From Lachnospiraceae bacterium (GTDB taxonomy: Bacteria; Bacillota; Clostridia; Lachnospirales; Lachnospiraceae): a DNA stretch of 64,000 bases. The DNA lies in NCBI GenBank assembly GCA_024687305.1, contig JAILEQ010000073.1, positions 1-64,000 of the forward strand, read 5' to 3'. Every line of letters begins with the position of its first letter. The first letter of the stretch is position 1. Shown here piece after piece: positions 1 through 64,000 of the stretch. The notes under the pieces were generated by a model that worked only from the letters and a program-made list of their open reading frames with translations, was not told the origin of the DNA and searched no databases. The position numbers were made by a program, and so were the translations under genes.

Positions 1-560
1 GAAACAGGAAGGCAGAACCAGGCGTTCTCTCTTCCGAACTGCGTTCTTGCGATCATAAAACACAAAATGTTAGTGAGCGTAAAAGGAAGTAAAAGTCCGG
101 TTCCGACAGAGATCGCATCGATTCCGATACCCATCGAAAAAACGACCGAAAGTACCGCGATCACCGCAAACTGAACGCTGCCGATTATGATCATTCTTGC
201 AAAGAACGTACCCTGTTTGGAAAGGAGCGTCGCCATCTCAAGCTCGCTCATATTGTGCATTCTCGATCTCATAGCCTCGAATATCCCGATACTTGAAAAG
301 AACGGCATAATGAGCGTAAACACTTCCAAAGTAGTCGGGAGTGCGCTCGCCGAATTGAACATCGGTCCTATCAAAACAAACGCGAAAACAAACCAGATAT
401 AGGCTCTTATATGCCCGGCCTGCACCGCTATCATCCTAAAAACACTTACACCGGCGTTTCTGCTTTCTTTTTGCATCTTTCTGATAAACGCGTCCTTTTT
501 AAGATAATCGGGGCTGCCTGCATATTCACTTAAAACGTTCCTGATATCCTTATCTTTCAT
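1..560 (-). CDS. Partial multi-pass membrane protein (C-terminus beyond the window), translationally coupled to the upstream ECF sigma gene
   Basis: Own minus-strand translation from ATG at 560: MKDKDIRNVLSEYAGSPDYLKKDAFIRKMQKESRNAGVSVFRMIAVQAGHIRAYIWFVFAFVLIGPMF...; open to the window edge with several hydrophobic segments. Its start overlaps the stop of the 550-1002 gene. Confidence 0.7.
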   Translation of the reverse strand, partial: MKDKDIRNVLSEYAGSPDYLKKDAFIRKMQKESRNAGVSVFRMIAVQAGHIRAYIWFVFAFVLIGPMFNSASALPTTLEVFTLIMPFFSSIGIFEAMRSRMHNMSELEMATLLSKQGTFFARMIIIGSVQFAVIAVLSVVFSMGIGIDAISVGTGLLLPFTLTNILCFMIARTQFGRENAWFCLPV

Positions 561-1002
561 CGCTCCCCCTTTCCAAGAGCTCCTTTAACATACTCTTTGC
601 TTTACCAAGTCTTCTGTTTACCGAAAATCGCGACATGTTAAACATTTTTGCTATCTCACCGATCGGTTCCTCGTTAACAAATCTTAATATCACCATTTCC
701 CGATCGTCATCGTCAAGATGTGAAAGAGCATCCCTGACCAGGGTTCTCTCAACCGTTTCTTCCTCAAATTCGCACGTTTGCGTAAGTGCTTCCTCATCGT
801 CGGTCGAGATTGGCTTAATGCGCCTGTACTCATCTATACACAAATTCCTTGCTATGGTATAAAGAAACCGTTCCGGCTCTTCGCACTTTGCTTTCAGATA
901 CCTTAAAAACGTCTCCTGTGTAAGATCTTCGGCGAGGGCTTTGTTATTTACTTTGAAAAAAATATAACGATAAATCTTATCGTAATAAACTTCTATATCC
1001 AT
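550..1002 (-). CDS. RNA polymerase sigma factor, ECF (sigma-70 family)
   Basis: 150 aa; region 2-like YRYIFFKVNNKALAEDLTQETFLRYLKAK and region 4-like LDDDDREMVILRFVNEEPIGEIAKMFNMSRFSVNRRLGKAKSMLKE. RBS GAGGAAATCC before the ATG. Confidence 0.92.
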   Translation of the reverse strand: MDIEVYYDKIYRYIFFKVNNKALAEDLTQETFLRYLKAKCEEPERFLYTIARNLCIDEYRRIKPISTDDEEALTQTCEFEEETVERTLVRDALSHLDDDDREMVILRFVNEEPIGEIAKMFNMSRFSVNRRLGKAKSMLKELLERGSDER

Positions 1003-1034
1003 GGATTTCCTCGTTCATAATGTTAGACGATTTA

Positions 1035-1062
1035 AGTATACAAAATGTGCGCGTTTTGTAAA
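1035..1062 (-). promoter_or_regulatory. Putative sigma-A type promoter of the ECF sigma gene with overlapping dyad
   Basis: Minus strand TTTACA-N16-TATACT; dyad ACAAAA-N8-TTTTGT overlaps the spacer and -35. About 33 nt upstream of the ATG. Confidence 0.5.
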
Positions 1063-1077
1063 AAAAATTTTATTCGC

Positions 1078-1110
1078 AAAAAAACTCCTTCCCAAAGCGG
1101 AAAGGAGTTT
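1078..1110 (-). terminator. Rho-independent terminator downstream of the 1145-2041 gene
   Basis: Minus strand AAACTCCTT-TCCGCTTTGGG-AAGGAGTTT followed by a T-run. Confidence 0.8.
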
Positions 1111-1144
1111 AAGCATCTGTATTGTATTATTGCTGTCCGAAGAA

Positions 1145-2041
1145 TTATTTGCCACCAAAGAGCGAGCCCAAAACAGACATGAGCTTTTTCTTTACAAAAT
1201 CACGTTCTTCTCTCTTTGCAAGATAATAAACGTAAGAATCGATGACCATATCCGTAGGCAAACCTCTTCCGACAAGTTTGAAATTAACAAATCCGTCTTC
1301 GGCATATTTTTCGATCTCATCGCAATCGATAAAATGAGGACGGCTCTTGCAATCCGCAAAAGTAGGTTTGCTGCGGAAATTGGGGCAATCATACGGGGTG
1401 TCGGCACGCTCAAAATTGATCTGCAGACGCGACTCGTCCTTATAATGATCTACTCTCTTGGGACAGTGCGGGAGGCACACTTCATCCACCAGAAGCTCAA
1501 TCTTGTCCGCATACGGTTTAACGGCTTTAAGCGCTTCCTCGTCGTGATTGAGATCGTAATCGAGCACCACAAGGAAATAATCCTTTTCAAGCTCCTTCTT
1601 CAAAGCCTTAACATCCACGATCCTCTTTGTCGTAGATGACAAATATTTAAAATCGGGATATTTTTCTCTCAGATAATCTTCAAGCAGCTTTGAATTGCAA
1701 AGAACCTGATTCTTTCCGTTGTTTGCCGCTTCCATTATAAGATTGCAGTATGTGTCGTTTAAATGTTTTTCCTCAATAAGAGAATTGGTCCATGTAAAAC
1801 GCACCGGAACATTAAAATTGCTGTATGTCTCCAATATCTTCTCAATATCGCCCTTGGCAGTGAGCCCAAATACGGCACGTCCCCCGTTCCATATCGCTCC
1901 GGGAAAAGTTCCGTAAACGCTGCCTATCTTATAACCTTCTCTGAATTTGTCGGGATAATCCTGCATCATCTTCATGATAACCTGATTCAGATAAAAGTTT
2001 ACCGTTACCCCCGGTAAATGCCAGTATATTTCTTTTGCCAT
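1145..2041 (-). CDS. U32-like (divergent peptidase U32 / TIM-barrel type) Cys-rich protein, paralog A
   Basis: 298 aa; shares IGS-YG-FP-A-WNGGR, C-x3-C-x2-R-x2-HY and NFK-x2-GR with the adjacent 318 aa ORF. NFKLVGR resembles the FKIEGR motif of U32 proteins. Confidence 0.5.
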   Translation of the reverse strand: MAKEIYWHLPGVTVNFYLNQVIMKMMQDYPDKFREGYKIGSVYGTFPGAIWNGGRAVFGLTAKGDIEKILETYSNFNVPVRFTWTNSLIEEKHLNDTYCNLIMEAANNGKNQVLCNSKLLEDYLREKYPDFKYLSSTTKRIVDVKALKKELEKDYFLVVLDYDLNHDEEALKAVKPYADKIELLVDEVCLPHCPKRVDHYKDESRLQINFERADTPYDCPNFRSKPTFADCKSRPHFIDCDEIEKYAEDGFVNFKLVGRGLPTDMVIDSYVYYLAKREERDFVKKKLMSVLGSLFGGK

Positions 2042-2059
2042 AATTACTGTCTCCTGTCA

Positions 2060-3016
2060 TCAAGGCCACTTTGCGGGTCTTGGTCTTCCTACGATTATAT
2101 CTCTGTGATCTTCAAGCGCACGAAGTATCTTTATTCTCGCTTCACCGGCTTTCTCGGGTTTCAGCATAAAGAAAGCATACGTTTCAACAAGCGAGAAAAT
2201 GCTGGCCGTACGACCTTCGATCTTAAAGTTGTTGATCCCTGCTGGAACATACTTCTCCCAAATGTCTTCTGGTGAGATAAACGTAGGATAATGCTGTATC
2301 GTATGAACACAGTTGTGCTCGCCGTAATCGCAGTGCCAATGTTTGATAGGTATCTGCTTATCGGCCGGAAGCGTACGGTTTAAAAGGATAGTCTTCTGAT
2401 CTTTGGCGATCTGTCTGTAATGTTCGCCTCTTCTCTTACATCCCGGCTCACAAAGCGTATTTACAAGCACTTCGAGTTTCTCGGGATGGTTTACCTTGGA
2501 AAGAAATTCCCATTTGTTGTTTAAGTTGTAATCCAGAACAACATACTTATACGGTTTGTCGATCTCGGCATTCAATTCGTCAACGTCCTTGATCTCTTTG
2601 CAGGTCGAGCTGTTGTACGCGAAGTTCGGATACTTTTCCCTTAAATACTTTTCAAGTATGGGTGAAAAGATCATTACCTCATTCATGCCGTTGTCAGCGG
2701 CTTCCATACAGAAATTGCAGTACGGATCCTCACAGTCATGTTCGTTTAACAAAGGATTGGTAAACGTATATCTTATCGGAACCCCGAGATCGTTGATGCT
2801 TTTTATGACCATATTGATAAAAGCCGAATCACACTGGTCGTATGCGGGAGTAAGTCTTCCGCCGTTCCAAAGAGCCGTCGGAAAACATCCGAAAAGCGAT
2901 CCTATCTCCACGCCTTCTCTGAAATACTCAGGATTGTTCTTAAGGAATGTGATCCACAGCATATTCAGATGGTAATTGTATCTAAGACCCGGTAAATGAA
3001 ACCTTACAGGTAACAT
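2060..3016 (-). CDS. U32-like Cys-rich protein, paralog B
   Basis: 318 aa; IGSLFGCFPTALWNGGR, LCEPGCKRRGEHY and GINNFKIEGRTASIFSLVETY (U32-like FKIEGR block). Confidence 0.55.
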   Translation of the reverse strand: MLPVRFHLPGLRYNYHLNMLWITFLKNNPEYFREGVEIGSLFGCFPTALWNGGRLTPAYDQCDSAFINMVIKSINDLGVPIRYTFTNPLLNEHDCEDPYCNFCMEAADNGMNEVMIFSPILEKYLREKYPNFAYNSSTCKEIKDVDELNAEIDKPYKYVVLDYNLNNKWEFLSKVNHPEKLEVLVNTLCEPGCKRRGEHYRQIAKDQKTILLNRTLPADKQIPIKHWHCDYGEHNCVHTIQHYPTFISPEDIWEKYVPAGINNFKIEGRTASIFSLVETYAFFMLKPEKAGEARIKILRALEDHRDIIVGRPRPAKWP

Positions 3017-3024
3017 GATCCCTC

Positions 3025-4596
3025 CTACTCTTCGACTTCTTTAAGCGCCAGGCGCTCATAAGAAAACGATTTGAATTTGGCATATACAGGCTCATCCCTG
3101 TCAACGCCGTCGGTTGCAAAAATACCGACGGTACAGCCCACAAAGCCTCCTGCGACTTCCGTAGAAAGTGCGGATATGTCAAGTTCTCTGACATAGGGCT
3201 GCAAACCTTTTTCGTTAAGGGAGTACAAAGAAACCTTCGTGCCCACAACATTCATTATAAGTGTTGCGGGACTTTCGTTCAATACATCCTCACACAGAAG
3301 TTCGGGCTCGCCTTTCTTTACGAGCACTACTCTTGCACGGCAATCCGAAACTTCAAATCTCAAATGATAATCGCTGCTTTGCATGAGGCAAAGACCCGCA
3401 CGGGTTCCCATCATAAGATTATCGGTATAAAGAACACATCTTATCTCAAAGAGTTTTGAATCCTGTCTTATACATACGTAAGAAGGGGTTGATCTCTCTG
3501 AAAGGTTGTCCGTTCCGCACTTAAGCAAAAGACCTTCATCGGTAAATTTTGCCTGATCTGTAAACGGAGCTCGAAGAGTCATGAACTCGGGACCGAAAGA
3601 AGTCATTTCTTTAAAGTTGTATCTCTTGGTGACATTCGGAAGGCTCGTTTCCGGACACTCGGGCTTAAACTCATCAAGTTTGATATTAAGCTCGTCCGAC
3701 AGACGTCCAAGTCCCGGATTGATAAGCGGCCAGCCGTCTTCAAAGATCACTCTTGCAAGAAACGTTTCTCTTCCCATCGTCGTAAAGCCCTTTGTGGGTC
3801 TTACGGCAAGCATTACCATATAATAATCTCCGTTTATGTTCTGAACAAGATCTCCGTGTCCGACATACTGAACGGGATACATCTTACCTAAGAATCTGTG
3901 AGTGAATATGGGATTTTTCTTGTCGCCTTCGTAGGGTCCGAAAATATTTTTGCTCCTTGCACAGCAGATGGCATGTTCAGGGCCTGTACCGCCTTCGGCA
4001 TGGATGATGTAATAATAATCTCCTATATGGTAGATGTGCGGTCCTTCGGGCCATGCGCAATCTCTTAACGCACCTTTCCACGCCTCACATCTTTCTCCGA
4101 CAAGCTTAAAATTCTTATAGTCAAATTCCTGGATATAGATCGTATTGTCACCCCAGAATTTGGGACCGTTCACGTCATCGTGAGTACCGCAATAATAGCA
4201 CTTTCCGTCATCATCAAAGAAAAGGCTCGGATCGATACCGTCCGCTCCCTCAATGTAATGAGGCTCGCTCCAGGGGCCTTCCGGATTTTCCGCAGTTACC
4301 ACAAAGTTTCCGCCGTGCGATACATTTGTGCATATAACATAGAAAAGGCCGTCGTTATATCTTATCGTGGGGGCAAAAAGTCCCTGTGATATTTCGGCTC
4401 CTTCAAGCGGAAGCTGGGAAGGACGATCCAGTACATTTCCTATCTGCTCCCAATGTGCCAGATCTTTACTGTGCATGATCGGAAGACCGGGGAAATATGC
4501 AAACGATGAATTTACAAGATAGAAATCATCGTTTACCGCACATATCGAAGGGTCCGGGTAAAATCCCGAAAGAATAGGGTTTTTAGCTGTTACCAT
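3025..4596 (-). CDS. Glycoside hydrolase family 43 (beta-xylosidase / alpha-L-arabinofuranosidase type) with C-terminal beta-sandwich
   Basis: NPILSGFYPDPSICAVNDDFYLVNSSFAYFPGLPIMHSKDLAHWEQIGNVL; GIDPSLFFDDDGKCYY; WPEGPHIYHIGDYYYIIHAEGGT. No signal peptide. Confidence 0.92.
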   Translation of the reverse strand: MVTAKNPILSGFYPDPSICAVNDDFYLVNSSFAYFPGLPIMHSKDLAHWEQIGNVLDRPSQLPLEGAEISQGLFAPTIRYNDGLFYVICTNVSHGGNFVVTAENPEGPWSEPHYIEGADGIDPSLFFDDDGKCYYCGTHDDVNGPKFWGDNTIYIQEFDYKNFKLVGERCEAWKGALRDCAWPEGPHIYHIGDYYYIIHAEGGTGPEHAICCARSKNIFGPYEGDKKNPIFTHRFLGKMYPVQYVGHGDLVQNINGDYYMVMLAVRPTKGFTTMGRETFLARVIFEDGWPLINPGLGRLSDELNIKLDEFKPECPETSLPNVTKRYNFKEMTSFGPEFMTLRAPFTDQAKFTDEGLLLKCGTDNLSERSTPSYVCIRQDSKLFEIRCVLYTDNLMMGTRAGLCLMQSSDYHLRFEVSDCRARVVLVKKGEPELLCEDVLNESPATLIMNVVGTKVSLYSLNEKGLQPYVRELDISALSTEVAGGFVGCTVGIFATDGVDRDEPVYAKFKSFSYERLALKEVEE

Positions 4597-4610
4597 GATA
4601 ATCTCCTTAC

Positions 4611-5489
4611 TTAGGGTTTTGTGATAATGATCTCATTATCTTTCTTGGTTATCTTTACTTTATTGTCATTAAGTGAAAGTTCTTCAATAAGCTCGGCAGG
4701 TATCTGTACACGCCCCGCTCTGTCAAGAACGGCATATTCATCCTGCGTATCTTCCGCTCTCCAGTCGATGTTCGTTTCTTTAAGTCTGTCGGCATATTTT
4801 TCTTTAAGCACACGCTCGGAACTTATCTTCCCGTCTCGTATGGCTACTACCCTTCGAACTTTCTTTGAAAGCGCCATATCGTGAGTAACGATAAGTATCG
4901 TCTGTCCGTTTCTGTTAAGCTCCGTGAAAACATCGAATATAAAATCCGCTGTCTTAAAGTCTACGCTACCTGTAGGTTCATCCGCAAGAAGCAATTTCGG
5001 TGAATTGGCAAGTGCTATGGCTATCGCGATACGCTGCTGTTCACCACCCGAGAGCATGTTCATACGACTGTTCTTTTTGTGGCTCATACCTACCATTTCA
5101 AGAAGTTCCAAAGCCTTGTCGTGTTTATGTTTTGTACTTGATAAATTCATCGGAAGCATAACATTTTCTATTGCAGAAAGAAAAGGAAGCATATTTCTTC
5201 CGTTGTTCTGCCATACAAATCCGACAGTATCGCGCTTGTACAAAACAAGTTCTTTTTCACTCATAGTAAAAAGATTCTGTCCCGCAACAAACAACGATCC
5301 CGCACTTGGCTTGTCCAGTCCGCCGATCATGTTAAGAAACGTTGATTTACCCGAACCGGAATTTCCGATTATCGCGGTCAGTTCTCCCGTTTCGACAGAA
5401 AGATCGAGTCCCTGAAGGGCAAGTACTTCGGTTTCTTTTGTCTTATAAATCTTTACGAGGCCGTCAGCCCTGATCATATCCTCAGCCAT
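4611..5489 (-). CDS. ABC transporter ATP-binding protein (MacB/LolD type) with C-terminal AbrB/SpoVT-like domain
   Basis: Walker A GNSGSGKST, signature LSGGEQQR, Walker B LLLADEPTG; C-terminus YAVLDRAGRVQIPAELIEELSLNDNKVKITKKDNEIIITKP. Start placed at MAEDM (overlaps the upstream stop) rather than the longest-ORF start at 5510. Confidence 0.9.
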   Translation of the reverse strand: MAEDMIRADGLVKIYKTKETEVLALQGLDLSVETGELTAIIGNSGSGKSTFLNMIGGLDKPSAGSLFVAGQNLFTMSEKELVLYKRDTVGFVWQNNGRNMLPFLSAIENVMLPMNLSSTKHKHDKALELLEMVGMSHKKNSRMNMLSGGEQQRIAIAIALANSPKLLLADEPTGSVDFKTADFIFDVFTELNRNGQTILIVTHDMALSKKVRRVVAIRDGKISSERVLKEKYADRLKETNIDWRAEDTQDEYAVLDRAGRVQIPAELIEELSLNDNKVKITKKDNEIIITKP

Positions 5490-6165
5490 TGATTCTCTCC
5501 CCGTTCTCAAGTTCGATTATCTCGTCTGCGGCACCCATCAGACCTACATCGTGAGTTGTCATTAAAACAGTGATGCCTTCTTTTCTTGTCATTTCCTTGA
5601 ATATCTCGGTTACCTTTGCCGCCATCTGTGAGTCAAGCTCTGCTGTTGGTTCATCGGCAAGTATAAGCTTCGGAGAATGCGCGATAGATCGCGCGATCGC
5701 CACTCTTTGCTGCTCACCGCCCGACATTTCCGCCGGCATGTGGTTCATACGGTTGGCAAGTCCCACCATCCTAAGGCAGTCTTCAACGCGCTTATCACGC
5801 TCCTTTGAAGGCTTTATACCTGCCATTCGCATCGAAAACTCGACGTTCTGGAAAGCATTTAACGAAGGAATGAGTGAAACGGACTGAAAAACAAATCCCA
5901 GTTCCTTTCTTCTTAATTCCTCTCTGTCATATGTCGACATTCCTTTTATGGGCTTTCCTCCGATAGAAACGGTTCCCGATGTCGGATCGTCAAGAGTACC
6001 TATGATATTCATCAGAGTCGTTTTACCCGAACCCGAACGGCCGCGAAGTATACAGAAAGTACCCGCTTCGACCTTTGCATCCACGCCTTTTAAAGCCGTG
6101 AACTCTCCTCCCGGTACAGGAAAGACTCTTGTTATTTTTTCAGCGTCTATAACCAGATTACTCAT
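5482..6165 (-). CDS. ABC transporter ATP-binding protein (LolD/MacB type)
   Basis: GRSGSGKTTLMNIIGTLD, MSGGEQQRVAIARSIAHSPKLILADEPTAELD. Confidence 0.94.
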   Translation of the reverse strand: MSNLVIDAEKITRVFPVPGGEFTALKGVDAKVEAGTFCILRGRSGSGKTTLMNIIGTLDDPTSGTVSIGGKPIKGMSTYDREELRRKELGFVFQSVSLIPSLNAFQNVEFSMRMAGIKPSKERDKRVEDCLRMVGLANRMNHMPAEMSGGEQQRVAIARSIAHSPKLILADEPTAELDSQMAAKVTEIFKEMTRKEGITVLMTTHDVGLMGAADEIIELENGERING

Positions 6166-8966
6166 TATTCCTCACCTAACTTAAGTGCCTTGGTAACGTT
6201 CATCTTAAACAATATACCTACAAGAACACACATGGAAATTATCATTACTAGGGCAATAACACCGTAGAGCCTGTACATATCCGATGCAACGGTTATCAGT
6301 TTCATCGGAAGTGCCTGATCTTTTGAGGCATATGCCTGCTGAAGTATCGGCACGAACATCTTCGATGTGAGCTTTCCTATTCCGATACCGGCCAGTATCG
6401 AGAACACTCCGGAAAATACCTGCTCGTTAATGAGAAGATGGAATATCTCTCCTTTGTGGAAACCGGTAGCTCTAAGCACACCGAAGATAAGTTCACGTTC
6501 TCTTATCGACATTACCCAGTAAATAAGATAACCGACCGCACAAAGAATGATCGTTACCACAAATCCCATCGTGAGCACACCGTTCGTACCCTGTAAGAGC
6601 GGATCTTCCAGCGTCGCATTCATACGATCGCCGGCATTTACATATTTCTTTAAAGATATCTTATTGCTGTCGATCCACTTTATAAGTTCACTTTGCGTTT
6701 CACCCGGCTTTAACTTCATCCATACTTCGTACGGGAATGTTCCGCACTTTTTATTAAGATAATCAAAATGAGCCACAGCGAGGTAGTTCTCTTTCGAAAA
6801 TGCGGTGCCGTCCGGGTTAAGACCGTTCTCCACAGGTGCGTAGCACGGGAAATAATCTATAAATCCGACTACCTTGCCGGATACAGCCTTTTTCTTTGAA
6901 TTGGTGATCGTGATCGAATCGCCCACGTTGTAACCAAGCTTCGTATTAAAGTTCGTTGACAGTAATATTCCGTCTTCTACTTTGGCGAGTTCATTCAGAT
7001 ATTCATAATAGTGCTTGTTGTTATAATCTGCATCCACCCATGTGATGGAACCGAACTCTTTTGTGTGGATACCCATTAAATGCACTGTATATTTATCGTT
7101 TGAACTTCCGTTTACAGTTGCCTCTTCATCGTTGATGACCCTTGTAAACTTTTCCGCAATATCAAGCGTATTGTACTTTGAGTAGTCCGGAACGATATAC
7201 TCGCCCGTATATATTCCGTTCCTGTCCACGATCTCTGTCCAGTTTTCTTTTAATATGACATCGCTTCCGGACAGATACTCGGTATTTTCTATCGCATTTG
7301 AGAGGATGGTACGGGCCACGGCCGCATGATACATACCAAGCGATACCGTCATGATAAGGAAAAGCATGATAAGCTGCTGCTTGCGCCCGTTTTTAATATT
7401 CTCCATAAACGATACATGGCTTGCAGGACCCCACTTGTTTTTGCCGATCGTATAGATAAGCTTGACAATATACGGCTGCATACGTAAAAAGAAAAGTCCT
7501 GCGCCGACAATGAAGAGCGACGAACTGAAATACAGTAACGGATCGAGGCTCTCGCCTGCCATAACGGCGTTGGAAAGATCTTTCATATTTTTGTTAAAAG
7601 AATAATATCCATAAAGAGAAACACCGAGCAAAAGGATGTCGACGAACAGTTTTTCCCAGAGGCTCTTTCTTTTTAACGCTTTTGACTGCTTTAAGTTAAC
7701 GATCGTAACACGGCTGTGCTTTATCGAAGGGATCGTGATCGAAAGCAGACATACTCCCATGGCTGAAAGCGCATATATGAATGTTTCTTTGGTATAAGCA
7801 ACATTTAAAGCACGTGAAAAATTGAACTCAAGGAAGTTTCTTGTCGATCCGAGTATCTTCGCAAAAAATGCTCCTATCGGAAGACCCACCAAAGTTCCGA
7901 TCAAAGTTATCAAAAGTCCCTGATAGAAGTAAAGTCTTATTATCTGGAAACTTGAGCTGCCTCGGGACTTGATAACGGAGATCTCGTTTTTCTCCATTTC
8001 ATACATCTGACCTGAGATCATAAGAAGAAATGCCGCAAGCATCGCAAGTACGGGGACCTGCAAAATGATAAGAGTCGCGGATATCCTTGATACTTTGATA
8101 TTATAATCGTCAATGACCTTCATATATTGCGGTTTATCAAGGACTTTTCTGTAAGGGCTCTCGTTTAAATAATACTCTGTGTTCTTTACCAGAGTCTTAA
8201 CATCGCTTGCCTTGATCTTCGAATAATCAAAAAGGCAGTTGAAAGTAAGCTTTATGTTAAACTTTCCGGCGTTGTCACCGGTAAATTTCTCTCTGAACAC
8301 GGCAGGATTGCATAAAAGATATTCATCCATCTTTTCGGGCTTTATCTGCCAGAAATATCCCGAATCTTCGGACGCGTCAAAAACGCCCACCACTACTACC
8401 TTTAACTGTGAGCGATCTGCCTGACGAAGATCGTCGAACGTAAACTTTTCTCCGATGAGCACGCCCTTTGATATAAGCGCCGACTGACTCACGATAACCT
8501 CGATATATCCGTCGTCCGTTATGCCCGTTTCGGAAAAAGGTTCGCCGTAAATGATGTTCGCATGTTCCAAAACATCATCGACTGAGGCCAGTTTAACACT
8601 GAGCTGCTGCGCTTCGCCTCTTTTTGTGTCGGAGCTCATGGTAGCTGAAGCAAGGTTCATAATAAAGAAAGTATCAACCTTATCCACTCCCATGTATTCG
8701 TAAAAACCGTCAGGGAAAGCTTCCATTCTGGAAAGAGTTTTACCGCCCGCCTCTTTCATTGATGAAGTGTTTCCCGTAACCAATGCGGGCCACTTACCCT
8801 CCGAAACGATAAACGATTCAAACTCATCCGTAAGCATTCTGTTATATGCGGCAGTTCTGTAAATGGGGAAGCTGACCACGGTTGCGGTCAGAAGAATACA
8901 TCCAAGTAACAGACATACATTCATCCATTTCTTATGCCACAGTTTTTCCAGCATTATTCCAAGCAT
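6165..8966 (-). CDS. FtsX-like (MacB-type) ABC permease
   Basis: 933 aa; N-terminal TM, large extracytoplasmic region, clustered TM segments (VLAMLAAFLLMISGQMYEMEKNEISVIKSRGSSSFQIIRLYFYQGLLITLIG; VLTMGFVVTIILCAVGYLIYWVMSIRERELIFGVLRATGF). Confidence 0.88.
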   Translation of the reverse strand: MLGIMLEKLWHKKWMNVCLLLGCILLTATVVSFPIYRTAAYNRMLTDEFESFIVSEGKWPALVTGNTSSMKEAGGKTLSRMEAFPDGFYEYMGVDKVDTFFIMNLASATMSSDTKRGEAQQLSVKLASVDDVLEHANIIYGEPFSETGITDDGYIEVIVSQSALISKGVLIGEKFTFDDLRQADRSQLKVVVVGVFDASEDSGYFWQIKPEKMDEYLLCNPAVFREKFTGDNAGKFNIKLTFNCLFDYSKIKASDVKTLVKNTEYYLNESPYRKVLDKPQYMKVIDDYNIKVSRISATLIILQVPVLAMLAAFLLMISGQMYEMEKNEISVIKSRGSSSFQIIRLYFYQGLLITLIGTLVGLPIGAFFAKILGSTRNFLEFNFSRALNVAYTKETFIYALSAMGVCLLSITIPSIKHSRVTIVNLKQSKALKRKSLWEKLFVDILLLGVSLYGYYSFNKNMKDLSNAVMAGESLDPLLYFSSSLFIVGAGLFFLRMQPYIVKLIYTIGKNKWGPASHVSFMENIKNGRKQQLIMLFLIMTVSLGMYHAAVARTILSNAIENTEYLSGSDVILKENWTEIVDRNGIYTGEYIVPDYSKYNTLDIAEKFTRVINDEEATVNGSSNDKYTVHLMGIHTKEFGSITWVDADYNNKHYYEYLNELAKVEDGILLSTNFNTKLGYNVGDSITITNSKKKAVSGKVVGFIDYFPCYAPVENGLNPDGTAFSKENYLAVAHFDYLNKKCGTFPYEVWMKLKPGETQSELIKWIDSNKISLKKYVNAGDRMNATLEDPLLQGTNGVLTMGFVVTIILCAVGYLIYWVMSIRERELIFGVLRATGFHKGEIFHLLINEQVFSGVFSILAGIGIGKLTSKMFVPILQQAYASKDQALPMKLITVASDMYRLYGVIALVMIISMCVLVGILFKMNVTKALKLGEE

Positions 8967-11125
8967 ATCTTTGTTCCTTCGCTAAGGCCTTCTATAACCC
9001 AATAATTTGTGGAATCCGATCCACCGGCTATAAAGCTTTTCTGTACTTTCTTACCATTCTCTTCCACGGTCACATATGTAACCGAATCTACTGTAGTTAC
9101 AGCACTCTTCGGAACGAGGACAACGTCGCTTACCGTTCGTACTTCGGCGCTTACCGAAAACGACATACGTCTCCACCAGCCGTCATATCCTCGATTTGCA
9201 CTTGCCATTCTTTCAAGATCTTCCGATGAAACCCTTACAAGGGTATAGTCCGAAGAAAGTCTCTCGCTTAAAGCCCATTTTGATACTGTTACCACTTCAC
9301 CCTCTGCGGTATACTCTTTACCGGAATCGTCTTTGTAACTAATATTGGCAACGTTTCCGCATGTAAGCTGTCCCGATTTGTCTTCAAAGCCTACATAACA
9401 GTTATCTTCGCTCGATATTGTCGCTATACCGTAATCTGCCAAAAGGATATCGCCTTCTTCGAATCTGCCGACATCGGTTATTATGCCGTCGAACGGAGCC
9501 GTTATGGTGGTCGTAGCGGCATCGGCCTTCATTTCGTTTATCTGCTTTGTAAGTTCGCTTATATAGTCCCGCTTATTCTTGATCGCACGTTTATTGTTCT
9601 CTTCACCGTCTTTGATAAGCTCGGCAAGGTCTTCGTTTGCACGAAGCAAGGTGCGTTCTTTGCGCTTTATTGCAAGATCGTCCGGCGTTACCCAAACGGT
9701 TGCTACGATCTGCCCTTTTTCGACGCGCTCATTTTGTTTAACGTTTATCTCTTTTACATATACCGTTCCGTATTCAACGGGATTTTCGATGATCTGAACG
9801 TTTGAATAGAAAAGATACCCGTTTGCGGAAAAGCCTGTCGCAACTTTTCCTTTTTCAAGCACTTTAGTTTTATTCTTGTTTTCTGCTTTTATATCTGCAG
9901 AAACTTTCTCGCCTTCGTTAAGACCCGAAAGGATCTCGGTATACATTCCGGATTTGATCCCCGTCTTAACCTGTCTCTTTATCTTAGTGTCGCCTTCAAG
10001 GACATAGACAAAAGGACCTTCATCGTCTTTGTTGAGCGCTTCATTGGGTATTGCTATCGCGTCTTTGCTCTCTTTGGAAACGATAACCACTACAAGATAG
10101 TCTCCGGCTTTGATATTTCCCTCGGGATCGCTTACTTTAAATGTCGATCTCGCGTCTGCCATGGAGGAGATCGTTTCATTGGGCTCAGGCTCCACAAATT
10201 CGACTTCATATCGCTTTCCGTTTGCAAATCCGTATACTTCAAGTGCTTTTTTAACATCACTTGAAACAACATAGTCCGTTTTAACCTCTAAACTGTTGAA
10301 ATCTCCGACAGCTGCAACGGGTGTCTCTTTCGATATCCATTCATTGTTTTCCTGAGTGTAGTGAATGGCTACGACTTTACCGTCAACCTTAGTGGATACG
10401 ACCACATCCTCGCGCTTTTTATCGATCCTTTTAAGTCTCGTCTTATAATGTGCCAGGTCAAGCTCATAGTTTTCGGTACGTTCTTTAATATTCTGCTCGA
10501 TCCTCTCTCTTGAGGAAACCGCACCGATATACTCTTTTCTGATGCCGTTTTCGGACCAGTCGGCAGATACATACTGTTTAGCCTCAACCGCATCGTAAAA
10601 ACTCTTGTTATATGCATCGAGTTCCGCCTGTGTCATTCCGTCAAGGCGTTCCACTATTTCCTGCCAGTGGGCTTCTTTGGCCTTGGCCGCTGCCAGTGAT
10701 TCGTTTAACTCTTCCATGTCGGCGTTATAAAGATCCATGAAATCATTCATTTCTTCTTTAACGGCTTTTGTCTGATCATCAAGTTTTTCCGTCGATGCCT
10801 TAACCAGACCGTCATTTTTGCTGACCGGCATTCCCGGAAGATTAATGTACGAAGAAAAGTTCTGGCCCGAAGAAAAACTGTATTCATAAACCTTCGGAAC
10901 AACTTTTCCGTTTAACAAAGTAACTGTTTTAAGGTCTCTTCTCTCGGCAACGGCGTACGTTTCCGCACTTCCTACCGGATCTACCAGTTCAACACTTTCC
11001 GCGATCGCATTTTCCTCTTTACCGCATCCGGTAAGCATCACCGAAGAAACCGCAGTTGAAGTAAGTATTATCGATATAGCAAGAAGCGTACCCGAAGCGG
11101 TACGAAACATTTTCTTTATCATCAT
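8954..11125 (-). CDS. Efflux periplasmic-adaptor-like (HlyD/RND MFP) lipoprotein with two adaptor modules
   Basis: Lipobox-like AVSSVMLTGC-GK; two lipoyl/barrel-type halves (TLLNGKVVPKVYEYSFSSGQ... and VATGFSANGYLFYSNVQIIENPVEYGTVYVKEINVKQNERVEKGQIVATV...); coiled-coil segments; ITAPFDGIITDVGRFEEGDIL. Confidence 0.85.
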   Translation of the reverse strand: MMIKKMFRTASGTLLAISIILTSTAVSSVMLTGCGKEENAIAESVELVDPVGSAETYAVAERRDLKTVTLLNGKVVPKVYEYSFSSGQNFSSYINLPGMPVSKNDGLVKASTEKLDDQTKAVKEEMNDFMDLYNADMEELNESLAAAKAKEAHWQEIVERLDGMTQAELDAYNKSFYDAVEAKQYVSADWSENGIRKEYIGAVSSRERIEQNIKERTENYELDLAHYKTRLKRIDKKREDVVVSTKVDGKVVAIHYTQENNEWISKETPVAAVGDFNSLEVKTDYVVSSDVKKALEVYGFANGKRYEVEFVEPEPNETISSMADARSTFKVSDPEGNIKAGDYLVVVIVSKESKDAIAIPNEALNKDDEGPFVYVLEGDTKIKRQVKTGIKSGMYTEILSGLNEGEKVSADIKAENKNKTKVLEKGKVATGFSANGYLFYSNVQIIENPVEYGTVYVKEINVKQNERVEKGQIVATVWVTPDDLAIKRKERTLLRANEDLAELIKDGEENNKRAIKNKRDYISELTKQINEMKADAATTTITAPFDGIITDVGRFEEGDILLADYGIATISSEDNCYVGFEDKSGQLTCGNVANISYKDDSGKEYTAEGEVVTVSKWALSERLSSDYTLVRVSSEDLERMASANRGYDGWWRRMSFSVSAEVRTVSDVVLVPKSAVTTVDSVTYVTVEENGKKVQKSFIAGGSDSTNYWVIEGLSEGTKICLE

Positions 11126-12174
11126 TTTCTAACCACCTTTTCCCCTTCCGTAAGTCCGTCAAGAATCTCAACTCTCTCATCACCGTAAAGACCGACCGTA
11201 ATGTACTGGATGGTTCTTATGCTGTCTTCATTTAAAAGATAAACAAAATACTCTTCGCCGGCTTTATGGATAACTTCTTTGGGAAGTGAAAGAACATGAG
11301 TCTTTTCGTCTTCAACAACCGATATCGTTCCTCTTGTTCCGACATCGATGGTTGCATTGTCGGGACCTGTGAAGACAGAGAATACCATCTTATCCGTCCA
11401 TGAATCTATCTCAAACGGAAGCAATACATAATCACCCGCAGCAGATGAGAATGCAATATTCATATCTACGGGTTCACCTTCTTTAAAGAAACTTTTGTAC
11501 TCTGTACCCGATACTTCAAACATACAATCAGAGCTGTCAACAATATTCATGACAACTTCACCATTCTTTGAAGTCGATCCTTCAAGGTTTTTCTTAAGAT
11601 TGTAAACAACACCGTCAAGAGAAGCGTATAATCTGGAATCTCTTAATTCTTTACGCTTCCTTGCAAGTTCCTCTCTGTCAAATTCAAGAGCATCGTTTGT
11701 CAGAACACGCTGTCTTTCATAATTCTTTTTGATAGAGTCAACTCTCTCTTGACTTACCATGCCGTAGGCATAAAGATCTTGAATATCCAATGCTTCGTTC
11801 ATATCGTAATTACTCAGTTTCAGTTCATTTTTCTTAACCTTGTAATCAAGCTCTTCTATCTGTTCTTCTAAAGTCGCGGAAGAAAGTTCGCACAAAAGGT
11901 CACCCTTTTTGACAACATCTCCCTCTTCAACATAAACCTTGTCCACATACTTTCCCGTGGTGTTAAAAGAAACTTCCTGCGAATTGGACTGAGAATATAT
12001 GCAATCCATCTTTTTTGTAAGTATAACGTCGTCATATGTAACCTGAACCAGGCTGTAGGAAACAACATCTTCCTCGGAATCTACCATAACCAGAGGAACT
12101 TCTTCCGTTTTTCCGCAACCGCAAAAAAGCATTACGCCTGCCAAACATGCAATTAACAATTTCTTTATTTTCAT
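11122..12174 (-). CDS. HlyD-like efflux adaptor lipoprotein
   Basis: 350 aa; lipobox ACLAGVMLFCGC-GK; GKYVDKVYVEEGDVVKKGDLLCELSSATLEEQIEELDYK; C-terminal VEILDGLTEGEKVV. Confidence 0.87.
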   Translation of the reverse strand: MKIKKLLIACLAGVMLFCGCGKTEEVPLVMVDSEEDVVSYSLVQVTYDDVILTKKMDCIYSQSNSQEVSFNTTGKYVDKVYVEEGDVVKKGDLLCELSSATLEEQIEELDYKVKKNELKLSNYDMNEALDIQDLYAYGMVSQERVDSIKKNYERQRVLTNDALEFDREELARKRKELRDSRLYASLDGVVYNLKKNLEGSTSKNGEVVMNIVDSSDCMFEVSGTEYKSFFKEGEPVDMNIAFSSAAGDYVLLPFEIDSWTDKMVFSVFTGPDNATIDVGTRGTISVVEDEKTHVLSLPKEVIHKAGEEYFVYLLNEDSIRTIQYITVGLYGDERVEILDGLTEGEKVVRK

Positions 12175-12310
12175 TTATGCCTCCGTAAGCATATCGATCT
12201 ACTTAAGCAGTATAATCCAATCTTTAATATAATACAGTCAAAACCGCGATTTTACCTATTATATGTTGCTATTTTTGTCTGCCTTTTTGCGGTCAATTAT
12301 TAAGATAAAT

Positions 12311-12336
12311 AAAAAAGCGTATTGCTTGCAATACGC
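12311..12336 (-). terminator. Terminator-like hairpin
   Basis: GCGTATTGC-TT-GCAATACGC perfect 9-bp inverted repeat, followed on the minus strand by TTTTTT. Confidence 0.6.
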
Positions 12337-12401
12337 TCGCGCCGAGCGCGGGTGCGTAAGCAACATATTCCACGCGCGCGAGTGCGCATCATTGCGGAGC
12401 A

Positions 12402-12446
12402 TTTTTCTATATATGAAATTTCGGAGAAATTTCATATATAGAAAAA
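12402..12446. repeat. Perfect 21-bp inverted repeat with 3-nt loop
   Basis: TTTTTCTATATATGAAATTTC-GGA-GAAATTTCATATATAGAAAAA. Confidence 0.85.
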
Positions 12447-12479
12447 AACAAGCGATGCCCGGAAAACATCGCTTGTTTT
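12442..12479 (-). terminator. Rho-independent terminator of the solute-binding protein gene
   Basis: 13-bp stem AAAACAAGCGATG / CATCGCTTGTTTT followed on the minus strand by a T-run. Confidence 0.85.
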
Positions 12480-12512
12480 AATTGTTTATTGGTTTGTAGT
12501 TACTGTTAAATC

Positions 12513-14000
12513 TTACTTGTTAGCTTCGTCGATGTACTGCTTGTACATATCACGGAATCCGTCAACGATCTCAGAAATAGGGCTCATATCGGGATAGAAC
12601 TTCCATGTGAAAGGCTCACCAAGATCAAGGTTAGGAATTACAGCGTGAAGACCGATCTCAGAGTTCTTACTCATAAGCGGTACTGTCTCGTTGTATGCTC
12701 TCTCATCGAAGTTACCGGTAGCTGTTGTATTGATGTAAGGATTGTAATCTTCGAAACCGGGAACAAACTCATTGTAAAGGCTGTATGCGAATGCACACTT
12801 CCAAGCTGTATCATCATCATAGCATGAAGGGATAACATACATGTTATCTTCTGCTACCTGAACAAGCTTGCCCTTAGGTCCCTTCGGGAACATAACGAAA
12901 CCAAGTTCGTCTTCTGTCTCGTAGAAGAGGTTGCCGGGTGTTGCACAGTACTGCTGATCACAGCAGAATGCAGCTCCGCCGGTCTTGAACTGATCCTGAT
13001 AATAATCCCATGCTGCTGCATTTCCTTCATCATCAACAGGACCGTTCCAGTCATACTTGTTGAACATATCACGAACCCACTCAAGAGCTTCAAGAGTCTC
13101 AGGTGATTCGAACTCATAGGTGTACTTTCCGTCAGCGTCCATGCCTACATACTTGCCGCCGTTTGAGAATACAGCTGCATTAACCATAACGCCTTCGTTA
13201 AGTGCAAGACCCCAGATATCAACGGTACCGTCGTTATCTGTATCCTGCTGAACTTTTTCAAGAATTTCTTCGAATGCCTGCCAAGTCCATGTGTCATTTG
13301 CCTGCATGTCATAAATGTCATCAGGGTTAACACCTGCTTCGGTAAGGATTCTCTTGTTGAAGTATAAACCGGTTCTGGGTTCTGCCCATCCGGCTCTCAT
13401 AGCGTAAACTCCACCGTCGATGGTGTAAAGCTTGTTAACGCCGTTAGCGAACTTAGGCTCGCTGAAGTCAAGGCAATCAAGTTTGGAAAGGTCATAAACA
13501 AGACCCTGTCCGATTGCATTGAGAAGTGTAGATGAAAATCCTGAAGGAAGAGTGAAGACATAATTCTTGTCATCTCCGCCTGCAGTTACATAATCAACGA
13601 AATCCTGAGCAACTGAACCCCAGTCACCGATGGTCTCGCCATGGATCTTGAAGTTGTATGTCTCCTGGATCCAATCCTGGTATGCATACTGAGCTTCTTC
13701 GAAGTCTGTCTTAGCTTCAGCACGCTCGGGAGAGGTGAACCAGTCACGAACGATAACTTCGATTCCGCCAAGGTCATAAGGCTTTCCTGTTGCGGGGTCA
13801 ATAAGTACGGTATACTCGCTTACTTCTTCTTCCTCAACTGATTCGGTTGATTCAACAACTTCGGTAGAATCGGTAGAAGCAGGAGTATTGTCTGTGCTTG
13901 CAGTGCTTGCGGGAGTATTGTTACCGCATGCTGCAACACTCATGGTCATAGCTGCTGCTAAAGAAGCTGCTAAAACCTTCTTTGCCATAGGCTTTCTCAT
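12513..14000 (-). CDS. Extracellular solute-binding lipoprotein (sugar ABC transporter, family 1)
   Basis: 495 aa; lipobox TMSVAAC-GNN; GLYFNKRILTEAGVNPDDI...TWTWQAFEEILEKVQQDTDNDGTVDIWGLAL. Confidence 0.92.
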   Translation of the reverse strand: MRKPMAKKVLAASLAAAMTMSVAACGNNTPASTASTDNTPASTDSTEVVESTESVEEEEVSEYTVLIDPATGKPYDLGGIEVIVRDWFTSPERAEAKTDFEEAQYAYQDWIQETYNFKIHGETIGDWGSVAQDFVDYVTAGGDDKNYVFTLPSGFSSTLLNAIGQGLVYDLSKLDCLDFSEPKFANGVNKLYTIDGGVYAMRAGWAEPRTGLYFNKRILTEAGVNPDDIYDMQANDTWTWQAFEEILEKVQQDTDNDGTVDIWGLALNEGVMVNAAVFSNGGKYVGMDADGKYTYEFESPETLEALEWVRDMFNKYDWNGPVDDEGNAAAWDYYQDQFKTGGAAFCCDQQYCATPGNLFYETEDELGFVMFPKGPKGKLVQVAEDNMYVIPSCYDDDTAWKCAFAYSLYNEFVPGFEDYNPYINTTATGNFDERAYNETVPLMSKNSEIGLHAVIPNLDLGEPFTWKFYPDMSPISEIVDGFRDMYKQYIDEANK

Positions 14001-14162
14001 AGTATTATCCTCCTTTATTTATGCATTTGCTAAGATCGGCGATGTTTAACCTTCCGGGTCAACCGGTCCTCGCAAAAACATCAACGTAATTATTATATCA
14101 TACGCATTAACACATTATCAACATTTTATTTACATTTCGATAACAAAAATGTGCGTATGTTG

Positions 14163-15182
14163 TTACATTTTGATACCTGTGCTCGAAATACTTTCAACAA
14201 ATGCTTTCTGTGCAACCAGATATACCAATACGATAGGGAAAACGATAAGTAACGTTCCCGTTGACATGATACAGTTCGTATACTGAGTCGAAACGTTTGT
14301 CTGGGCATTTACCATACCGAGTTCTCTGGCTACATATACACCGAGTGAATCGGCGATGGTTGCAAGTGATGTGCTGACAAGTTCCTTGCCGCCGATAAAC
14401 AGTTTTGAATAAAAACCATCTGTCCACTGCCATACCAGCGCGAACAAAAAGCATGATGTAATGATCGGTTTTGACTGCGGAACCATTATTCTGATAAATG
14501 TCTTAAACATTCCGCATCCGTCAATATATGCCGCTTCTTCAAGATCGATCGGTATATTTCTGAAGAACTGTCTTACAAGATAGATATAAAGACCGTTCTT
14601 AAGTCCCATACAGGTAGCACTCATAAGATAGTACGGTAGAACGCTTCCTCGAAGATTGATCGGTGCCCCCTTTATCATCTTGATGATACCTAAGATATCG
14701 TAGTTATTAAAGTGAAGCACAAGCGAACTTGAAAATGCCTGAGGCGGTACAATGATAAGTGCCATAACACAGGCGAACCAGAGGTTCTTAAGCGGAAACT
14801 TAAATCTCGAGAAACCGTATCCGACTATAGTACACATGGTAGTCTGGAGTATCGCAATAGTAAGCGATATTATGATCGAATTTTTAAGCGATTCTTTGTA
14901 GTTCATGATACTCGCCGCAACCTGATAGTTCTTACCCGTAAAATGGATCGGGATAGAAACGACTATCGGGTTATAAAGATCCTTCTGATCCATAAAACTT
15001 ACGGAAATCTTGTTGAATATCGGCTCAAGGATGAGAAAACACAGACCGAACAAAAGGACAAATCTGATTATCTTGATCATTACCTGACCGACATCATGTC
15101 TTAAAAGATATCCGCCGGATGCAGCATTTCTTTCCCAATATGTTCCGTATTTTTTAAGTTTAACTTCTTTACTTTTCGTCAT
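14163..15182 (-). CDS. Carbohydrate ABC transporter permease (MalG-like)
   Basis: Six-TM pattern; EEAAYIDGCGMFKTFIRIMVPQSKPIITSCFLF (EAA loop). Confidence 0.93.
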   Translation of the reverse strand: MTKSKEVKLKKYGTYWERNAASGGYLLRHDVGQVMIKIIRFVLLFGLCFLILEPIFNKISVSFMDQKDLYNPIVVSIPIHFTGKNYQVAASIMNYKESLKNSIIISLTIAILQTTMCTIVGYGFSRFKFPLKNLWFACVMALIIVPPQAFSSSLVLHFNNYDILGIIKMIKGAPINLRGSVLPYYLMSATCMGLKNGLYIYLVRQFFRNIPIDLEEAAYIDGCGMFKTFIRIMVPQSKPIITSCFLFALVWQWTDGFYSKLFIGGKELVSTSLATIADSLGVYVARELGMVNAQTNVSTQYTNCIMSTGTLLIVFPIVLVYLVAQKAFVESISSTGIKM

Positions 15183-16110
15183 TGTAATATACCACCTTTG
15201 ATATGAAGAAGGATGTAATGCCTATAAATACGGTGACTATAAGGAAATATGTCCAAGCCATCGCGGATGAAAGTCCGTATCTTAAATCGGTCGTCAAAAC
15301 AGTGTCTATTCTGGTCATGACGTCGTTATCGGATCTCATAGAGTAATCAACGATAGTGTATATCCAGTTTACAAGAAAGATGGAGCTTACCATCGGGAAT
15401 GTGATCTTCCAAAGGCTCTCCCACTTCGTACAACCTTCAATATCGGCCGCTTCATACATACTGCTCGAAATACTCTGAAGACCGGAAATGAATATGATTA
15501 TCTGGATACCCGATGCGGTAGCTATGTCGTAAATATTTTCTATTATCTCAAATACCCACTCATAGGCTCTTGTTCCGACGCCGGCCGTTTCCAGCACTTC
15601 CTGCAGCACTGCCGTAACATCGATATTCGCAACGGCCGTTTCAACGGTATCAGCTATCTGAGCCATCAAAGAGTTGTTCTCTTCAAGTCCTAAGATTACA
15701 CCCGATGACATGATTACCGGGAGGAAGAAAACGGCACGTACAAGGCCTCTTGCCTTGAACTCCTGATTAAGCAACAGCGATACGAAGAAGCTGAATACTA
15801 TTATACCGATGGAATACAGAATCATCTGAGGAAGAACATCCGTTAAATTGACAAGATATTTGGGGTCCGTCCTGAAAGCTTCATAATAATTGGCTAAGCC
15901 GATCCATTTCTTATCAACCACTCCGGATCCGAGTTTTACTTCGCAGAAGCTCATGTAAAGAGATTCAAACAAAGGCTTGGCAAGGAACAGAAGAAAACCT
16001 AGTATGAACGGAGATATGAACATATATCCGGCAATCGCTTTTCTTTTTTGAAGGCCCGAGTATTTTTTGTCTCTCTTCTTGGGAGCTGCATCCTTTTTAT
16101 CGTTCTTCAT
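15169..16110 (-). CDS. Carbohydrate ABC transporter permease (MalF/UgpA-like)
   Basis: AGYMFISPFILGFLLFLAKPLFESLYMSF; YEAADIEGCTKWESLWKITFPMVSSIFLVNWIYTIVD. Confidence 0.92.
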   Translation of the reverse strand: MKNDKKDAAPKKRDKKYSGLQKRKAIAGYMFISPFILGFLLFLAKPLFESLYMSFCEVKLGSGVVDKKWIGLANYYEAFRTDPKYLVNLTDVLPQMILYSIGIIVFSFFVSLLLNQEFKARGLVRAVFFLPVIMSSGVILGLEENNSLMAQIADTVETAVANIDVTAVLQEVLETAGVGTRAYEWVFEIIENIYDIATASGIQIIIFISGLQSISSSMYEAADIEGCTKWESLWKITFPMVSSIFLVNWIYTIVDYSMRSDNDVMTRIDTVLTTDLRYGLSSAMAWTYFLIVTVFIGITSFFISKVVYYNDEK

Positions 16111-16153
16111 TGAATGTTTTACCTTTCAAAAAACTGATTATATCAATCATTTT

Positions 16154-18763
16154 TTACTTAACTACAAAATAATCTCTTGCGGGAACGGTGATACCGTCAA
16201 CATCGTAATCGGAATAACCGTAATTGACATATGTCTTTGTACCGTCCTGATAGGTTGTGACCGTAACATCCTCGGTGATCATCTTGTGATCTGTGATCTC
16301 CTGATTAAATGTATGACCGAGACGCTCGTTATATTCATTGTATATCTCGAGCATTCTGTCGTGCCAAAGTGAGAAATCGGAACCGTAATACTCAGGATAC
16401 AAAGTCTTCTGAAGCGTAAAGGATGATTCATCCATAACAGTAAATGAAAGACCTGCGCCGTATTCTGCCGCATAAAGCACTTCTTCAACATCGTTTCCGC
16501 ACACGTTTAAGGGCATGCCCGCATAATTGATGTACCCGTGAACAGCTATCTGATAAAAAGGAACACCGCCGTCAAGTATGGTATATTCACTGCCCTTTAA
16601 TTCCACTTCGGTAACAAAATCAGCATAGGGAACCGCATAAGCGTTTCCTGAGTTTATCATTACCTTTACGCCGTTGTCCTTTGCATTCTTAAGTTCCGCA
16701 ACCTGCTGGTTCATTGCTTCTTCACGCGAAGTATAGTTCTTTCTGTAAAAATCCGATGAAAGATCACGTCCTATATCCTGGAACGAAGCGTTAGCGTTGT
16801 AGCTCTTTGCGGTTGTAGTAAGCTTGTTCGCATATTTTGCGATACGATCGGGATGAAGCAGGAAATAGTTCTTAAATCCGTCTCTTGCCACATATGTGAT
16901 CGCACTGTATTCGTAAAGTTCGGCACGTTTACGGCTTAAGAACTTTGCAGCGTCTGTATAAGAGAAAAATCCGTTAAAGATATTGCTCTCAAATGCATAT
17001 TCGGTAATACCGTCAAAGTAAAGATCAACTCCGAGTTCATTGGCTTTTGCCGCAAGGTTTTGAATATCTTTCTTGCTGCCGAGTGAATGAATGGGTCTTG
17101 CGCTTGTAAGAACCTTCTGCCTTACTCCGCCGTTGCACCATCCGGTATATTTAACGGAAAGATTGTCTATACCGTCCGATGTGAGTGTTTCGATAAGCCC
17201 CTGTGCTTCTTTATATGTGGTCAAAGGAAGAGGTCTTGAAACCGGAACGCCGAATATCTGCTTTTTCTTATCAACCGCACCGACTATCTCAACGGCAACG
17301 GGGGTGGAAGCATCATCGTTTGGAACAACAAGTTCCGGATAATTCTTTACAAGATATGCTCTGTAATCGTGAGCCATATCAACATAATTGCCCGAGTCTA
17401 CAAATGAATATCTCTGTAATATGCTCTCATCCTGTGGAAGATCTTCAAGATAAACATACATATCAACGTTGGCGCCTGTACCGAGGTCGTATTTTTCACG
17501 AGCCTTTATGGTATATTCGGCACATACATGGTTGAAGGAGTTGTTTCTGCCCGCAACGTCAGCAGTAACACCGGCATATGTCGATCCCTTTTCTATAATA
17601 CATATAAATGAATCGTTGCCCTGCGATATTCCGTAAAGATTTAAGTTTGCCTGAGTTGAGTGAACCACATCCTTACGTTCGATTGCTTTATCCCAACCGT
17701 AAATATTTGCGTAATAAATGTTCTGCTTGCTTTTACCGTTGTTAAAGTTGATTATCGAACCGCCGCCTTCGGGAACGAACATATAACCTTCATCGGTTGT
17801 TCCGCCCGCGCCGAAATAAGGGAGCAACGATATCTTGGAAATGGGATAATCGGTCTTTCCTTCGAGTGACGAAAAAGGAACTTCTACCAAAAGGTCGTCT
17901 CCGTCAAGTCTGTAGATGACGGAAGCATTGAATACGGGAGCCGTATTCTTTCCTTCTCTCTGGTTTACTTCTTTATCTCTTAAGAAGTCTTCATAGGTAT
18001 AACCTGCCGTTTCAAACAGACCCTGAAGCATCTTCTTTTTAACATCTCTCAAGTCATCGGGATCTCTTAATATATAAAGAGGCTCCGTTTCGAGAAGAGG
18101 ATAATTCTGAAGAAGTTCTTCTTTGTTGTCTTTCTTACCGAGTTTATTGATGTCGTAAAGCTTGTAGAAACTCTTAACGGTAGCTCTGTCGGTATTTCCG
18201 AGGCTCTCAAGCAAAGTTTCGAGGTTGGTCTTTGTTATGGCCAACGGGAAAATGAACTCTTTGGAAATTTTACCGATCGAGTAATTTACCTGAATATAAT
18301 CATCGCCTTGCTCTATCTCGTATATACCGTTGGATGTTGAGTATGTGTTGGTATCGAGTGTAACGTCAAGACCGCTTTCGGTACCGTATGTAAGCAAAAA
18401 GTCAGAACTTAACTTTGCTTTTTCTTCGGTTACCGCCAAAGGATCGTCTTCGCCGCCCACTGCGGTTGAGTGCCAAACTTTACCGGAAGATTTGACCGTA
18501 ACGTCAAAATGCGTCGTTATCGGATCCATTACAAGCTTGATCTTATCGTTTTCAAGGGTAATGGGTTTGTCGTCCCCGGCGTATGCTTTAACCTCAATTA
18601 TTTCTTCAGGCACCGGTCTTTCCTGATATTTTATAACGAATACTACCAACGCCGCAAAAATGGCGATCAAAATTCCGGGGAATATCAACCCCTTCAATTC
18701 CTTTATGATGCCGTTTTTTATCTCGCGCTTTCTTTCTTCGCTCATTGGATTTAATTTGCTCAT
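16154..18763 (-). CDS. Large membrane-anchored extracytoplasmic protein, probable DUF5696-type family
   Basis: 869 aa; N-terminal TM GLIFPGILIAIFAALVVFVIKYQ; layout and gene context match my recollection of DUF5696 proteins next to sugar ABC permeases. Family name not verified. Confidence 0.65.
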   Translation of the reverse strand: MSKLNPMSEERKREIKNGIIKELKGLIFPGILIAIFAALVVFVIKYQERPVPEEIIEVKAYAGDDKPITLENDKIKLVMDPITTHFDVTVKSSGKVWHSTAVGGEDDPLAVTEEKAKLSSDFLLTYGTESGLDVTLDTNTYSTSNGIYEIEQGDDYIQVNYSIGKISKEFIFPLAITKTNLETLLESLGNTDRATVKSFYKLYDINKLGKKDNKEELLQNYPLLETEPLYILRDPDDLRDVKKKMLQGLFETAGYTYEDFLRDKEVNQREGKNTAPVFNASVIYRLDGDDLLVEVPFSSLEGKTDYPISKISLLPYFGAGGTTDEGYMFVPEGGGSIINFNNGKSKQNIYYANIYGWDKAIERKDVVHSTQANLNLYGISQGNDSFICIIEKGSTYAGVTADVAGRNNSFNHVCAEYTIKAREKYDLGTGANVDMYVYLEDLPQDESILQRYSFVDSGNYVDMAHDYRAYLVKNYPELVVPNDDASTPVAVEIVGAVDKKKQIFGVPVSRPLPLTTYKEAQGLIETLTSDGIDNLSVKYTGWCNGGVRQKVLTSARPIHSLGSKKDIQNLAAKANELGVDLYFDGITEYAFESNIFNGFFSYTDAAKFLSRKRAELYEYSAITYVARDGFKNYFLLHPDRIAKYANKLTTTAKSYNANASFQDIGRDLSSDFYRKNYTSREEAMNQQVAELKNAKDNGVKVMINSGNAYAVPYADFVTEVELKGSEYTILDGGVPFYQIAVHGYINYAGMPLNVCGNDVEEVLYAAEYGAGLSFTVMDESSFTLQKTLYPEYYGSDFSLWHDRMLEIYNEYNERLGHTFNQEITDHKMITEDVTVTTYQDGTKTYVNYGYSDYDVDGITVPARDYFVVK

Positions 18764-18789
18764 ACTGATCCTCTTTCGTATCCGTTATA

Positions 18790-19446
18790 TTACAGTCGAT
18801 ACAACATTTCTTTTGTTAATGATATAAAGTAAGCCACGCCCTGAGAAACCATACTGAAGAAAAGCATCAGTAAGAATATCATGACTAACATTGCGAATAC
18901 GGTGGCGATAAGGAAAAGAATGTTCTTTCCAAAACCATATTCGTGCACCTGACTCATACCGAGTATTCCGATAAACAAAACCCATATGATGGAAATGACA
19001 TACATAGCCGAGTAAAACTCGCTCTCGTCTACGGTGATGAAATTGCTTAAGAACATCAACGGAAACTGTATGAGCGGATAAGGAGTGATCGCATAACAGG
19101 TGGCTATATAAACCTGGCCCAGTCGCCCTTTACCGTCAAACAGTGTGGTAAGTGCCCAGTTGCCGACAACAAACAGTATGAAAGGCAGCAAAACACTGGC
19201 TATATACATAAAAATATTAAGATCTTCCCAGTATACCTGTATAAAGATGAAACTGGTGTATCTGAGTCTTATAACATAAGCTGCGATAGCCAACACCAGA
19301 ATTGTTGTGGCCGCAGAATATGAACCTCGTTTTTCATGTGTCAGATCCCAAAATCCGTCGATGGGGTGGGTCAGACAGTAAAGAGAGAACTTTAAACTTT
19401 TAAAATATCTCTGCCAATTTTCTTTGCTTTTCAATGCTGCAAACAT
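18790..19446 (-). CDS. YIP1-like multi-pass membrane protein
   Basis: 218 aa; several TMs; LTHPIDGFWDLTHEKRGSYSAATTILVLAIAAYVIRL; GLGRVYIATCYAITPYPL-type motif seen here as GRLGQVYIATCYAITPYPLIQFPL. Confidence 0.7.
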   Translation of the reverse strand: MFAALKSKENWQRYFKSLKFSLYCLTHPIDGFWDLTHEKRGSYSAATTILVLAIAAYVIRLRYTSFIFIQVYWEDLNIFMYIASVLLPFILFVVGNWALTTLFDGKGRLGQVYIATCYAITPYPLIQFPLMFLSNFITVDESEFYSAMYVISIIWVLFIGILGMSQVHEYGFGKNILFLIATVFAMLVMIFLLMLFFSMVSQGVAYFISLTKEMLYRL

Positions 19447-19458
19447 GCCGTTTCTCCG

Positions 19459-20988
19459 TTAGTTGTTATATTTGAATGCATCCGAGATCTGAATCTGATA
19501 CTTAATGAGCTTGATCCTTCCGATTCCGAGAGGGATAAGGAAAAGTGCAAGTATCACGATAACTATCAAAACGATGTGATCTTCGACAAATTCCTTACGA
19601 TGCTTCTTATATGCTTTGGAATAATTATCCGCGTCATACTTAAGCTCGAAATAATCCATTGCTTTATCGTAATCTTTCTGTCTTAAATATGCGCGTCCGA
19701 GACCGATATATGCAAGATCGTAATTGCCGTTGTATTTCATGACTTCACGCCAGGTCTTTCCGGACTTGGCATATTCACCGTTATCAAACTGATCCATGGC
19801 GCCGAACACCAGACGTCCGTAATCGGTAAGCGTAAAAAGTGTGATCGTACAGTCAAGCTGATCGACAACTATGAGATCGTAATCCATATGTTCAAGTGCG
19901 AGCGGATTTCTGAAGTAACCGTCCATATTTCCGGCGCCGCCGAATACGCAGATCATTCTTCCCTGATCGTCGTATGCAAAGAGACGTCCTCTGTTTCTGT
20001 CAAGACAGACGTATGCGTCATTGTCAAAAACGGTAACATCCGCAAATTTCGAAGGTCCCGAATAACCGCCGCCGTTACCCATATAAAGGTCTCCGTATAC
20101 GGGGAATTTTCCGTCCCAGTAAACACCGTTTCTTATAAGAATGTCGTCGCCGAGAGGATTGATCCTTCTGACAGAATCGGCATCTCCCGCTTTAAGAGTG
20201 TCAGCTTCAACGTTACCGGTACAAGCATATATGAAGCCTTCTTTATCCATGTAAAGATTGTCGTACTCTGTAGGAACGAAAGCTTCCATTTTATTGAGCT
20301 GTTCCTGAGTAGCAATCTTTTTCATAAGATACATCTTAAAATCGAACACAACTCGGGTAGCACCTACAAAGCCGTTAAATGTTCCGTCGGCCTCGTATTT
20401 GATGAGACCCTTGTTAATACCGATGGCAACACAATAAACTCTGCCTGCGGTATCTATGGCGATCTTTGAGGGCTGGAATACTATGTCTTTATCTATCGAA
20501 TTGTCGACGGGCTTATTAAACTTCTGAATAAAATTCAGATCTTTGTCAAGTTTAAGGATACGAGCGTTTCCTTTGTCGGCTATATAGAAATCTCCTTCTT
20601 CGGAAATGGCGATATCCGTAGGCGAAGAAAAGGTATTGGGCTTTTCGCTTCCTTTAAATGAAGTGATCTCATCAACAAAAGCAAATGACTCACGACTCGT
20701 TCTTTCAAATATAGCTATACGGTTATTGCCTGTGTCGCATACATACAAAAGATTTCCTACAACACACGAGCCCTGAGGACTGTTAAGTCTCTTTTCAAGA
20801 CCGAGTTCGGTAGATGTGAAAACTTTACACACCGAATACATATCCGGTGAATCCTGAACATCTCCCCAATAATCGTAATTGTACGTATAACTTCTGTCGA
20901 TCGTCGTTGCGTAAGAAGAAAGCGACATACCAAGCAACATTCCTATCGACAATGCAAGTGCTGCAGTTCTTTTAAAACCTTTTCTCAT
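19459..20988 (-). CDS. Secreted, C-terminally anchored NHL-repeat/TPR protein
   Basis: Signal peptide; propeller repeats (GSCVVGNLLYVCDTGNNRIAIF; PTDIAISEEGDFYIADKGNARILKLDKDLNFI; PSKIAIDTAGRVYCVA); TPR-like LAYIGLGRAYLRQKDYDKAMDYFELKYD; C-terminal TM. Confidence 0.82.
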   Translation of the reverse strand: MRKGFKRTAALALSIGMLLGMSLSSYATTIDRSYTYNYDYWGDVQDSPDMYSVCKVFTSTELGLEKRLNSPQGSCVVGNLLYVCDTGNNRIAIFERTSRESFAFVDEITSFKGSEKPNTFSSPTDIAISEEGDFYIADKGNARILKLDKDLNFIQKFNKPVDNSIDKDIVFQPSKIAIDTAGRVYCVAIGINKGLIKYEADGTFNGFVGATRVVFDFKMYLMKKIATQEQLNKMEAFVPTEYDNLYMDKEGFIYACTGNVEADTLKAGDADSVRRINPLGDDILIRNGVYWDGKFPVYGDLYMGNGGGYSGPSKFADVTVFDNDAYVCLDRNRGRLFAYDDQGRMICVFGGAGNMDGYFRNPLALEHMDYDLIVVDQLDCTITLFTLTDYGRLVFGAMDQFDNGEYAKSGKTWREVMKYNGNYDLAYIGLGRAYLRQKDYDKAMDYFELKYDADNYSKAYKKHRKEFVEDHIVLIVIVILALFLIPLGIGRIKLIKYQIQISDAFKYNN

Positions 20989-21016
20989 AATGATCCTCTT
21001 TACGATCTGATTTGTA

Positions 21017-21922
21017 TTAATCCTTTAAGCCGGAGCTTGCCATTGTTTCAAGAATCTGGCTCTCCGAGAAAATGAAGATTGCTATCGGAACTATCATAAC
21101 AACAACCAAAACGGCTGCGCCCTGACCGGTACGTGCGATACCGCCGGCCTGTATCTGCTGAAGTGCATATACAAGTGTCTTCTTCTCTTCGGAATAAATA
21201 AATGTCGAGGCTTTGTTGTTCCAAAGACCCTGAACCGAAAAGATGATAAGTGTCATCCACGCGGGCTTAACGTTTGGCATAACTATACGCCTGAATACGA
21301 GCCATTCATTCGCGCCGTCTATTTTTGCGGCTTCAATAAGTGAGGTCGGAAGACCTTCCATGAACTGCTTCATAAGGAAAAGTCCCATGGGAGAAGCGAA
21401 TGCGGGAATGATTATTGCCCAGTATGTGTCTATCCAGCCAAGTTTGTTAAGCAACATATAGTTGGGAATCTGCGTAACATAACCGGTAAACATCATTGCC
21501 ACGGTAACAAGCTTGAAAAACTGCTGATTGCCGGGAAATTCATATTTCGCAAGTACGAAAGCACCCATGGATGCTACGATAAGATGTCCTGCCGTACCTA
21601 CAAACGTAATGAATGCGGTATTGAAAAGATATCTTGAAAACGTAACCCACGATTTTCCCATCGTAACAAAAAGGTCGGAGAAGTTATCCATAGTGGGGTG
21701 CTGTGCAAATACACGCGGAGGGAATTTGAACAGCTCATCCAAAGGCTTCAATGCCGCACTGACCGCATAAACGATCGGGAAAGCCATGATGCAGGCAACC
21801 AGTACAAGGAAAATGTACAAAGCGATGTCACCGCCGATGGATCTGTTGGGTTTTCTCCTCTTTATGAGGGGCTTTACATATACTTCTTCTTCTATTGCTG
21901 CGTTCTTTTTCTTTCTACTCAT
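21017..21922 (-). CDS. Carbohydrate ABC transporter permease (MalG-like)
   Basis: IEAAKIDGANEWLVFRRIVMPNVKPAWMTLIIF; six-TM pattern. Confidence 0.94.
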   Translation of the reverse strand: MSRKKKNAAIEEEVYVKPLIKRRKPNRSIGGDIALYIFLVLVACIMAFPIVYAVSAALKPLDELFKFPPRVFAQHPTMDNFSDLFVTMGKSWVTFSRYLFNTAFITFVGTAGHLIVASMGAFVLAKYEFPGNQQFFKLVTVAMMFTGYVTQIPNYMLLNKLGWIDTYWAIIIPAFASPMGLFLMKQFMEGLPTSLIEAAKIDGANEWLVFRRIVMPNVKPAWMTLIIFSVQGLWNNKASTFIYSEEKKTLVYALQQIQAGGIARTGQGAAVLVVVMIVPIAIFIFSESQILETMASSGLKD

Positions 21923-21924
21923 TA

Positions 21925-22863
21925 TCAGGTTCCTACTCTTCTTAACAGACTCTGAATTGCTTTATTACATAAAATCATCATAAGGAACAGTATCGTTGCG
22001 ATCGCACAGGCGTAACCCATCTCGAAACGTGAGAAACCGTAGTCGAAAAGGTGAGTTACTATCGTACGTGCCGCATAGTCGGTTGAAGGATAACCGCAAA
22101 GGGCCATTGTAACGTCGCAGACACTGAATGCCTGGGTAATGGACATAACCGCACCGAACATAAGCATGGGCTTCATGTTGGGAAGGGTGATGTACCAAAG
22201 TTCCTGCCATCTGTTCTTTACACCGTCCATATAACCGGCTTCATACTGCGAACCGTCGATACCCTGAAGGCCGGCTACGAATGAAAGGAATCCGGTACCA
22301 AGACTCATCCAGAGAATAACGACCATACATATGGGAAGCATGTATATGGGGTTGATGAGCCAAAGGATAGGCTTGTTGATGATACCCGTGCTCATAAGGA
22401 AAGCATTTACGTATCCGTATGCATCACCTCTGAAGAATACGGAGAAGATAACGTAACAGTTACCTGCTATCGAAGGGGCGTAGAATATTACGACCGCTAC
22501 CGATCTTACCCAGCGGGGAAGTTCATTTATGAGCCAGGCGAATACGAATGAGGCGATGTATCCGAGAGGTCCGGTACATATGGCTATCATGAGCGTATTC
22601 TTGATGGATGTTAAGAAAATCTCATCTTCAAGGATAAGTGATATGTAGTTTTGCAATCCCAGGAAGCGGGGAGCTTCCAGAATGTTGTAGTATGTGAAGC
22701 TGTACCAGATTGATGCTACAACGGGATAGATGAAAAACATTGCGAAAAGTACGGCGTAAGGAGCAAGGAAGAGATAGCACATCTTGCTGCGCTTCATCTT
22801 CTTGAATGCGACCCTGGCGTCGTGTTTTCTCATTATGGCGTATTTTTGAAAAAACTCTTTCAT
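21925..22863 (-). CDS. Carbohydrate ABC transporter permease (MalF-like)
   Basis: YLFLAPYAVLFAMFFIYPVVASIWYSFTYYN; YEAGYMDGVKNRWQELWYITLPNMKPMLMFG. Confidence 0.94.
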   Translation of the reverse strand: MKEFFQKYAIMRKHDARVAFKKMKRSKMCYLFLAPYAVLFAMFFIYPVVASIWYSFTYYNILEAPRFLGLQNYISLILEDEIFLTSIKNTLMIAICTGPLGYIASFVFAWLINELPRWVRSVAVVIFYAPSIAGNCYVIFSVFFRGDAYGYVNAFLMSTGIINKPILWLINPIYMLPICMVVILWMSLGTGFLSFVAGLQGIDGSQYEAGYMDGVKNRWQELWYITLPNMKPMLMFGAVMSITQAFSVCDVTMALCGYPSTDYAARTIVTHLFDYGFSRFEMGYACAIATILFLMMILCNKAIQSLLRRVGT

Positions 22864-25841
22864 TCTTCCATTTCTCCTATCGGTTTAACTTCGGTCCACA
22901 TACCGAACTCTTTACGCTTACGCGTGATCTCGTCGTCTATCTTGACCGAGTAATCGATAATTGTCTCTCTGGTATCGTCTTTATCGTTCAAAACTTTACG
23001 AAGTGCGTTTGTGATATGACGTCCCGTGTAATAACCGCCGGGTACCTCACGGATGCCTACGGTCCAATCCCACTGCTCATTGAGAATCTGAATATCATGA
23101 TAACTCCATGAAAGCTGCGAGAATGCATCTCTGTTTGAAGTAGCGTAACGAGCGGAAGAACCAAGGAGTGCCTCGATCTCACGTCCGAAACGAACCTGCG
23201 TATCGGGATCTGCCCACCACTTCATGTATTCCCATGACTGTTCTTTCTTGCCGTCATGGCAATCGATCATCATGGTTGCGGTACCTGCCACGAAGTCGGA
23301 ACGATCGAGATATACGCTGCCGTCATCGAGAACATATTCCGTTCCGGGAACGAGAGTGAAGTCCCAAAGACCTCTTATCTCGGGTGCGGAAACCATAAGG
23401 GTGTTGTATGTCTGATAAGAGATGATACCGATAGGCATTTCGCCCGAACGGAAACGGCTTACGAAGTCGTAAATGCTCGGAAGACCGTAGTCGTTGAAGT
23501 ATCTCTCGTAATCATCAAACGCTTTTATACCGGCTTCATCATCAACCGTCGTGAACGTTCCTGCCTCGTTGTACATATCTCCGCCGTTCTGATAAAGAAG
23601 TGAGAAGTACATTGAAAGGTCGGGGTTGTTACTCATAACGGCCGTGGTTGCTGCCTGCATATTGCTTGCGCCCGCTGCGGAAGGAATACCTACCGAAAGG
23701 TTGTTGCCCTGAATGGTGGGAAGCATTTCGATAAGTTCCTGCCAAGTGTTGGGAGGTGTAAGTCCGAGCTCGTCAAGAATGTCTTTACGATAGAACATTA
23801 CGTTGAACGTCTGAGTCTCGGGTATACCATAAATGGCTCCGTCAAGTCTGAACTGCTCGTAAGAGCTTTCTTTGTAGTGAGAAAGAACTTCTTCCCAACC
23901 TTCAAACTGAGTAATATCAACCGATGCTCCACGAAGAGCGAAGTCAACGGGTATGTTCGAATTAACGGTAAGAACTACGTTGGGTCCTCTGCCCGCCATA
24001 ACCGCACTTAAGAGTGCGCCCTGATCAACGATCTCAACGTTTACCGGAATGCCGGTGTTTGGTGTGAACGAATCGTCTATCATCGATTTAAGAATGGTAC
24101 CCTGATCACGTCCGGTAAGTACCCAAACCTTGATGACCTGAGAATCTTTTCCGTCATCGTCGTAAACATCGCCTACCGAGTTGTAATCTACAAAGAATGA
24201 AGCTACGAAAGATTTGATCTCGTGCCAAGCCTTGGTGAAGAAGTTTGCTCTTTCTTTCTTGGGCTTTACATCCGTTCCGGATATGGCGATATAGTCAACG
24301 TCAAGACGTGAAATACTTAAATTGAGCTGTGCGGTACCAAGAGCAGTAACGTTATCTTTGAATGACGTGAACTCAAGAGTGATCTTCTGAGGTTTTCTAC
24401 AGAAACGTTCCAACTGCTGTGCAACCGTCTGAGCCGAAGCGATCGAATCGGCCTTCTGTCCCGAATAAGCGACCATGTCATCAACGATCTTGAAGAGTCT
24501 CATCGACTCAAGTTTCATGGCATCCATGATCTCGGGGTAATTTATGTTGATCTTGTAATCTCTGTACTGGTCGGGGTTGGCACCGGTATATACAAGTATC
24601 TTTCTGTATATCTGGTTAAGTCTGAAGGTTGAGTTCTCAAGGTCTTCAAGTATGGGACCGAGTGAACCGAGAGTCGCTTCAAGTCTTATCGTATGCTTGC
24701 CCTTTGTAAGGTAGAATTTGTAAGGTGTACCGTTTTCGTCGGCAAGGTCTTTGCAGTCCCAGTCGTTTCTGTAGTCAAAAGAAACCTCATTGAGTGCGTC
24801 GAAAGGTACTTCGCCGTCGATATATACTCTTCTGTTGGAAACGTTTCCTCTGGAATAGTTCTGACGGGCTTTGATCATGATATTGTAATAACCGTCTTCA
24901 GGAACTTCGAAATCCCATTCTATCCACTGGCCGTTATCTCTCCAGGTATCACCGCCGGAGTAGTTGAGTACCGTATAGGTGACCGAGTTGGGCTGAGTCG
25001 TGGGATTTGAACGGTCAAATTTTGCGTAAAGAGATGACTCCGAACGTATAGTGGAATCCTCGCCCTGTACTATGTTTAAGTAGTTGGCGGCGGTTTCGCT
25101 TGCGTTAACGCTCGGATTCGAAGAAAGGTAATCTTCGTAAGTCTTTTCTTTGGCGATCGCGTTCAAAGAAAGCTTCTTAATGTACATGGGCTCGTTTTCA
25201 CTTATGAAAGTGAGCTTTCTTTTGCCCTCTTCAAAATAGAATCTTAATGGCTCGTTAACATAGCCCATATCGTCTTCTATGAGTTTTGACTGCCAGTCAT
25301 AGATCTCAACCTGCGTGGGACGGATCTCGTTGCCCTGGTTGTCGACCTTCTTTTCTCCTCCGTCTGTCCAGATTCGGGAGAAAGTTATATTCTTTGCTAT
25401 TTCGTATGGATATTCGTCATCAATAAGGATTCCCCTCTCAGCCTGAACGCCTCGTGACTTGGGGATGAGATATTCGATATAGATATTGTAGAAACCGGTT
25501 TCGGGGATATCGATCTCCCAAGAAGCGGTAGATTCAATGTCTGTAAATAATGCTTTTTCGGCGCCTTCGTAATTGTTCTCTACGGTAACATTGCCTTCGG
25601 ATGTGAATTTGAAGATATCGACGTCAATCGTCTTCACTGCATCCTTTACATCGGAATGTTCTTCGATATAACCTGAGTAAGTACCGGTCCTTTCGAGTCC
25701 CGCTACGTCTGTGGAAAGATCCTGCCCTGCGTACTTGTCGTTGAAATTATCAACCTTTCCGAGAGATAAAAGGAAGCAAAGCAGCACAAAACCTGCCAGT
25801 ACCGCTAATGTGATCACAACCTTTTTGGTGTTCTTACTCAT
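22860..25841 (-). CDS. Membrane-anchored fusion: two CBM-like beta-sandwich domains plus extracellular solute-binding domain
   Basis: N-terminal TM VVITLAVLAGFVLLCFLLSL; repeated WEIDIPETGFYNIYIEYLIP and WIEWDFEVPEDGYYNIMIKARQNYSRGNVSNRRVYIDGE; C-terminal SBP (IYGIPETQTFNVMFYRKDILDELGLTPPNTWQELIEMLP). Start at MSKNTKK with RBS GAGGATCAT. Confidence 0.88.
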   Translation of the reverse strand: MSKNTKKVVITLAVLAGFVLLCFLLSLGKVDNFNDKYAGQDLSTDVAGLERTGTYSGYIEEHSDVKDAVKTIDVDIFKFTSEGNVTVENNYEGAEKALFTDIESTASWEIDIPETGFYNIYIEYLIPKSRGVQAERGILIDDEYPYEIAKNITFSRIWTDGGEKKVDNQGNEIRPTQVEIYDWQSKLIEDDMGYVNEPLRFYFEEGKRKLTFISENEPMYIKKLSLNAIAKEKTYEDYLSSNPSVNASETAANYLNIVQGEDSTIRSESSLYAKFDRSNPTTQPNSVTYTVLNYSGGDTWRDNGQWIEWDFEVPEDGYYNIMIKARQNYSRGNVSNRRVYIDGEVPFDALNEVSFDYRNDWDCKDLADENGTPYKFYLTKGKHTIRLEATLGSLGPILEDLENSTFRLNQIYRKILVYTGANPDQYRDYKININYPEIMDAMKLESMRLFKIVDDMVAYSGQKADSIASAQTVAQQLERFCRKPQKITLEFTSFKDNVTALGTAQLNLSISRLDVDYIAISGTDVKPKKERANFFTKAWHEIKSFVASFFVDYNSVGDVYDDDGKDSQVIKVWVLTGRDQGTILKSMIDDSFTPNTGIPVNVEIVDQGALLSAVMAGRGPNVVLTVNSNIPVDFALRGASVDITQFEGWEEVLSHYKESSYEQFRLDGAIYGIPETQTFNVMFYRKDILDELGLTPPNTWQELIEMLPTIQGNNLSVGIPSAAGASNMQAATTAVMSNNPDLSMYFSLLYQNGGDMYNEAGTFTTVDDEAGIKAFDDYERYFNDYGLPSIYDFVSRFRSGEMPIGIISYQTYNTLMVSAPEIRGLWDFTLVPGTEYVLDDGSVYLDRSDFVAGTATMMIDCHDGKKEQSWEYMKWWADPDTQVRFGREIEALLGSSARYATSNRDAFSQLSWSYHDIQILNEQWDWTVGIREVPGGYYTGRHITNALRKVLNDKDDTRETIIDYSVKIDDEITRKRKEFGMWTEVKPIGEMEE

Positions 25842-26175
25842 ATGATCCTCCACACATACAATTGCGAAAAAGCGCAATTTCTTACTTATAAACAACATAC
25901 TATATTTTGGGTGTTGTCATGTCTTATTAAATAATGCTATTTTTTAATCAACGTTTGCGCAATATTTACCACTTTCGAGTGTAAAAATTTACTATTCCTT
26001 AAAAATCATATGGCGATTTGTCACTGTTTTAATTCATTTTATAAAAATTTAATGACCGATTGCACAAAAATGGGACTTCCTTATTATTGCTTTTTTAATA
26101 ACTGAGATATACAATTATCATGCTACTTGGATTTTTCTTTTTTCCTATATATATTAGTGTACCTGCGGAGACATT

Positions 26176-27126
26176 ATGCCCCCTTACATAAATAACGATA
26201 AAAACAACTATGATAATTTCAATTCGGTAAATTCCGACTATCGCGAACGTCTTATCGCGGCCAACAGCGAAGAGCATGTTACGTTTATGTCCAATTCGCT
26301 CCATCGCATATGGTTAAACGACCTTCCGGTAGGTTTTAATTCTCATTGGCATTCCGCTCTTGAGATAATAGTCCCGATGGAAAACTGGTACGATGCCATA
26401 ATAGGTTCCTCAGAATATCATCTTGAGCCCGGTCATATCTTTATCATTCCTCCCGGAGAGGTTCATGAACTTATGGCTCCCGATTCGGGAAAAAGATTTA
26501 TCTTCCTTATGAACATTTCCATAATAAGCAAGATCAGCGGATTTGCCGGCATACAGTCATTGCTGACGCACCCTCTTCATATCACAAAAGAAACATATCC
26601 GCTTGTATACGACGATATTTATCAGATACTTGTCCAGATCCGCAACGAATATTTCCAAAACAGCGAATATTCCGAGCTCGTCATCCAGGCAAGGCTTATC
26701 GATATGTTTGTAAAACTTGCGGAAAATCACATTCATGCCGAAGAACTCTTCCCGACCGTCAAGCCCTACAAGCAAAAAGAATATGTTCAGAAGTTCAACC
26801 AGACTCTGGAATATATCGATTCACATTATACCGAAGACATCAGTCTCGATACGATAGCCAATCAGGCAGGATTTTCCAAATTCCATTTTTCGAGACTGTT
26901 CAAGATCTATACAAACTATACATTCTGCGACTATCTTTGCTACAGGCGTATAAAGGCAGCCGAAGAACTGCTGGCCATACCCGATCACTCGATAACGGAC
27001 GTGGCTATGCAGGCAGGTTTCTCGAGCATTTCCACGTTCAACCGTCTGTTCAAGCAGCACAAAGGCTGTACTCCGAGCGAATACCGTTCAAAGCACACAG
27101 TCGCCGGTTACAGAAACTCACTGTAA
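26176..27126 (+). CDS. AraC-family transcriptional regulator with N-terminal cupin-like sensor domain
   Basis: EPGHIFIIPPGEVHELMAPDSG; C-terminal double HTH YIDSHYTEDISLDTIANQAGFSKFHFSRLFKIYTNYTFCDYLCYRRIKAAEELL...ITDVAMQAGFSSISTFNRLFKQHKGCTPSEYR. Confidence 0.95.
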   Translation: MPPYINNDKNNYDNFNSVNSDYRERLIAANSEEHVTFMSNSLHRIWLNDLPVGFNSHWHSALEIIVPMENWYDAIIGSSEYHLEPGHIFIIPPGEVHELMAPDSGKRFIFLMNISIISKISGFAGIQSLLTHPLHITKETYPLVYDDIYQILVQIRNEYFQNSEYSELVIQARLIDMFVKLAENHIHAEELFPTVKPYKQKEYVQKFNQTLEYIDSHYTEDISLDTIANQAGFSKFHFSRLFKIYTNYTFCDYLCYRRIKAAEELLAIPDHSITDVAMQAGFSSISTFNRLFKQHKGCTPSEYRSKHTVAGYRNSL

Positions 27127-27184
27127 ACAATTAAACAAAGCCAAGGCATTCGCCTTCCGCTCGATTTATACACCGTTGTAATAC

Positions 27185-27212
27185 AAAAAAGTACGCTCTC
27201 GCGTACTTTTTT
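27185..27212. terminator. Bidirectional Rho-independent terminator between convergent genes
   Basis: AAAAAAGTACGC-TCTC-GCGTACTTTTTT. Confidence 0.9.
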
Positions 27213-27219
27213 ATGTTTT

Positions 27220-28767
27220 CTACTGTTCATAATGATACTTGAAATCCGTAAATACCGCTTCTCCGCCGGCCTCTCTTGTCGAGAACATGAAAAGCCCGAA
27301 TCTGCATCCGGTAAAGTGGTCAAGTCTGAAATATAATTTGTGCGAATTGCCCACTTTAGCCATTCTGCCGTCTTTTAGCCAAAAGAAATCAAGTTTGTCG
27401 ACCATGTTTTCAAACGAAGGTTTGAGACATAGCGTTAATTTCGGCTCCGTAAGTCTTATCTTTTCGACCATCTTGCCGGGGAGATAATCGCCTCCGGAAG
27501 TGCCGATCTTAAACGAAGGATCTTCTTTTATTCGTTCAACCTTCATAAGATAGTAAACTCCGGCGTTCATTGTTATCCCAAGAAACGCATATTCACCCTG
27601 AAGCGCGCACAATCCTGCGACATCGCCTTCTTTTATCTTTGAGGCATCAACCGTGACCTCCGCTTCACACCTTGGCCACATCATCCTCTGAGTAAGAGTG
27701 TTCCTGGCCATCGTAAGGTTTGAGCTTATGCTGCCCGTTCTGAGTACGAGTCCGCCCTCTTCTTTTACTTCCCAGAGCGAATTGTCGGGACAATGGTTCC
27801 ACTCCCATTGAGGCTTCAATCTGTAAGGCACTCCCGGCTGAGGTTTAAAATCATCCGATGTATATAAAGGTTCGTATCTGTAATACGGACGACTTCCGAC
27901 TACGTTAAACGACTTGGGAACCTTACCGTTGGTGCCGAACACCGGAAGATCGTTCTCCCAGGTTATCGGAACAAGTATCGGGATACGTCCGACCGCACCG
28001 CTGTCCTGGAAAAGCATCGCATACCACTTTCCGTTCGGAGTGTCGACTATGCCTCCCTGAGCCACGCCCTGTCCGTCAAGACCTCTGTCATCAGAAAATA
28101 CGTCTTTTCCTTTATATTCTCCGTCAACGGTATCCGAAACAAATACCGCCTCGGTCCTCATCATTCCTTTAGGCCAATGTATAAAGAAAATGTAATACTT
28201 TCCGTTTATCTTATAAAAGTGAGATCCTTCGTAGCCGAGTCCTTCGAAACCTTCGGGTTCTTTTACGATGAGCTTATGGATTCCTCCGGGCAAAGGTGCA
28301 GTCAGATCTTTTTTTAGTTCGGTAAGATATATCTCTTTGTTGCCGTATACGATATAAACTTTTCCATCGTCGTCAAACAAAAGCGAACAATCATGATAAT
28401 AGCCTTCTATCGTCCTCTTCTCCCACGGGCCCTCGACATTTGCGGAGACAAAAAGATATGTGGTCTGAGTATAGTGACTTACAAAGGCGCAATAAAACTT
28501 TCCGTCATGGTAGCGAAGCGTAGGAGCCCACATCCCGCCGGCATAGTTGGTGCGTTCATTTTCGAGCCTTTCTTCCGGAATGTCATCCAGGACATCGAAA
28601 AGATATGAAGCTATCTCCCAATTTACAAGGTCATACGATCTGAGTATGGCGCCTCCCGGCGAAAAATACATCGTCGTACTTGCCATGTAATATACATCTC
28701 CGACTCTTATCACATCGGGATCGGGATAATCGCATTTGGTTATCGGATTGATCTCTGTCAATGGCAT
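27220..28767 (-). CDS. Glycoside hydrolase family 43 (xylosidase/arabinofuranosidase type)
   Basis: NPITKCDYPDPDVIRVGDVYYMASTTMYFSPGGAILRSYDLVNWEIASY; HDCSLLFDDDGKVYIVYGN; GLGYEGSHFYKINGKYYIFFIHW. No signal peptide. Confidence 0.92.
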   Translation of the reverse strand: MPLTEINPITKCDYPDPDVIRVGDVYYMASTTMYFSPGGAILRSYDLVNWEIASYLFDVLDDIPEERLENERTNYAGGMWAPTLRYHDGKFYCAFVSHYTQTTYLFVSANVEGPWEKRTIEGYYHDCSLLFDDDGKVYIVYGNKEIYLTELKKDLTAPLPGGIHKLIVKEPEGFEGLGYEGSHFYKINGKYYIFFIHWPKGMMRTEAVFVSDTVDGEYKGKDVFSDDRGLDGQGVAQGGIVDTPNGKWYAMLFQDSGAVGRIPILVPITWENDLPVFGTNGKVPKSFNVVGSRPYYRYEPLYTSDDFKPQPGVPYRLKPQWEWNHCPDNSLWEVKEEGGLVLRTGSISSNLTMARNTLTQRMMWPRCEAEVTVDASKIKEGDVAGLCALQGEYAFLGITMNAGVYYLMKVERIKEDPSFKIGTSGGDYLPGKMVEKIRLTEPKLTLCLKPSFENMVDKLDFFWLKDGRMAKVGNSHKLYFRLDHFTGCRFGLFMFSTREAGGEAVFTDFKYHYEQ

Positions 28768-28785
28768 TTTCTTTCTCCGTAACGG

Positions 28786-30492
28786 TTATTTCACTACCGC
28801 AAATCCTAAAATCGTAAATTTCTTTGAATGATCGTCGAGTCTTACTTCGACATGATGTTTCGAGGCTTTTTCTTCTTCGAATACTATCAGAGCATTGGCA
28901 TGCGTCCAGCCGACAATGTGAGGATCGATCGTTATCTTCTCCTCGCCGTCCGCATAAACTTTTGCACTCGTAAACGAAGGAGATGCGGTGTCCATATATA
29001 CGATCATGAGTGCTTTACAGCAAACGTCCACCGCAAACGGCTTATCCGATCCGCCGTCATGCATCCAGTTGTTGGGGAACTCTTTCGATCCAAAGAGGTC
29101 CATCTTTCTCTCGGCATAATGTATCTCGTCGGAATCTTTTGTAAAATCGGCACAATCTATGACCGCTCCGACCGTATTGACCTTGCGGTCAAAGAAAACA
29201 ATATCTTCGAACTGATCGCCTATCGGGGCGGCGATCTTTTTTATATCCGTATCTTCTCCGCCACTTAAACGATCGGCTTCATTGAACATATTCATAAGGC
29301 AGTCGGCCATTATACGATGTCCCGTATTTGTAGGGTGGTAGCAATCATAGAAGAAAGCGAGTTTCGATACCACTCTGCCTTCTCCGGCTTTCAGATAAAA
29401 CTGGGGAGTAACGCATTCTTTAACGCTCACGGTAGGAAGATCGTAAGCTTTACCGACCGGAAGAAGTCTTTCCTGAAGGTTGTAATCATCCTGGAACACC
29501 GAGAAAAGAAGCACTACCGCGGGATTGCCCGGTCCGTTGTATATCTTTCTTACCAAAGAATCGTAGCATCGACCCTCCGTCTCATCTCCGGCATCGTTTA
29601 CCGCAAATTCGACCACTACAAGATCGGGCACGTTCTTTCCGTATTCAAGAACATCCATCTCATATCTTGTAAGACCGAGTTCCGAAGGGGTTCCTCCAAG
29701 ACCTGCCTTTACATATTTAACGTTTGTGTCGTACTCCACTCCCGCAATATCGCAAAAGCCCTCATACGCCTTTCTGGCGTAACAGTTGGCATTGATCGGA
29801 ATGGCGCCGGCACCCTGGGTTATCGAACCGCCTATGAATGCAACACACGTATCTTTGCCGGCTCTTGCCTTTTCGATGGCTCTCTTTACTCTGTAAGTAT
29901 TGCCTTTTATCATAAGCGACCGCTTTATTATCGCTTTATAGGCTTCGGAAGAAAAATCGACAACTTCTTCCTCGGCAGGCTCCGGAGCAGTGAATCCGTC
30001 GTTCAAATAAAATCTTACGGATGCTTTTGCTGCGATACCCGGTCTCGAGAATTCAAATCTTATCTGTCCGGGAATGTTATCATCGTCGGACCACTCAACT
30101 TCATCAAGATTGATGAGTATCTCCGATCCGTCACCCTTTACGGTCTTTCGTATCGTGGTGCCTGAAACGTAAGGATCGGTGTGACCGTACATCTGAAAGC
30201 AGAAGTCGACATATTCATTTAAGTCTTCGGCTTCTACCGAGACACCGATCTGACGCACAAGCTTTTTAAAGCCTTCCGTGCTTCCGAGAAGTTTTAAGAT
30301 CTCTTCATCTTCTATATTTCCGACAAGGCGTGCGCTGCTCTCAAGTCTTCCGTCGCTTTCGTAGATCGGCTGCATACCTTTCCCGCCCGGCCATTGCTGG
30401 GCAAAAATATCTTTCCCCCGCATTATAAAAAACGAGGCGCCCTTTTTGATCGGATCTTTGGGCGCTTTCGGCTGTAAACTGATATCTGTCAT
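28786..30492 (-). CDS. SGNH/GDSL-family hydrolase, putative carbohydrate (xylan acetyl) esterase
   Basis: Block I VAFIGGSITQGAG; VVVEFAVNDAGDE; YHPTNTGHRIMADC; flanking beta-sandwich domains. Start at MTDIS chosen over the longest-ORF start at 30522. Confidence 0.85.
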   Translation of the reverse strand: MTDISLQPKAPKDPIKKGASFFIMRGKDIFAQQWPGGKGMQPIYESDGRLESSARLVGNIEDEEILKLLGSTEGFKKLVRQIGVSVEAEDLNEYVDFCFQMYGHTDPYVSGTTIRKTVKGDGSEILINLDEVEWSDDDNIPGQIRFEFSRPGIAAKASVRFYLNDGFTAPEPAEEEVVDFSSEAYKAIIKRSLMIKGNTYRVKRAIEKARAGKDTCVAFIGGSITQGAGAIPINANCYARKAYEGFCDIAGVEYDTNVKYVKAGLGGTPSELGLTRYEMDVLEYGKNVPDLVVVEFAVNDAGDETEGRCYDSLVRKIYNGPGNPAVVLLFSVFQDDYNLQERLLPVGKAYDLPTVSVKECVTPQFYLKAGEGRVVSKLAFFYDCYHPTNTGHRIMADCLMNMFNEADRLSGGEDTDIKKIAAPIGDQFEDIVFFDRKVNTVGAVIDCADFTKDSDEIHYAERKMDLFGSKEFPNNWMHDGGSDKPFAVDVCCKALMIVYMDTASPSFTSAKVYADGEEKITIDPHIVGWTHANALIVFEEEKASKHHVEVRLDDHSKKFTILGFAVVK

Positions 30493-30522
30493 AATGCTAA
30501 CCCTCCATATTAAAATAATCAT

Positions 30523-30557
30523 AAAAAAACAAGCGATAGTTTTCTTCCTATCGCTTG
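30523..30557 (-). terminator. Rho-independent terminator downstream of the GH8 gene
   Basis: Stem CAAGCGATAG / CTATCGCTTG followed on the minus strand by a T-run. Confidence 0.85.
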
Positions 30558-30594
30558 CCGTAATTTAAGCATTTTATGCTAATAAAACTCTGTT

Positions 30595-31731
30595 TCAATA
30601 TTTTTTGTAATTTCCGCTTAATGCAAGAAATGCAAAGAAGTAAAGACAGTTATCGTAATATCTGCGTTCTCCCTTTCTAAGCGGAGTGTTCCAAAACGTT
30701 GTAAGCCATTCTTTTGAAAGATCCGTAATTCCGGTAACGGCTGCGGTCTCGGCTACGGTAGCCAGTATACCCACGGGATGAAGTGCCTTGTTACCCGCGT
30801 ATTCGTCTCCCGTGCGAGTTCCGTCTATTTCGTAAATCCCAAAATCATCTGCTCTCAGATCGCCAATAAGTGCTTTCTGTATCTTTTCGCACATCCGGTA
30901 CTGGCCAAGATCCTCACCGCCCCAAATATGATCGAGAGAAATATTGGCCGCCGTTCTGTAGGCATCCGAGTAAAACCAGTCATGGCGCATATCCATCCAA
31001 GGCAAAGGCTTTTGAAGGGGACGTCCGTCGAATTCGGCATACTCAGCCGAAAAACCGGTAACCGGATGACAGGCCTTTACAAGATATTCACGACTTTCTC
31101 TCGCCGCCTCTTTAAAGAACTCTCTGTCTTCTTCATATGCACGAAGTGCAAAAATATCGTAGAAATGAGGAAGATGATATGAAGGATCGGTTACGGGAAC
31201 GCCCGGAATAAATAATATCTGATGATTGTCAAGGTTAAACATGGGAGCGCCTTCACGTTCCTTACTTCCCTTATGGATCATTGCGGAAAGGATCTTCCTT
31301 GCCTCTTCGGAATAATTAAAAATGCCTTCACCGTCTCCCCATCTTGCCGAAGCAAAGAAAAGTGCCATAGCGTAGTACTCTTCTCCGTCGGGAGCAGGTC
31401 CGTTTGAGTTCGGTGTTCCGTCAGTCTTGCACGACCACGCGAAATAACCTTCGCCCCAGCCTTCCGTCATATACATATATGTTTTCGACCATTTCCAGAT
31501 GCGGTCGAACTGTTCTTTCATATCAAGCTGTACGCATAACATCATGCCGTAACTCATGCCTTCGGTTCTTGCATCGTAGTTGCCGGTGTCCATGATATAT
31601 CCCATGTCTTCACCTGCATCAAAATAAACTTTATCTTCACCGAAGAAATATTCCTGCCTGATCTCTTCAAGCCTTTTTTGAGTCTGCTCGTCGGTTATGC
31701 CGATCTCGTTAAAATAATTCTTATAATTCAT
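30595..31731 (-). CDS. Glycoside hydrolase family 8, reducing-end xylose-releasing exo-oligoxylanase type
   Basis: DMGYIMDTGNYDARTEGMSYGMMLCVQLDMKEQFDRIWKWSKTYMY...GYFAWSCKTDGTPNSNGPAPDGEEYYAMALFFASARWGDG. No signal peptide. Confidence 0.92.
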   Translation of the reverse strand: MNYKNYFNEIGITDEQTQKRLEEIRQEYFFGEDKVYFDAGEDMGYIMDTGNYDARTEGMSYGMMLCVQLDMKEQFDRIWKWSKTYMYMTEGWGEGYFAWSCKTDGTPNSNGPAPDGEEYYAMALFFASARWGDGEGIFNYSEEARKILSAMIHKGSKEREGAPMFNLDNHQILFIPGVPVTDPSYHLPHFYDIFALRAYEEDREFFKEAARESREYLVKACHPVTGFSAEYAEFDGRPLQKPLPWMDMRHDWFYSDAYRTAANISLDHIWGGEDLGQYRMCEKIQKALIGDLRADDFGIYEIDGTRTGDEYAGNKALHPVGILATVAETAAVTGITDLSKEWLTTFWNTPLRKGERRYYDNCLYFFAFLALSGNYKKY

Positions 31732-31764
31732 ATACTCACCATTATGGGTCACCCATCGCCTTAG

Positions 31765-32454
31765 TTAATTTTTTCGTGTGATAACACGCGCTATTTCATC
31801 AAAATCCATGCCGTATTCGATATTGTACGTTCCGACACTTATAACCTTGTCATATCCGTTGTCGCATAAATACTTATCAAACTCGACTGCGGATTCGACA
31901 AGACCGGCTTCGTATATCCTTCTTGCAACGCTTACGGAACTGTCGCCTCTGATCACTGTGATCACAACTCCGTCTTCGCCCGGAATAAAGCCTTTTTCAT
32001 CCGAAGGAAGCGGATTGATCGAGGGAGGGGTTACTTCCTCTTTCTCATTTGCGTCCTCGGTGATATCTTTGTTCAAAGATTCCTTTTCTTCTTTTGTTTC
32101 ATTGCTGTTGCTTTCGTTTACGATCGGCGGAACCGTTTCTTTATCCGGTTCGATAAATGCAGGTACTTTATCCGTATCGTCGGTTTTTACAGCGGTATCT
32201 TCTTTTTTACCCGCATCGGTCGCCGGGGAAGTTTCGGCTTTATCATCCGTAGTCTGCGCCTCTTTTACGGATGACTCGGTCTCCTTCTCCTTATTTGCCG
32301 AATCGGTAAGTATTGACGATTCGGTCATACCGAGTTCGGCCGCGCGCTTTTTGATTTGGGCATCGCTTAACCTCTCTTTGGAACTAAATCCCAGAACAAG
32401 CGCTGCCAAAATAAGTCCCGCGCCTATACCGCGGGAGTAAGATTTCAGATTCAT
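31765..32454 (-). CDS. MltG-like (LysM-like domain only) membrane-anchored protein
   Basis: N-terminal TM, acidic linker, C-terminal VVITVIRGDSSVSVARRIYEAGLVESAVEFDKYLCDNGYDKVISVGTYNIEYGMDFDEIARVIT; no catalytic MltG domain. Confidence 0.65.
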   Translation of the reverse strand: MNLKSYSRGIGAGLILAALVLGFSSKERLSDAQIKKRAAELGMTESSILTDSANKEKETESSVKEAQTTDDKAETSPATDAGKKEDTAVKTDDTDKVPAFIEPDKETVPPIVNESNSNETKEEKESLNKDITEDANEKEEVTPPSINPLPSDEKGFIPGEDGVVITVIRGDSSVSVARRIYEAGLVESAVEFDKYLCDNGYDKVISVGTYNIEYGMDFDEIARVITRKN

Positions 32455-32464
32455 AAAATATCCT

Positions 32465-33316
32465 TTACTTCTTATTGGCAAAAAGATCGATCACAAGTTT
32501 GACTTCTCCGACACCGAGTCCGAGTTCCTTGGCGATAGCCATGTTTGACTTGCCTTCTTCGTGCATCTTTCTTATCTGATCGTTCTTGTTTTTGCGGCTT
32601 TCGTTGTCCCTGTCAAAATACAGTTCGACTTCGGGACTTTTATCTGTACCGGGACTGTCATCATTGTCAGATACATTCATCCTCGGTGCACCTACAGTCT
32701 TACCGGTAACAGGCTTCTTAACTGTCCTTTTTGCGGAAACTTTCTGAGGTTTTAACGGAACAAATTCAGGTTCTTCGGGTTTGGATGCATCCGGTGCATC
32801 TGCCTCAGCTGCCGAGACATTTGATAACAGATCGTTCGTGAACTCGGCTTTTTTGCTAAGTTCTTCGTCTTTTACTTTAAGTATCTCTTCTTTGACTTCA
32901 AGCTGTCTGTTCTTTTCTTTCAGCTCTTCATCTTTGATCTTCAGAGCTTCATCCGAGTTTTTAAGCTTTTCGCCCTTGTCGTTTAACATATCATAAAGGA
33001 AGACCGCTTCCTTATGATTGTCGTTGATACGTTTAAGTACCGTCTCGGAATATTCATCCACAGCCATTATCTTTTCGTTGGAAAGCTTCTCAAGCTGCCT
33101 TTCCGTTTTTTCAACGGAATAGTTAACGGTCTCGTCAACTATCTCTTCGATGCGTTCTTTTGCGTTTGAAACTTCGCGCTCGACCATTTCCTTAATGACT
33201 TTTTCGTCGATCTTCTGACTGTCTTTATCTTCCTTTTTTCTTGAATCCGGCAGAAAGAACGATGCCACAATAAACACCACTCCGACTGCCAGCAAAACTA
33301 TTGACGCTGTGCTCAT
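32465..33316 (-). CDS. SwrB-like / DUF6115-type protein: N-terminal TM, coiled coil, C-terminal HTH-like motif
   Basis: MSTASIVLLAVGVVFIVASFFL; long coiled coil; IRKMHEEGKSNMAIAKELGLGVGEVKLVIDLF; located downstream of fliA. Confidence 0.65.
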   Translation of the reverse strand: MSTASIVLLAVGVVFIVASFFLPDSRKKEDKDSQKIDEKVIKEMVEREVSNAKERIEEIVDETVNYSVEKTERQLEKLSNEKIMAVDEYSETVLKRINDNHKEAVFLYDMLNDKGEKLKNSDEALKIKDEELKEKNRQLEVKEEILKVKDEELSKKAEFTNDLLSNVSAAEADAPDASKPEEPEFVPLKPQKVSAKRTVKKPVTGKTVGAPRMNVSDNDDSPGTDKSPEVELYFDRDNESRKNKNDQIRKMHEEGKSNMAIAKELGLGVGEVKLVIDLFANKK

Positions 33317-33327
33317 CCTTCACCTTA

Positions 33328-33657
33328 TCAAATACGGATGTCAAATGACCCGGGTCGGCCTTTTACCACAACCTTCCCTTCTTTATCATTGTCGTGATCT
33401 CCGTGTTCTTTTTTTCTTTGTCCGCCATCCCCGCTGTATTCGTTCGAACCCTTCTCTCTGGCATCAAAACGCTTTTGATTGTTCGATGTCTCATCGGTTC
33501 TTACGATCGCATTGGATTTGTTGTCCGTTTCATCTTTCATGTGCTGGACAAAACTTGCCTGATCCGATGTGATCTTCGAATCCTCGGCCTGGCGTTGTAT
33601 TGCGAAATCCTGTACTCTCGTGATCGAGCCCTGGAGCTCAAGAGGACCAATTGCCAT
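33328..33657 (-). CDS. Small hydrophilic protein of the flagellar operon, unknown function
   Basis: 109 aa, tightly spaced between the fapA-like and SwrB-like genes, same strand. Confidence 0.7.
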   Translation of the reverse strand: MAIGPLELQGSITRVQDFAIQRQAEDSKITSDQASFVQHMKDETDNKSNAIVRTDETSNNQKRFDAREKGSNEYSGDGGQRKKEHGDHDNDKEGKVVVKGRPGSFDIRI

Positions 33658-33668
33658 ACCCTACCCCC

Positions 33669-35255
33669 TTAATAGATTGCGGCCATTTTAACGTCTCCCG
33701 CCTCTTTAATGAAACGGCAGTATTTCATTGAAGACTTAACCGTGGTTGACACGTCACCGATACAAATCTTTGTTCCCGGAAATACATCGCCGGTAACGAT
33801 GACCTGACCTTGTGTATCGGCATCGAGAACGTGCTGATACTGCTCAAGTTCCTGCATGCACTGTGCAAGACGTTCTCCGCTTTTCTTGCTGATAGTTGCA
33901 AGCTGCTGTATCTGAGCTATCTGATCGGGAAGCATTTTGACTCCCTGCTGAAGTTTCTGCTTTGCACCTTCCAAAACAGGTTTGATGGTGGCAAGCTGCT
34001 TGTTAAGTTCGGCGATCTCTTTTTGCAGAGCGGCAACAGTCTGTTTAACGGTCGCATCCATTCCGACTTCTATTATCGTATCCGCACCCATCTGAGAGCC
34101 AAGGTTCTTAACGGATACCGAAACAGTTGCGCAAACACGTCCTCCCGTTATGAATCCGCGCTTACCTACCGCATGTACTTCCGTACCGGCAACAACGGTG
34201 CTGTGAAGGATCGACTCGGCATCAACATAACCTTCCGCAGTAGCGGTGGCATTTTCGATGAACTTGCTGATGATATTTCCGCCGGCTTTTAACGTTCCCT
34301 TATGCATACCGTTCATACCTCTGGCGATTATGATGTTTTCGCCGGCTTCAAGATATGCGCCTTCCACCACGCCTTTAACATCGATGTTGCCGCTGCATTT
34401 TATTGAGAAGTTTTCACAAACATTTCCGTTTACGGTAACGCTTCCTTCGTATTCAATATTTCCGACTGAGTTATCTACGTTCTCAACTTCCAGAACATCG
34501 GATACGAATACCTTACCTTCAACAAGCGTAACGTGCCCGTTAACATCGGCGTAAAGATTGCACTTGTCTTCGCTTTGTGTAATATTACGTCCGAATTTGA
34601 GTATTGCCGGACGAACGTCTCTGGGCTTGATCTTTTCGCCCTTGACATTCTCACCCATTTCGCCTTTGACAGCAGGTGTGAGTGTTGCCAAAAGATCACC
34701 CTTCTTACAGTTGTTGATCGTGTTTAAGTGGAAAAAGTCGACCGATCCGTCTTCGTTCATCGTAGGACGAACTCTGGGATCTGTATTGAAGAAATATTCT
34801 ATCGAAGCATCCGAACCCTGTATCGGAGGTTTTCCCTTCGCTACAACGTAATCGGTACAATAATGTCTTTCCTTAAGGAATTTGTCAATTTCTGCTTCAT
34901 CGATACCCGAAATAACTCCGCGTGCCGTAAGCTCGTTCATAAAGTCGGACTTGCTCATTTTCGCACCGCCCGCAAAAGGTGCAAAAACTCTTACGGTAAC
35001 GAGCATATTGTCGGGAGATACGGTAACCTTGCAAAATTCTCCGTCTGCAAAAGAAAACTTTGATGCGGTACGAAAATCGGTCTCCTCGGAGGCTATGAGC
35101 GCATTCATGAGGTCCTTGGGCTCATACACCATGTTTTTTAAAGAAAGATATTCAACAACATCTTCCCTTTTTAAAGGTTCACCGCCGTCAGTCGCGGGAA
35201 ATACTCTGAGTACTGCGTTTCCGTTTACCTGTACTATTTGAAAATATGCGTTCAT
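33669..35255 (-). CDS. FapA-family (DUF342) protein
   Basis: 528 aa; beta-helix-like NVDNSVGNIEYEGSVTVNGNVCENFSIKCSGNIDVKGVVEGAYLEAGENIIIARGMNGMHKGTLKAGGNIISKFIENATATAEGYVDAESILHSTV; coiled coil. Confidence 0.88.
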   Translation of the reverse strand: MNAYFQIVQVNGNAVLRVFPATDGGEPLKREDVVEYLSLKNMVYEPKDLMNALIASEETDFRTASKFSFADGEFCKVTVSPDNMLVTVRVFAPFAGGAKMSKSDFMNELTARGVISGIDEAEIDKFLKERHYCTDYVVAKGKPPIQGSDASIEYFFNTDPRVRPTMNEDGSVDFFHLNTINNCKKGDLLATLTPAVKGEMGENVKGEKIKPRDVRPAILKFGRNITQSEDKCNLYADVNGHVTLVEGKVFVSDVLEVENVDNSVGNIEYEGSVTVNGNVCENFSIKCSGNIDVKGVVEGAYLEAGENIIIARGMNGMHKGTLKAGGNIISKFIENATATAEGYVDAESILHSTVVAGTEVHAVGKRGFITGGRVCATVSVSVKNLGSQMGADTIIEVGMDATVKQTVAALQKEIAELNKQLATIKPVLEGAKQKLQQGVKMLPDQIAQIQQLATISKKSGERLAQCMQELEQYQHVLDADTQGQVIVTGDVFPGTKICIGDVSTTVKSSMKYCRFIKEAGDVKMAAIY

Positions 35256-35275
35256 GCGATACCCCCTGATAGACC

Positions 35276-36037
35276 CTATGCAAGGATTCCCATATAGTTG
35301 CCGAGTTTCTCTTTCATTTTCTGCAAAGCTCTGGTATGAAGCTGTGACACTCTGGATTCGGAAACTTCCAAAACGTAACTGATTTCCTTAAGCGTCAGTT
35401 CTTCGTAGTAATAAAGCAAAATGACTTTCCGTTCCTTTTCCGTAAGCGTGTCCAAAGATGCCGCAAGCTGCTGCTTGAGTTCTGCCTTCTCCAAAACTTC
35501 TTCCGGTCCGTCGAAATGTGAAGTCAGATTCTTTTCATTCGGAACTTCACTTCCCGATTCCATAAATTCATTAAGCGAAACTACATTGGTAACTTTCATC
35601 TGCGATTGCCAGTCACACAATTCGTCGGAAGTGATGTTTAACTTTTCGGCTATCTCGTCGTCTGTGGCGGGACGCCCCTTCTCAAGTTCCACTTCTTTCA
35701 TTGCATTGTCGATCTGACGCTGACGCTGTCTGACCGTTCGCGGGATCCAGTCCATCTTTCTTATCTGATCGAGAATAGACCCTCTTATTCTTAAACTGGC
35801 GTAAGTTTCAAACTTTACATCCTTTGAAAGTTCAAATTTGTCGATCGCATCGATAAGGCCGAATATTCCGTAACTTACAAGATCGTCGTACTCTACGTTG
35901 TAACCCAAATACATGCTTAAACGACCTGCGACAACCTTAACAAGGGGGGCATACTCAAGTATCAGCTGCTCCCTAAGTTCAGGTGATTTCTTAACCGAAT
36001 ATTCGTCCCATAGTTTTTTCTTACCCTGATCGTCCAT
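35276..36037 (-). CDS. fliA: RNA polymerase sigma factor for flagellar operon (sigma-28/SigD)
   Basis: DDLVSYGIFGLIDAIDKFELSKDVKFETYASLRIRGSILDQIRKMDWIPRTVRQRQRQID; LTLKEISYVLEVSESRVSQLHTRAL. Confidence 0.96.
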   Translation of the reverse strand: MDDQGKKKLWDEYSVKKSPELREQLILEYAPLVKVVAGRLSMYLGYNVEYDDLVSYGIFGLIDAIDKFELSKDVKFETYASLRIRGSILDQIRKMDWIPRTVRQRQRQIDNAMKEVELEKGRPATDDEIAEKLNITSDELCDWQSQMKVTNVVSLNEFMESGSEVPNEKNLTSHFDGPEEVLEKAELKQQLAASLDTLTEKERKVILLYYYEELTLKEISYVLEVSESRVSQLHTRALQKMKEKLGNYMGILA

Positions 36038-36053
36038 GTACTAATTCCGTCCT

Positions 36054-36335
36054 TTAAGAATTAGAATCCCCGTTTTCTTCCTCTGTTCTCTCATCCTGAT
36101 CCGAAACGGGTTCTTTTTCTATGACCGCTCCTTCGTCCGCAACTTTTGCGCTGTTCTTTGCATCAAAGGAATCAAGTACCATTCTTATGATGCATCCGAT
36201 CGTATAAAAGATAACCAACGTCGCGAGAAGCGTTATCAGCATGGTGCTTAACTTAAAGCCACGAAAGTATGCGGTCAAAGCCGTTATAAGACCTGCAATG
36301 AGCATGATGAACAACGGCATTTCTTTTCTGGTCAT
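36054..36335 (-). CDS. Small two-TM protein with acidic tail, unknown function
   Basis: 93 aa between cheD and fliA; MTRKEMPLFIMLIAGLITALTAYFRGFKLSTMLITLLATLVIFYTIGCII. Confidence 0.65.
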   Translation of the reverse strand: MTRKEMPLFIMLIAGLITALTAYFRGFKLSTMLITLLATLVIFYTIGCIIRMVLDSFDAKNSAKVADEGAVIEKEPVSDQDERTEEENGDSNS

Positions 36336-36346
36336 TTCCCTTACCC

Positions 36347-36832
36347 CTAAATTGTCCTTTCCGCTTTTCCTACCGCACGTATGACATAATCTCCGGTCTC
36401 GGGATAAAAGATTACCGTACGACCGAAGTTCTCACCCGTGTCTTCTGCAAGTATCGGAATACCGAGCGTCTTAAGAGCTTTCTTGCTGGCTTCAACATTT
36501 CTGTCTCCGACTCTTACAAGATCGGTCTTGTTCTGAAATGCAAACATCTGAGCTCCGCCTGCGATCTTGGCTACCATTCTTGCTCTCTTGGCGCCTTCAA
36601 GCTCCATAAGCCTTACAAGCTCAACTATTCCTGTATCCGCAAATTTGTATATGTTATTGTTTTGCCTTATGGCTGTCGAATCGGGCAGCATTACGTGTGC
36701 CAGACCTCCGATCTTTGTGATCGGATCGCGGATCGCAATGCCTACACAGGAGCCCAGACCCAAAGTGGTGATACCGTCGGGACTCTTGCATACCTTAAGA
36801 TCGGCCATGCCCACCTTAATTATCTCACTCAT
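36347..36832 (-). CDS. cheD: Chemoreceptor glutamine deamidase CheD
   Basis: TLGLGSCVGIAIRDPITKIGGLAHVMLPDS; GGAQMF; RNVEASKKALKTLGIPILAEDTGENFGRT. Confidence 0.96.
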   Translation of the reverse strand: MSEIIKVGMADLKVCKSPDGITTLGLGSCVGIAIRDPITKIGGLAHVMLPDSTAIRQNNNIYKFADTGIVELVRLMELEGAKRARMVAKIAGGAQMFAFQNKTDLVRVGDRNVEASKKALKTLGIPILAEDTGENFGRTVIFYPETGDYVIRAVGKAERTI

Positions 36833-36859
36833 ATCCTGTCAATTCCTTGTGTCCTTTAT

Positions 36860-37474
36860 TCAACCAAGTCCCAGTGCTTTCAGAATCTTAGCATAGGATT
36901 CCAGATCCGGCACAAGGATAAAGTATCCGTCCAATTCATAGTCGTCGGTAAACTGTGTCTGGATGAGAAGTATCTTGTCACCCAAAGTTCCGAACTCAAT
37001 AGCCGGCACGCTCAAAATGGCGCCTGCCATATCTATTGTAAGGTCAGGGACCGAAGGATAGATCTTCAGATTAGTGATAGTCGAAAGGGAGTTAAGATAA
37101 GCACCTGTAATGATGTTTCCTATCTCCTTAAGTGCCGAAAGCTCAATCTCGCTGAAGTCGTCTTCCGTCATCTCCATCCCCATAAGTTTCGATACAAGAT
37201 GTCTTGCAGATTCCTTTTCCAGCAAAAACATAATGCTTCCGGTGATGTCACCTTCGACACAAAGATATATGCCGGCCATGATCTGCTCCTCGCCGCCCAT
37301 CGTATCGCCTATCTGGTTAAATTCAAGCAGTTTTACCTGCGGAACCTTCATATCCACTTTGCATTGCAGCATCTGTGCGAGAGCAGTAGTGGCATTTCCG
37401 GCGCCGATATTGCCGAGTTCCTTTAGCACGTCAAAATACTGTTCGGACATGCTTTCCAATGTGATATCGCTCAT
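36860..37474 (-). CDS. cheC: CheY-P phosphatase CheC
   Basis: FDVLKELGNIGAGNATTALAQMLQCKVDMKVP; LSALKEIGNIITGAYLNSLSTITNLKIYPSVP (both phosphatase motifs). Confidence 0.95.
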   Translation of the reverse strand: MSDITLESMSEQYFDVLKELGNIGAGNATTALAQMLQCKVDMKVPQVKLLEFNQIGDTMGGEEQIMAGIYLCVEGDITGSIMFLLEKESARHLVSKLMGMEMTEDDFSEIELSALKEIGNIITGAYLNSLSTITNLKIYPSVPDLTIDMAGAILSVPAIEFGTLGDKILLIQTQFTDDYELDGYFILVPDLESYAKILKALGLG

Positions 37475-37552
37475 ATGTACTCCGTTCCCATAAAACAATG
37501 CAGATATTCAGAATAGATTAACTATTCTGAATATCTACCATAATTTTACTAC

Positions 37553-38011
37553 TTATTCCTTCTCTGTTGCAACAACGTTTAAATCCAAAAGTGAAATTAA
37601 ACCGTTTGCGCATTTACCTACGCTCGATACGAAGTTTGCATGATCCTGAGAAGTATCGGAAGCAACCTTTTCCACCTGCTCCTCTTCGAGAGTCACAACT
37701 TCTTTGACTTCATCTACGATAACGCCGATGGTACCTGCCTGCTCAAGCTTAAGGATGATGATACGCGATGCTTTTGTAAACACATCGTCATCCAGTCCCA
37801 TTTTAAGTCTTAAGCTCATTACGGGAATAACTTCGCCTCGAAGATTGATAACACCTTTTAAGTATGAAGCTACCTTCGGTACTCTTGTGATGTGAACCAT
37901 CCTCGAAATGTTCTCAACATATGAAATGTTGATACCGTAGGATTCATCGCCGATTTTGATGACTATATATTGCATACTGCCGTTATTTGTTCCGATCTTT
38001 AATTCATCCAT
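37553..38011 (-). CDS. cheW: Chemotaxis coupling protein CheW
   Basis: YIVIKIGDESYGINISYVENISRMVHITRVPKVASYLKGVINLRGEVIPVMSLRLKMG. Confidence 0.96.
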   Translation of the reverse strand: MDELKIGTNNGSMQYIVIKIGDESYGINISYVENISRMVHITRVPKVASYLKGVINLRGEVIPVMSLRLKMGLDDDVFTKASRIIILKLEQAGTIGVIVDEVKEVVTLEEEQVEKVASDTSQDHANFVSSVGKCANGLISLLDLNVVATEKE

Positions 38012-38027
38012 TATCGATTCCTCCTCA

Positions 38028-40124
38028 TTAAATCAATGCATTGGCATCAAGGATCAACGCAACTTCGCCGTCGCCGAGGATTGTTGCACCGCTGATGAAT
38101 TTGCACTTGCTGATATATTTGCCCATGGACTTGATAACGATCTCCTGCTGGCCGATGAGTTCATCAACAACGAGTCCTGCAAGCTTGTCGCCCTTCTTAA
38201 CGATAACAACCATGAGATTGTCTTCGGGTGACTTCGTTGATTCAATATCCAAAACATCATTAAGTCTGATTATCGGTATAACGTTTCCACGAAGTGTGAT
38301 AACTTCTTTGGACTGTACAAACTGTATCTCGTTTGCGGGTATATCTTCGATCGTCTGGATGGATCCGAGGGATATTGCATATTTTTCGCCTCCGACGGTA
38401 ACCATAAGTGCCTGGATGATCGCAAGTGTAAGAGGAAGACGAACTATCCATGTACTTCCTTCTCCGAGTTTGCTCTTAACTTCAACCTCGCCGCTGAGTG
38501 CTTCGATCTTGGACTTAACTACGTCAAGGCCTACGCCTCGACCGGATACTTCCGAAATCTGCTTTGCGGTAGAGAAGCTGGGAAGGAACAGAAGATCTAT
38601 GATCTCCTTAGAGGACATGTTCTCAGCCTGTTCGGGGGTGATCGTGCCTCTTTCTATTGCTTTTGCTCTGACCTTGTCAACATCGATACCGTTACCGTCA
38701 TCTCTTACTTCGATGACAACGTTGTTACCGTCCTGATAAGCATCAAGGAAAATGGAACCGACTTCGGGCTTACCGCGTTCTTTACGAACCTCGGCAGATT
38801 CAAGACCGTGGTCAGCGGCATTTCTTAACAAGTGCATAAGAGGATCGCCGATCTCGTCAACAACGGTGCGGTCGAGTTCCGTCTCTTCACCTGTCATGTA
38901 AAGTTCCATCTTCTTTCCGAGCGTCTTTTGAAGGTCACGGATCATACGAGGGAATTTACTTACAACGCTCTCGATGGGAACCATTCGAACCTTCATAACG
39001 GATTCGTGAAGTGATGTTGTTACGCTTTCAAGATATTCAATATGTTCCGAGAAGTTATTGTGATTTGCTTCATCGGAATTTGTAGCCGAAACAAGTGAGT
39101 TCTTTGCGATTATAAGCTCGCTTACGAGGTTCATGAGTGAATCGAGTTTCTCGATATCAACTCTGACCGTACGATTGACAACAGGCTTTGAAACGGCCTT
39201 CTTTTCTGTCTTTGCAGGTGTTTCCTTCTTTGCCGGAGGCTGTGCGACAGTTTCTTCTTTCTTGGGTGCTTCCTCTGCGGGAGCTTCTTCTGCGGCAGCA
39301 TCTTCCTTAGATGCTTCGATACCTGCGAAATCAGCATCCGTAAGAGCCGATCCGAAAGCATCTTCTATTTCCGATACGTTCTTGATTGCTGCGATAAGAG
39401 TGTCAAGAGAAGCATCCGAAACCGTGATGACGCTGAAGTCGAAATCGAACTTCTCGTCCTCAATATCCTGGCTTGAAGGTTTTGAAAGAATGATCTCGCC
39501 GTGCTCTTCCAATGCCTTGAAAACAAGGAAAGCTCGTGCGGCCTTTAAGATACATGTTTCCTGAACCTTTACGGTTATTCCGTATAAATTCTTTCCTTCG
39601 GCTTTTGCAGCTTCATAAAGACTCTTTTCGGTATCGGTGAGTTTGATCTCACGCCATTTTTCTTTGTCGTTAGCTGCGGGTGCGGGTGTTTCCGCTTTTG
39701 CTTCCTCTTTTTTGGCTCCGCCGGATGCGGCATCACCACCGCCGCCGTTAAGAATATCGTTGAGAGCTTTGATAAGAGGTTCGTTATCGTTCGTGCCTTC
39801 GTCTGCCGACTCCTGAATGGAGGATGTATACTCTTCCAATGCATCAAGACACTGGAAAAGAATATCGATCATGTTAGGCTGAACTTTGATGTTACCGTTA
39901 CGTACTTCAGAAAATACGTTTTCCATGTCATGAGTAAGATTCTGCATGCGCTTGAATCCCATGGTACCTGCCATACCTTTTAAGGAATGGGCTGCACGGA
40001 ATATCTCGTTAATGGTATCCATGTTTTCGGAATCCTGCTCAAGTTCGAGAATCTGTGTGTTCAGACTCTGCAAATGCTCCTTGGTCTCGTCAAGGAAAAT
40101 CTCTAGATACTGGCTGACATCCAT
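38028..40124 (-). CDS. cheA: Chemotaxis histidine kinase CheA
   Basis: Hpt FRAAHSLKGMAGTMGF; HATPase GDPLMHLLRNAADHGLE; C-terminal CheW-like domain. Confidence 0.97.
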   Translation of the reverse strand: MDVSQYLEIFLDETKEHLQSLNTQILELEQDSENMDTINEIFRAAHSLKGMAGTMGFKRMQNLTHDMENVFSEVRNGNIKVQPNMIDILFQCLDALEEYTSSIQESADEGTNDNEPLIKALNDILNGGGGDAASGGAKKEEAKAETPAPAANDKEKWREIKLTDTEKSLYEAAKAEGKNLYGITVKVQETCILKAARAFLVFKALEEHGEIILSKPSSQDIEDEKFDFDFSVITVSDASLDTLIAAIKNVSEIEDAFGSALTDADFAGIEASKEDAAAEEAPAEEAPKKEETVAQPPAKKETPAKTEKKAVSKPVVNRTVRVDIEKLDSLMNLVSELIIAKNSLVSATNSDEANHNNFSEHIEYLESVTTSLHESVMKVRMVPIESVVSKFPRMIRDLQKTLGKKMELYMTGEETELDRTVVDEIGDPLMHLLRNAADHGLESAEVRKERGKPEVGSIFLDAYQDGNNVVIEVRDDGNGIDVDKVRAKAIERGTITPEQAENMSSKEIIDLLFLPSFSTAKQISEVSGRGVGLDVVKSKIEALSGEVEVKSKLGEGSTWIVRLPLTLAIIQALMVTVGGEKYAISLGSIQTIEDIPANEIQFVQSKEVITLRGNVIPIIRLNDVLDIESTKSPEDNLMVVIVKKGDKLAGLVVDELIGQQEIVIKSMGKYISKCKFISGATILGDGEVALILDANALI

Positions 40125-40125
40125 T

Positions 40126-41202
40126 TTACATTACCCCCACGTTCATAATGATCTCCTGTGCTATCTGTTTAAGGGGTACTACACAGTTTGATAAACCGGC
40201 GTTGTACGCGCTCTTAGGCATCCCGTAAACAGTACAGGAGTCTTGGTCCTGTGTGATTACGTATGTGTTTTTATGTTCCTTCAGATACGCGATTCCTTTT
40301 GTCCCGTCGGCTCCCATGCCGGTCATCACCACACACACAGCACGGTCGGTGATACCGTTGGCAAGAGACTCGTACATATAATTGGCTGAAGGTTTTACTC
40401 CTTCTCTGGTGGGTTCGTCACTGTAACGGATCTTGTAAGTGTTCCCTACGGAATCAATGTTTAAGTGCTTGCCGCCTTGGGCCACGTAAACGTGTCCGCT
40501 TTCGAGAGCCTCACCGTCCTCTGCTTCGGAGACCTTGATCTCGCTTAAAGAATCAAGTCTTTCCGCCAGGGAAGCGGTAAACCCCGCAGGCATATGCTGC
40601 ACGATAACGACCGGTGCCTTAAGTGAGGCCGGAAGAAGCGGAATGACCTCCTGCAAAGCTTTGGGACCGCCGGTTGAACTGGCGATCGCAACGATCTGCT
40701 TGTCCTTAACGGTTCTTTTTGCTCTAGAAGCAAGCTCTATGAGCTTTTTATGAGTTTCGCTGCGTGCTGCCTCATCTTCCGGTTTATCGGTAAAATCAGA
40801 TGCCTTGCTCTCGCATACAACCTCTAAGATCTTAATAAGTCCGGTATCAAAGACACCGTTCTTGCAATCTCCGGGATTGTCGGGCTTGTGGATAAAATCG
40901 ATGGCGCCCAGACTCAAAGCATCAAGCGTTGTCTTGGCACCTTCTTTGGTATCCGTACTGGCCATAACGACTCTGGCGGGGATCTTTCGATCCCTTAGCT
41001 CCTTAAGGAGTTCCAGTCCCGTCATCTTCGGCATGTTGACGTCCAAAATTACCGCGTCATATGTTTTCCTCTTCAGAAGCTCCAAGGCTTCCTCACCGTT
41101 CGTTGCACGATCCGACACTCGGAATCGGGTATCTGCGTTGATTATATCACAGATAACTCTTCTCATGAGTGCAGAATCATCAACTACCAGTATATTTTTC
41201 AT
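40126..41202 (-). CDS. cheB: Protein-glutamate methylesterase CheB
   Basis: REC domain DAVILDVNMPKMTGLELLKEL; IASSTGGPKALQEVIPLLP; VVIVQHMPAGFTASLAERLD; VVMTGMGADGTKGI. Confidence 0.97.
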   Translation of the reverse strand: MKNILVVDDSALMRRVICDIINADTRFRVSDRATNGEEALELLKRKTYDAVILDVNMPKMTGLELLKELRDRKIPARVVMASTDTKEGAKTTLDALSLGAIDFIHKPDNPGDCKNGVFDTGLIKILEVVCESKASDFTDKPEDEAARSETHKKLIELASRAKRTVKDKQIVAIASSTGGPKALQEVIPLLPASLKAPVVIVQHMPAGFTASLAERLDSLSEIKVSEAEDGEALESGHVYVAQGGKHLNIDSVGNTYKIRYSDEPTREGVKPSANYMYESLANGITDRAVCVVMTGMGADGTKGIAYLKEHKNTYVITQDQDSCTVYGMPKSAYNAGLSNCVVPLKQIAQEIIMNVGVM

Positions 41203-41247
41203 AAAATTGCCTCATTTTGACGTTAATTTTCAGTTAATTTAGAACAA

Positions 41248-41964
41248 TTAGCGTCCTCTGTTCCTTCTGAGTCTTCTTTCTTCGTCAAAAATAAACTTGA
41301 TTATTTCTTCACGAACATCGTTGCTGAGATCAACATACTGTACTCTGTGCTCGTATTCTCCGGGACGATTTGCGACTTCACGGACGCTGAGCACTTTTCC
41401 GACGGTCTCATAATCTTTGGCTATTCCATCGTTAACAAGCTGATAAGTACAATATACAAGACTTCCCTGTTCGTAAGGATGATCGGAAATGAAACGTATT
41501 CCGCCGCCGCTGATATCGACGATAAGGCTTCTTCTTAACGGAAGACCCGGTACCAGCATTGCGTGATGTGCCTCTATGGCCTGCACTTCCTCCTGTTTTA
41601 ACTCTCTCGTCTTCATATCGAGAACACAGCTGAATCGATAATAATCTCTTCTCTGGTGCTTTCTAAGATTGCTGGTAAGTTCAAAAACAAGCACATAAAC
41701 GTTATTGCTTTTGTATCTGTCGATAATACGTGCGAAACACTGATACAATCCCTGGGCCGTATAAAAGCAAAGATCGTACTCTCCGTCTATAGGCAGTAAT
41801 ATCAGTTTTGTCTTCTCCATCGGCATAATGACTTCAAGTCTGTCGTCAGACAAAACATCATATACTTTTGTTGTGTATACCTTCTTGACCCCATCCGTTC
41901 CGGATAGTCTGTCTACAGCCTGGAGATCCACCTTGTCTCCCGCAAAGACATATTTTGATAACAT
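41248..41964 (-). CDS. YcgR/YpfA-like PilZ-domain flagellar brake protein
   Basis: RRDYYRFSCVLDM and LIVDISGGGIRFISDHPYEQG: PilZ RxxxR and (D/N)xSxxG motifs. Confidence 0.88.
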   Translation of the reverse strand: MLSKYVFAGDKVDLQAVDRLSGTDGVKKVYTTKVYDVLSDDRLEVIMPMEKTKLILLPIDGEYDLCFYTAQGLYQCFARIIDRYKSNNVYVLVFELTSNLRKHQRRDYYRFSCVLDMKTRELKQEEVQAIEAHHAMLVPGLPLRRSLIVDISGGGIRFISDHPYEQGSLVYCTYQLVNDGIAKDYETVGKVLSVREVANRPGEYEHRVQYVDLSNDVREEIIKFIFDEERRLRRNRGR

Positions 41965-41976
41965 ATTCCCGCTCCT

Positions 41977-42876
41977 TTACTGATTGGAATTCTGATTAAA
42001 TTTTTTACCCGTAACTATATGTGAAAAGAACGCGGCCATTCCCCGTCTCTTAACACCCGACATCATCTCTTTGTTCATAAGTGTAGCCGCTATCTGTTCG
42101 TAAGCAACCGCAGACTTTGCATTCGGTGTCTGGATAGATACCGGCATCTGCTGCATTACGGCTTTGGAAAGTGCGGGATCTTCGGGAACCGCACCCAGAT
42201 ATGAAAGAGGTAACTTTAGATACCTTGCGACTACTGCGTTCAATTTGTTGAAAAGCGCCTGACCTTCCTGCGCATTTTCAACTTTGTTGGCAATGACCTT
42301 CACCTGCGAATTGTCGGGTGAAAATCTAGCATGTCTCGAAAGCGCTTTTAAAAGCGAATAAGAATCGGTTATCGATGTGGGCTCGGGTGTGGTTACAAGA
42401 AGTATCTCTCCGCTCGCCACCAGGAATTCGAGCACCGCGTCGGAGATTCCCGCTCCCGTATCCACGATAATAACGTCTGTTATCGCATCAAGTTCGGCCA
42501 GATTCTGTACAATATATGTAAGATGTTCCCGGTTTAAGTTGCTCATCCCCGCTATCCCCGATCCGCCCGAAATAAATCCGACTTCGTTGGGACCCCAGGT
42601 GATGATGTCTTTAATGTTCATGCCCTGGTAGATCAGATCTGCAAGATTGTGTTTGGGAACCGCACCAAACATTACTTCAATGTTGGCAAGACCAAAATCC
42701 GCATCGAGAATGATCACCCTCTGTCCCATCTTGCGAAACTGTATCGCAAGATTTATGGAGGTGTTTGACTTACCGACACCGCCCTTACCGCTCGTTACCG
42801 TTATGACTCTGGCTACCGGTCTGGGAGCCACGTTGTTTGCTTTGATTATATTTCTTAATTGTTCTGCCTGATCCAT
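41977..42876 (-). CDS. flhG: MinD/ParA-like flagellar number regulator FlhG
   Basis: VITVTSGKGGVGKSNTSINLAIQFRKMGQRVIILDADFGLANIEVMFG; adjacent to flhF. Confidence 0.94.
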   Translation of the reverse strand: MDQAEQLRNIIKANNVAPRPVARVITVTSGKGGVGKSNTSINLAIQFRKMGQRVIILDADFGLANIEVMFGAVPKHNLADLIYQGMNIKDIITWGPNEVGFISGGSGIAGMSNLNREHLTYIVQNLAELDAITDVIIVDTGAGISDAVLEFLVASGEILLVTTPEPTSITDSYSLLKALSRHARFSPDNSQVKVIANKVENAQEGQALFNKLNAVVARYLKLPLSYLGAVPEDPALSKAVMQQMPVSIQTPNAKSAVAYEQIAATLMNKEMMSGVKRRGMAAFFSHIVTGKKFNQNSNQ

Positions 42877-42878
42877 GA

Positions 42879-44189
42879 TCACCTTTTACCTCCCAGAAGG
42901 TTCTTTACCGTGCGCTGGGCGTTAAACTGTTCGATATCGTCGGGCACGTTCTGTCCGCAGGTTATATAGGAAAGAGATGCACCCGTATAAAGCTTCAGGT
43001 TAAGAAGGTTACCCAAAGCCGTTGTTTCATCGAGTTTTGTAAATATAAGCTTATAATCTGTTATCTCAGAATATGCATCGGCGATACTCTTTAAGTCTCT
43101 GTACTTTGTTGTGGCGCTTACAACAAGGTAAACTTCCTTTTCAACAATGCCGTCCGCCGAATGAACAAACTCACCCATAATATTCTTCTGCTCACGATTC
43201 TGGTGAGAATGTCCCGCAGTATCCACAAATACGTAATCGAAATCTCTGAAATCGTCGAGAGCCGATTCCATTTCTTCTATTGTATAAATGATCCTGAAAG
43301 GAACTTCGAGAATGTTGGCATACGTTCTTAACTGTTCGGCGGCCGCTATTCTGTATGTATCGGCCGTAAGAAGCGCGATCTTTTTCTTCTGCTCGACAGA
43401 AAACTTTGATGCGATCTTGGCGATCGTAGTAGTCTTTCCGACACCTGTGGGGCCTACAAAGAACACCAGTTTCGGTCCTTTTTCGGCAGGAGTGATGCAT
43501 AAAGGCTTTTCAAACTTAAGTATCATCTTTTGATAGATGCCCGATAAAGCCACATCGAACGGAGTGCCCGCTTTTGTGACTTTTCTGGTCTCTTCCACTA
43601 TGCTCGTGGCATATTCTTCGTTTACTTCGTTGTCGGTAAGTGTCGACTTTAAAAGATTGAAGAAAGTGCACAGCTCATCGTTTGATGCTTCGGACTTATC
43701 CGAAACATCGGACGATCTGTCTGTCTTCTCGTTTTCTTTTTCCCTGTTCCTGTCAATATCGGGAGAAAGCTTTTCTTCCAAAAGATTCTGAAGGCTGTCA
43801 AGCTTCTCTTCGAGTATATTGCCGGGTCTTGGGCGCTCATATGTAACGGGTCTGTCTGAAACCGTCGAATCATCCGAAGAGACCGTTTTGTCAAAACGTC
43901 TGAGTCGCTCAACTCCCGTCTCGCTTTCCGCCTTCTCAACAATGGAATTTACCTTGCCAAGCGCTTCGGTAATGTTTCTGGCGCTTACGTTTGCCTTTTC
44001 CTGGATGGCACGGTCGGTATCGTCTTCCAAAGCTACCGTAACCTCTACCATCTGAGGTGAAAAGATCGCAAAGATCCCCTTCTTTTTTACATTCCTTACG
44101 TTCATAACGACAACGTTGGCTCCAAGTTCTTTCCTTGCAGCCTCGATCGCTTCACTTTCTGTTTTCGCCTGAAATTTCTTAATGATCAT
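42879..44189 (-). CDS. flhF: SRP-like GTPase FlhF
   Basis: MIIKKFQAKTESEAIEAARKELGANVVVMNVRNVKKKGIFAIF; FVGPTGVGKTTTIAKIASKF; DYVFVDTAGHSHQNREQ; FTKLDETTALGNLLNL. Confidence 0.95.
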   Translation of the reverse strand: MIIKKFQAKTESEAIEAARKELGANVVVMNVRNVKKKGIFAIFSPQMVEVTVALEDDTDRAIQEKANVSARNITEALGKVNSIVEKAESETGVERLRRFDKTVSSDDSTVSDRPVTYERPRPGNILEEKLDSLQNLLEEKLSPDIDRNREKENEKTDRSSDVSDKSEASNDELCTFFNLLKSTLTDNEVNEEYATSIVEETRKVTKAGTPFDVALSGIYQKMILKFEKPLCITPAEKGPKLVFFVGPTGVGKTTTIAKIASKFSVEQKKKIALLTADTYRIAAAEQLRTYANILEVPFRIIYTIEEMESALDDFRDFDYVFVDTAGHSHQNREQKNIMGEFVHSADGIVEKEVYLVVSATTKYRDLKSIADAYSEITDYKLIFTKLDETTALGNLLNLKLYTGASLSYITCGQNVPDDIEQFNAQRTVKNLLGGKR

Positions 44190-46235
44190 TTATGCAGTCA
44201 CCATTCCGACAGATTGTAATTCCACATTTGACTCTATTTCATTATAGCTTACAACTACCAGATCTTTGTAGTAATCTTCCGTAAGTCTCTTAAAATACAT
44301 TCGAACGATCGGGGAAGTTATTATGATCTGGTTCTTTCCGAGATCGTCGAGTTTCTTTAGCTCTTTTCCGGTAGCGCTTATTATCGCCTTTGTCTTCTCG
44401 GGATCGAGAGTAAGATAGGCTCCCTGCTCGGTCTGTTTTACGCTTCCCATGATCTCCTGCTCGAGTTTCGGATCGAGTGTGACAACGCTCGTAGTCTCGT
44501 TCTGAGGGAAGTATTTACCCGATATCGATCTCTTAAGCGATTGACGTACATATTCCGTAAGGATATCCGTATCTCTTGTCGTCGGAGCATAATCCGCAAG
44601 AGTTTCGAATATGGTCAGGAGGTCTCTTATCGAAATGCCTTCCTTTAACAGGTTTTGAAGTATCTTTTGGATCTCGCCGAGCGAAAGGAGCTTCGGATAG
44701 AGTTCGTCCACAACCTGAGGGTTTGTCTCTTTCAAATTGTTGATAAGACTCTGCACATCCTGCCTCGTGAGCAGTTCCGCGATATGCTGTCTTATGATCT
44801 CCGTTAAGTGAGTCGCAATGATCGACGGAGGATCCACGACGGTATAACCCATACTTTCGGCTCTTTCTCTCTGTCCTTCCGTTATCCATACGGCAGGCAG
44901 GTGAAAAGAAGGCTCGAACGTCGGGATACCTGTTATCTCTTCTTCAACAAATCCCGGATTCATGGCCATATAATGGTCGAACAGTATCTCGCCCTCACTG
45001 ACCTGAATACCTTTAATCTTTATGATATATTGATTGGGATTTAGCTGTATATTGTCTCGCAATCGGATGATGGGAACAACGGTACCGAGTTCAAGCGCGA
45101 TCTGCCTTCTTATCATTACGACACGATCGAGAAGGTCGCCGCCCTGACTTACGTTTGCAAGCGGTATGATACCGTAACCGAACTCAAGCTCGATCGGGTC
45201 AACCGACAGCAGCGAATTGACATTCTCCGGCTGCCTGATCTCCTGTGCTTCCTGTTCTTCCGTCTCTGCTTCATGCTCTATATTGGCCGTTTCTATCGTA
45301 CCCTGCATGGTTCGTCCCGCTAATATAAATATAATACCTATCGCGAGAAAAAGAAATGTATTAAGAGGAGTTACCAGACCAAGTCCGGCTATAACGGCAC
45401 CTACGATATAGAGGGCTTTCGGAATACCGAAAAGCTGTCTTACGAGCACGTTTCCGAAATCCGCACTTCCCGAACCTTTGGTGACCAGAATACCCGTCGA
45501 TAAAGAGATGAGAAGCGAAGGAATCTGGGATACGAGTCCGTCACCGATGGTAAGTATGGTGTATGTGTTAAGAGCGGAGCTTAGATCTTCGCCACGCATC
45601 GTAACGCCCATGATGATACCGCCCACAACGTTTATGGCGGTAATAATAAGACCCGCAACGGCATCTCCCTTTACGTACTTAACGGCACCGTCCATGGAAC
45701 CGAAGAAAGATGCTTCCTGCTGTATCTTGTCTCGTCTTTGCTTTGCCTCGGCGTCAGTAATGGCACCTGTATTTAAGTCGGCATCGATGGCCATCTGTTT
45801 ACCGGGCATAGCGTCCAGGGTAAATCTTGCGGTTACTTCCGCAACTCTTTCCGAACCTTTGTTGATAACGAGGAACTGAATGATAAGAAGTATCAGGAAA
45901 ACGATAACGCCGACTATAAGATTTCCGCTTCCCACGAACGAACCGAAAGTCTCAACGACGTTACCGGGATCGCCGGTCGTAAGAATAAGTCTTGTCGACG
46001 ATACGTTAAGCGATATCCTGAATATGGTCGTAAAAAGAAGGATAGTCGGGAAATATGACATTTCCAGAACTTCCTTTGAAAACATACATACAAAGAGGAT
46101 AAGAAAAGCAACGGAAATATTGATCGCCAACAAAACGTCCAGTAAGACGTTGGGAATAGGCACGATCAACATGATAAAGGCTGCAAGTATATAAGCGGCA
46201 ACGCCTACGTCTGCTCCTTTGATCTTACCGTTCAC
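44190..46235 (-). CDS. flhA: Flagellar export apparatus protein FlhA
   Basis: NISVAFLILFVCMFSKEVLEMSYFPTILLFTTIFRISLNVSSTRLIL; RFTLDAMPGKQMAIDADLNTGAITDAEAKQRR. Confidence 0.98.
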   Translation of the reverse strand: MNGKIKGADVGVAAYILAAFIMLIVPIPNVLLDVLLAINISVAFLILFVCMFSKEVLEMSYFPTILLFTTIFRISLNVSSTRLILTTGDPGNVVETFGSFVGSGNLIVGVIVFLILLIIQFLVINKGSERVAEVTARFTLDAMPGKQMAIDADLNTGAITDAEAKQRRDKIQQEASFFGSMDGAVKYVKGDAVAGLIITAINVVGGIIMGVTMRGEDLSSALNTYTILTIGDGLVSQIPSLLISLSTGILVTKGSGSADFGNVLVRQLFGIPKALYIVGAVIAGLGLVTPLNTFLFLAIGIIFILAGRTMQGTIETANIEHEAETEEQEAQEIRQPENVNSLLSVDPIELEFGYGIIPLANVSQGGDLLDRVVMIRRQIALELGTVVPIIRLRDNIQLNPNQYIIKIKGIQVSEGEILFDHYMAMNPGFVEEEITGIPTFEPSFHLPAVWITEGQRERAESMGYTVVDPPSIIATHLTEIIRQHIAELLTRQDVQSLINNLKETNPQVVDELYPKLLSLGEIQKILQNLLKEGISIRDLLTIFETLADYAPTTRDTDILTEYVRQSLKRSISGKYFPQNETTSVVTLDPKLEQEIMGSVKQTEQGAYLTLDPEKTKAIISATGKELKKLDDLGKNQIIITSPIVRMYFKRLTEDYYKDLVVVSYNEIESNVELQSVGMVTA

Positions 46236-46267
46236 ATCCTTACCTCCTCTCTGTTATTTTTTAAGAA

Positions 46268-47380
46268 TCACGCTTTGCCTTTAAGATGATATACAAACGC
46301 AAGAACTTCGGCCACCGACTGATAAAGTTCGGCGGGAACCATCTCTCCTATCTCAACGTTTGCATAAAGCATTCTCGCAAGCGGTTTATTCTCAACTATC
46401 TCAATATCATTGTCTCTGGCGACTTCCTTGATCTTTTGGGCCAGATAATCGGCACCTTTTGCGATCACCACAGGTGCATCGTACTTATCCGCATCGTACA
46501 AAAGTGCGACCGCATAATGCGTCGGGTTTGTAATGACGACATCCGCTTTGGGGAGTTCCTGCATCATTCTTCTTCTCGAAGCCTGCATCATCCTCTGACG
46601 GATCTTGCCCTTGATCTGAGGATCACCTTCCTGCTGCTTGTATTCGTCTTTGACTTCCTGTTTCGTCATCTTAAGGTCGTCGTTGTATTTCCACTTCTGA
46701 TATGCGTAATCAAGAAAAGCGATTATAAGATATGCTATGGAAATCCTTATACCCATGTTAATGAGTATGTTACATGTATTGGCTATCCCCGAATTTAAAG
46801 ACATGTCATACAGTAAAAAGAAACCTGTGACGTTCTTCCTAAGATACGAATAAGCCACCCATGCGATAATGACTATCTTAAGTATTGACTTTAAAAGCTC
46901 AACGAGCGCAGTCTTGGAAAATATCTTTTTAAAACCGTTTATCGGATTTAATTTGCTTCCTTTGGGCTGAAGCGGTTTAGCGGTCGGATGCCACTTAACC
47001 TGAGCCACATCGCATACGAACGATACGATAAAAGAAACAAGCATAACAGGAAGAATTATGATAAGCACCTGAGAAAATACCTCTGTTATGAGGGTTATGA
47101 TACTTACTTCATTTACTCTTCCTTCGTAATTCTTTATATATTCGGGTATATCGTCGTAAACAAGTCTGAACATACCGAGAAGCCTCTCGGCAATGATCGT
47201 CGCATAAACTCTTAATATTACAAATGCCGCCATTAAGCTGAAAGCATTTTCGATCTCCTTGCTTTTGGCTACCTGGCCTTCGTCTCTGGCATCATTTTTC
47301 TTTTTTTCGGTTGCCGGTTCGGTTTTTTCGCCGCCCGGACCGTCGGAAGCGAAAAACTGAAGATTAAATTCTAATGTCAC
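46268..47380 (-). CDS. flhB: Flagellar export apparatus protein FlhB
   Basis: FFASDGPGGEKTEPATEKKKNDARDEGQVAKSKE; autocleavage motif NPTH in ADVVITNPTHYAVALLYD. Start placed at GTG 47380 (overlapping the fliR stop), not the 47599 longest-ORF start. Confidence 0.96.
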   Translation of the reverse strand: MTLEFNLQFFASDGPGGEKTEPATEKKKNDARDEGQVAKSKEIENAFSLMAAFVILRVYATIIAERLLGMFRLVYDDIPEYIKNYEGRVNEVSIITLITEVFSQVLIIILPVMLVSFIVSFVCDVAQVKWHPTAKPLQPKGSKLNPINGFKKIFSKTALVELLKSILKIVIIAWVAYSYLRKNVTGFFLLYDMSLNSGIANTCNILINMGIRISIAYLIIAFLDYAYQKWKYNDDLKMTKQEVKDEYKQQEGDPQIKGKIRQRMMQASRRRMMQELPKADVVITNPTHYAVALLYDADKYDAPVVIAKGADYLAQKIKEVARDNDIEIVENKPLARMLYANVEIGEMVPAELYQSVAEVLAFVYHLKGKA

Positions 47381-48156
47381 AGCATCGACTCCGTAAGGAT
47401 CGTAACCATTTTCCTCATCTCGTCGATAAGCATCGATGAAATATTGGGAAGCATGGCGGTTGTCAAAAACAAAACTCCAAGTCCGACAAGAACCTTTATC
47501 TGCATACCTACCGCAAACATGTTCATCTGCGGAGAAACTTTTGCAAGTATCCCGAGAAGTGAATTTAACAAAAGCATGACCGCAAATATCGGAAGACATA
47601 TTTTTACGCCTATCATCATATAATCTTTTAAAAACTCAAGGATAGCCGCCAGAAGGTTATCGGACGAAAAGATCGCACCGTTAACGGGGATCAGCTTAAA
47701 TGTTTCGGCAAGGGCTGAGACTATGAAATGAAACAGTCCGCTGACGAGAAGCATTAACGTCACCGCATATTGATAATACGCGCCCGAAATGGTCACATTC
47801 TGATTGGTGTTGGGATCGAACAAAGTTACCATCGAAAGACCCGTCTCCATATCGGAAATGTGGCCCGCAAGGCTTAGGATCGTGGAAACTATCTGTGCTC
47901 CGTAACCTATCAAAAGACCCGTAACGGCTTCTTTTAACACCAATACCGAATAACCGAATATCGAGTTGTATTCAAGCGGAGTATACGGAACCAATCTGTA
48001 GAGCAATACGGCAAAAAGAAAACTGAAACCGATCTTTACATGATTCGGAACTCCTCTCATCGAAAAGAAAGGAGCGACATATATAAACGTAGCCACCCTT
48101 ATCACGATCAAAAGGAAATACTCAAGTTCATCGAGAGAAAACGAATAATCGATCAT
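47377..48156 (-). CDS. fliR: Flagellar export apparatus protein FliR
   Basis: FLLIVIRVATFIYVAPFFSMRGVPNHVKIGFSFLFAVLLYRLVP; SGAYYQYAVTLMLLVSGLFHFIVSALAETFKLIPV. Start at MIDYSFSL. Confidence 0.95.
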   Translation of the reverse strand: MIDYSFSLDELEYFLLIVIRVATFIYVAPFFSMRGVPNHVKIGFSFLFAVLLYRLVPYTPLEYNSIFGYSVLVLKEAVTGLLIGYGAQIVSTILSLAGHISDMETGLSMVTLFDPNTNQNVTISGAYYQYAVTLMLLVSGLFHFIVSALAETFKLIPVNGAIFSSDNLLAAILEFLKDYMMIGVKICLPIFAVMLLLNSLLGILAKVSPQMNMFAVGMQIKVLVGLGVLFLTTAMLPNISSMLIDEMRKMVTILTESML

Positions 48157-48167
48157 CTTCTTTCTCC

Positions 48168-48437
48168 TTAATGAACATATTGCCCGAAATTGCTCCAAAG
48201 AGTAACTATATAATCTCTTAGCGTCGTAAGCATCCAGTGTCCCAAAAGCATGAGTGAGAGAAATACACATATGACCTTGGGCACGAACGTAAGCGTCTGT
48301 TCCTGAATGGAAGTAACCGTCTGAAAGATACTTATGAGCAAACCGATGATTAACGAAACCAGCAGAACCGGTGACGCCAACTCGATTATCGTAAAGAATG
48401 CGTCACGCATCAAAGTTACGACATCATCAAGTGTCAT
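48168..48437 (-). CDS. fliQ: Flagellar export apparatus protein FliQ
   Basis: ASPVLLVSLIIGLLISIFQTVTSIQEQTLTFVPKVICVF. Confidence 0.96.
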   Translation of the reverse strand: MTLDDVVTLMRDAFFTIIELASPVLLVSLIIGLLISIFQTVTSIQEQTLTFVPKVICVFLSLMLLGHWMLTTLRDYIVTLWSNFGQYVH

Positions 48438-48462
48438 GTGATTAACTCCTTTCTTTCACAAA

Positions 48463-49326
48463 CTAATGATAAAACGAAGTTACGAGAGAGCCTATGATAA
48501 GGCTCCAGCCGTCCGCAAGAACAAACAAAAGTATCTTGAACGGCATCGAAATGGTCGTCGGCGGGAGCATCATCATACCCATACTCATGAGCACCGAGGC
48601 GACGATCATATCTATGACTATAAACGGAATGTATATGATAAAACCGATAATGAATGCGGTTCTTAATTCGCTGATCACAAAAGCCGGAATGAGAATGTTG
48701 TTGGGAATATTTTCAAGTGCCCCGTCCCACTCCGTTTCCGATATCTTCATGAAAAGTTCGACATCCTTTGTCTGAGTCTGCCCGTACATAAAATCCCTGA
48801 ACGGTTCCATACCGATCCTGAAAGCTTCCTCCTGATTGATCTCACCGCGGTCAAGCGGAATGATCGCCTCATTGTATGCTCTTGAAAAGGTAGGGCTCAT
48901 GATAAAGAAAGTGACAAACAACGCAATGCCTATCAAAACCTGATTTGGGGGTGCGGTGTTTGTATTTAACGCCGCTCTCGTAAAGTGAAGAACGATGATG
49001 ATACGCGTAAAGCATGTCAGCATCAAAAGAAGTAACGGCGCAATCGCAATAAGGGTCAATGTGAGCAATATTCTCAATGACCCTGACAGCTGACCGTTGC
49101 CATCGTTGTAAGTGATGGTAAGATCGTTTGAAATATTAAGTTCTTTTAAGTCTTCCGGCGTTTCTGCCGTACCCGCATCCTCAATGTTTGTACGACTCTC
49201 GGTTTCTCCCGTTAAGTGGGAATCGACCGTATTGGTAAGACGTGATGCGTAGGATGAAGACTTAAGCCCGATAAACAATATGCCCGCAAGTAACAGCAGG
49301 CAAATCATTCTAAAAAACTTCTTCAT
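48463..49326 (-). CDS. fliP: Flagellar export apparatus protein FliP
   Basis: LLMLTCFTRIIIVLHFTRAALNTNTAPPNQVLIGIALFVTFFIMSPTF; IPFIVIDMIVASVLMSMGMMMLPPTTISMPFKILLFVLADGW. Confidence 0.97.
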   Translation of the reverse strand: MKKFFRMICLLLLAGILFIGLKSSSYASRLTNTVDSHLTGETESRTNIEDAGTAETPEDLKELNISNDLTITYNDGNGQLSGSLRILLTLTLIAIAPLLLLMLTCFTRIIIVLHFTRAALNTNTAPPNQVLIGIALFVTFFIMSPTFSRAYNEAIIPLDRGEINQEEAFRIGMEPFRDFMYGQTQTKDVELFMKISETEWDGALENIPNNILIPAFVISELRTAFIIGFIIYIPFIVIDMIVASVLMSMGMMMLPPTTISMPFKILLFVLADGWSLIIGSLVTSFYH

Positions 49327-49683
49327 TTAACTGTCTTTCTCTTCTTCCTTCGCTTTTTTTAAAAAGTCTTTAAAGGAAATTTTTTCCGTCTGTTCCTCGG
49401 GGAAACTGATGGAATCCGCGGGTATCTCCGAAATCGTCGTGACAGTATCTTTGCAGACCGCTATGGCGAAATAGCGATCCGCAATCTTAACTATCTGAAT
49501 ATATTTATTCTGTGCGATCCGCTGCGTTTCAATAACATTTATGTTGCTGCCCGACAGACGTTCTTTCTGGAAGTTTCCCACGAACTTTGTTGTGAAAAAG
49601 CATATAAAAAGAACAAACGCAAATATGAGCAGGACTGTTATGAACTGAACCGCCGAGGACGTACTTGACCCCACGATAAACAT
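49327..49683 (-). CDS. fliO: FliO/FliZ-like flagellar biosynthesis protein
   Basis: Short TM protein immediately upstream of fliP; TKFVGNFQKERLSGSNINVIETQRIAQNKYIQIVKIADRYFAIAVCKDTVTTISEI. Confidence 0.85.
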   Translation of the reverse strand: MFIVGSSTSSAVQFITVLLIFAFVLFICFFTTKFVGNFQKERLSGSNINVIETQRIAQNKYIQIVKIADRYFAIAVCKDTVTTISEIPADSISFPEEQTEKISFKDFLKKAKEEEKDS

Positions 49684-49703
49684 TCAAACCTCCAAAGGTA
49701 AGA

Positions 49704-50066
49704 TCAGCCTACTACCTTCTTAACAGCCTCTAATACTCTGTCAGCCTGGAAAGGCTTAACGATAAAGTCCTTTGCTCCGGACTGGATGGATTCGATAACC
49801 ATCGCCTGCTGACCCATTGCGGAACACATGATGACCATTGCTCCGGGATCGTTCTCTTTAATCTTCTTTAATGCCTGGATACCATCCATTTCGGGCATTG
49901 TTATATCCATAAGTACCAGATCGGGCTTGGTTTCGTTATATTTTTCGACTGCCTTGAGTCCGTTCTCGGCCTCGCCTGCAACGACATAGCCGTTCTTTGT
50001 AAGAATGTCTTTGATCATCATTCTCATGAATGCCGCATCATCACAAATTAAAATATTCTTTGCCAT
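49704..50066 (-). CDS. cheY: Chemotaxis response regulator CheY
   Basis: NILICDDAAFMRMMIKDIL; LVLMDITMPEMDGIQALKKI; GAKDFIVKPF. Confidence 0.96.
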   Translation of the reverse strand: MAKNILICDDAAFMRMMIKDILTKNGYVVAGEAENGLKAVEKYNETKPDLVLMDITMPEMDGIQALKKIKENDPGAMVIMCSAMGQQAMVIESIQSGAKDFIVKPFQADRVLEAVKKVVG

Positions 50067-50092
50067 TGTTTAAATTCCTCCGCTTTCTGGGG

Positions 50093-51337
50093 TTATTTAA
50101 TAATCTCTGTAACTCTGACCGCAAAACTCTCCTCAAGTACCACTACTTCACCCTTAGCTACGAACTTTCCGTTTACCAGTACGTCGATAGGTTCGCCCGC
50201 TATCTTGTCGAGCTCTATGATCGTTCCGGGTGAAAAGTCCAGTATTTCGGATATCGACTTGACGGTACGGCCGAGTTCAACCGTTACTTCAAGCGGGACA
50301 TCCATGATCAAGCCGATATTCTCGTGGCCGGCCATCTGGCTGTAATCGCCCGAGAAACTCTGGAACTGCGCGGGTGCAACGTTTACACCTTGCATCGGCA
50401 TTCCCATCTGCGGCATACCCATTCCCATCTGAGGCATTCCCATGCCCATCTGCGGCATGCCCATACCCATTTGAGGCATACCCATGTTCATTTGAGGCAT
50501 TCCCATATTCATCATATCCGGTGTCGGCTGCTGCATCTGCATCTGAGGCTGAGGTGCCGGTGCGGGCTGAGGTGCACTCTGAGGTGCCGGTGCCGGTTCG
50601 GGTTCGGGCTCGCTCTCCGCGCCACCCATTGACTGTGCAAGGAAGTTCTCGACAAGTCTTTTTGCGAACTCTACAGGATATAACTGCATGATCGTTGAAT
50701 CGACTAAATCTCCGATCTGCATTGAGAATGCTACTTTTACAAACGTTCCTCCAAGGAACGGAGCTATATCATCGCCGGTCTTAAACTCTGTAAGATCTAT
50801 AAGGCTTGCCTCCGGCGGGCTGATATCGATCATCGTACCAAGCATTGTGGAAAGAGATGTTGCCGAAGCGCCCATCATCTGGTTCATCGCTTCGGAGATG
50901 GCACTTAAGTGAAGTTCTCCAAGCTCTCCTTCCGTATTGGTACCGTCACCGCCCATCATGAGATCGGTGATAACCTTTACATCGTGTTCTCGCAAAACGA
51001 GGATGTTCGTACCGTCAAGACCCGCGGTGTAATGGATCTGTATGAATACGCAGGGCTTAACATAATCTTCGATAACATTGTCCCACGTTACCATGGAAAC
51101 AACGGGCGTCGTGATGTTAACCTTGCGGTTAACGAGCGAATAAAGAGTAGTCGCCGAGGAGCCCATGCTTATGTTGGCTACCTCTCCGACCGCATCCCTT
51201 TCGACTTCATCCAATGTCGCATCGGAGGATGCCGCAGCGGCTGAAGTGGTTTCTTGCGCCGGCTGGGAAGACGTATCGGAAGGATCCATGCCGCTTAACA
51301 GCGCATTTATCTCGTCCTGAGATAACATTCCATCCAT
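50093..51337 (-). CDS. fliY: Flagellar switch/CheY-P phosphatase FliY (CheC-like domain plus FliN domain)
   Basis: N-terminal MLSQDEINALLSGM; DAVGEVANISMGSSATTLYSLV; C-terminal FliN MDVPLEVTVELGRTVKSISEILDFSPGTIIELDKIAGEPIDVLVNGKFVAKGEVVVLEESFAVRVTEII. Confidence 0.95.
   Translation of the reverse strand: MDGMLSQDEINALLSGMDPSDTSSQPAQETTSAAAASSDATLDEVERDAVGEVANISMGSSATTLYSLVNRKVNITTPVVSMVTWDNVIEDYVKPCVFIQIHYTAGLDGTNILVLREHDVKVITDLMMGGDGTNTEGELGELHLSAISEAMNQMMGASATSLSTMLGTMIDISPPEASLIDLTEFKTGDDIAPFLGGTFVKVAFSMQIGDLVDSTIMQLYPVEFAKRLVENFLAQSMGGAESEPEPEPAPAPQSAPQPAPAPQPQMQMQQPTPDMMNMGMPQMNMGMPQMGMGMPQMGMGMPQMGMGMPQMGMPMQGVNVAPAQFQSFSGDYSQMAGHENIGLIMDVPLEVTVELGRTVKSISEILDFSPGTIIELDKIAGEPIDVLVNGKFVAKGEVVVLEESFAVRVTEIIK
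50395..50515 (-). repeat. In-frame 21-nt tandem repeats encoding (GMGMPQM)n in FliY
   Basis: Translation MMNMGMPQMNMGMPQMGMGMPQMGMGMPQMGMGMPQMGMPMQ. Confidence 0.9.
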
Positions 51338-51341
51338 TTTT

Positions 51342-52331
51342 TTACTCCTCCTCCCTTATAATCTTCGTAATCTGTGCCGCGTATTTGTCTTTGCTGGTAC
51401 CCGGCAACGCTTTAAACTTAAATATGTTACCCACATAAATGTTCAGCTCACTCTCGAGCTGCGTATCGAGCCTTATGATATCTCCGGGCTGCAGATTTAT
51501 AAAATCGTTTACCGATACCTGGCTCTTTCCCATTATAACCTTAACAGGTATGTCCACCCTCTTTATAAGGGATTCGATATGTAACTGATAATCTTCGTCA
51601 CCGATCTCCTGCATCGTTGAGAACCAATACTTTGTATTGAGTCTGTCCATGATGCTCTCTAACGTGAAATACGGCAGACACACGTTCATGAAACCTTCAA
51701 CGTCGCCGATCTTCATGTTGAGCGTTACGATCGCGATCATTTCGTTGGGTGCTATGATCTGTGCGAACTGAGGATTGGTCTCGATACGTTCGAGCACCGG
51801 ATTTATCTCCAGTACGTTTTTCCACGGTTCTCGCATGAGTTGCATCGATACGATCATCAGTTTTTCAATGATCGTCATCTCTATCTCGGAAAAGTCTCTG
51901 TTCTTTTCAAGAGGCATTCCCTTTCCGCCGAGCATTCTGTCGATCATCGCAAACCCGAGGTTTGCCGCCAGATCCAATATGATACTTCCGTTTAGCGGCT
52001 GAAAATTTATTACACCCAGTATTACCGGGTTTGACAGTGCGTTCGTGAACTCCGAAAATGTTACGGTTTCGGAACTCGCAACACTGACCGTTATATTCTT
52101 TCTTAAGTAGACCGGAAGATTCGTGGCAAGTAATCTTCCGTAATGCTCGTATATGATCTCGAGCGTACGCAGGTGTTCTTTGGAGAACTTCGCCGGTCGT
52201 TTAAAGTCATAATTCTTGACTTGGCGTTCGCCTTTGTCCTGCATTTCGTCTACGTCCAGCTCACCGGTGCTTAGCGCTGCCAGCAGGCTGTCTATTTCAT
52301 TTTGAGACAAAACCTCGCCCACGAAGCTCAC
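51342..52331 (-). CDS. fliM: Flagellar motor switch protein FliM
   Basis: VLSQNEIDSLLAAL; YDFKRPAKFSKEHLRTLEIIYEHYGRLLATNLPVYLR; GTG start. Confidence 0.97.
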   Translation of the reverse strand: MSFVGEVLSQNEIDSLLAALSTGELDVDEMQDKGERQVKNYDFKRPAKFSKEHLRTLEIIYEHYGRLLATNLPVYLRKNITVSVASSETVTFSEFTNALSNPVILGVINFQPLNGSIILDLAANLGFAMIDRMLGGKGMPLEKNRDFSEIEMTIIEKLMIVSMQLMREPWKNVLEINPVLERIETNPQFAQIIAPNEMIAIVTLNMKIGDVEGFMNVCLPYFTLESIMDRLNTKYWFSTMQEIGDEDYQLHIESLIKRVDIPVKVIMGKSQVSVNDFINLQPGDIIRLDTQLESELNIYVGNIFKFKALPGTSKDKYAAQITKIIREEE

Positions 52332-52416
52332 CTCCCCTGTCCCATTTTTTTAGATCCGCTGCACAAAGAAAACGGATGCGGTACCGGTACTTAAGTGACC
52401 GCTTTAAGGTGTTGCC

Positions 52417-52932
52417 TTATTGATACATTATGTTGCTGAAGGCTACTTTATAGATGAAGTCTGAGTCGTAAGCCTCCTGAAGTTTAGCAAGTATCTCATT
52501 ACGCAATGCTTCGGAATTGTCCTTCACTTCTTCAAGTGTATGACTGCCGATGACTTCGATGATAATGCTCTTTATAAGGCTGTCCTGAGATGCTATGTTT
52601 GCACCGTAGGTTTCGTAATCGGGATGAGTCTTGTTAAGCATGAGTGAAACGGCAACGATGCAGTAGTGATCCTTTCCGTCTTCGCCCTTTTTAAGCGGTA
52701 TTGTAAGGTCGTCGGGTATATCATGGGGCTCAAGATCGCTCAGTTTGATTTCCGTCTCGCCCTCAACTTCCGATTCACCGCCAAGTTCAATATTAAGTAC
52801 ACTTGCAATGCTGGTAACGAGTGCCGATGTCTTCTTGACCGAGCTCATGGTCGAGAACATCATGATGGATGTGAGCACAAGGTTAACTACCAGAAGTGCC
52901 AGTATCAATACCGAGATCAAATTCTTCTTCAT
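52417..52932 (-). CDS. fliL: FliL-like flagellar basal body-associated protein
   Basis: N-terminal TM; C-terminal SQDSLIKSIIIEVIGSHTLEEVKDN..LRNEILAKLQEAYDSDFIYKVAFSNIMYQ; between motB and fliM. Confidence 0.85.
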   Translation of the reverse strand: MKKNLISVLILALLVVNLVLTSIMMFSTMSSVKKTSALVTSIASVLNIELGGESEVEGETEIKLSDLEPHDIPDDLTIPLKKGEDGKDHYCIVAVSLMLNKTHPDYETYGANIASQDSLIKSIIIEVIGSHTLEEVKDNSEALRNEILAKLQEAYDSDFIYKVAFSNIMYQ

Positions 52933-52951
52933 AAGAATTCACTGCTCCTGT

Positions 52952-53791
52952 TTAATAGTTACTGAGTTCGTGATAGATCTTTATCTCGACGCGACGGTTT
53001 CTGTCACGGCCTTCGCTCGTTGAGTTGTCCGCTATTGGCATATACTCACCGCGTCCGGTGTGTTTCATCATCGCAGGATCGAGATTGGTATTCTCTTTAA
53101 AGAAATAGAATACCGAAAGCGCGCGGGCGCTTGATAATTCGTCGTTGTTCGCAAAACGCTTCGATCTTTCGGGAACGTTGTCGGTGTGTCCTTCGATCTC
53201 TATCTCGTAGCGTGCGTACTTTTCAAGTATCATTCCCACTTTCTTAAGCGTGGGTACGATGGAATCCGCAATGTCGGCTGAACCGGGGTTGAACAGGATC
53301 GCGCCTTTTAACGAGAGCTGAACATACTGACTGTTGAAATCTATCTCAACCTTATCCGCTATGTTGTTTTCGCTTAACGCTTCTTCGATCTGTTCTGCCA
53401 GCTGTTCGCTTCTTTCAAGCTTGGCTTTCTCGATCTCTTCCAAACTGTCGGAAAGTTCTTTTTCTGCTTCGTTTTGCTCGGAATCAAACTGATCTGCATT
53501 GAGATCGTTCTCAGCCATGGCGCCCGTCGAATTGATGTATTTATCAAGTTCGTTGAGCTGACTGACTCCGTTACTGATAAGTATGCCGTCGCCTATCGCG
53601 GTACTTCCCGCCTGGAATATACTGAAAGTACTTGTGAACGAGGCTGCTATCTCATCAAATTTCTTTTCATCCACACTGGATGAAGCAAACAGCAATACGA
53701 AGAAGCAAAGAAGAAGGTTCATCAGATCGGCGAAGGTATTGAGCCAGGGCTGGCCGGGACCGCCGTCGGGCTCTTTCTTCTTACGTGCCAT
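52952..53791 (-). CDS. motB: Flagellar stator protein MotB
   Basis: PWLNTFADLMNLLLCFFVLLFASSSVD; OmpA-like IEGHTDNVP...SSARALSVFYFF. Confidence 0.95.
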   Translation of the reverse strand: MARKKKEPDGGPGQPWLNTFADLMNLLLCFFVLLFASSSVDEKKFDEIAASFTSTFSIFQAGSTAIGDGILISNGVSQLNELDKYINSTGAMAENDLNADQFDSEQNEAEKELSDSLEEIEKAKLERSEQLAEQIEEALSENNIADKVEIDFNSQYVQLSLKGAILFNPGSADIADSIVPTLKKVGMILEKYARYEIEIEGHTDNVPERSKRFANNDELSSARALSVFYFFKENTNLDPAMMKHTGRGEYMPIADNSTSEGRDRNRRVEIKIYHELSNY

Positions 53792-54595
53792 TTATTCCTC
53801 TCCTCCGTCATCAGAGCCGGCGGTTGCTTTACGCTGAACGGGAGAAAGGAATGATTTAAGTTTTTCCTCGATAACTCTCGGGTTCTCGCCTGCCTGAATT
53901 GACAAAAGTCCTTCGATCATTATTTCCTTGACCATCATTTCTTCCGCGTTGAAGTTCTTCATTTTAAACGACGCGGGGAGGCAGAGCCAGTTAGCGATCA
54001 TTGAACCGTACAATGTCGTCAGCAAAGCGACTGCCATGGCGGGACCGATCTTTGATGAATCTTCCATGTTGTAGAGCATGTTAACAAGTCCTATCAGGGT
54101 ACCGATCATACCCCAGGCAGGACCCATGGCTGCAAAGCGTTCATAAAAGGATACAACTTTATTGTGACGACCCTCAATACTGGCAAGTTCCGTCTCCATG
54201 ATAGCTCTTACAAGTTCGGGATCGGTTCCGTCAACGATAAGCAATATTCCCTTCTTAAGAAACTCGTCGTCAAGATCTCCGGCCGCTTCTTCAAGGGACA
54301 AAAGACCTTCCTTACGAGCAACGTTAGAAAGATCTATTATTTTCTGAATTATTTCCTGTGTATTAACCTTGGGCGATTTGAAAATGAGAGCAAAGGATTT
54401 CAGATTGGAGAGAAATTCCTTGAGCTCGTAAGAAGCCATCATACAACTGATGGAACCACCGATGGTAATATATACGGATGAAAGGTCGATAAAGTTCGAA
54501 ATTGCTGAAAAGTCAATTCCGTTTTCTCCGTTAATGATACCATATATAATTAAGCCAAAACACAGCACTAAGCCTAAAATGGAAGCTAAATCCAC
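53792..54595 (-). CDS. motA: Flagellar stator protein MotA
   Basis: AAMGPAWGMIGTLIGLVNMLYNMEDSSKIGPAMAVALLTTLYGSMIANWLCLP. Confidence 0.95.
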   Translation of the reverse strand: MDLASILGLVLCFGLIIYGIINGENGIDFSAISNFIDLSSVYITIGGSISCMMASYELKEFLSNLKSFALIFKSPKVNTQEIIQKIIDLSNVARKEGLLSLEEAAGDLDDEFLKKGILLIVDGTDPELVRAIMETELASIEGRHNKVVSFYERFAAMGPAWGMIGTLIGLVNMLYNMEDSSKIGPAMAVALLTTLYGSMIANWLCLPASFKMKNFNAEEMMVKEIMIEGLLSIQAGENPRVIEEKLKSFLSPVQRKATAGSDDGGEE

Positions 54596-54620
54596 TTATA
54601 CTCACCCCTGAACTTTACGC

Positions 54621-54806
54621 TTAATTCGCATAAAATTCCTTTCTATACGATTTTACAAGATTTCTCAGTTCTTGTCTACTTTCTTTTACAATTAATTTGC
54701 GCCCTGTGGTCATTGTTATGACCGTATCCGGGGTCTCCTCGATTATCTCGATAAAGCGCTCGTTTATATCCACTTTTACCCCATTTAGCTTCGTAACCTC
54801 TATCAT
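54621..54806 (-). CDS. flbD: FlbD-family flagellar protein
   Basis: MIEVTKLNGVKVDINERFIEIIEETPDTVITMTTGRKLIVKES; between flgE and motA. Confidence 0.92.
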   Translation of the reverse strand: MIEVTKLNGVKVDINERFIEIIEETPDTVITMTTGRKLIVKESRQELRNLVKSYRKEFYAN

Positions 54807-54923
54807 ACCTTACCTCCTGAAACAGATTATTAGAAACACCTGTTTTTGTAGCCGTGTGATAAACGCCAAAACGAGCAGAGGACATACGTCCCCCACTCAG
54901 AGCAAACTATTGTTAAAACGTCT

Positions 54924-54955
54924 TTAACCCACCGCCCTTTCGGGCCGTGGGTTAA
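54924..54955 (-). other. Strong hairpin at the start of the flgE-flbD intergenic region
   Basis: TTAACCCAC-C-GCCC-TTTC-GGGC-C-GTGGGTTAA; no T-run, so not a canonical terminator. Confidence 0.7.
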
Positions 54956-54964
54956 TATCAATGA

Positions 54965-56671
54965 TTATCTCTTAAGGTTTACAAGTTCTTCAAGCATGGT
55001 ATCGGATACGGTGATGATACGGCTGTTTGCCTGGAAACCACGCTGTGTGGTGATCATTTCGGTAAACTCTGCGGAGAGGTCTACGTTACTCATTTCCAGA
55101 ACACCTGTTGTCATATATCCGCCAGAAGCTGTGATATCAACGCCGACGCCGTCAAACTCGCCGGAGTTAAGACTTGCGGAATAAAGGTTCTCGCCTGCTT
55201 TTTCAAGACCTGCGGCATTTGCAAATTCAGCAACTGCGATCTGTCCGAGAAGCTGGGTCATACCGTTGTCGTATGAAGCATAGATCATACCGTTTGTCTG
55301 AACGGTAATACCGCTCATGTTACCGAGTCTTCTACCGGTTCCGAGGCCTTTGGTGTCACCGCTTACCGCAGCGATGGTGGAAGTACCGGAGTTGTTGTAC
55401 ATGTTTGATGCGGACCAGTCCATCTCGATATCGGAGAACTTTTCAAGCGGAGTTCCGTCAGTAAGCTGAGTTGCAAAATCAAGAGTGATGAACTTTTCGC
55501 CGTCGATATCTTTAAAGTAACCGTTGTTGGTATCGTATGTGAGCTTCGATCCGTTAACTTCTTTTTTGTCGATGGTAAGCGTACCGTCGTTGTAATTAAT
55601 GGTGATCTGCTTAAGAGCTGCGATATCTTCATCCGAAAATCCGTAAGTGCCCTGTAACTGAGCCTTCAATGTTGCATCAGCTCCACCCGAAAGATCCCAT
55701 GTTACCGACTCGATGGTAGTGCCGTCTTCTTTATAGTTGACCGTAACGGGTGCTGCCGTGGTCGTAGGAAGAGTCCAGGGTGTGACAGTAGCCGGATCTG
55801 TGGATGTATCTGCCCAGTTAATGGTACCGGCCGTAGGTACGTTTGAGGTGGGAAGCATACTCTTTGCAACGCTTACATTCGCTTCGAAAGTTGTTCCGAC
55901 TTTAACGATATCCGAAAGAACGGTTCCGGGATACTGTTCGGTGATCGAGTGCATCTTGCCGTCTGTTCCCTTTGAAAGAATATCGTCAAGCTGTACGTAG
56001 TAAACGCCGTCATCAAGGGTTGAATGTACGGAGAATTTGGCTGTATAAGAATAACCGAGGTTATCGTAGAAGCTGAGTGACAAAGCGCGGCCCGCTTCTG
56101 TTGCGGCATCCTCATCGTTCTTATCCATGATACCCGCAACATAAGATTTCTCTGTTGCTTCGGGTTCGCAGACGAGTTTTTCGGCGCTCATGATCCTTAA
56201 AGGTTCTACGGTATCTTTTCTGATCGTTCCGGTAGTATCGTCAACGCCCCAGCCCATTACGTTGTAACCGTTACTTGTCATAACAAGGTTACCTACCGCA
56301 TCGACCGTGAAAGCGCCCGCACGTGTAAAGTAATTGTCATTACCGTCTGAAACTATGAAGAATGACTGTCCTGTGATACAAATATCGAAGGGGTTACCTG
56401 TTGTCTGGGTGGCACCCTGTGAAGAAATAGCTGTATTGATGGCTGCGGACTGAACACCGAGACCTATCTGTCTGGCGTTGGTACCGCCGGTACCCGTAAG
56501 ATCGTTGGGTCCGCTGGATTTCTGAGTTGTCTGATACATCAATTCACTGAAGGTGATGGAACTTGACTTGTAAGCAACAGTGTTAACGTTTGCGATGTTG
56601 TTACCGATAACATCCATCTTGGTCTGGTGTGTTTTAAGTCCCGACACGCCAGAGTACATTGATCTCATCAT
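54965..56671 (-). CDS. flgE: Flagellar hook protein FlgE
   Basis: MYSGVSGLKTHQTKMDVIGNNIANVNTVAYKSSSITFSELMYQTTQ; C-terminal GVLEMSNVDLSAEFTEMITTQRGFQANSRIITVSDTMLEELVNLKR. Confidence 0.96.
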   Translation of the reverse strand: MMRSMYSGVSGLKTHQTKMDVIGNNIANVNTVAYKSSSITFSELMYQTTQKSSGPNDLTGTGGTNARQIGLGVQSAAINTAISSQGATQTTGNPFDICITGQSFFIVSDGNDNYFTRAGAFTVDAVGNLVMTSNGYNVMGWGVDDTTGTIRKDTVEPLRIMSAEKLVCEPEATEKSYVAGIMDKNDEDAATEAGRALSLSFYDNLGYSYTAKFSVHSTLDDGVYYVQLDDILSKGTDGKMHSITEQYPGTVLSDIVKVGTTFEANVSVAKSMLPTSNVPTAGTINWADTSTDPATVTPWTLPTTTAAPVTVNYKEDGTTIESVTWDLSGGADATLKAQLQGTYGFSDEDIAALKQITINYNDGTLTIDKKEVNGSKLTYDTNNGYFKDIDGEKFITLDFATQLTDGTPLEKFSDIEMDWSASNMYNNSGTSTIAAVSGDTKGLGTGRRLGNMSGITVQTNGMIYASYDNGMTQLLGQIAVAEFANAAGLEKAGENLYSASLNSGEFDGVGVDITASGGYMTTGVLEMSNVDLSAEFTEMITTQRGFQANSRIITVSDTMLEELVNLKR

Positions 56672-56750
56672 AATGAATGACCTCCTGAAAATCTGCAGTA
56701 ATCTTTGACTTCTTCTGTCAGTCGGAAGTCTTAGCCTCCAAAAGGTCCGG

Positions 56751-57149
56751 CTAAACTATTACTGCTCCGTCTATATTGGTGAATACATTGTCTTCGGAAT
56801 CCGTCCTATCCAATGCGGTTACTACTGTGTTGTTGGGAACGTTTACTATAAAAGCAAGCGAGTCAACAATCACCAAAGATTCTTTGATTCCTTTCTCAGA
56901 AGCTTTTCTTGCGGCATCGTTTAAGCGAATCATCTGTTCGTCGGATAATGCTATGTTTCTTTCTTCGAGTCTTCCGGCTGCATGCTTGGAAAATCGAAGA
57001 TCCTGTCTGGGGATCATTATCTGCGACTTCTGTTTTAATATGTCATTAAAACTGATCTCCTGCGCTTTTGCTTTGCCTGATACTTTTCCGGCCAGGTAAG
57101 TATCTTTAACCTGTTCTATCGAAAGAAAACCGTTCTTTTGAACATCCAT
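56751..57149 (-). CDS. Flagellar operon protein, TIGR02530-like
   Basis: LRFSKHAAGRLEERNIALSDEQMIRLNDAARKASEKGIKESLVIVDSLAFIVNVPNNTVVTALDR. Confidence 0.88.
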   Translation of the reverse strand: MDVQKNGFLSIEQVKDTYLAGKVSGKAKAQEISFNDILKQKSQIMIPRQDLRFSKHAAGRLEERNIALSDEQMIRLNDAARKASEKGIKESLVIVDSLAFIVNVPNNTVVTALDRTDSEDNVFTNIDGAVIV

Positions 57150-57164
57150 GTCGATCTCCTTTCT

Positions 57165-57863
57165 TTATGCATCCGGGCCCGATTCGGGATCGGCTGCGGG
57201 TACTGTGGCTTCAGCCGCGAGTTTAAGTTCGTGAACTCTTTCCTCGTATGATTTAAGTAAGTTGACCGCGTCTTCCGAAATGAAACCTTTCTGATAAGCA
57301 TTCATCTCATCATAGGTCTGTCTTAACGATCCGATCGCGTCTTCATACTCAAGAGTCAAGTCTCTTAAATCCGGAAGTGAAGCAAGAGCCGTTACAAATT
57401 TCTTGCCGAGATTGTAAGCCTGTGAATATTCCGCATCGATGACCTGGTAAACATCGTCTACCGAGTAAAGTTCTTCATCGATCGAAATGTAGGCTTTGTT
57501 GCCTTCGTAAACCACATAATCGACGATGCCCTGAGCATATTCCGTATTGCCGGTCTGAGAATTTGTTACCTTACAGATAACTTCCTGACCAACCAATGTG
57601 CCTGCTCTTTGGAAACTCATCGTAGCCGAAAGGTTCTGCATCTCTTCAAGCTGTGAGAATGTAGCGAGCTGTGAGATGTATTCGGTATTATCGGTGGGCT
57701 CGAGCGGATCCTGGTATTTCATCTGAGCTACCAAGAGCTGCAGGAAAGCATCTTTGTCGAGGTTTGAAGAACTGTTTGCTTTCTCGGAAGAAAGTGAAAT
57801 GGATGACGCCGTTGACTTTTGGATCTCGCCGTCTTTAACCAGTGCTGAAATGTTGTTTGCCAT
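57165..57863 (-). CDS. flgD: Flagellar hook assembly scaffold FlgD
   Basis: LDKDAFLQLLVAQMKYQDPLEPTDNTEYISQLATFSQLEEMQNLSATM. Confidence 0.94.
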   Translation of the reverse strand: MANNISALVKDGEIQKSTASSISLSSEKANSSSNLDKDAFLQLLVAQMKYQDPLEPTDNTEYISQLATFSQLEEMQNLSATMSFQRAGTLVGQEVICKVTNSQTGNTEYAQGIVDYVVYEGNKAYISIDEELYSVDDVYQVIDAEYSQAYNLGKKFVTALASLPDLRDLTLEYEDAIGSLRQTYDEMNAYQKGFISEDAVNLLKSYEERVHELKLAAEATVPAADPESGPDA

Positions 57864-57885
57864 GTTGTTCCTCCGTTCTTAGTTC

Positions 57886-59325
57886 CTAAACCGTGTAGTC
57901 TATGGTGTTTCCGTTCTGTCTCATGATGTCTTGTCTTAAGATGTCTTCATCTTCAAGTTCTGTCTCATCCTCTGCGTCAAGATTAAGTCTTCGAACCGCT
58001 CTCGATCTTGTCTGCTGTTCTTCGTTTCTTCTTTCGCTGTCGGAGAGATTTCTTTCAAATTCGTGGCTTCCTACCATTACTTCGACCGCTTCCACCGTTA
58101 CACCTTTGGCTTCGAGTGTTTCTCTTAACACCAATGCCTGGCTTTCGATGATTGCTTTCACCGATTCGTTCTGAGCTATGAACTGTGCTGTCATCGCTCC
58201 TTCGTGATTTGCCGAAATCCTTACGCTGACGTTTCCAAGTGATTCGGGGTGAAGTCTTAAGCTGATCTCTGTGGTCTCGGGTGTTGCCTCAACTCTGATA
58301 CTTTCGGTTATCTGATCGATGATCGCTTTTGCGTCGACTTCGGTATAAACCGTTGTGACTTCTTTTGCATTTAACGCCTCTCTCGTTTTATCGATAAGAT
58401 TCTGTGTAAATGTAACGATCGGCTCTTTGACCTCGTGCTCATCGTTTAAAGGTTTTGCCGTTTCTGTTTTGACGGTCTGTGAAAGATCTTCGTTCGAGTT
58501 CTGTTCTTTCGCATTTGTTTCATTTAAGACCAGAGCTTTCGAAACATTAAGTTCTTCTTTGGGTTCCTCGATCTGTGAAACCTCTTCGTTCTTAACTTCT
58601 CTGCTTTCGGATCTTGCTTCAAAACTTTTAACGTTGATCTCGATCACGGGAGTTTCGTTCTCTTCTTCGATCGGAAGCTCTGTATCGATAGGATTTTCTT
58701 CAGCGGGTATTACGGATGTTTCCTTGAGTACCGCTTCGAAAACTTCGGGATCGATATCAAGATCTTCTTCAAGGTTCGGAAGAATCTCTTCAACCGTCTT
58801 TGTGATCTCTCCGATCGCATCGTATAGTTCTGCGTTCGTTACCAAACTTATCGCTCCTTCGGCATCGGAAAGTTCAATGGCTATCTCGGGGATCGTCTCC
58901 GGAATGAGAAGTGCCGTCTGTGTGAGACCGAGAATGGCAAGTGCCTCTGTGATCTCTTCCTCTGTCACGTCGAGTTCTTCTTCGATCTTTAAGATCACGG
59001 ATTCGACTGCCTCTTTCAAGGTGTCCACATCAGTTTCCTCAACAGGTCTTTCTTCGAAGTTGTTTTCGCCTGTGACTTTGGAGTTTTGTGTGTCATCCGC
59101 GGGCTTCACCGAATCTTTGACCGCTTCGTTGACTTTCTCGGGCTTACGTGCACTGACCTTGCCGCTTTCATCGGAAAGTTTTTCGGGTTCTGCGTTCGCA
59201 GCATCCTTTGAAGAATTCATGAAGCTTGAAAAATCGGCTTTTTCAACCTTTGCGGAAGACATCTGTGAATACGCAAGTAACGCTGTGGCGCTGTCCTGGG
59301 TATTCATAACCTGGTTACTGGTCAT
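57886..59325 (-). CDS. fliK: Flagellar hook-length control protein FliK
   Basis: Acidic variable N-terminus; C-terminal SLRLHPESLGNVSVRISANHEGAMTAQFIAQNESVKAIIESQALVLRETLEAKGVTVEAVEVMVG. Start at MTSNQ behind a GAGGAGG RBS. Confidence 0.92.
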   Translation of the reverse strand: MTSNQVMNTQDSATALLAYSQMSSAKVEKADFSSFMNSSKDAANAEPEKLSDESGKVSARKPEKVNEAVKDSVKPADDTQNSKVTGENNFEERPVEETDVDTLKEAVESVILKIEEELDVTEEEITEALAILGLTQTALLIPETIPEIAIELSDAEGAISLVTNAELYDAIGEITKTVEEILPNLEEDLDIDPEVFEAVLKETSVIPAEENPIDTELPIEEENETPVIEINVKSFEARSESREVKNEEVSQIEEPKEELNVSKALVLNETNAKEQNSNEDLSQTVKTETAKPLNDEHEVKEPIVTFTQNLIDKTREALNAKEVTTVYTEVDAKAIIDQITESIRVEATPETTEISLRLHPESLGNVSVRISANHEGAMTAQFIAQNESVKAIIESQALVLRETLEAKGVTVEAVEVMVGSHEFERNLSDSERRNEEQQTRSRAVRRLNLDAEDETELEDEDILRQDIMRQNGNTIDYTV

Positions 59326-59386
59326 TTTGTTCCTCCTCTCTTCAGTTATCAATGTGCTTGCCGATGCACCACCGTGCGCGGCGCAA

Positions 59387-59408
59387 TGCATATCGCAAGC
59401 GATATGCG
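59387..59408 (-). repeat. Hairpin upstream of fliK
   Basis: GCATATCGC-AA-GCGATATGC perfect 9-bp stem, extendable by one wobble and two A-T pairs. Confidence 0.7.
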
Positions 59409-59491
59409 TTTGTGATGGTTCCTCGAATATCTTAGAAAGATTTTCGTTTGACCCCTCACTATATAATTTATCGGTTGGACCGATACTATTC

Positions 59492-60358
59492 TTAACCCTC
59501 GGGGTCCATAATTTTTGTTAATTTTGCGGCAACAGTTTTATCCATTACTCCGAGGATCTTTCCTCTTGTATCGGAATCCATTACCCAAAGTATCCTTGCC
59601 GCAAGCTGGAGGTCGTCGGTCATGGCTTCGAATATCGCAGCGGCTTCTTTGGGCTTCATTGCAGCATAGGCCGCAGCGTAATTTTTGACTTCCTCGTCCT
59701 CTTCGAGCTGTCTTATCACCTGCTTGTACAAAGCTTCCGCCGTAGCCGGATCCATCTCCTGATAGAATTTGGTGTATTCCTCGGGGCCGGGCCCTTTGTC
59801 GGAGTAAACGACCTCTTCGTAAAACTGCTCTTTTATGCGTTGGAACTCGATCTGCATATTTTCAAATTCCTTAAGACGGGCAACTTCCTTCTTAAGGTCT
59901 TCAAGTTCCGTGGAATCATACGAGTTCACTTCCTGCGCATGCTCAAGTTCGAGTTCAAGAACCTTTATGTAATCAACCGCTTCTTTAAGGCTCTTGTAAC
60001 CGCCGATCGCACTCTCCTCGGGAACTTCGGTGTCTCCCGAATTGGGAAGTATCTTATTTACGACCGGAACGTCCTTAAGCAAAGGAGTCAGTATTTCCGA
60101 TCCGAAATGCCACACGTCCAGCTTGACGATAAGACAAAGAATGGCAAGCCATATGAAAACTATGACTACGGTAATAAAAAACGATGAGACTCCGCCGCCC
60201 GATTCTTCTTCGTCTTCGATCTCAGCTTCGCGCTTCGATATCTCTTTGGCACGCTTTTTTATTTCCTGCTTTTGCTTTTTTTCTTCGGCTTTAAGCTTTT
60301 TGCGCTCTTCTTTTATTTTTTTCTTTTCCGCTGCCGCGGGATTGTCGTTCGCTGCCAT
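59492..60358 (-). CDS. MotE/YlxF-like flagellar operon protein with MgtE-N-like C-terminus
   Basis: N-terminal Lys-rich coiled coil, TM SSFFITVVIVFIWLAILCLIV, C-terminal AAYAAMKPKEAAAIFEAMTDDLQLAARILWVMDSDTRGKILGVMDKTVAAKLTKIM. Confidence 0.85.
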   Translation of the reverse strand: MAANDNPAAAEKKKIKEERKKLKAEEKKQKQEIKKRAKEISKREAEIEDEEESGGGVSSFFITVVIVFIWLAILCLIVKLDVWHFGSEILTPLLKDVPVVNKILPNSGDTEVPEESAIGGYKSLKEAVDYIKVLELELEHAQEVNSYDSTELEDLKKEVARLKEFENMQIEFQRIKEQFYEEVVYSDKGPGPEEYTKFYQEMDPATAEALYKQVIRQLEEDEEVKNYAAAYAAMKPKEAAAIFEAMTDDLQLAARILWVMDSDTRGKILGVMDKTVAAKLTKIMDPEG

Positions 60359-60369
60359 ATCTGGTCCTC

Positions 60370-60837
60370 TTATCTGTCCGCGCCGGTTGCTTCAAGCTGT
60401 CTTCTTGAGTAGACGAAACTGTTGTGTTCGTCGTTTTCGACGCCTTCTTTATGGTTTTCTTCGGCCATGAATTCTTCGAATGCTTTCTCTCTGAGCTTCT
60501 CGTACATCTTGCGCTCTTTTATCGCTTCGACGAGTTTGAGCCTTTCCTCCTCGAGAGCATCCTCGGCCCTTTTCACTGCCTGTCGCTGGTCGACTATGTA
60601 TTCTTTTATCCGGACTATCGATTCTTCGTTGTCCAAAATATCCTGTAAGACCAGATTGCTGTCTCGAAGGTGTCTTCCTTCATCTTCGTAAAAAGAAAGA
60701 CGGTCCATAAGCCCTGCCAGTTTAAGTTCTTCGTCGTCCAGTCTTCTTCTGGCCGCGGCAAAGCTGAGTTTCTGCTGCTCTTCCAGTCTTAACTTGATAT
60801 TGAGTACGCTTTGAAGTCTGAATACAAACCTTGCCAT
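60370..60837 (-). CDS. fliJ: Flagellar export chaperone FliJ
   Basis: ARFVFRLQSVLNIKLRLEEQQKLSFAAARRRLDDEELKL coiled coil; adjacent to fliI. Confidence 0.9.
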   Translation of the reverse strand: MARFVFRLQSVLNIKLRLEEQQKLSFAAARRRLDDEELKLAGLMDRLSFYEDEGRHLRDSNLVLQDILDNEESIVRIKEYIVDQRQAVKRAEDALEEERLKLVEAIKERKMYEKLREKAFEEFMAEENHKEGVENDEHNSFVYSRRQLEATGADR

Positions 60838-62177
60838 TATTTATCCGTTTCCGTATTCGCATCTTCGGCAAATATAGCCCTCATACCGGCCAAAGTCTCT
60901 TCAAAAGAAACTTTTTCGTCGGTCTCCTGTCTCAAAAACGCATTTACGGACCTTATTTTTGCTATGGCGTCATCGATATCGGGATTGCTCCCTTCTCTGT
61001 ATGCACCTATGTTTATAAGATCTTCGGCTTCGGCATATGTTGCCATTATGTTCTTTATCTTGCCGGCTAAAGTTTTATGCTCTTTGTCGGCTATCTGGGA
61101 CATACATCTTGAAATACTCATAAGAACGTCTATCGCCGGATAATGGTTTCTTTGGGCAAGACGGCGGTTTAACATTATATGTCCGTCAAGTATGCTTCTC
61201 GCCGTGTCGGTTATGGGTTCGTTAAAATCGTCGCCGTCCACAAGAACGGTGTAAAGACCGGTGATCGAACCTTTATCGCTGCGTCCGGCTCTTTCCAGAA
61301 GCTTGGGCATCTCCGCATAAACGCTCGGAGGATAACCTCTCGATACCGGGGGCTCACCGCTTGCAAGTCCTATCTCTCTTTGAGCCATCGAAAAACGCGT
61401 GAGAGAGTCCATCATCAAAAGAACATCTTTCCCTTTGTCTCTGAAATATTCCGCTATCGCGGTCGCGGTCTTAGCCGCTTTTGTACGTTCCAAAGCCGGT
61501 CTGTCACTTGTCGCTATAACGAGTACCGAACGCTTCATACCCTCTTCGCCGAGATCGCGTTCCACGAACTCTCTGACCTCACGGCCACGCTCGCCTATCA
61601 AAGCTATAACATTGATGTCCGCTTTTGTATTCCTTGCGAACATACCCATGATGGTCGATTTTCCGACACCCGAACCCGCAAATATACCGATCCTTTGTCC
61701 TTTACCGACAGTTAAAAGCCCGTCAACGGCTCTTACGCCGAGAGTCAGCACTTCATCTATGATCTTTCTTGACATGGGATCGGGCGGAGGAGCTTCTATC
61801 GGATACGTGATCCCCTTTACGCTCACTCCCGCAGGCGGGTTTCCAAGACCGTCAAGGCAGAGTCCCAAAAGGTCATCGCTTACAACTACGCTTAACGGAT
61901 GCTGCTCGTTTTCAACAAGGCAGCCGTTAGCTATGCCGTCAACTTTTCCATAGGGCATAAGAAGTACCTTGCCGTCTTTAAAGCCTACCACTTCCGCAGT
62001 GGCGAGCGCCCGTGCACCGTCTTTTGAATAGATCGTGCACATATCTGCGAGTTTACAGTCAGGCCCGTAACTTTCGATCGTAAGACCGACGGCGTTTGCT
62101 ATCTTGCCCTGAGATTTATAAAAAGGTTTTCCTTTTATTTCCGTATATTTTGAGAAATCTATATCTGCGGAAAGCAT
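60837..62177 (-). CDS. fliI: Flagellum-specific ATPase FliI
   Basis: GIFAGSGVGKSTIMGMFARNTKADINVIALIGERGREVREFVERDLG; SLTRFSMAQREIGLASGEPPVSRGYPPSVYAEMPKLLERAG. Confidence 0.98.
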   Translation of the reverse strand: MLSADIDFSKYTEIKGKPFYKSQGKIANAVGLTIESYGPDCKLADMCTIYSKDGARALATAEVVGFKDGKVLLMPYGKVDGIANGCLVENEQHPLSVVVSDDLLGLCLDGLGNPPAGVSVKGITYPIEAPPPDPMSRKIIDEVLTLGVRAVDGLLTVGKGQRIGIFAGSGVGKSTIMGMFARNTKADINVIALIGERGREVREFVERDLGEEGMKRSVLVIATSDRPALERTKAAKTATAIAEYFRDKGKDVLLMMDSLTRFSMAQREIGLASGEPPVSRGYPPSVYAEMPKLLERAGRSDKGSITGLYTVLVDGDDFNEPITDTARSILDGHIMLNRRLAQRNHYPAIDVLMSISRCMSQIADKEHKTLAGKIKNIMATYAEAEDLINIGAYREGSNPDIDDAIAKIRSVNAFLRQETDEKVSFEETLAGMRAIFAEDANTETDK

Positions 62178-62179
62178 AA

Positions 62180-63061
62180 TTATCTGCCTCCGTAAGAAAG
62201 TGCCCGAAGCGTCTTGGTAAGTTCTTCCACTTCGGTATCTATCGAACAGTCCATGATCCCGAAAGGAGTCTCGACTTTGGCTTCCGTGGCTGTCAGTCTT
62301 TCATCGGATACGACCGAAAGTTCTCCTTTAACTGCGGCTCTTTCTTTTAACTCTTCTTTCAGGGAATCGACAGTTTCAAAATCGATCGGGCTCACACGTA
62401 TAGTGATTTCTTCGCTTGAATCGGCGTTAAACAATGCCGCAAGTATAAGATTCTTCATAACGTCTATCTTTGAGTAGAAAGAATCTCCGAAAACGCTTCT
62501 GTATACATCGGTAATGGTCTCTACCATTCTCGGTTCGAGATCGTCTATGAGCTTTCGGTACTCCGCTTCAAGTTCCGTTCTCTCTTCTTCGATCTTTGCA
62601 TACTTTGCGTTTGCCTCTTCTTCGGCTTTTTTTGTGCCTTCGAAATAACCTTCCGAATAACCTTCCTGTCTTGCTCTTTCACGAAGTTCCTCGACTTCCG
62701 CACGTGCCGTCTCTTTGACTCTTTCTATCTCGGCAAGAGCTTCTTCTTTCATCTTCGATATATCTTCGGCCGTCTCACTTGAAGGCTTGGCATCGTCGAT
62801 CGATTCGCCTTCGACTTCAAAGCCCTCATTGATTGGCTCGCCGCTATCGTCTCTGTCCGCCAAAAGTTCCGCCATGGCAAGCGGATCCATATCGGAAGTG
62901 TTAGCCTGTCCTTCTGCCGAATTATGATCTTCATCATCGAGACTTTCCCGTAAAACACCCGAAAAGCCTTCTAGCCGCTTGGCTACAAGGCTGTTGGTGT
63001 CGATAACTTTGGTGTTTTCGGCAGAAAACTGTATGAAATTTGCCTTAACGATATTAGACAA
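62180..63061 (-). CDS. fliH: Flagellar assembly protein FliH
   Basis: REGYSEGYFEGTKKAEEEANAKYAKIEEERTELEAEY..LIDDLEPRMVETITDVYRSVFGDSFY; between fliG and fliI. Confidence 0.9.
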   Translation of the reverse strand: MSNIVKANFIQFSAENTKVIDTNSLVAKRLEGFSGVLRESLDDEDHNSAEGQANTSDMDPLAMAELLADRDDSGEPINEGFEVEGESIDDAKPSSETAEDISKMKEEALAEIERVKETARAEVEELRERARQEGYSEGYFEGTKKAEEEANAKYAKIEEERTELEAEYRKLIDDLEPRMVETITDVYRSVFGDSFYSKIDVMKNLILAALFNADSSEEITIRVSPIDFETVDSLKEELKERAAVKGELSVVSDERLTATEAKVETPFGIMDCSIDTEVEELTKTLRALSYGGR

Positions 63062-64000
63062 CTATTTCGTCTCCTCCGCCACGCGAGATTACGATCTCGC
63101 CGGAATCTTCGAGTTTTCTTATGATGTTTACTATCTTCTGCTGAGCTTCTTCTACGTCCTTCATACGAACAGGACCCATGAATTCCATGTCTTCCTTGAT
63201 CATAACGGCAAGACGTTTTGAAAGGTTGTTGAATATAGCATTCTGAACCTGCTCGTTTGCAGATTTGAGTGCGGTTGCAAGATCGTTGTTGTCAACGTCA
63301 CGCAGCACTCTTTGTATAGCACGGTCCTCGAGAAGAAGGATATCTTCGAATACGAACATCTTCTTTCTGATCTCGTCCGCAAGTTCGGGCTCTTCGATCT
63401 CGAGAGTTTCCATGATATGTTTTTCCGTACCACGGTCTACGGTATTTAAGATGTCTACAACAGCATCCACGCCACCGATGATCGTGTAATCCTGGTTGAT
63501 GAGCGATGCAAGCTTTGATTCCAAAACCTTCTCCACTTCCTTGATGACGTCGGGACTCGTTCGATCCATTACCGCGATACGCTTGGCAACATCCGACTGT
63601 CTGTCCGGAGGCAGTGCCGAAATGATGAGAGCGGACTGCTGCGCAGAAAGGTAAGAAAGTATAAGGGCGATCGTCTGAGGATGCTCGTCCTGAATAAAGT
63701 TAAGAAGCTGTGATGCATCGGTCTTTCTTACGAACTCGAAAGGTTTAACCTGAAGCGAGGCGGTAAGCTTTCCGATAACATCGACCGCTTTGTCCGATCC
63801 GAGTGCCTTCTCCAAAAGTTCTCTCGCATAACCGATACCGCCTTCGGAAATATACTGCTGAGCGAGGCAGATCTGGTAAAACTCTTCAAGCACTTCTTCC
63901 TTGACCTGAGGTGTGATGCTTCTTGTATTGGCGATCTCAAGCGTGAGCTCTTCTATCTCTTCTTCCTTGAGATGTTTGAAAAGTGCCGCAGACCTCTCGG
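63054..64000 (-). CDS. fliG: Flagellar motor switch protein FliG (5' end beyond the window)
   Basis: LLNFIQDEHPQTIALILSYLSAQQSALIISALPPDRQSDVAKRIAVMDRTSPDVIKEVEKVLESKL; the frame stays open past the 63893 ORF start (SAALFKHLKEEEIEELTLEIANTRSITPQVKEEVLEEF). Confidence 0.97.
   Translation of the reverse strand, partial: ERSAALFKHLKEEEIEELTLEIANTRSITPQVKEEVLEEFYQICLAQQYISEGGIGYARELLEKALGSDKAVDVIGKLTASLQVKPFEFVRKTDASQLLNFIQDEHPQTIALILSYLSAQQSALIISALPPDRQSDVAKRIAVMDRTSPDVIKEVEKVLESKLASLINQDYTIIGGVDAVVDILNTVDRGTEKHIMETLEIEEPELADEIRKKMFVFEDILLLEDRAIQRVLRDVDNNDLATALKSANEQVQNAIFNNLSKRLAVMIKEDMEFMGPVRMKDVEEAQQKIVNIIRKLEDSGEIVISRGGGDEIVV

Follow-up and report, generated by a model that had tools for sequence, protein, structure and literature searches.

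Several described systems resemble parts of the locus analysed here. Like the CUT1 importers (MalEFGK, MsmEFGK), it encodes solute-binding proteins (SBPs) and pairs of EAA-loop permeases, with MsmX/UgpC-type ATPases encoded elsewhere in the genome. Unlike them, it has two permease pairs in one putative operon, an SBP with a predicted transmembrane (TM) anchor and a large N-terminal region, and three additional conserved non-transporter membrane or envelope proteins. As in the gpPULs of Roseburia and E. rectale (PMC5320581), degradative enzymes, a transporter and an AraC regulator occur together; the terms NHL and Yip1 are absent from the main text of that paper. The GH129/GH101 glycosidases (NagBb, DagB, EngBF) combine a beta-sandwich, a TIM barrel and a C-terminal beta domain, as predicted for the DUF5696 protein of the locus, which differs from them in being predicted to be TM-anchored and in lying in an operon with two importers. 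Bacteroidetes SusCD is comparable by analogy only, as a dedicated glycan-capture complex serving uptake; the annotated parts of our locus include ABC permeases instead of any SusC/SusD-type gene. In the open-access literature, with most subscription papers outside our scope, we found no paper naming DUF5696 or describing this gene set. The component families are known; their combination, breadth and unity appear to be undescribed in the open-access literature.

The window is the whole 64,000-nucleotide stretch of Lachnospiraceae DNA. Its ORF listing contains nine minus-strand ORFs at 12513-25841 with the order, strand and sizes given in an earlier sequence-only reading, and Pfam recovers the domains named there (DUF5696, Yip1, NHL, SBP_bac and four BPD_transp_1 permeases), with TPR below threshold. 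The features, in the direction of transcription, are as follows.

22860..25841, minus strand: SBPfus, 993 aa; predicted N-terminal TM anchor, N-terminal region of ~500 aa, C-terminal SBP_bac
21925..22863, minus strand: P1, ABC permease, MalF/UgpA-like; EAA-type loop EAGYMDGVKNRW
21017..21922, minus strand: P2, ABC permease, MalG/UgpE-like; EAA loop EAAKIDGANEW
19459..20988, minus strand: NHL/TPR protein, 509 aa; predicted signal peptide, NHL beta-propeller, TPR helices and C-terminal TM helix
18790..19446, minus strand: YIP1-domain integral membrane protein, 218 aa (Pfam Yip1, TM prediction)
16154..18763, minus strand: DUF5696 protein, 869 aa; predicted N-terminal TM segment, beta-sandwich, TIM barrel and C-terminal beta domain
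15169..16110, minus strand: P3, divergent ABC permease; EAA loop EAADIEGCTKW
14163..15182, minus strand: P4, ABC permease; EAA loop EAAYIDGCGMF
14092..14121, minus strand: promoter-like site upstream of SBPlipo, TTGATA-18-TATAAT with TG before the -10
14016..14091, minus strand: leader hairpin with CGGAA in its apical loop, between the promoter-like site and the SBPlipo ribosome-binding site (RBS)
12513..14000, minus strand: SBPlipo, solute-binding lipoprotein, 495 aa; lipobox VAAC
12445..12479, minus strand: strong terminator-like hairpin 3′ of SBPlipo

The sequence-only reading had treated these genes as a nine-gene unit with mostly tight junctions. The tightness holds for the eight core genes, SBPfus-P1-P2-NHL/TPR-YIP1-DUF5696-P3-P4, which are separated by -14 to 43 nt and, judged by this spacing, probably form one operon. 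It does not extend to the ninth, SBPlipo, which is set off by 162 nt that include a promoter-like site of its own; it is better described as a variable partner, giving a unit of eight plus one. The same layout recurs in the 82 loci with all nine genes, where median gaps are -8 to 18 nt within the core and 141 nt between P4 and SBPlipo. The promoter-like match in the 162-nt gap is the best of the region, and a -10-like sequence is enriched in the P4-SBPlipo gaps of relatives. SBPfus starts at the ATG at 25841, which is preceded by GTGGAGGATCAT (RBS GGAGG); the upstream ATG at 25898 only lengthens the ORF.

The leader of the SBPlipo gene also contains a hairpin whose CCGGAA loop is conserved. 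Of 67 distinct P4-SBPlipo gaps, 21 contain CCCGGAA (0.7 in shuffles), mostly 36-83 nt upstream of the SBP start, and GGA falls in the apical loop of 17 of 18 folded leaders, enclosed by 14-28 pairs (folding z-scores -1.4 to -6.2). Two close relatives differ by two double compensatory changes, although a shuffle control on only two sequences is weak. A search of the window genome (G000) for CCCGGAA-N35..65-GGAGG gave nine matches, against five in a reversed control. Rfam gave no believable match on the locus, and the stem geometry was too variable in MAFFT alignment for a covariance model to be built. CsrA is encoded in the genome; that the GGA loop is a CsrA-type binding site is only a guess.

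The gene set is conserved well beyond this genome. Neighborhoods were read in 40 genome stretches and 80 named contigs, the latter from Lachnospiraceae, Clostridia, Lachnotalea glycerini, Butyrivibrio, Treponema and other Spirochaetales. For scanning the collection, a profile alignment narrower than A1 was used, A1 being too divergent. Among 96 loci in which DUF5696 has 7.5 kb or more upstream and 3 kb or more downstream, the NHL gene precedes it and P3 and P4 follow it in 96/96, P1 and P2 are present in 90/96 and SBPfus in 89/96, which contradicts an absence of the set from other genomes. The set also occurs in plasmid records, annotated there as NHL repeat-containing, YIP1 family and DUF5696 domain-containing protein. 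A full DUF5696 match was found in 37/398 genomes of the phylum. Genome-level co-occurrence is far beyond chance: the SBPfus N-terminal region is present in 37/37 genomes with DUF5696 and in 2/361 without it, in the latter two on contigs of only 3.8 and 4.3 kb (Fisher p ~4e-50, uncorrected for phylogeny). The core comprises two sub-modules, SBPfus-P1-P2 and NHL(-YIP1)-DUF5696-P3-P4, which may sit apart with both present in the genome. In G121 intact cassettes coexist with separate SBPfus-P1-P2 modules. G298 and G452 have this module and the DUF5696 match on different contigs, so that hitchhiking within an operon does not by itself account for the association. The eight genes and their variable partner are a real unit, which stays together in many Firmicutes and in some spirochaetes.

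Both halves of the locus have the composition of a CUT1 ABC importer, each providing an SBP and two permeases with an EAA-type loop. The SBP part of SBPfus, which is predicted to be tethered by a single N-terminal TM segment (residues 8-26), is closest by profile match to Lin1841 (5ysb; 4e-22), and its ~500-aa N-terminal region gives sub-threshold CBM35/golvesin-like signals. SBPlipo has no Pfam match; its profile is closest to the arabino-oligosaccharide SBP 6rjy (1.7e-22). In relatives' loci, conservation is highest for P1 and P2 and lowest for SBPlipo. Residues 196 and 457, checked for a link to the xylan-adapted SBP mutations of Cphy_2654 (PMC3899296), had no match in the relative L137, and the link was rejected. 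The operon in the window encodes no ATPase. Elsewhere in the genome, contigs C110 and C134 each encode a TOBE_2-type, MsmX/UgpC-like ATPase, and the 4-kb stretches read there contain no permease ORF; a third TOBE_2-type ATPase, on C41, lies beside permeases. In one Paenibacillus plasmid cassette, which also has several LLM flavin oxidoreductases, a ugpC gene lies directly upstream of SBPfus.

Upstream of the cassette, a divergent regulator and three enzyme genes place the locus among gpPULs, with degrading enzymes (GH43, GH8), transporter and AraC regulator together.

26176..27126, plus strand: divergent AraC-family regulator (Pfam)
27220..28767, minus strand: GH43 with GH43_C2, xylan-type
28786..30522, minus strand: GDSL-type esterase
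30595..31752, minus strand: GH8

A further GH43 lies at 3025-4596 of the window. Near relatives have GH10, GH5, GH43 and GDSL beside the cassette, and the 108 flanking proteins of distant and diverse loci include GH10, GH29, GH43, GH67, GH36, GH42, alginate lyase, GH26 and GH130, each family with only 2-3 members. Because flanking families vary between lineages, the core looks substrate-agnostic, and the suggestion that one glycan is delivered to both importers has to be abandoned in the sense of one fixed glycan. The ligand in this organism is probably a xylan- or arabinoxylan-derived oligosaccharide.

The neighboring genes also bear on two other explanations of the cassette. A divergent AraC regulator or a two-component pair adjoins several cassettes and SBPfus is both very conserved and predicted to be membrane-tethered, as might be expected if SBPfus-P1-P2 and NHL-YIP1-DUF5696 were a transceptor reporting ligand to regulators such as AraC, with only P3/P4 transporting. 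We consider this quite improbable, given that P1 and P2 are the best conserved proteins of all and keep their EAA-type loops, and that the adjoining regulators are of differing types and frequently missing. Downstream, about 20 relatives in this clade have HlyD1-HlyD2-FtsX ABC genes 3′ of the cassette, which would suit a complex that is coupled to these genes and acts in envelope biogenesis or is linked to export, rather than one for nutrient import. Most cassettes lack them, those in the window lie past the terminator-like hairpin, and SBPs and CUT1-type permeases are importer parts, making such a role very unlikely indeed.

The three middle proteins had been described as membrane or extracytoplasmic; for YIP1 this can be narrowed to an integral membrane protein, with several predicted TM segments and a PF04893 (Yip1) match of 48 bits against a curated cut-off of 28.6. 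The NHL/TPR protein matches NHL (PF01436) in its propeller. In 85/96 loci YIP1 is a separate gene, and in the remaining 11 the domain is carried at the C-terminus of the NHL protein (profile E 1e-22 to 2e-74) in fused proteins of 672-738 aa, implying that NHL and YIP1 are a physical pair. The structure predictions that the sequence-only reading had proposed yielded AlphaFold2 models of the NHL/TPR protein at pLDDT 82.9 and of the DUF5696 protein at pLDDT 88.8.

The statement that these proteins have no obvious catalytic assignment fails for DUF5696, which matches PF18952 over positions 2-612 of 612 (656.5 bits; cut-off 25.6). The best PDB matches of its model in Foldseek are DagB (5opq; 5.8e-33) and NagBb (5wzp; 1.3e-25), followed by GH101 and GH36, and the DUF5696 profile reaches NagBb by sequence (1.4e-6). 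The model thus predicts a GH129-type arrangement, and this GH129/GH101/GH36-like fold is new here. Its canonical catalytic residues, however, are retained only in part. In DagB, Asp202, Asp486 and Glu517 are reported to be strictly conserved, and the Asp435/Asp486 position to be the only one common to NagBb and DagB (PMC5698469). By profile alignment plus strand order, not superposition, this position probably corresponds to D663 at the end of beta4; mapping by hhalign against one GH129-like protein was dropped as unreliable in the barrel centre. An Asp occupies the D663 position in 62% of 56 representatives, the others having G, S, T, Y, H and other residues. No conserved acid follows beta5 among the representatives, where this protein has N704-S705-G706-N707, so the acid usual there in GH129-like enzymes appears to be absent. 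Unlike GH129 proteins, DUF5696 has no match to the GH129 profile PF11308 at E<=0.01, and no match was found in G000. D358 (95%), D671 (88%), D731 (89%), E767 and R680 (100%) are 88-100% conserved. The fold, the D663 retained here, and the possibility that D671, D731, D358 and R680 form a different catalytic set would allow DUF5696 to be a membrane-anchored, active glycosidase trimming a side chain on the outer side of the membrane, with the two importers taking up the products independently and NHL-YIP1 as an accessory binding platform. The variability of the D663 position, the apparent absence of the beta5 acid, the missing PF11308 match and neighboring enzymes too varied for one fixed linkage make us regard this as unlikely.

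We propose that the cassette encodes one multi-component, ATP-driven machine for taking up nutrients, mostly plant sugars, with a membrane-anchored scaffold, a variable SBP and an ATPase acting in trans. SBPfus would be a membrane-tethered receptor serving P1/P2; NHL-YIP1 together with the GH129-like, membrane-anchored DUF5696 protein would make up a scaffold in the envelope, capturing or presenting ligand, perhaps by a non-canonical activity of DUF5696, and coupling P1/P2 to P3/P4; SBPlipo, expressed from its own promoter, would set specificity, here arabino/xylo-oligosaccharide-like; and an MsmX/UgpC-type ATPase would energise the permeases. We favor this proposal because the core is co-conserved with DUF5696, with its sub-modules co-present and NHL and YIP1 sometimes fused; because EAA-type loops are kept, two MsmX/UgpC-like ATPases have no permease ORF in the 4 kb read and ugpC lies upstream of SBPfus in Paenibacillus; because the core is more conserved than SBPlipo and DUF5696 has a predicted GH129/GH101-like fold; and because neighbors are xylan-type here, GH10/GH43/GDSL in near relatives and varied in distant loci. 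The surface assembly that had been suggested for the middle proteins survives in part, as spacing, predicted topology and the NHL-YIP1 fusions fit an assembly tied to the two importers. The two importers could also work independently inside one operon, and we judge the case for a single machine to be evenly balanced. More tentatively, and less likely than not, the cassette may represent an undescribed importer class of Gram-positive bacteria and treponemes: a constant complex of eight proteins (two CUT1 permease pairs, a TM-anchored receptor, NHL-YIP1 as scaffold and a GH129-derived DUF5696 protein that possibly captures ligand non-hydrolytically) to which exchangeable SBPs lend specificity. 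In Lachnospiraceae, SBP expression would then be acted on by the leader RNA with the CCGGAA loop.

The cassette is common in the sampled genomes of the phylum and is found in rumen treponemes as well. If the proposed uptake machine is real, fiber-degrading bacteria of gut, rumen and soil would have a general route of uptake that uses more parts than an ordinary ABC importer does, and the DUF5696, NHL and YIP1 proteins would become components open to direct testing.

Three further features lie on the minus strand of the window:

1145-2041 and 2060-3016 (-), two Cys-containing proteins, ~300 aa each
4611-12174 (-), HlyD-type proteins (two), FtsX-domain ABC permease (933 aa), ATPases
14016-14091 (-), hairpin in the leader of the SBP lipoprotein gene; apical loop of CCGGAA type

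The Cys-containing proteins look alike, one matches Peptidase_U32 weakly, and 19 relatives carry similar pairs (33 copies) next to their cassettes. The HlyD-type, FtsX-domain ABC and ATPase genes come after the cassette in the window, as they do in about 20 relatives. The hairpin, whose apical loop is conserved, also occurs in Lachnospiraceae relatives; it had no match in Rfam.

Two features lie in other genomes:

L188 (G383 C17) 418-3033, GH129-domain protein, 871 aa, matching PF11308
L196 (NZ_CP054609.1 79387-105024), cassette on a Paenibacillus cellulosilyticus plasmid

The L188 protein was the sole PF11308 match across 398 phylum genomes. The Paenibacillus cassette is preceded by ugpC and followed by extra SBPs together with several LLM flavin oxidoreductases, a neighborhood that suggests a non-polysaccharide substrate.
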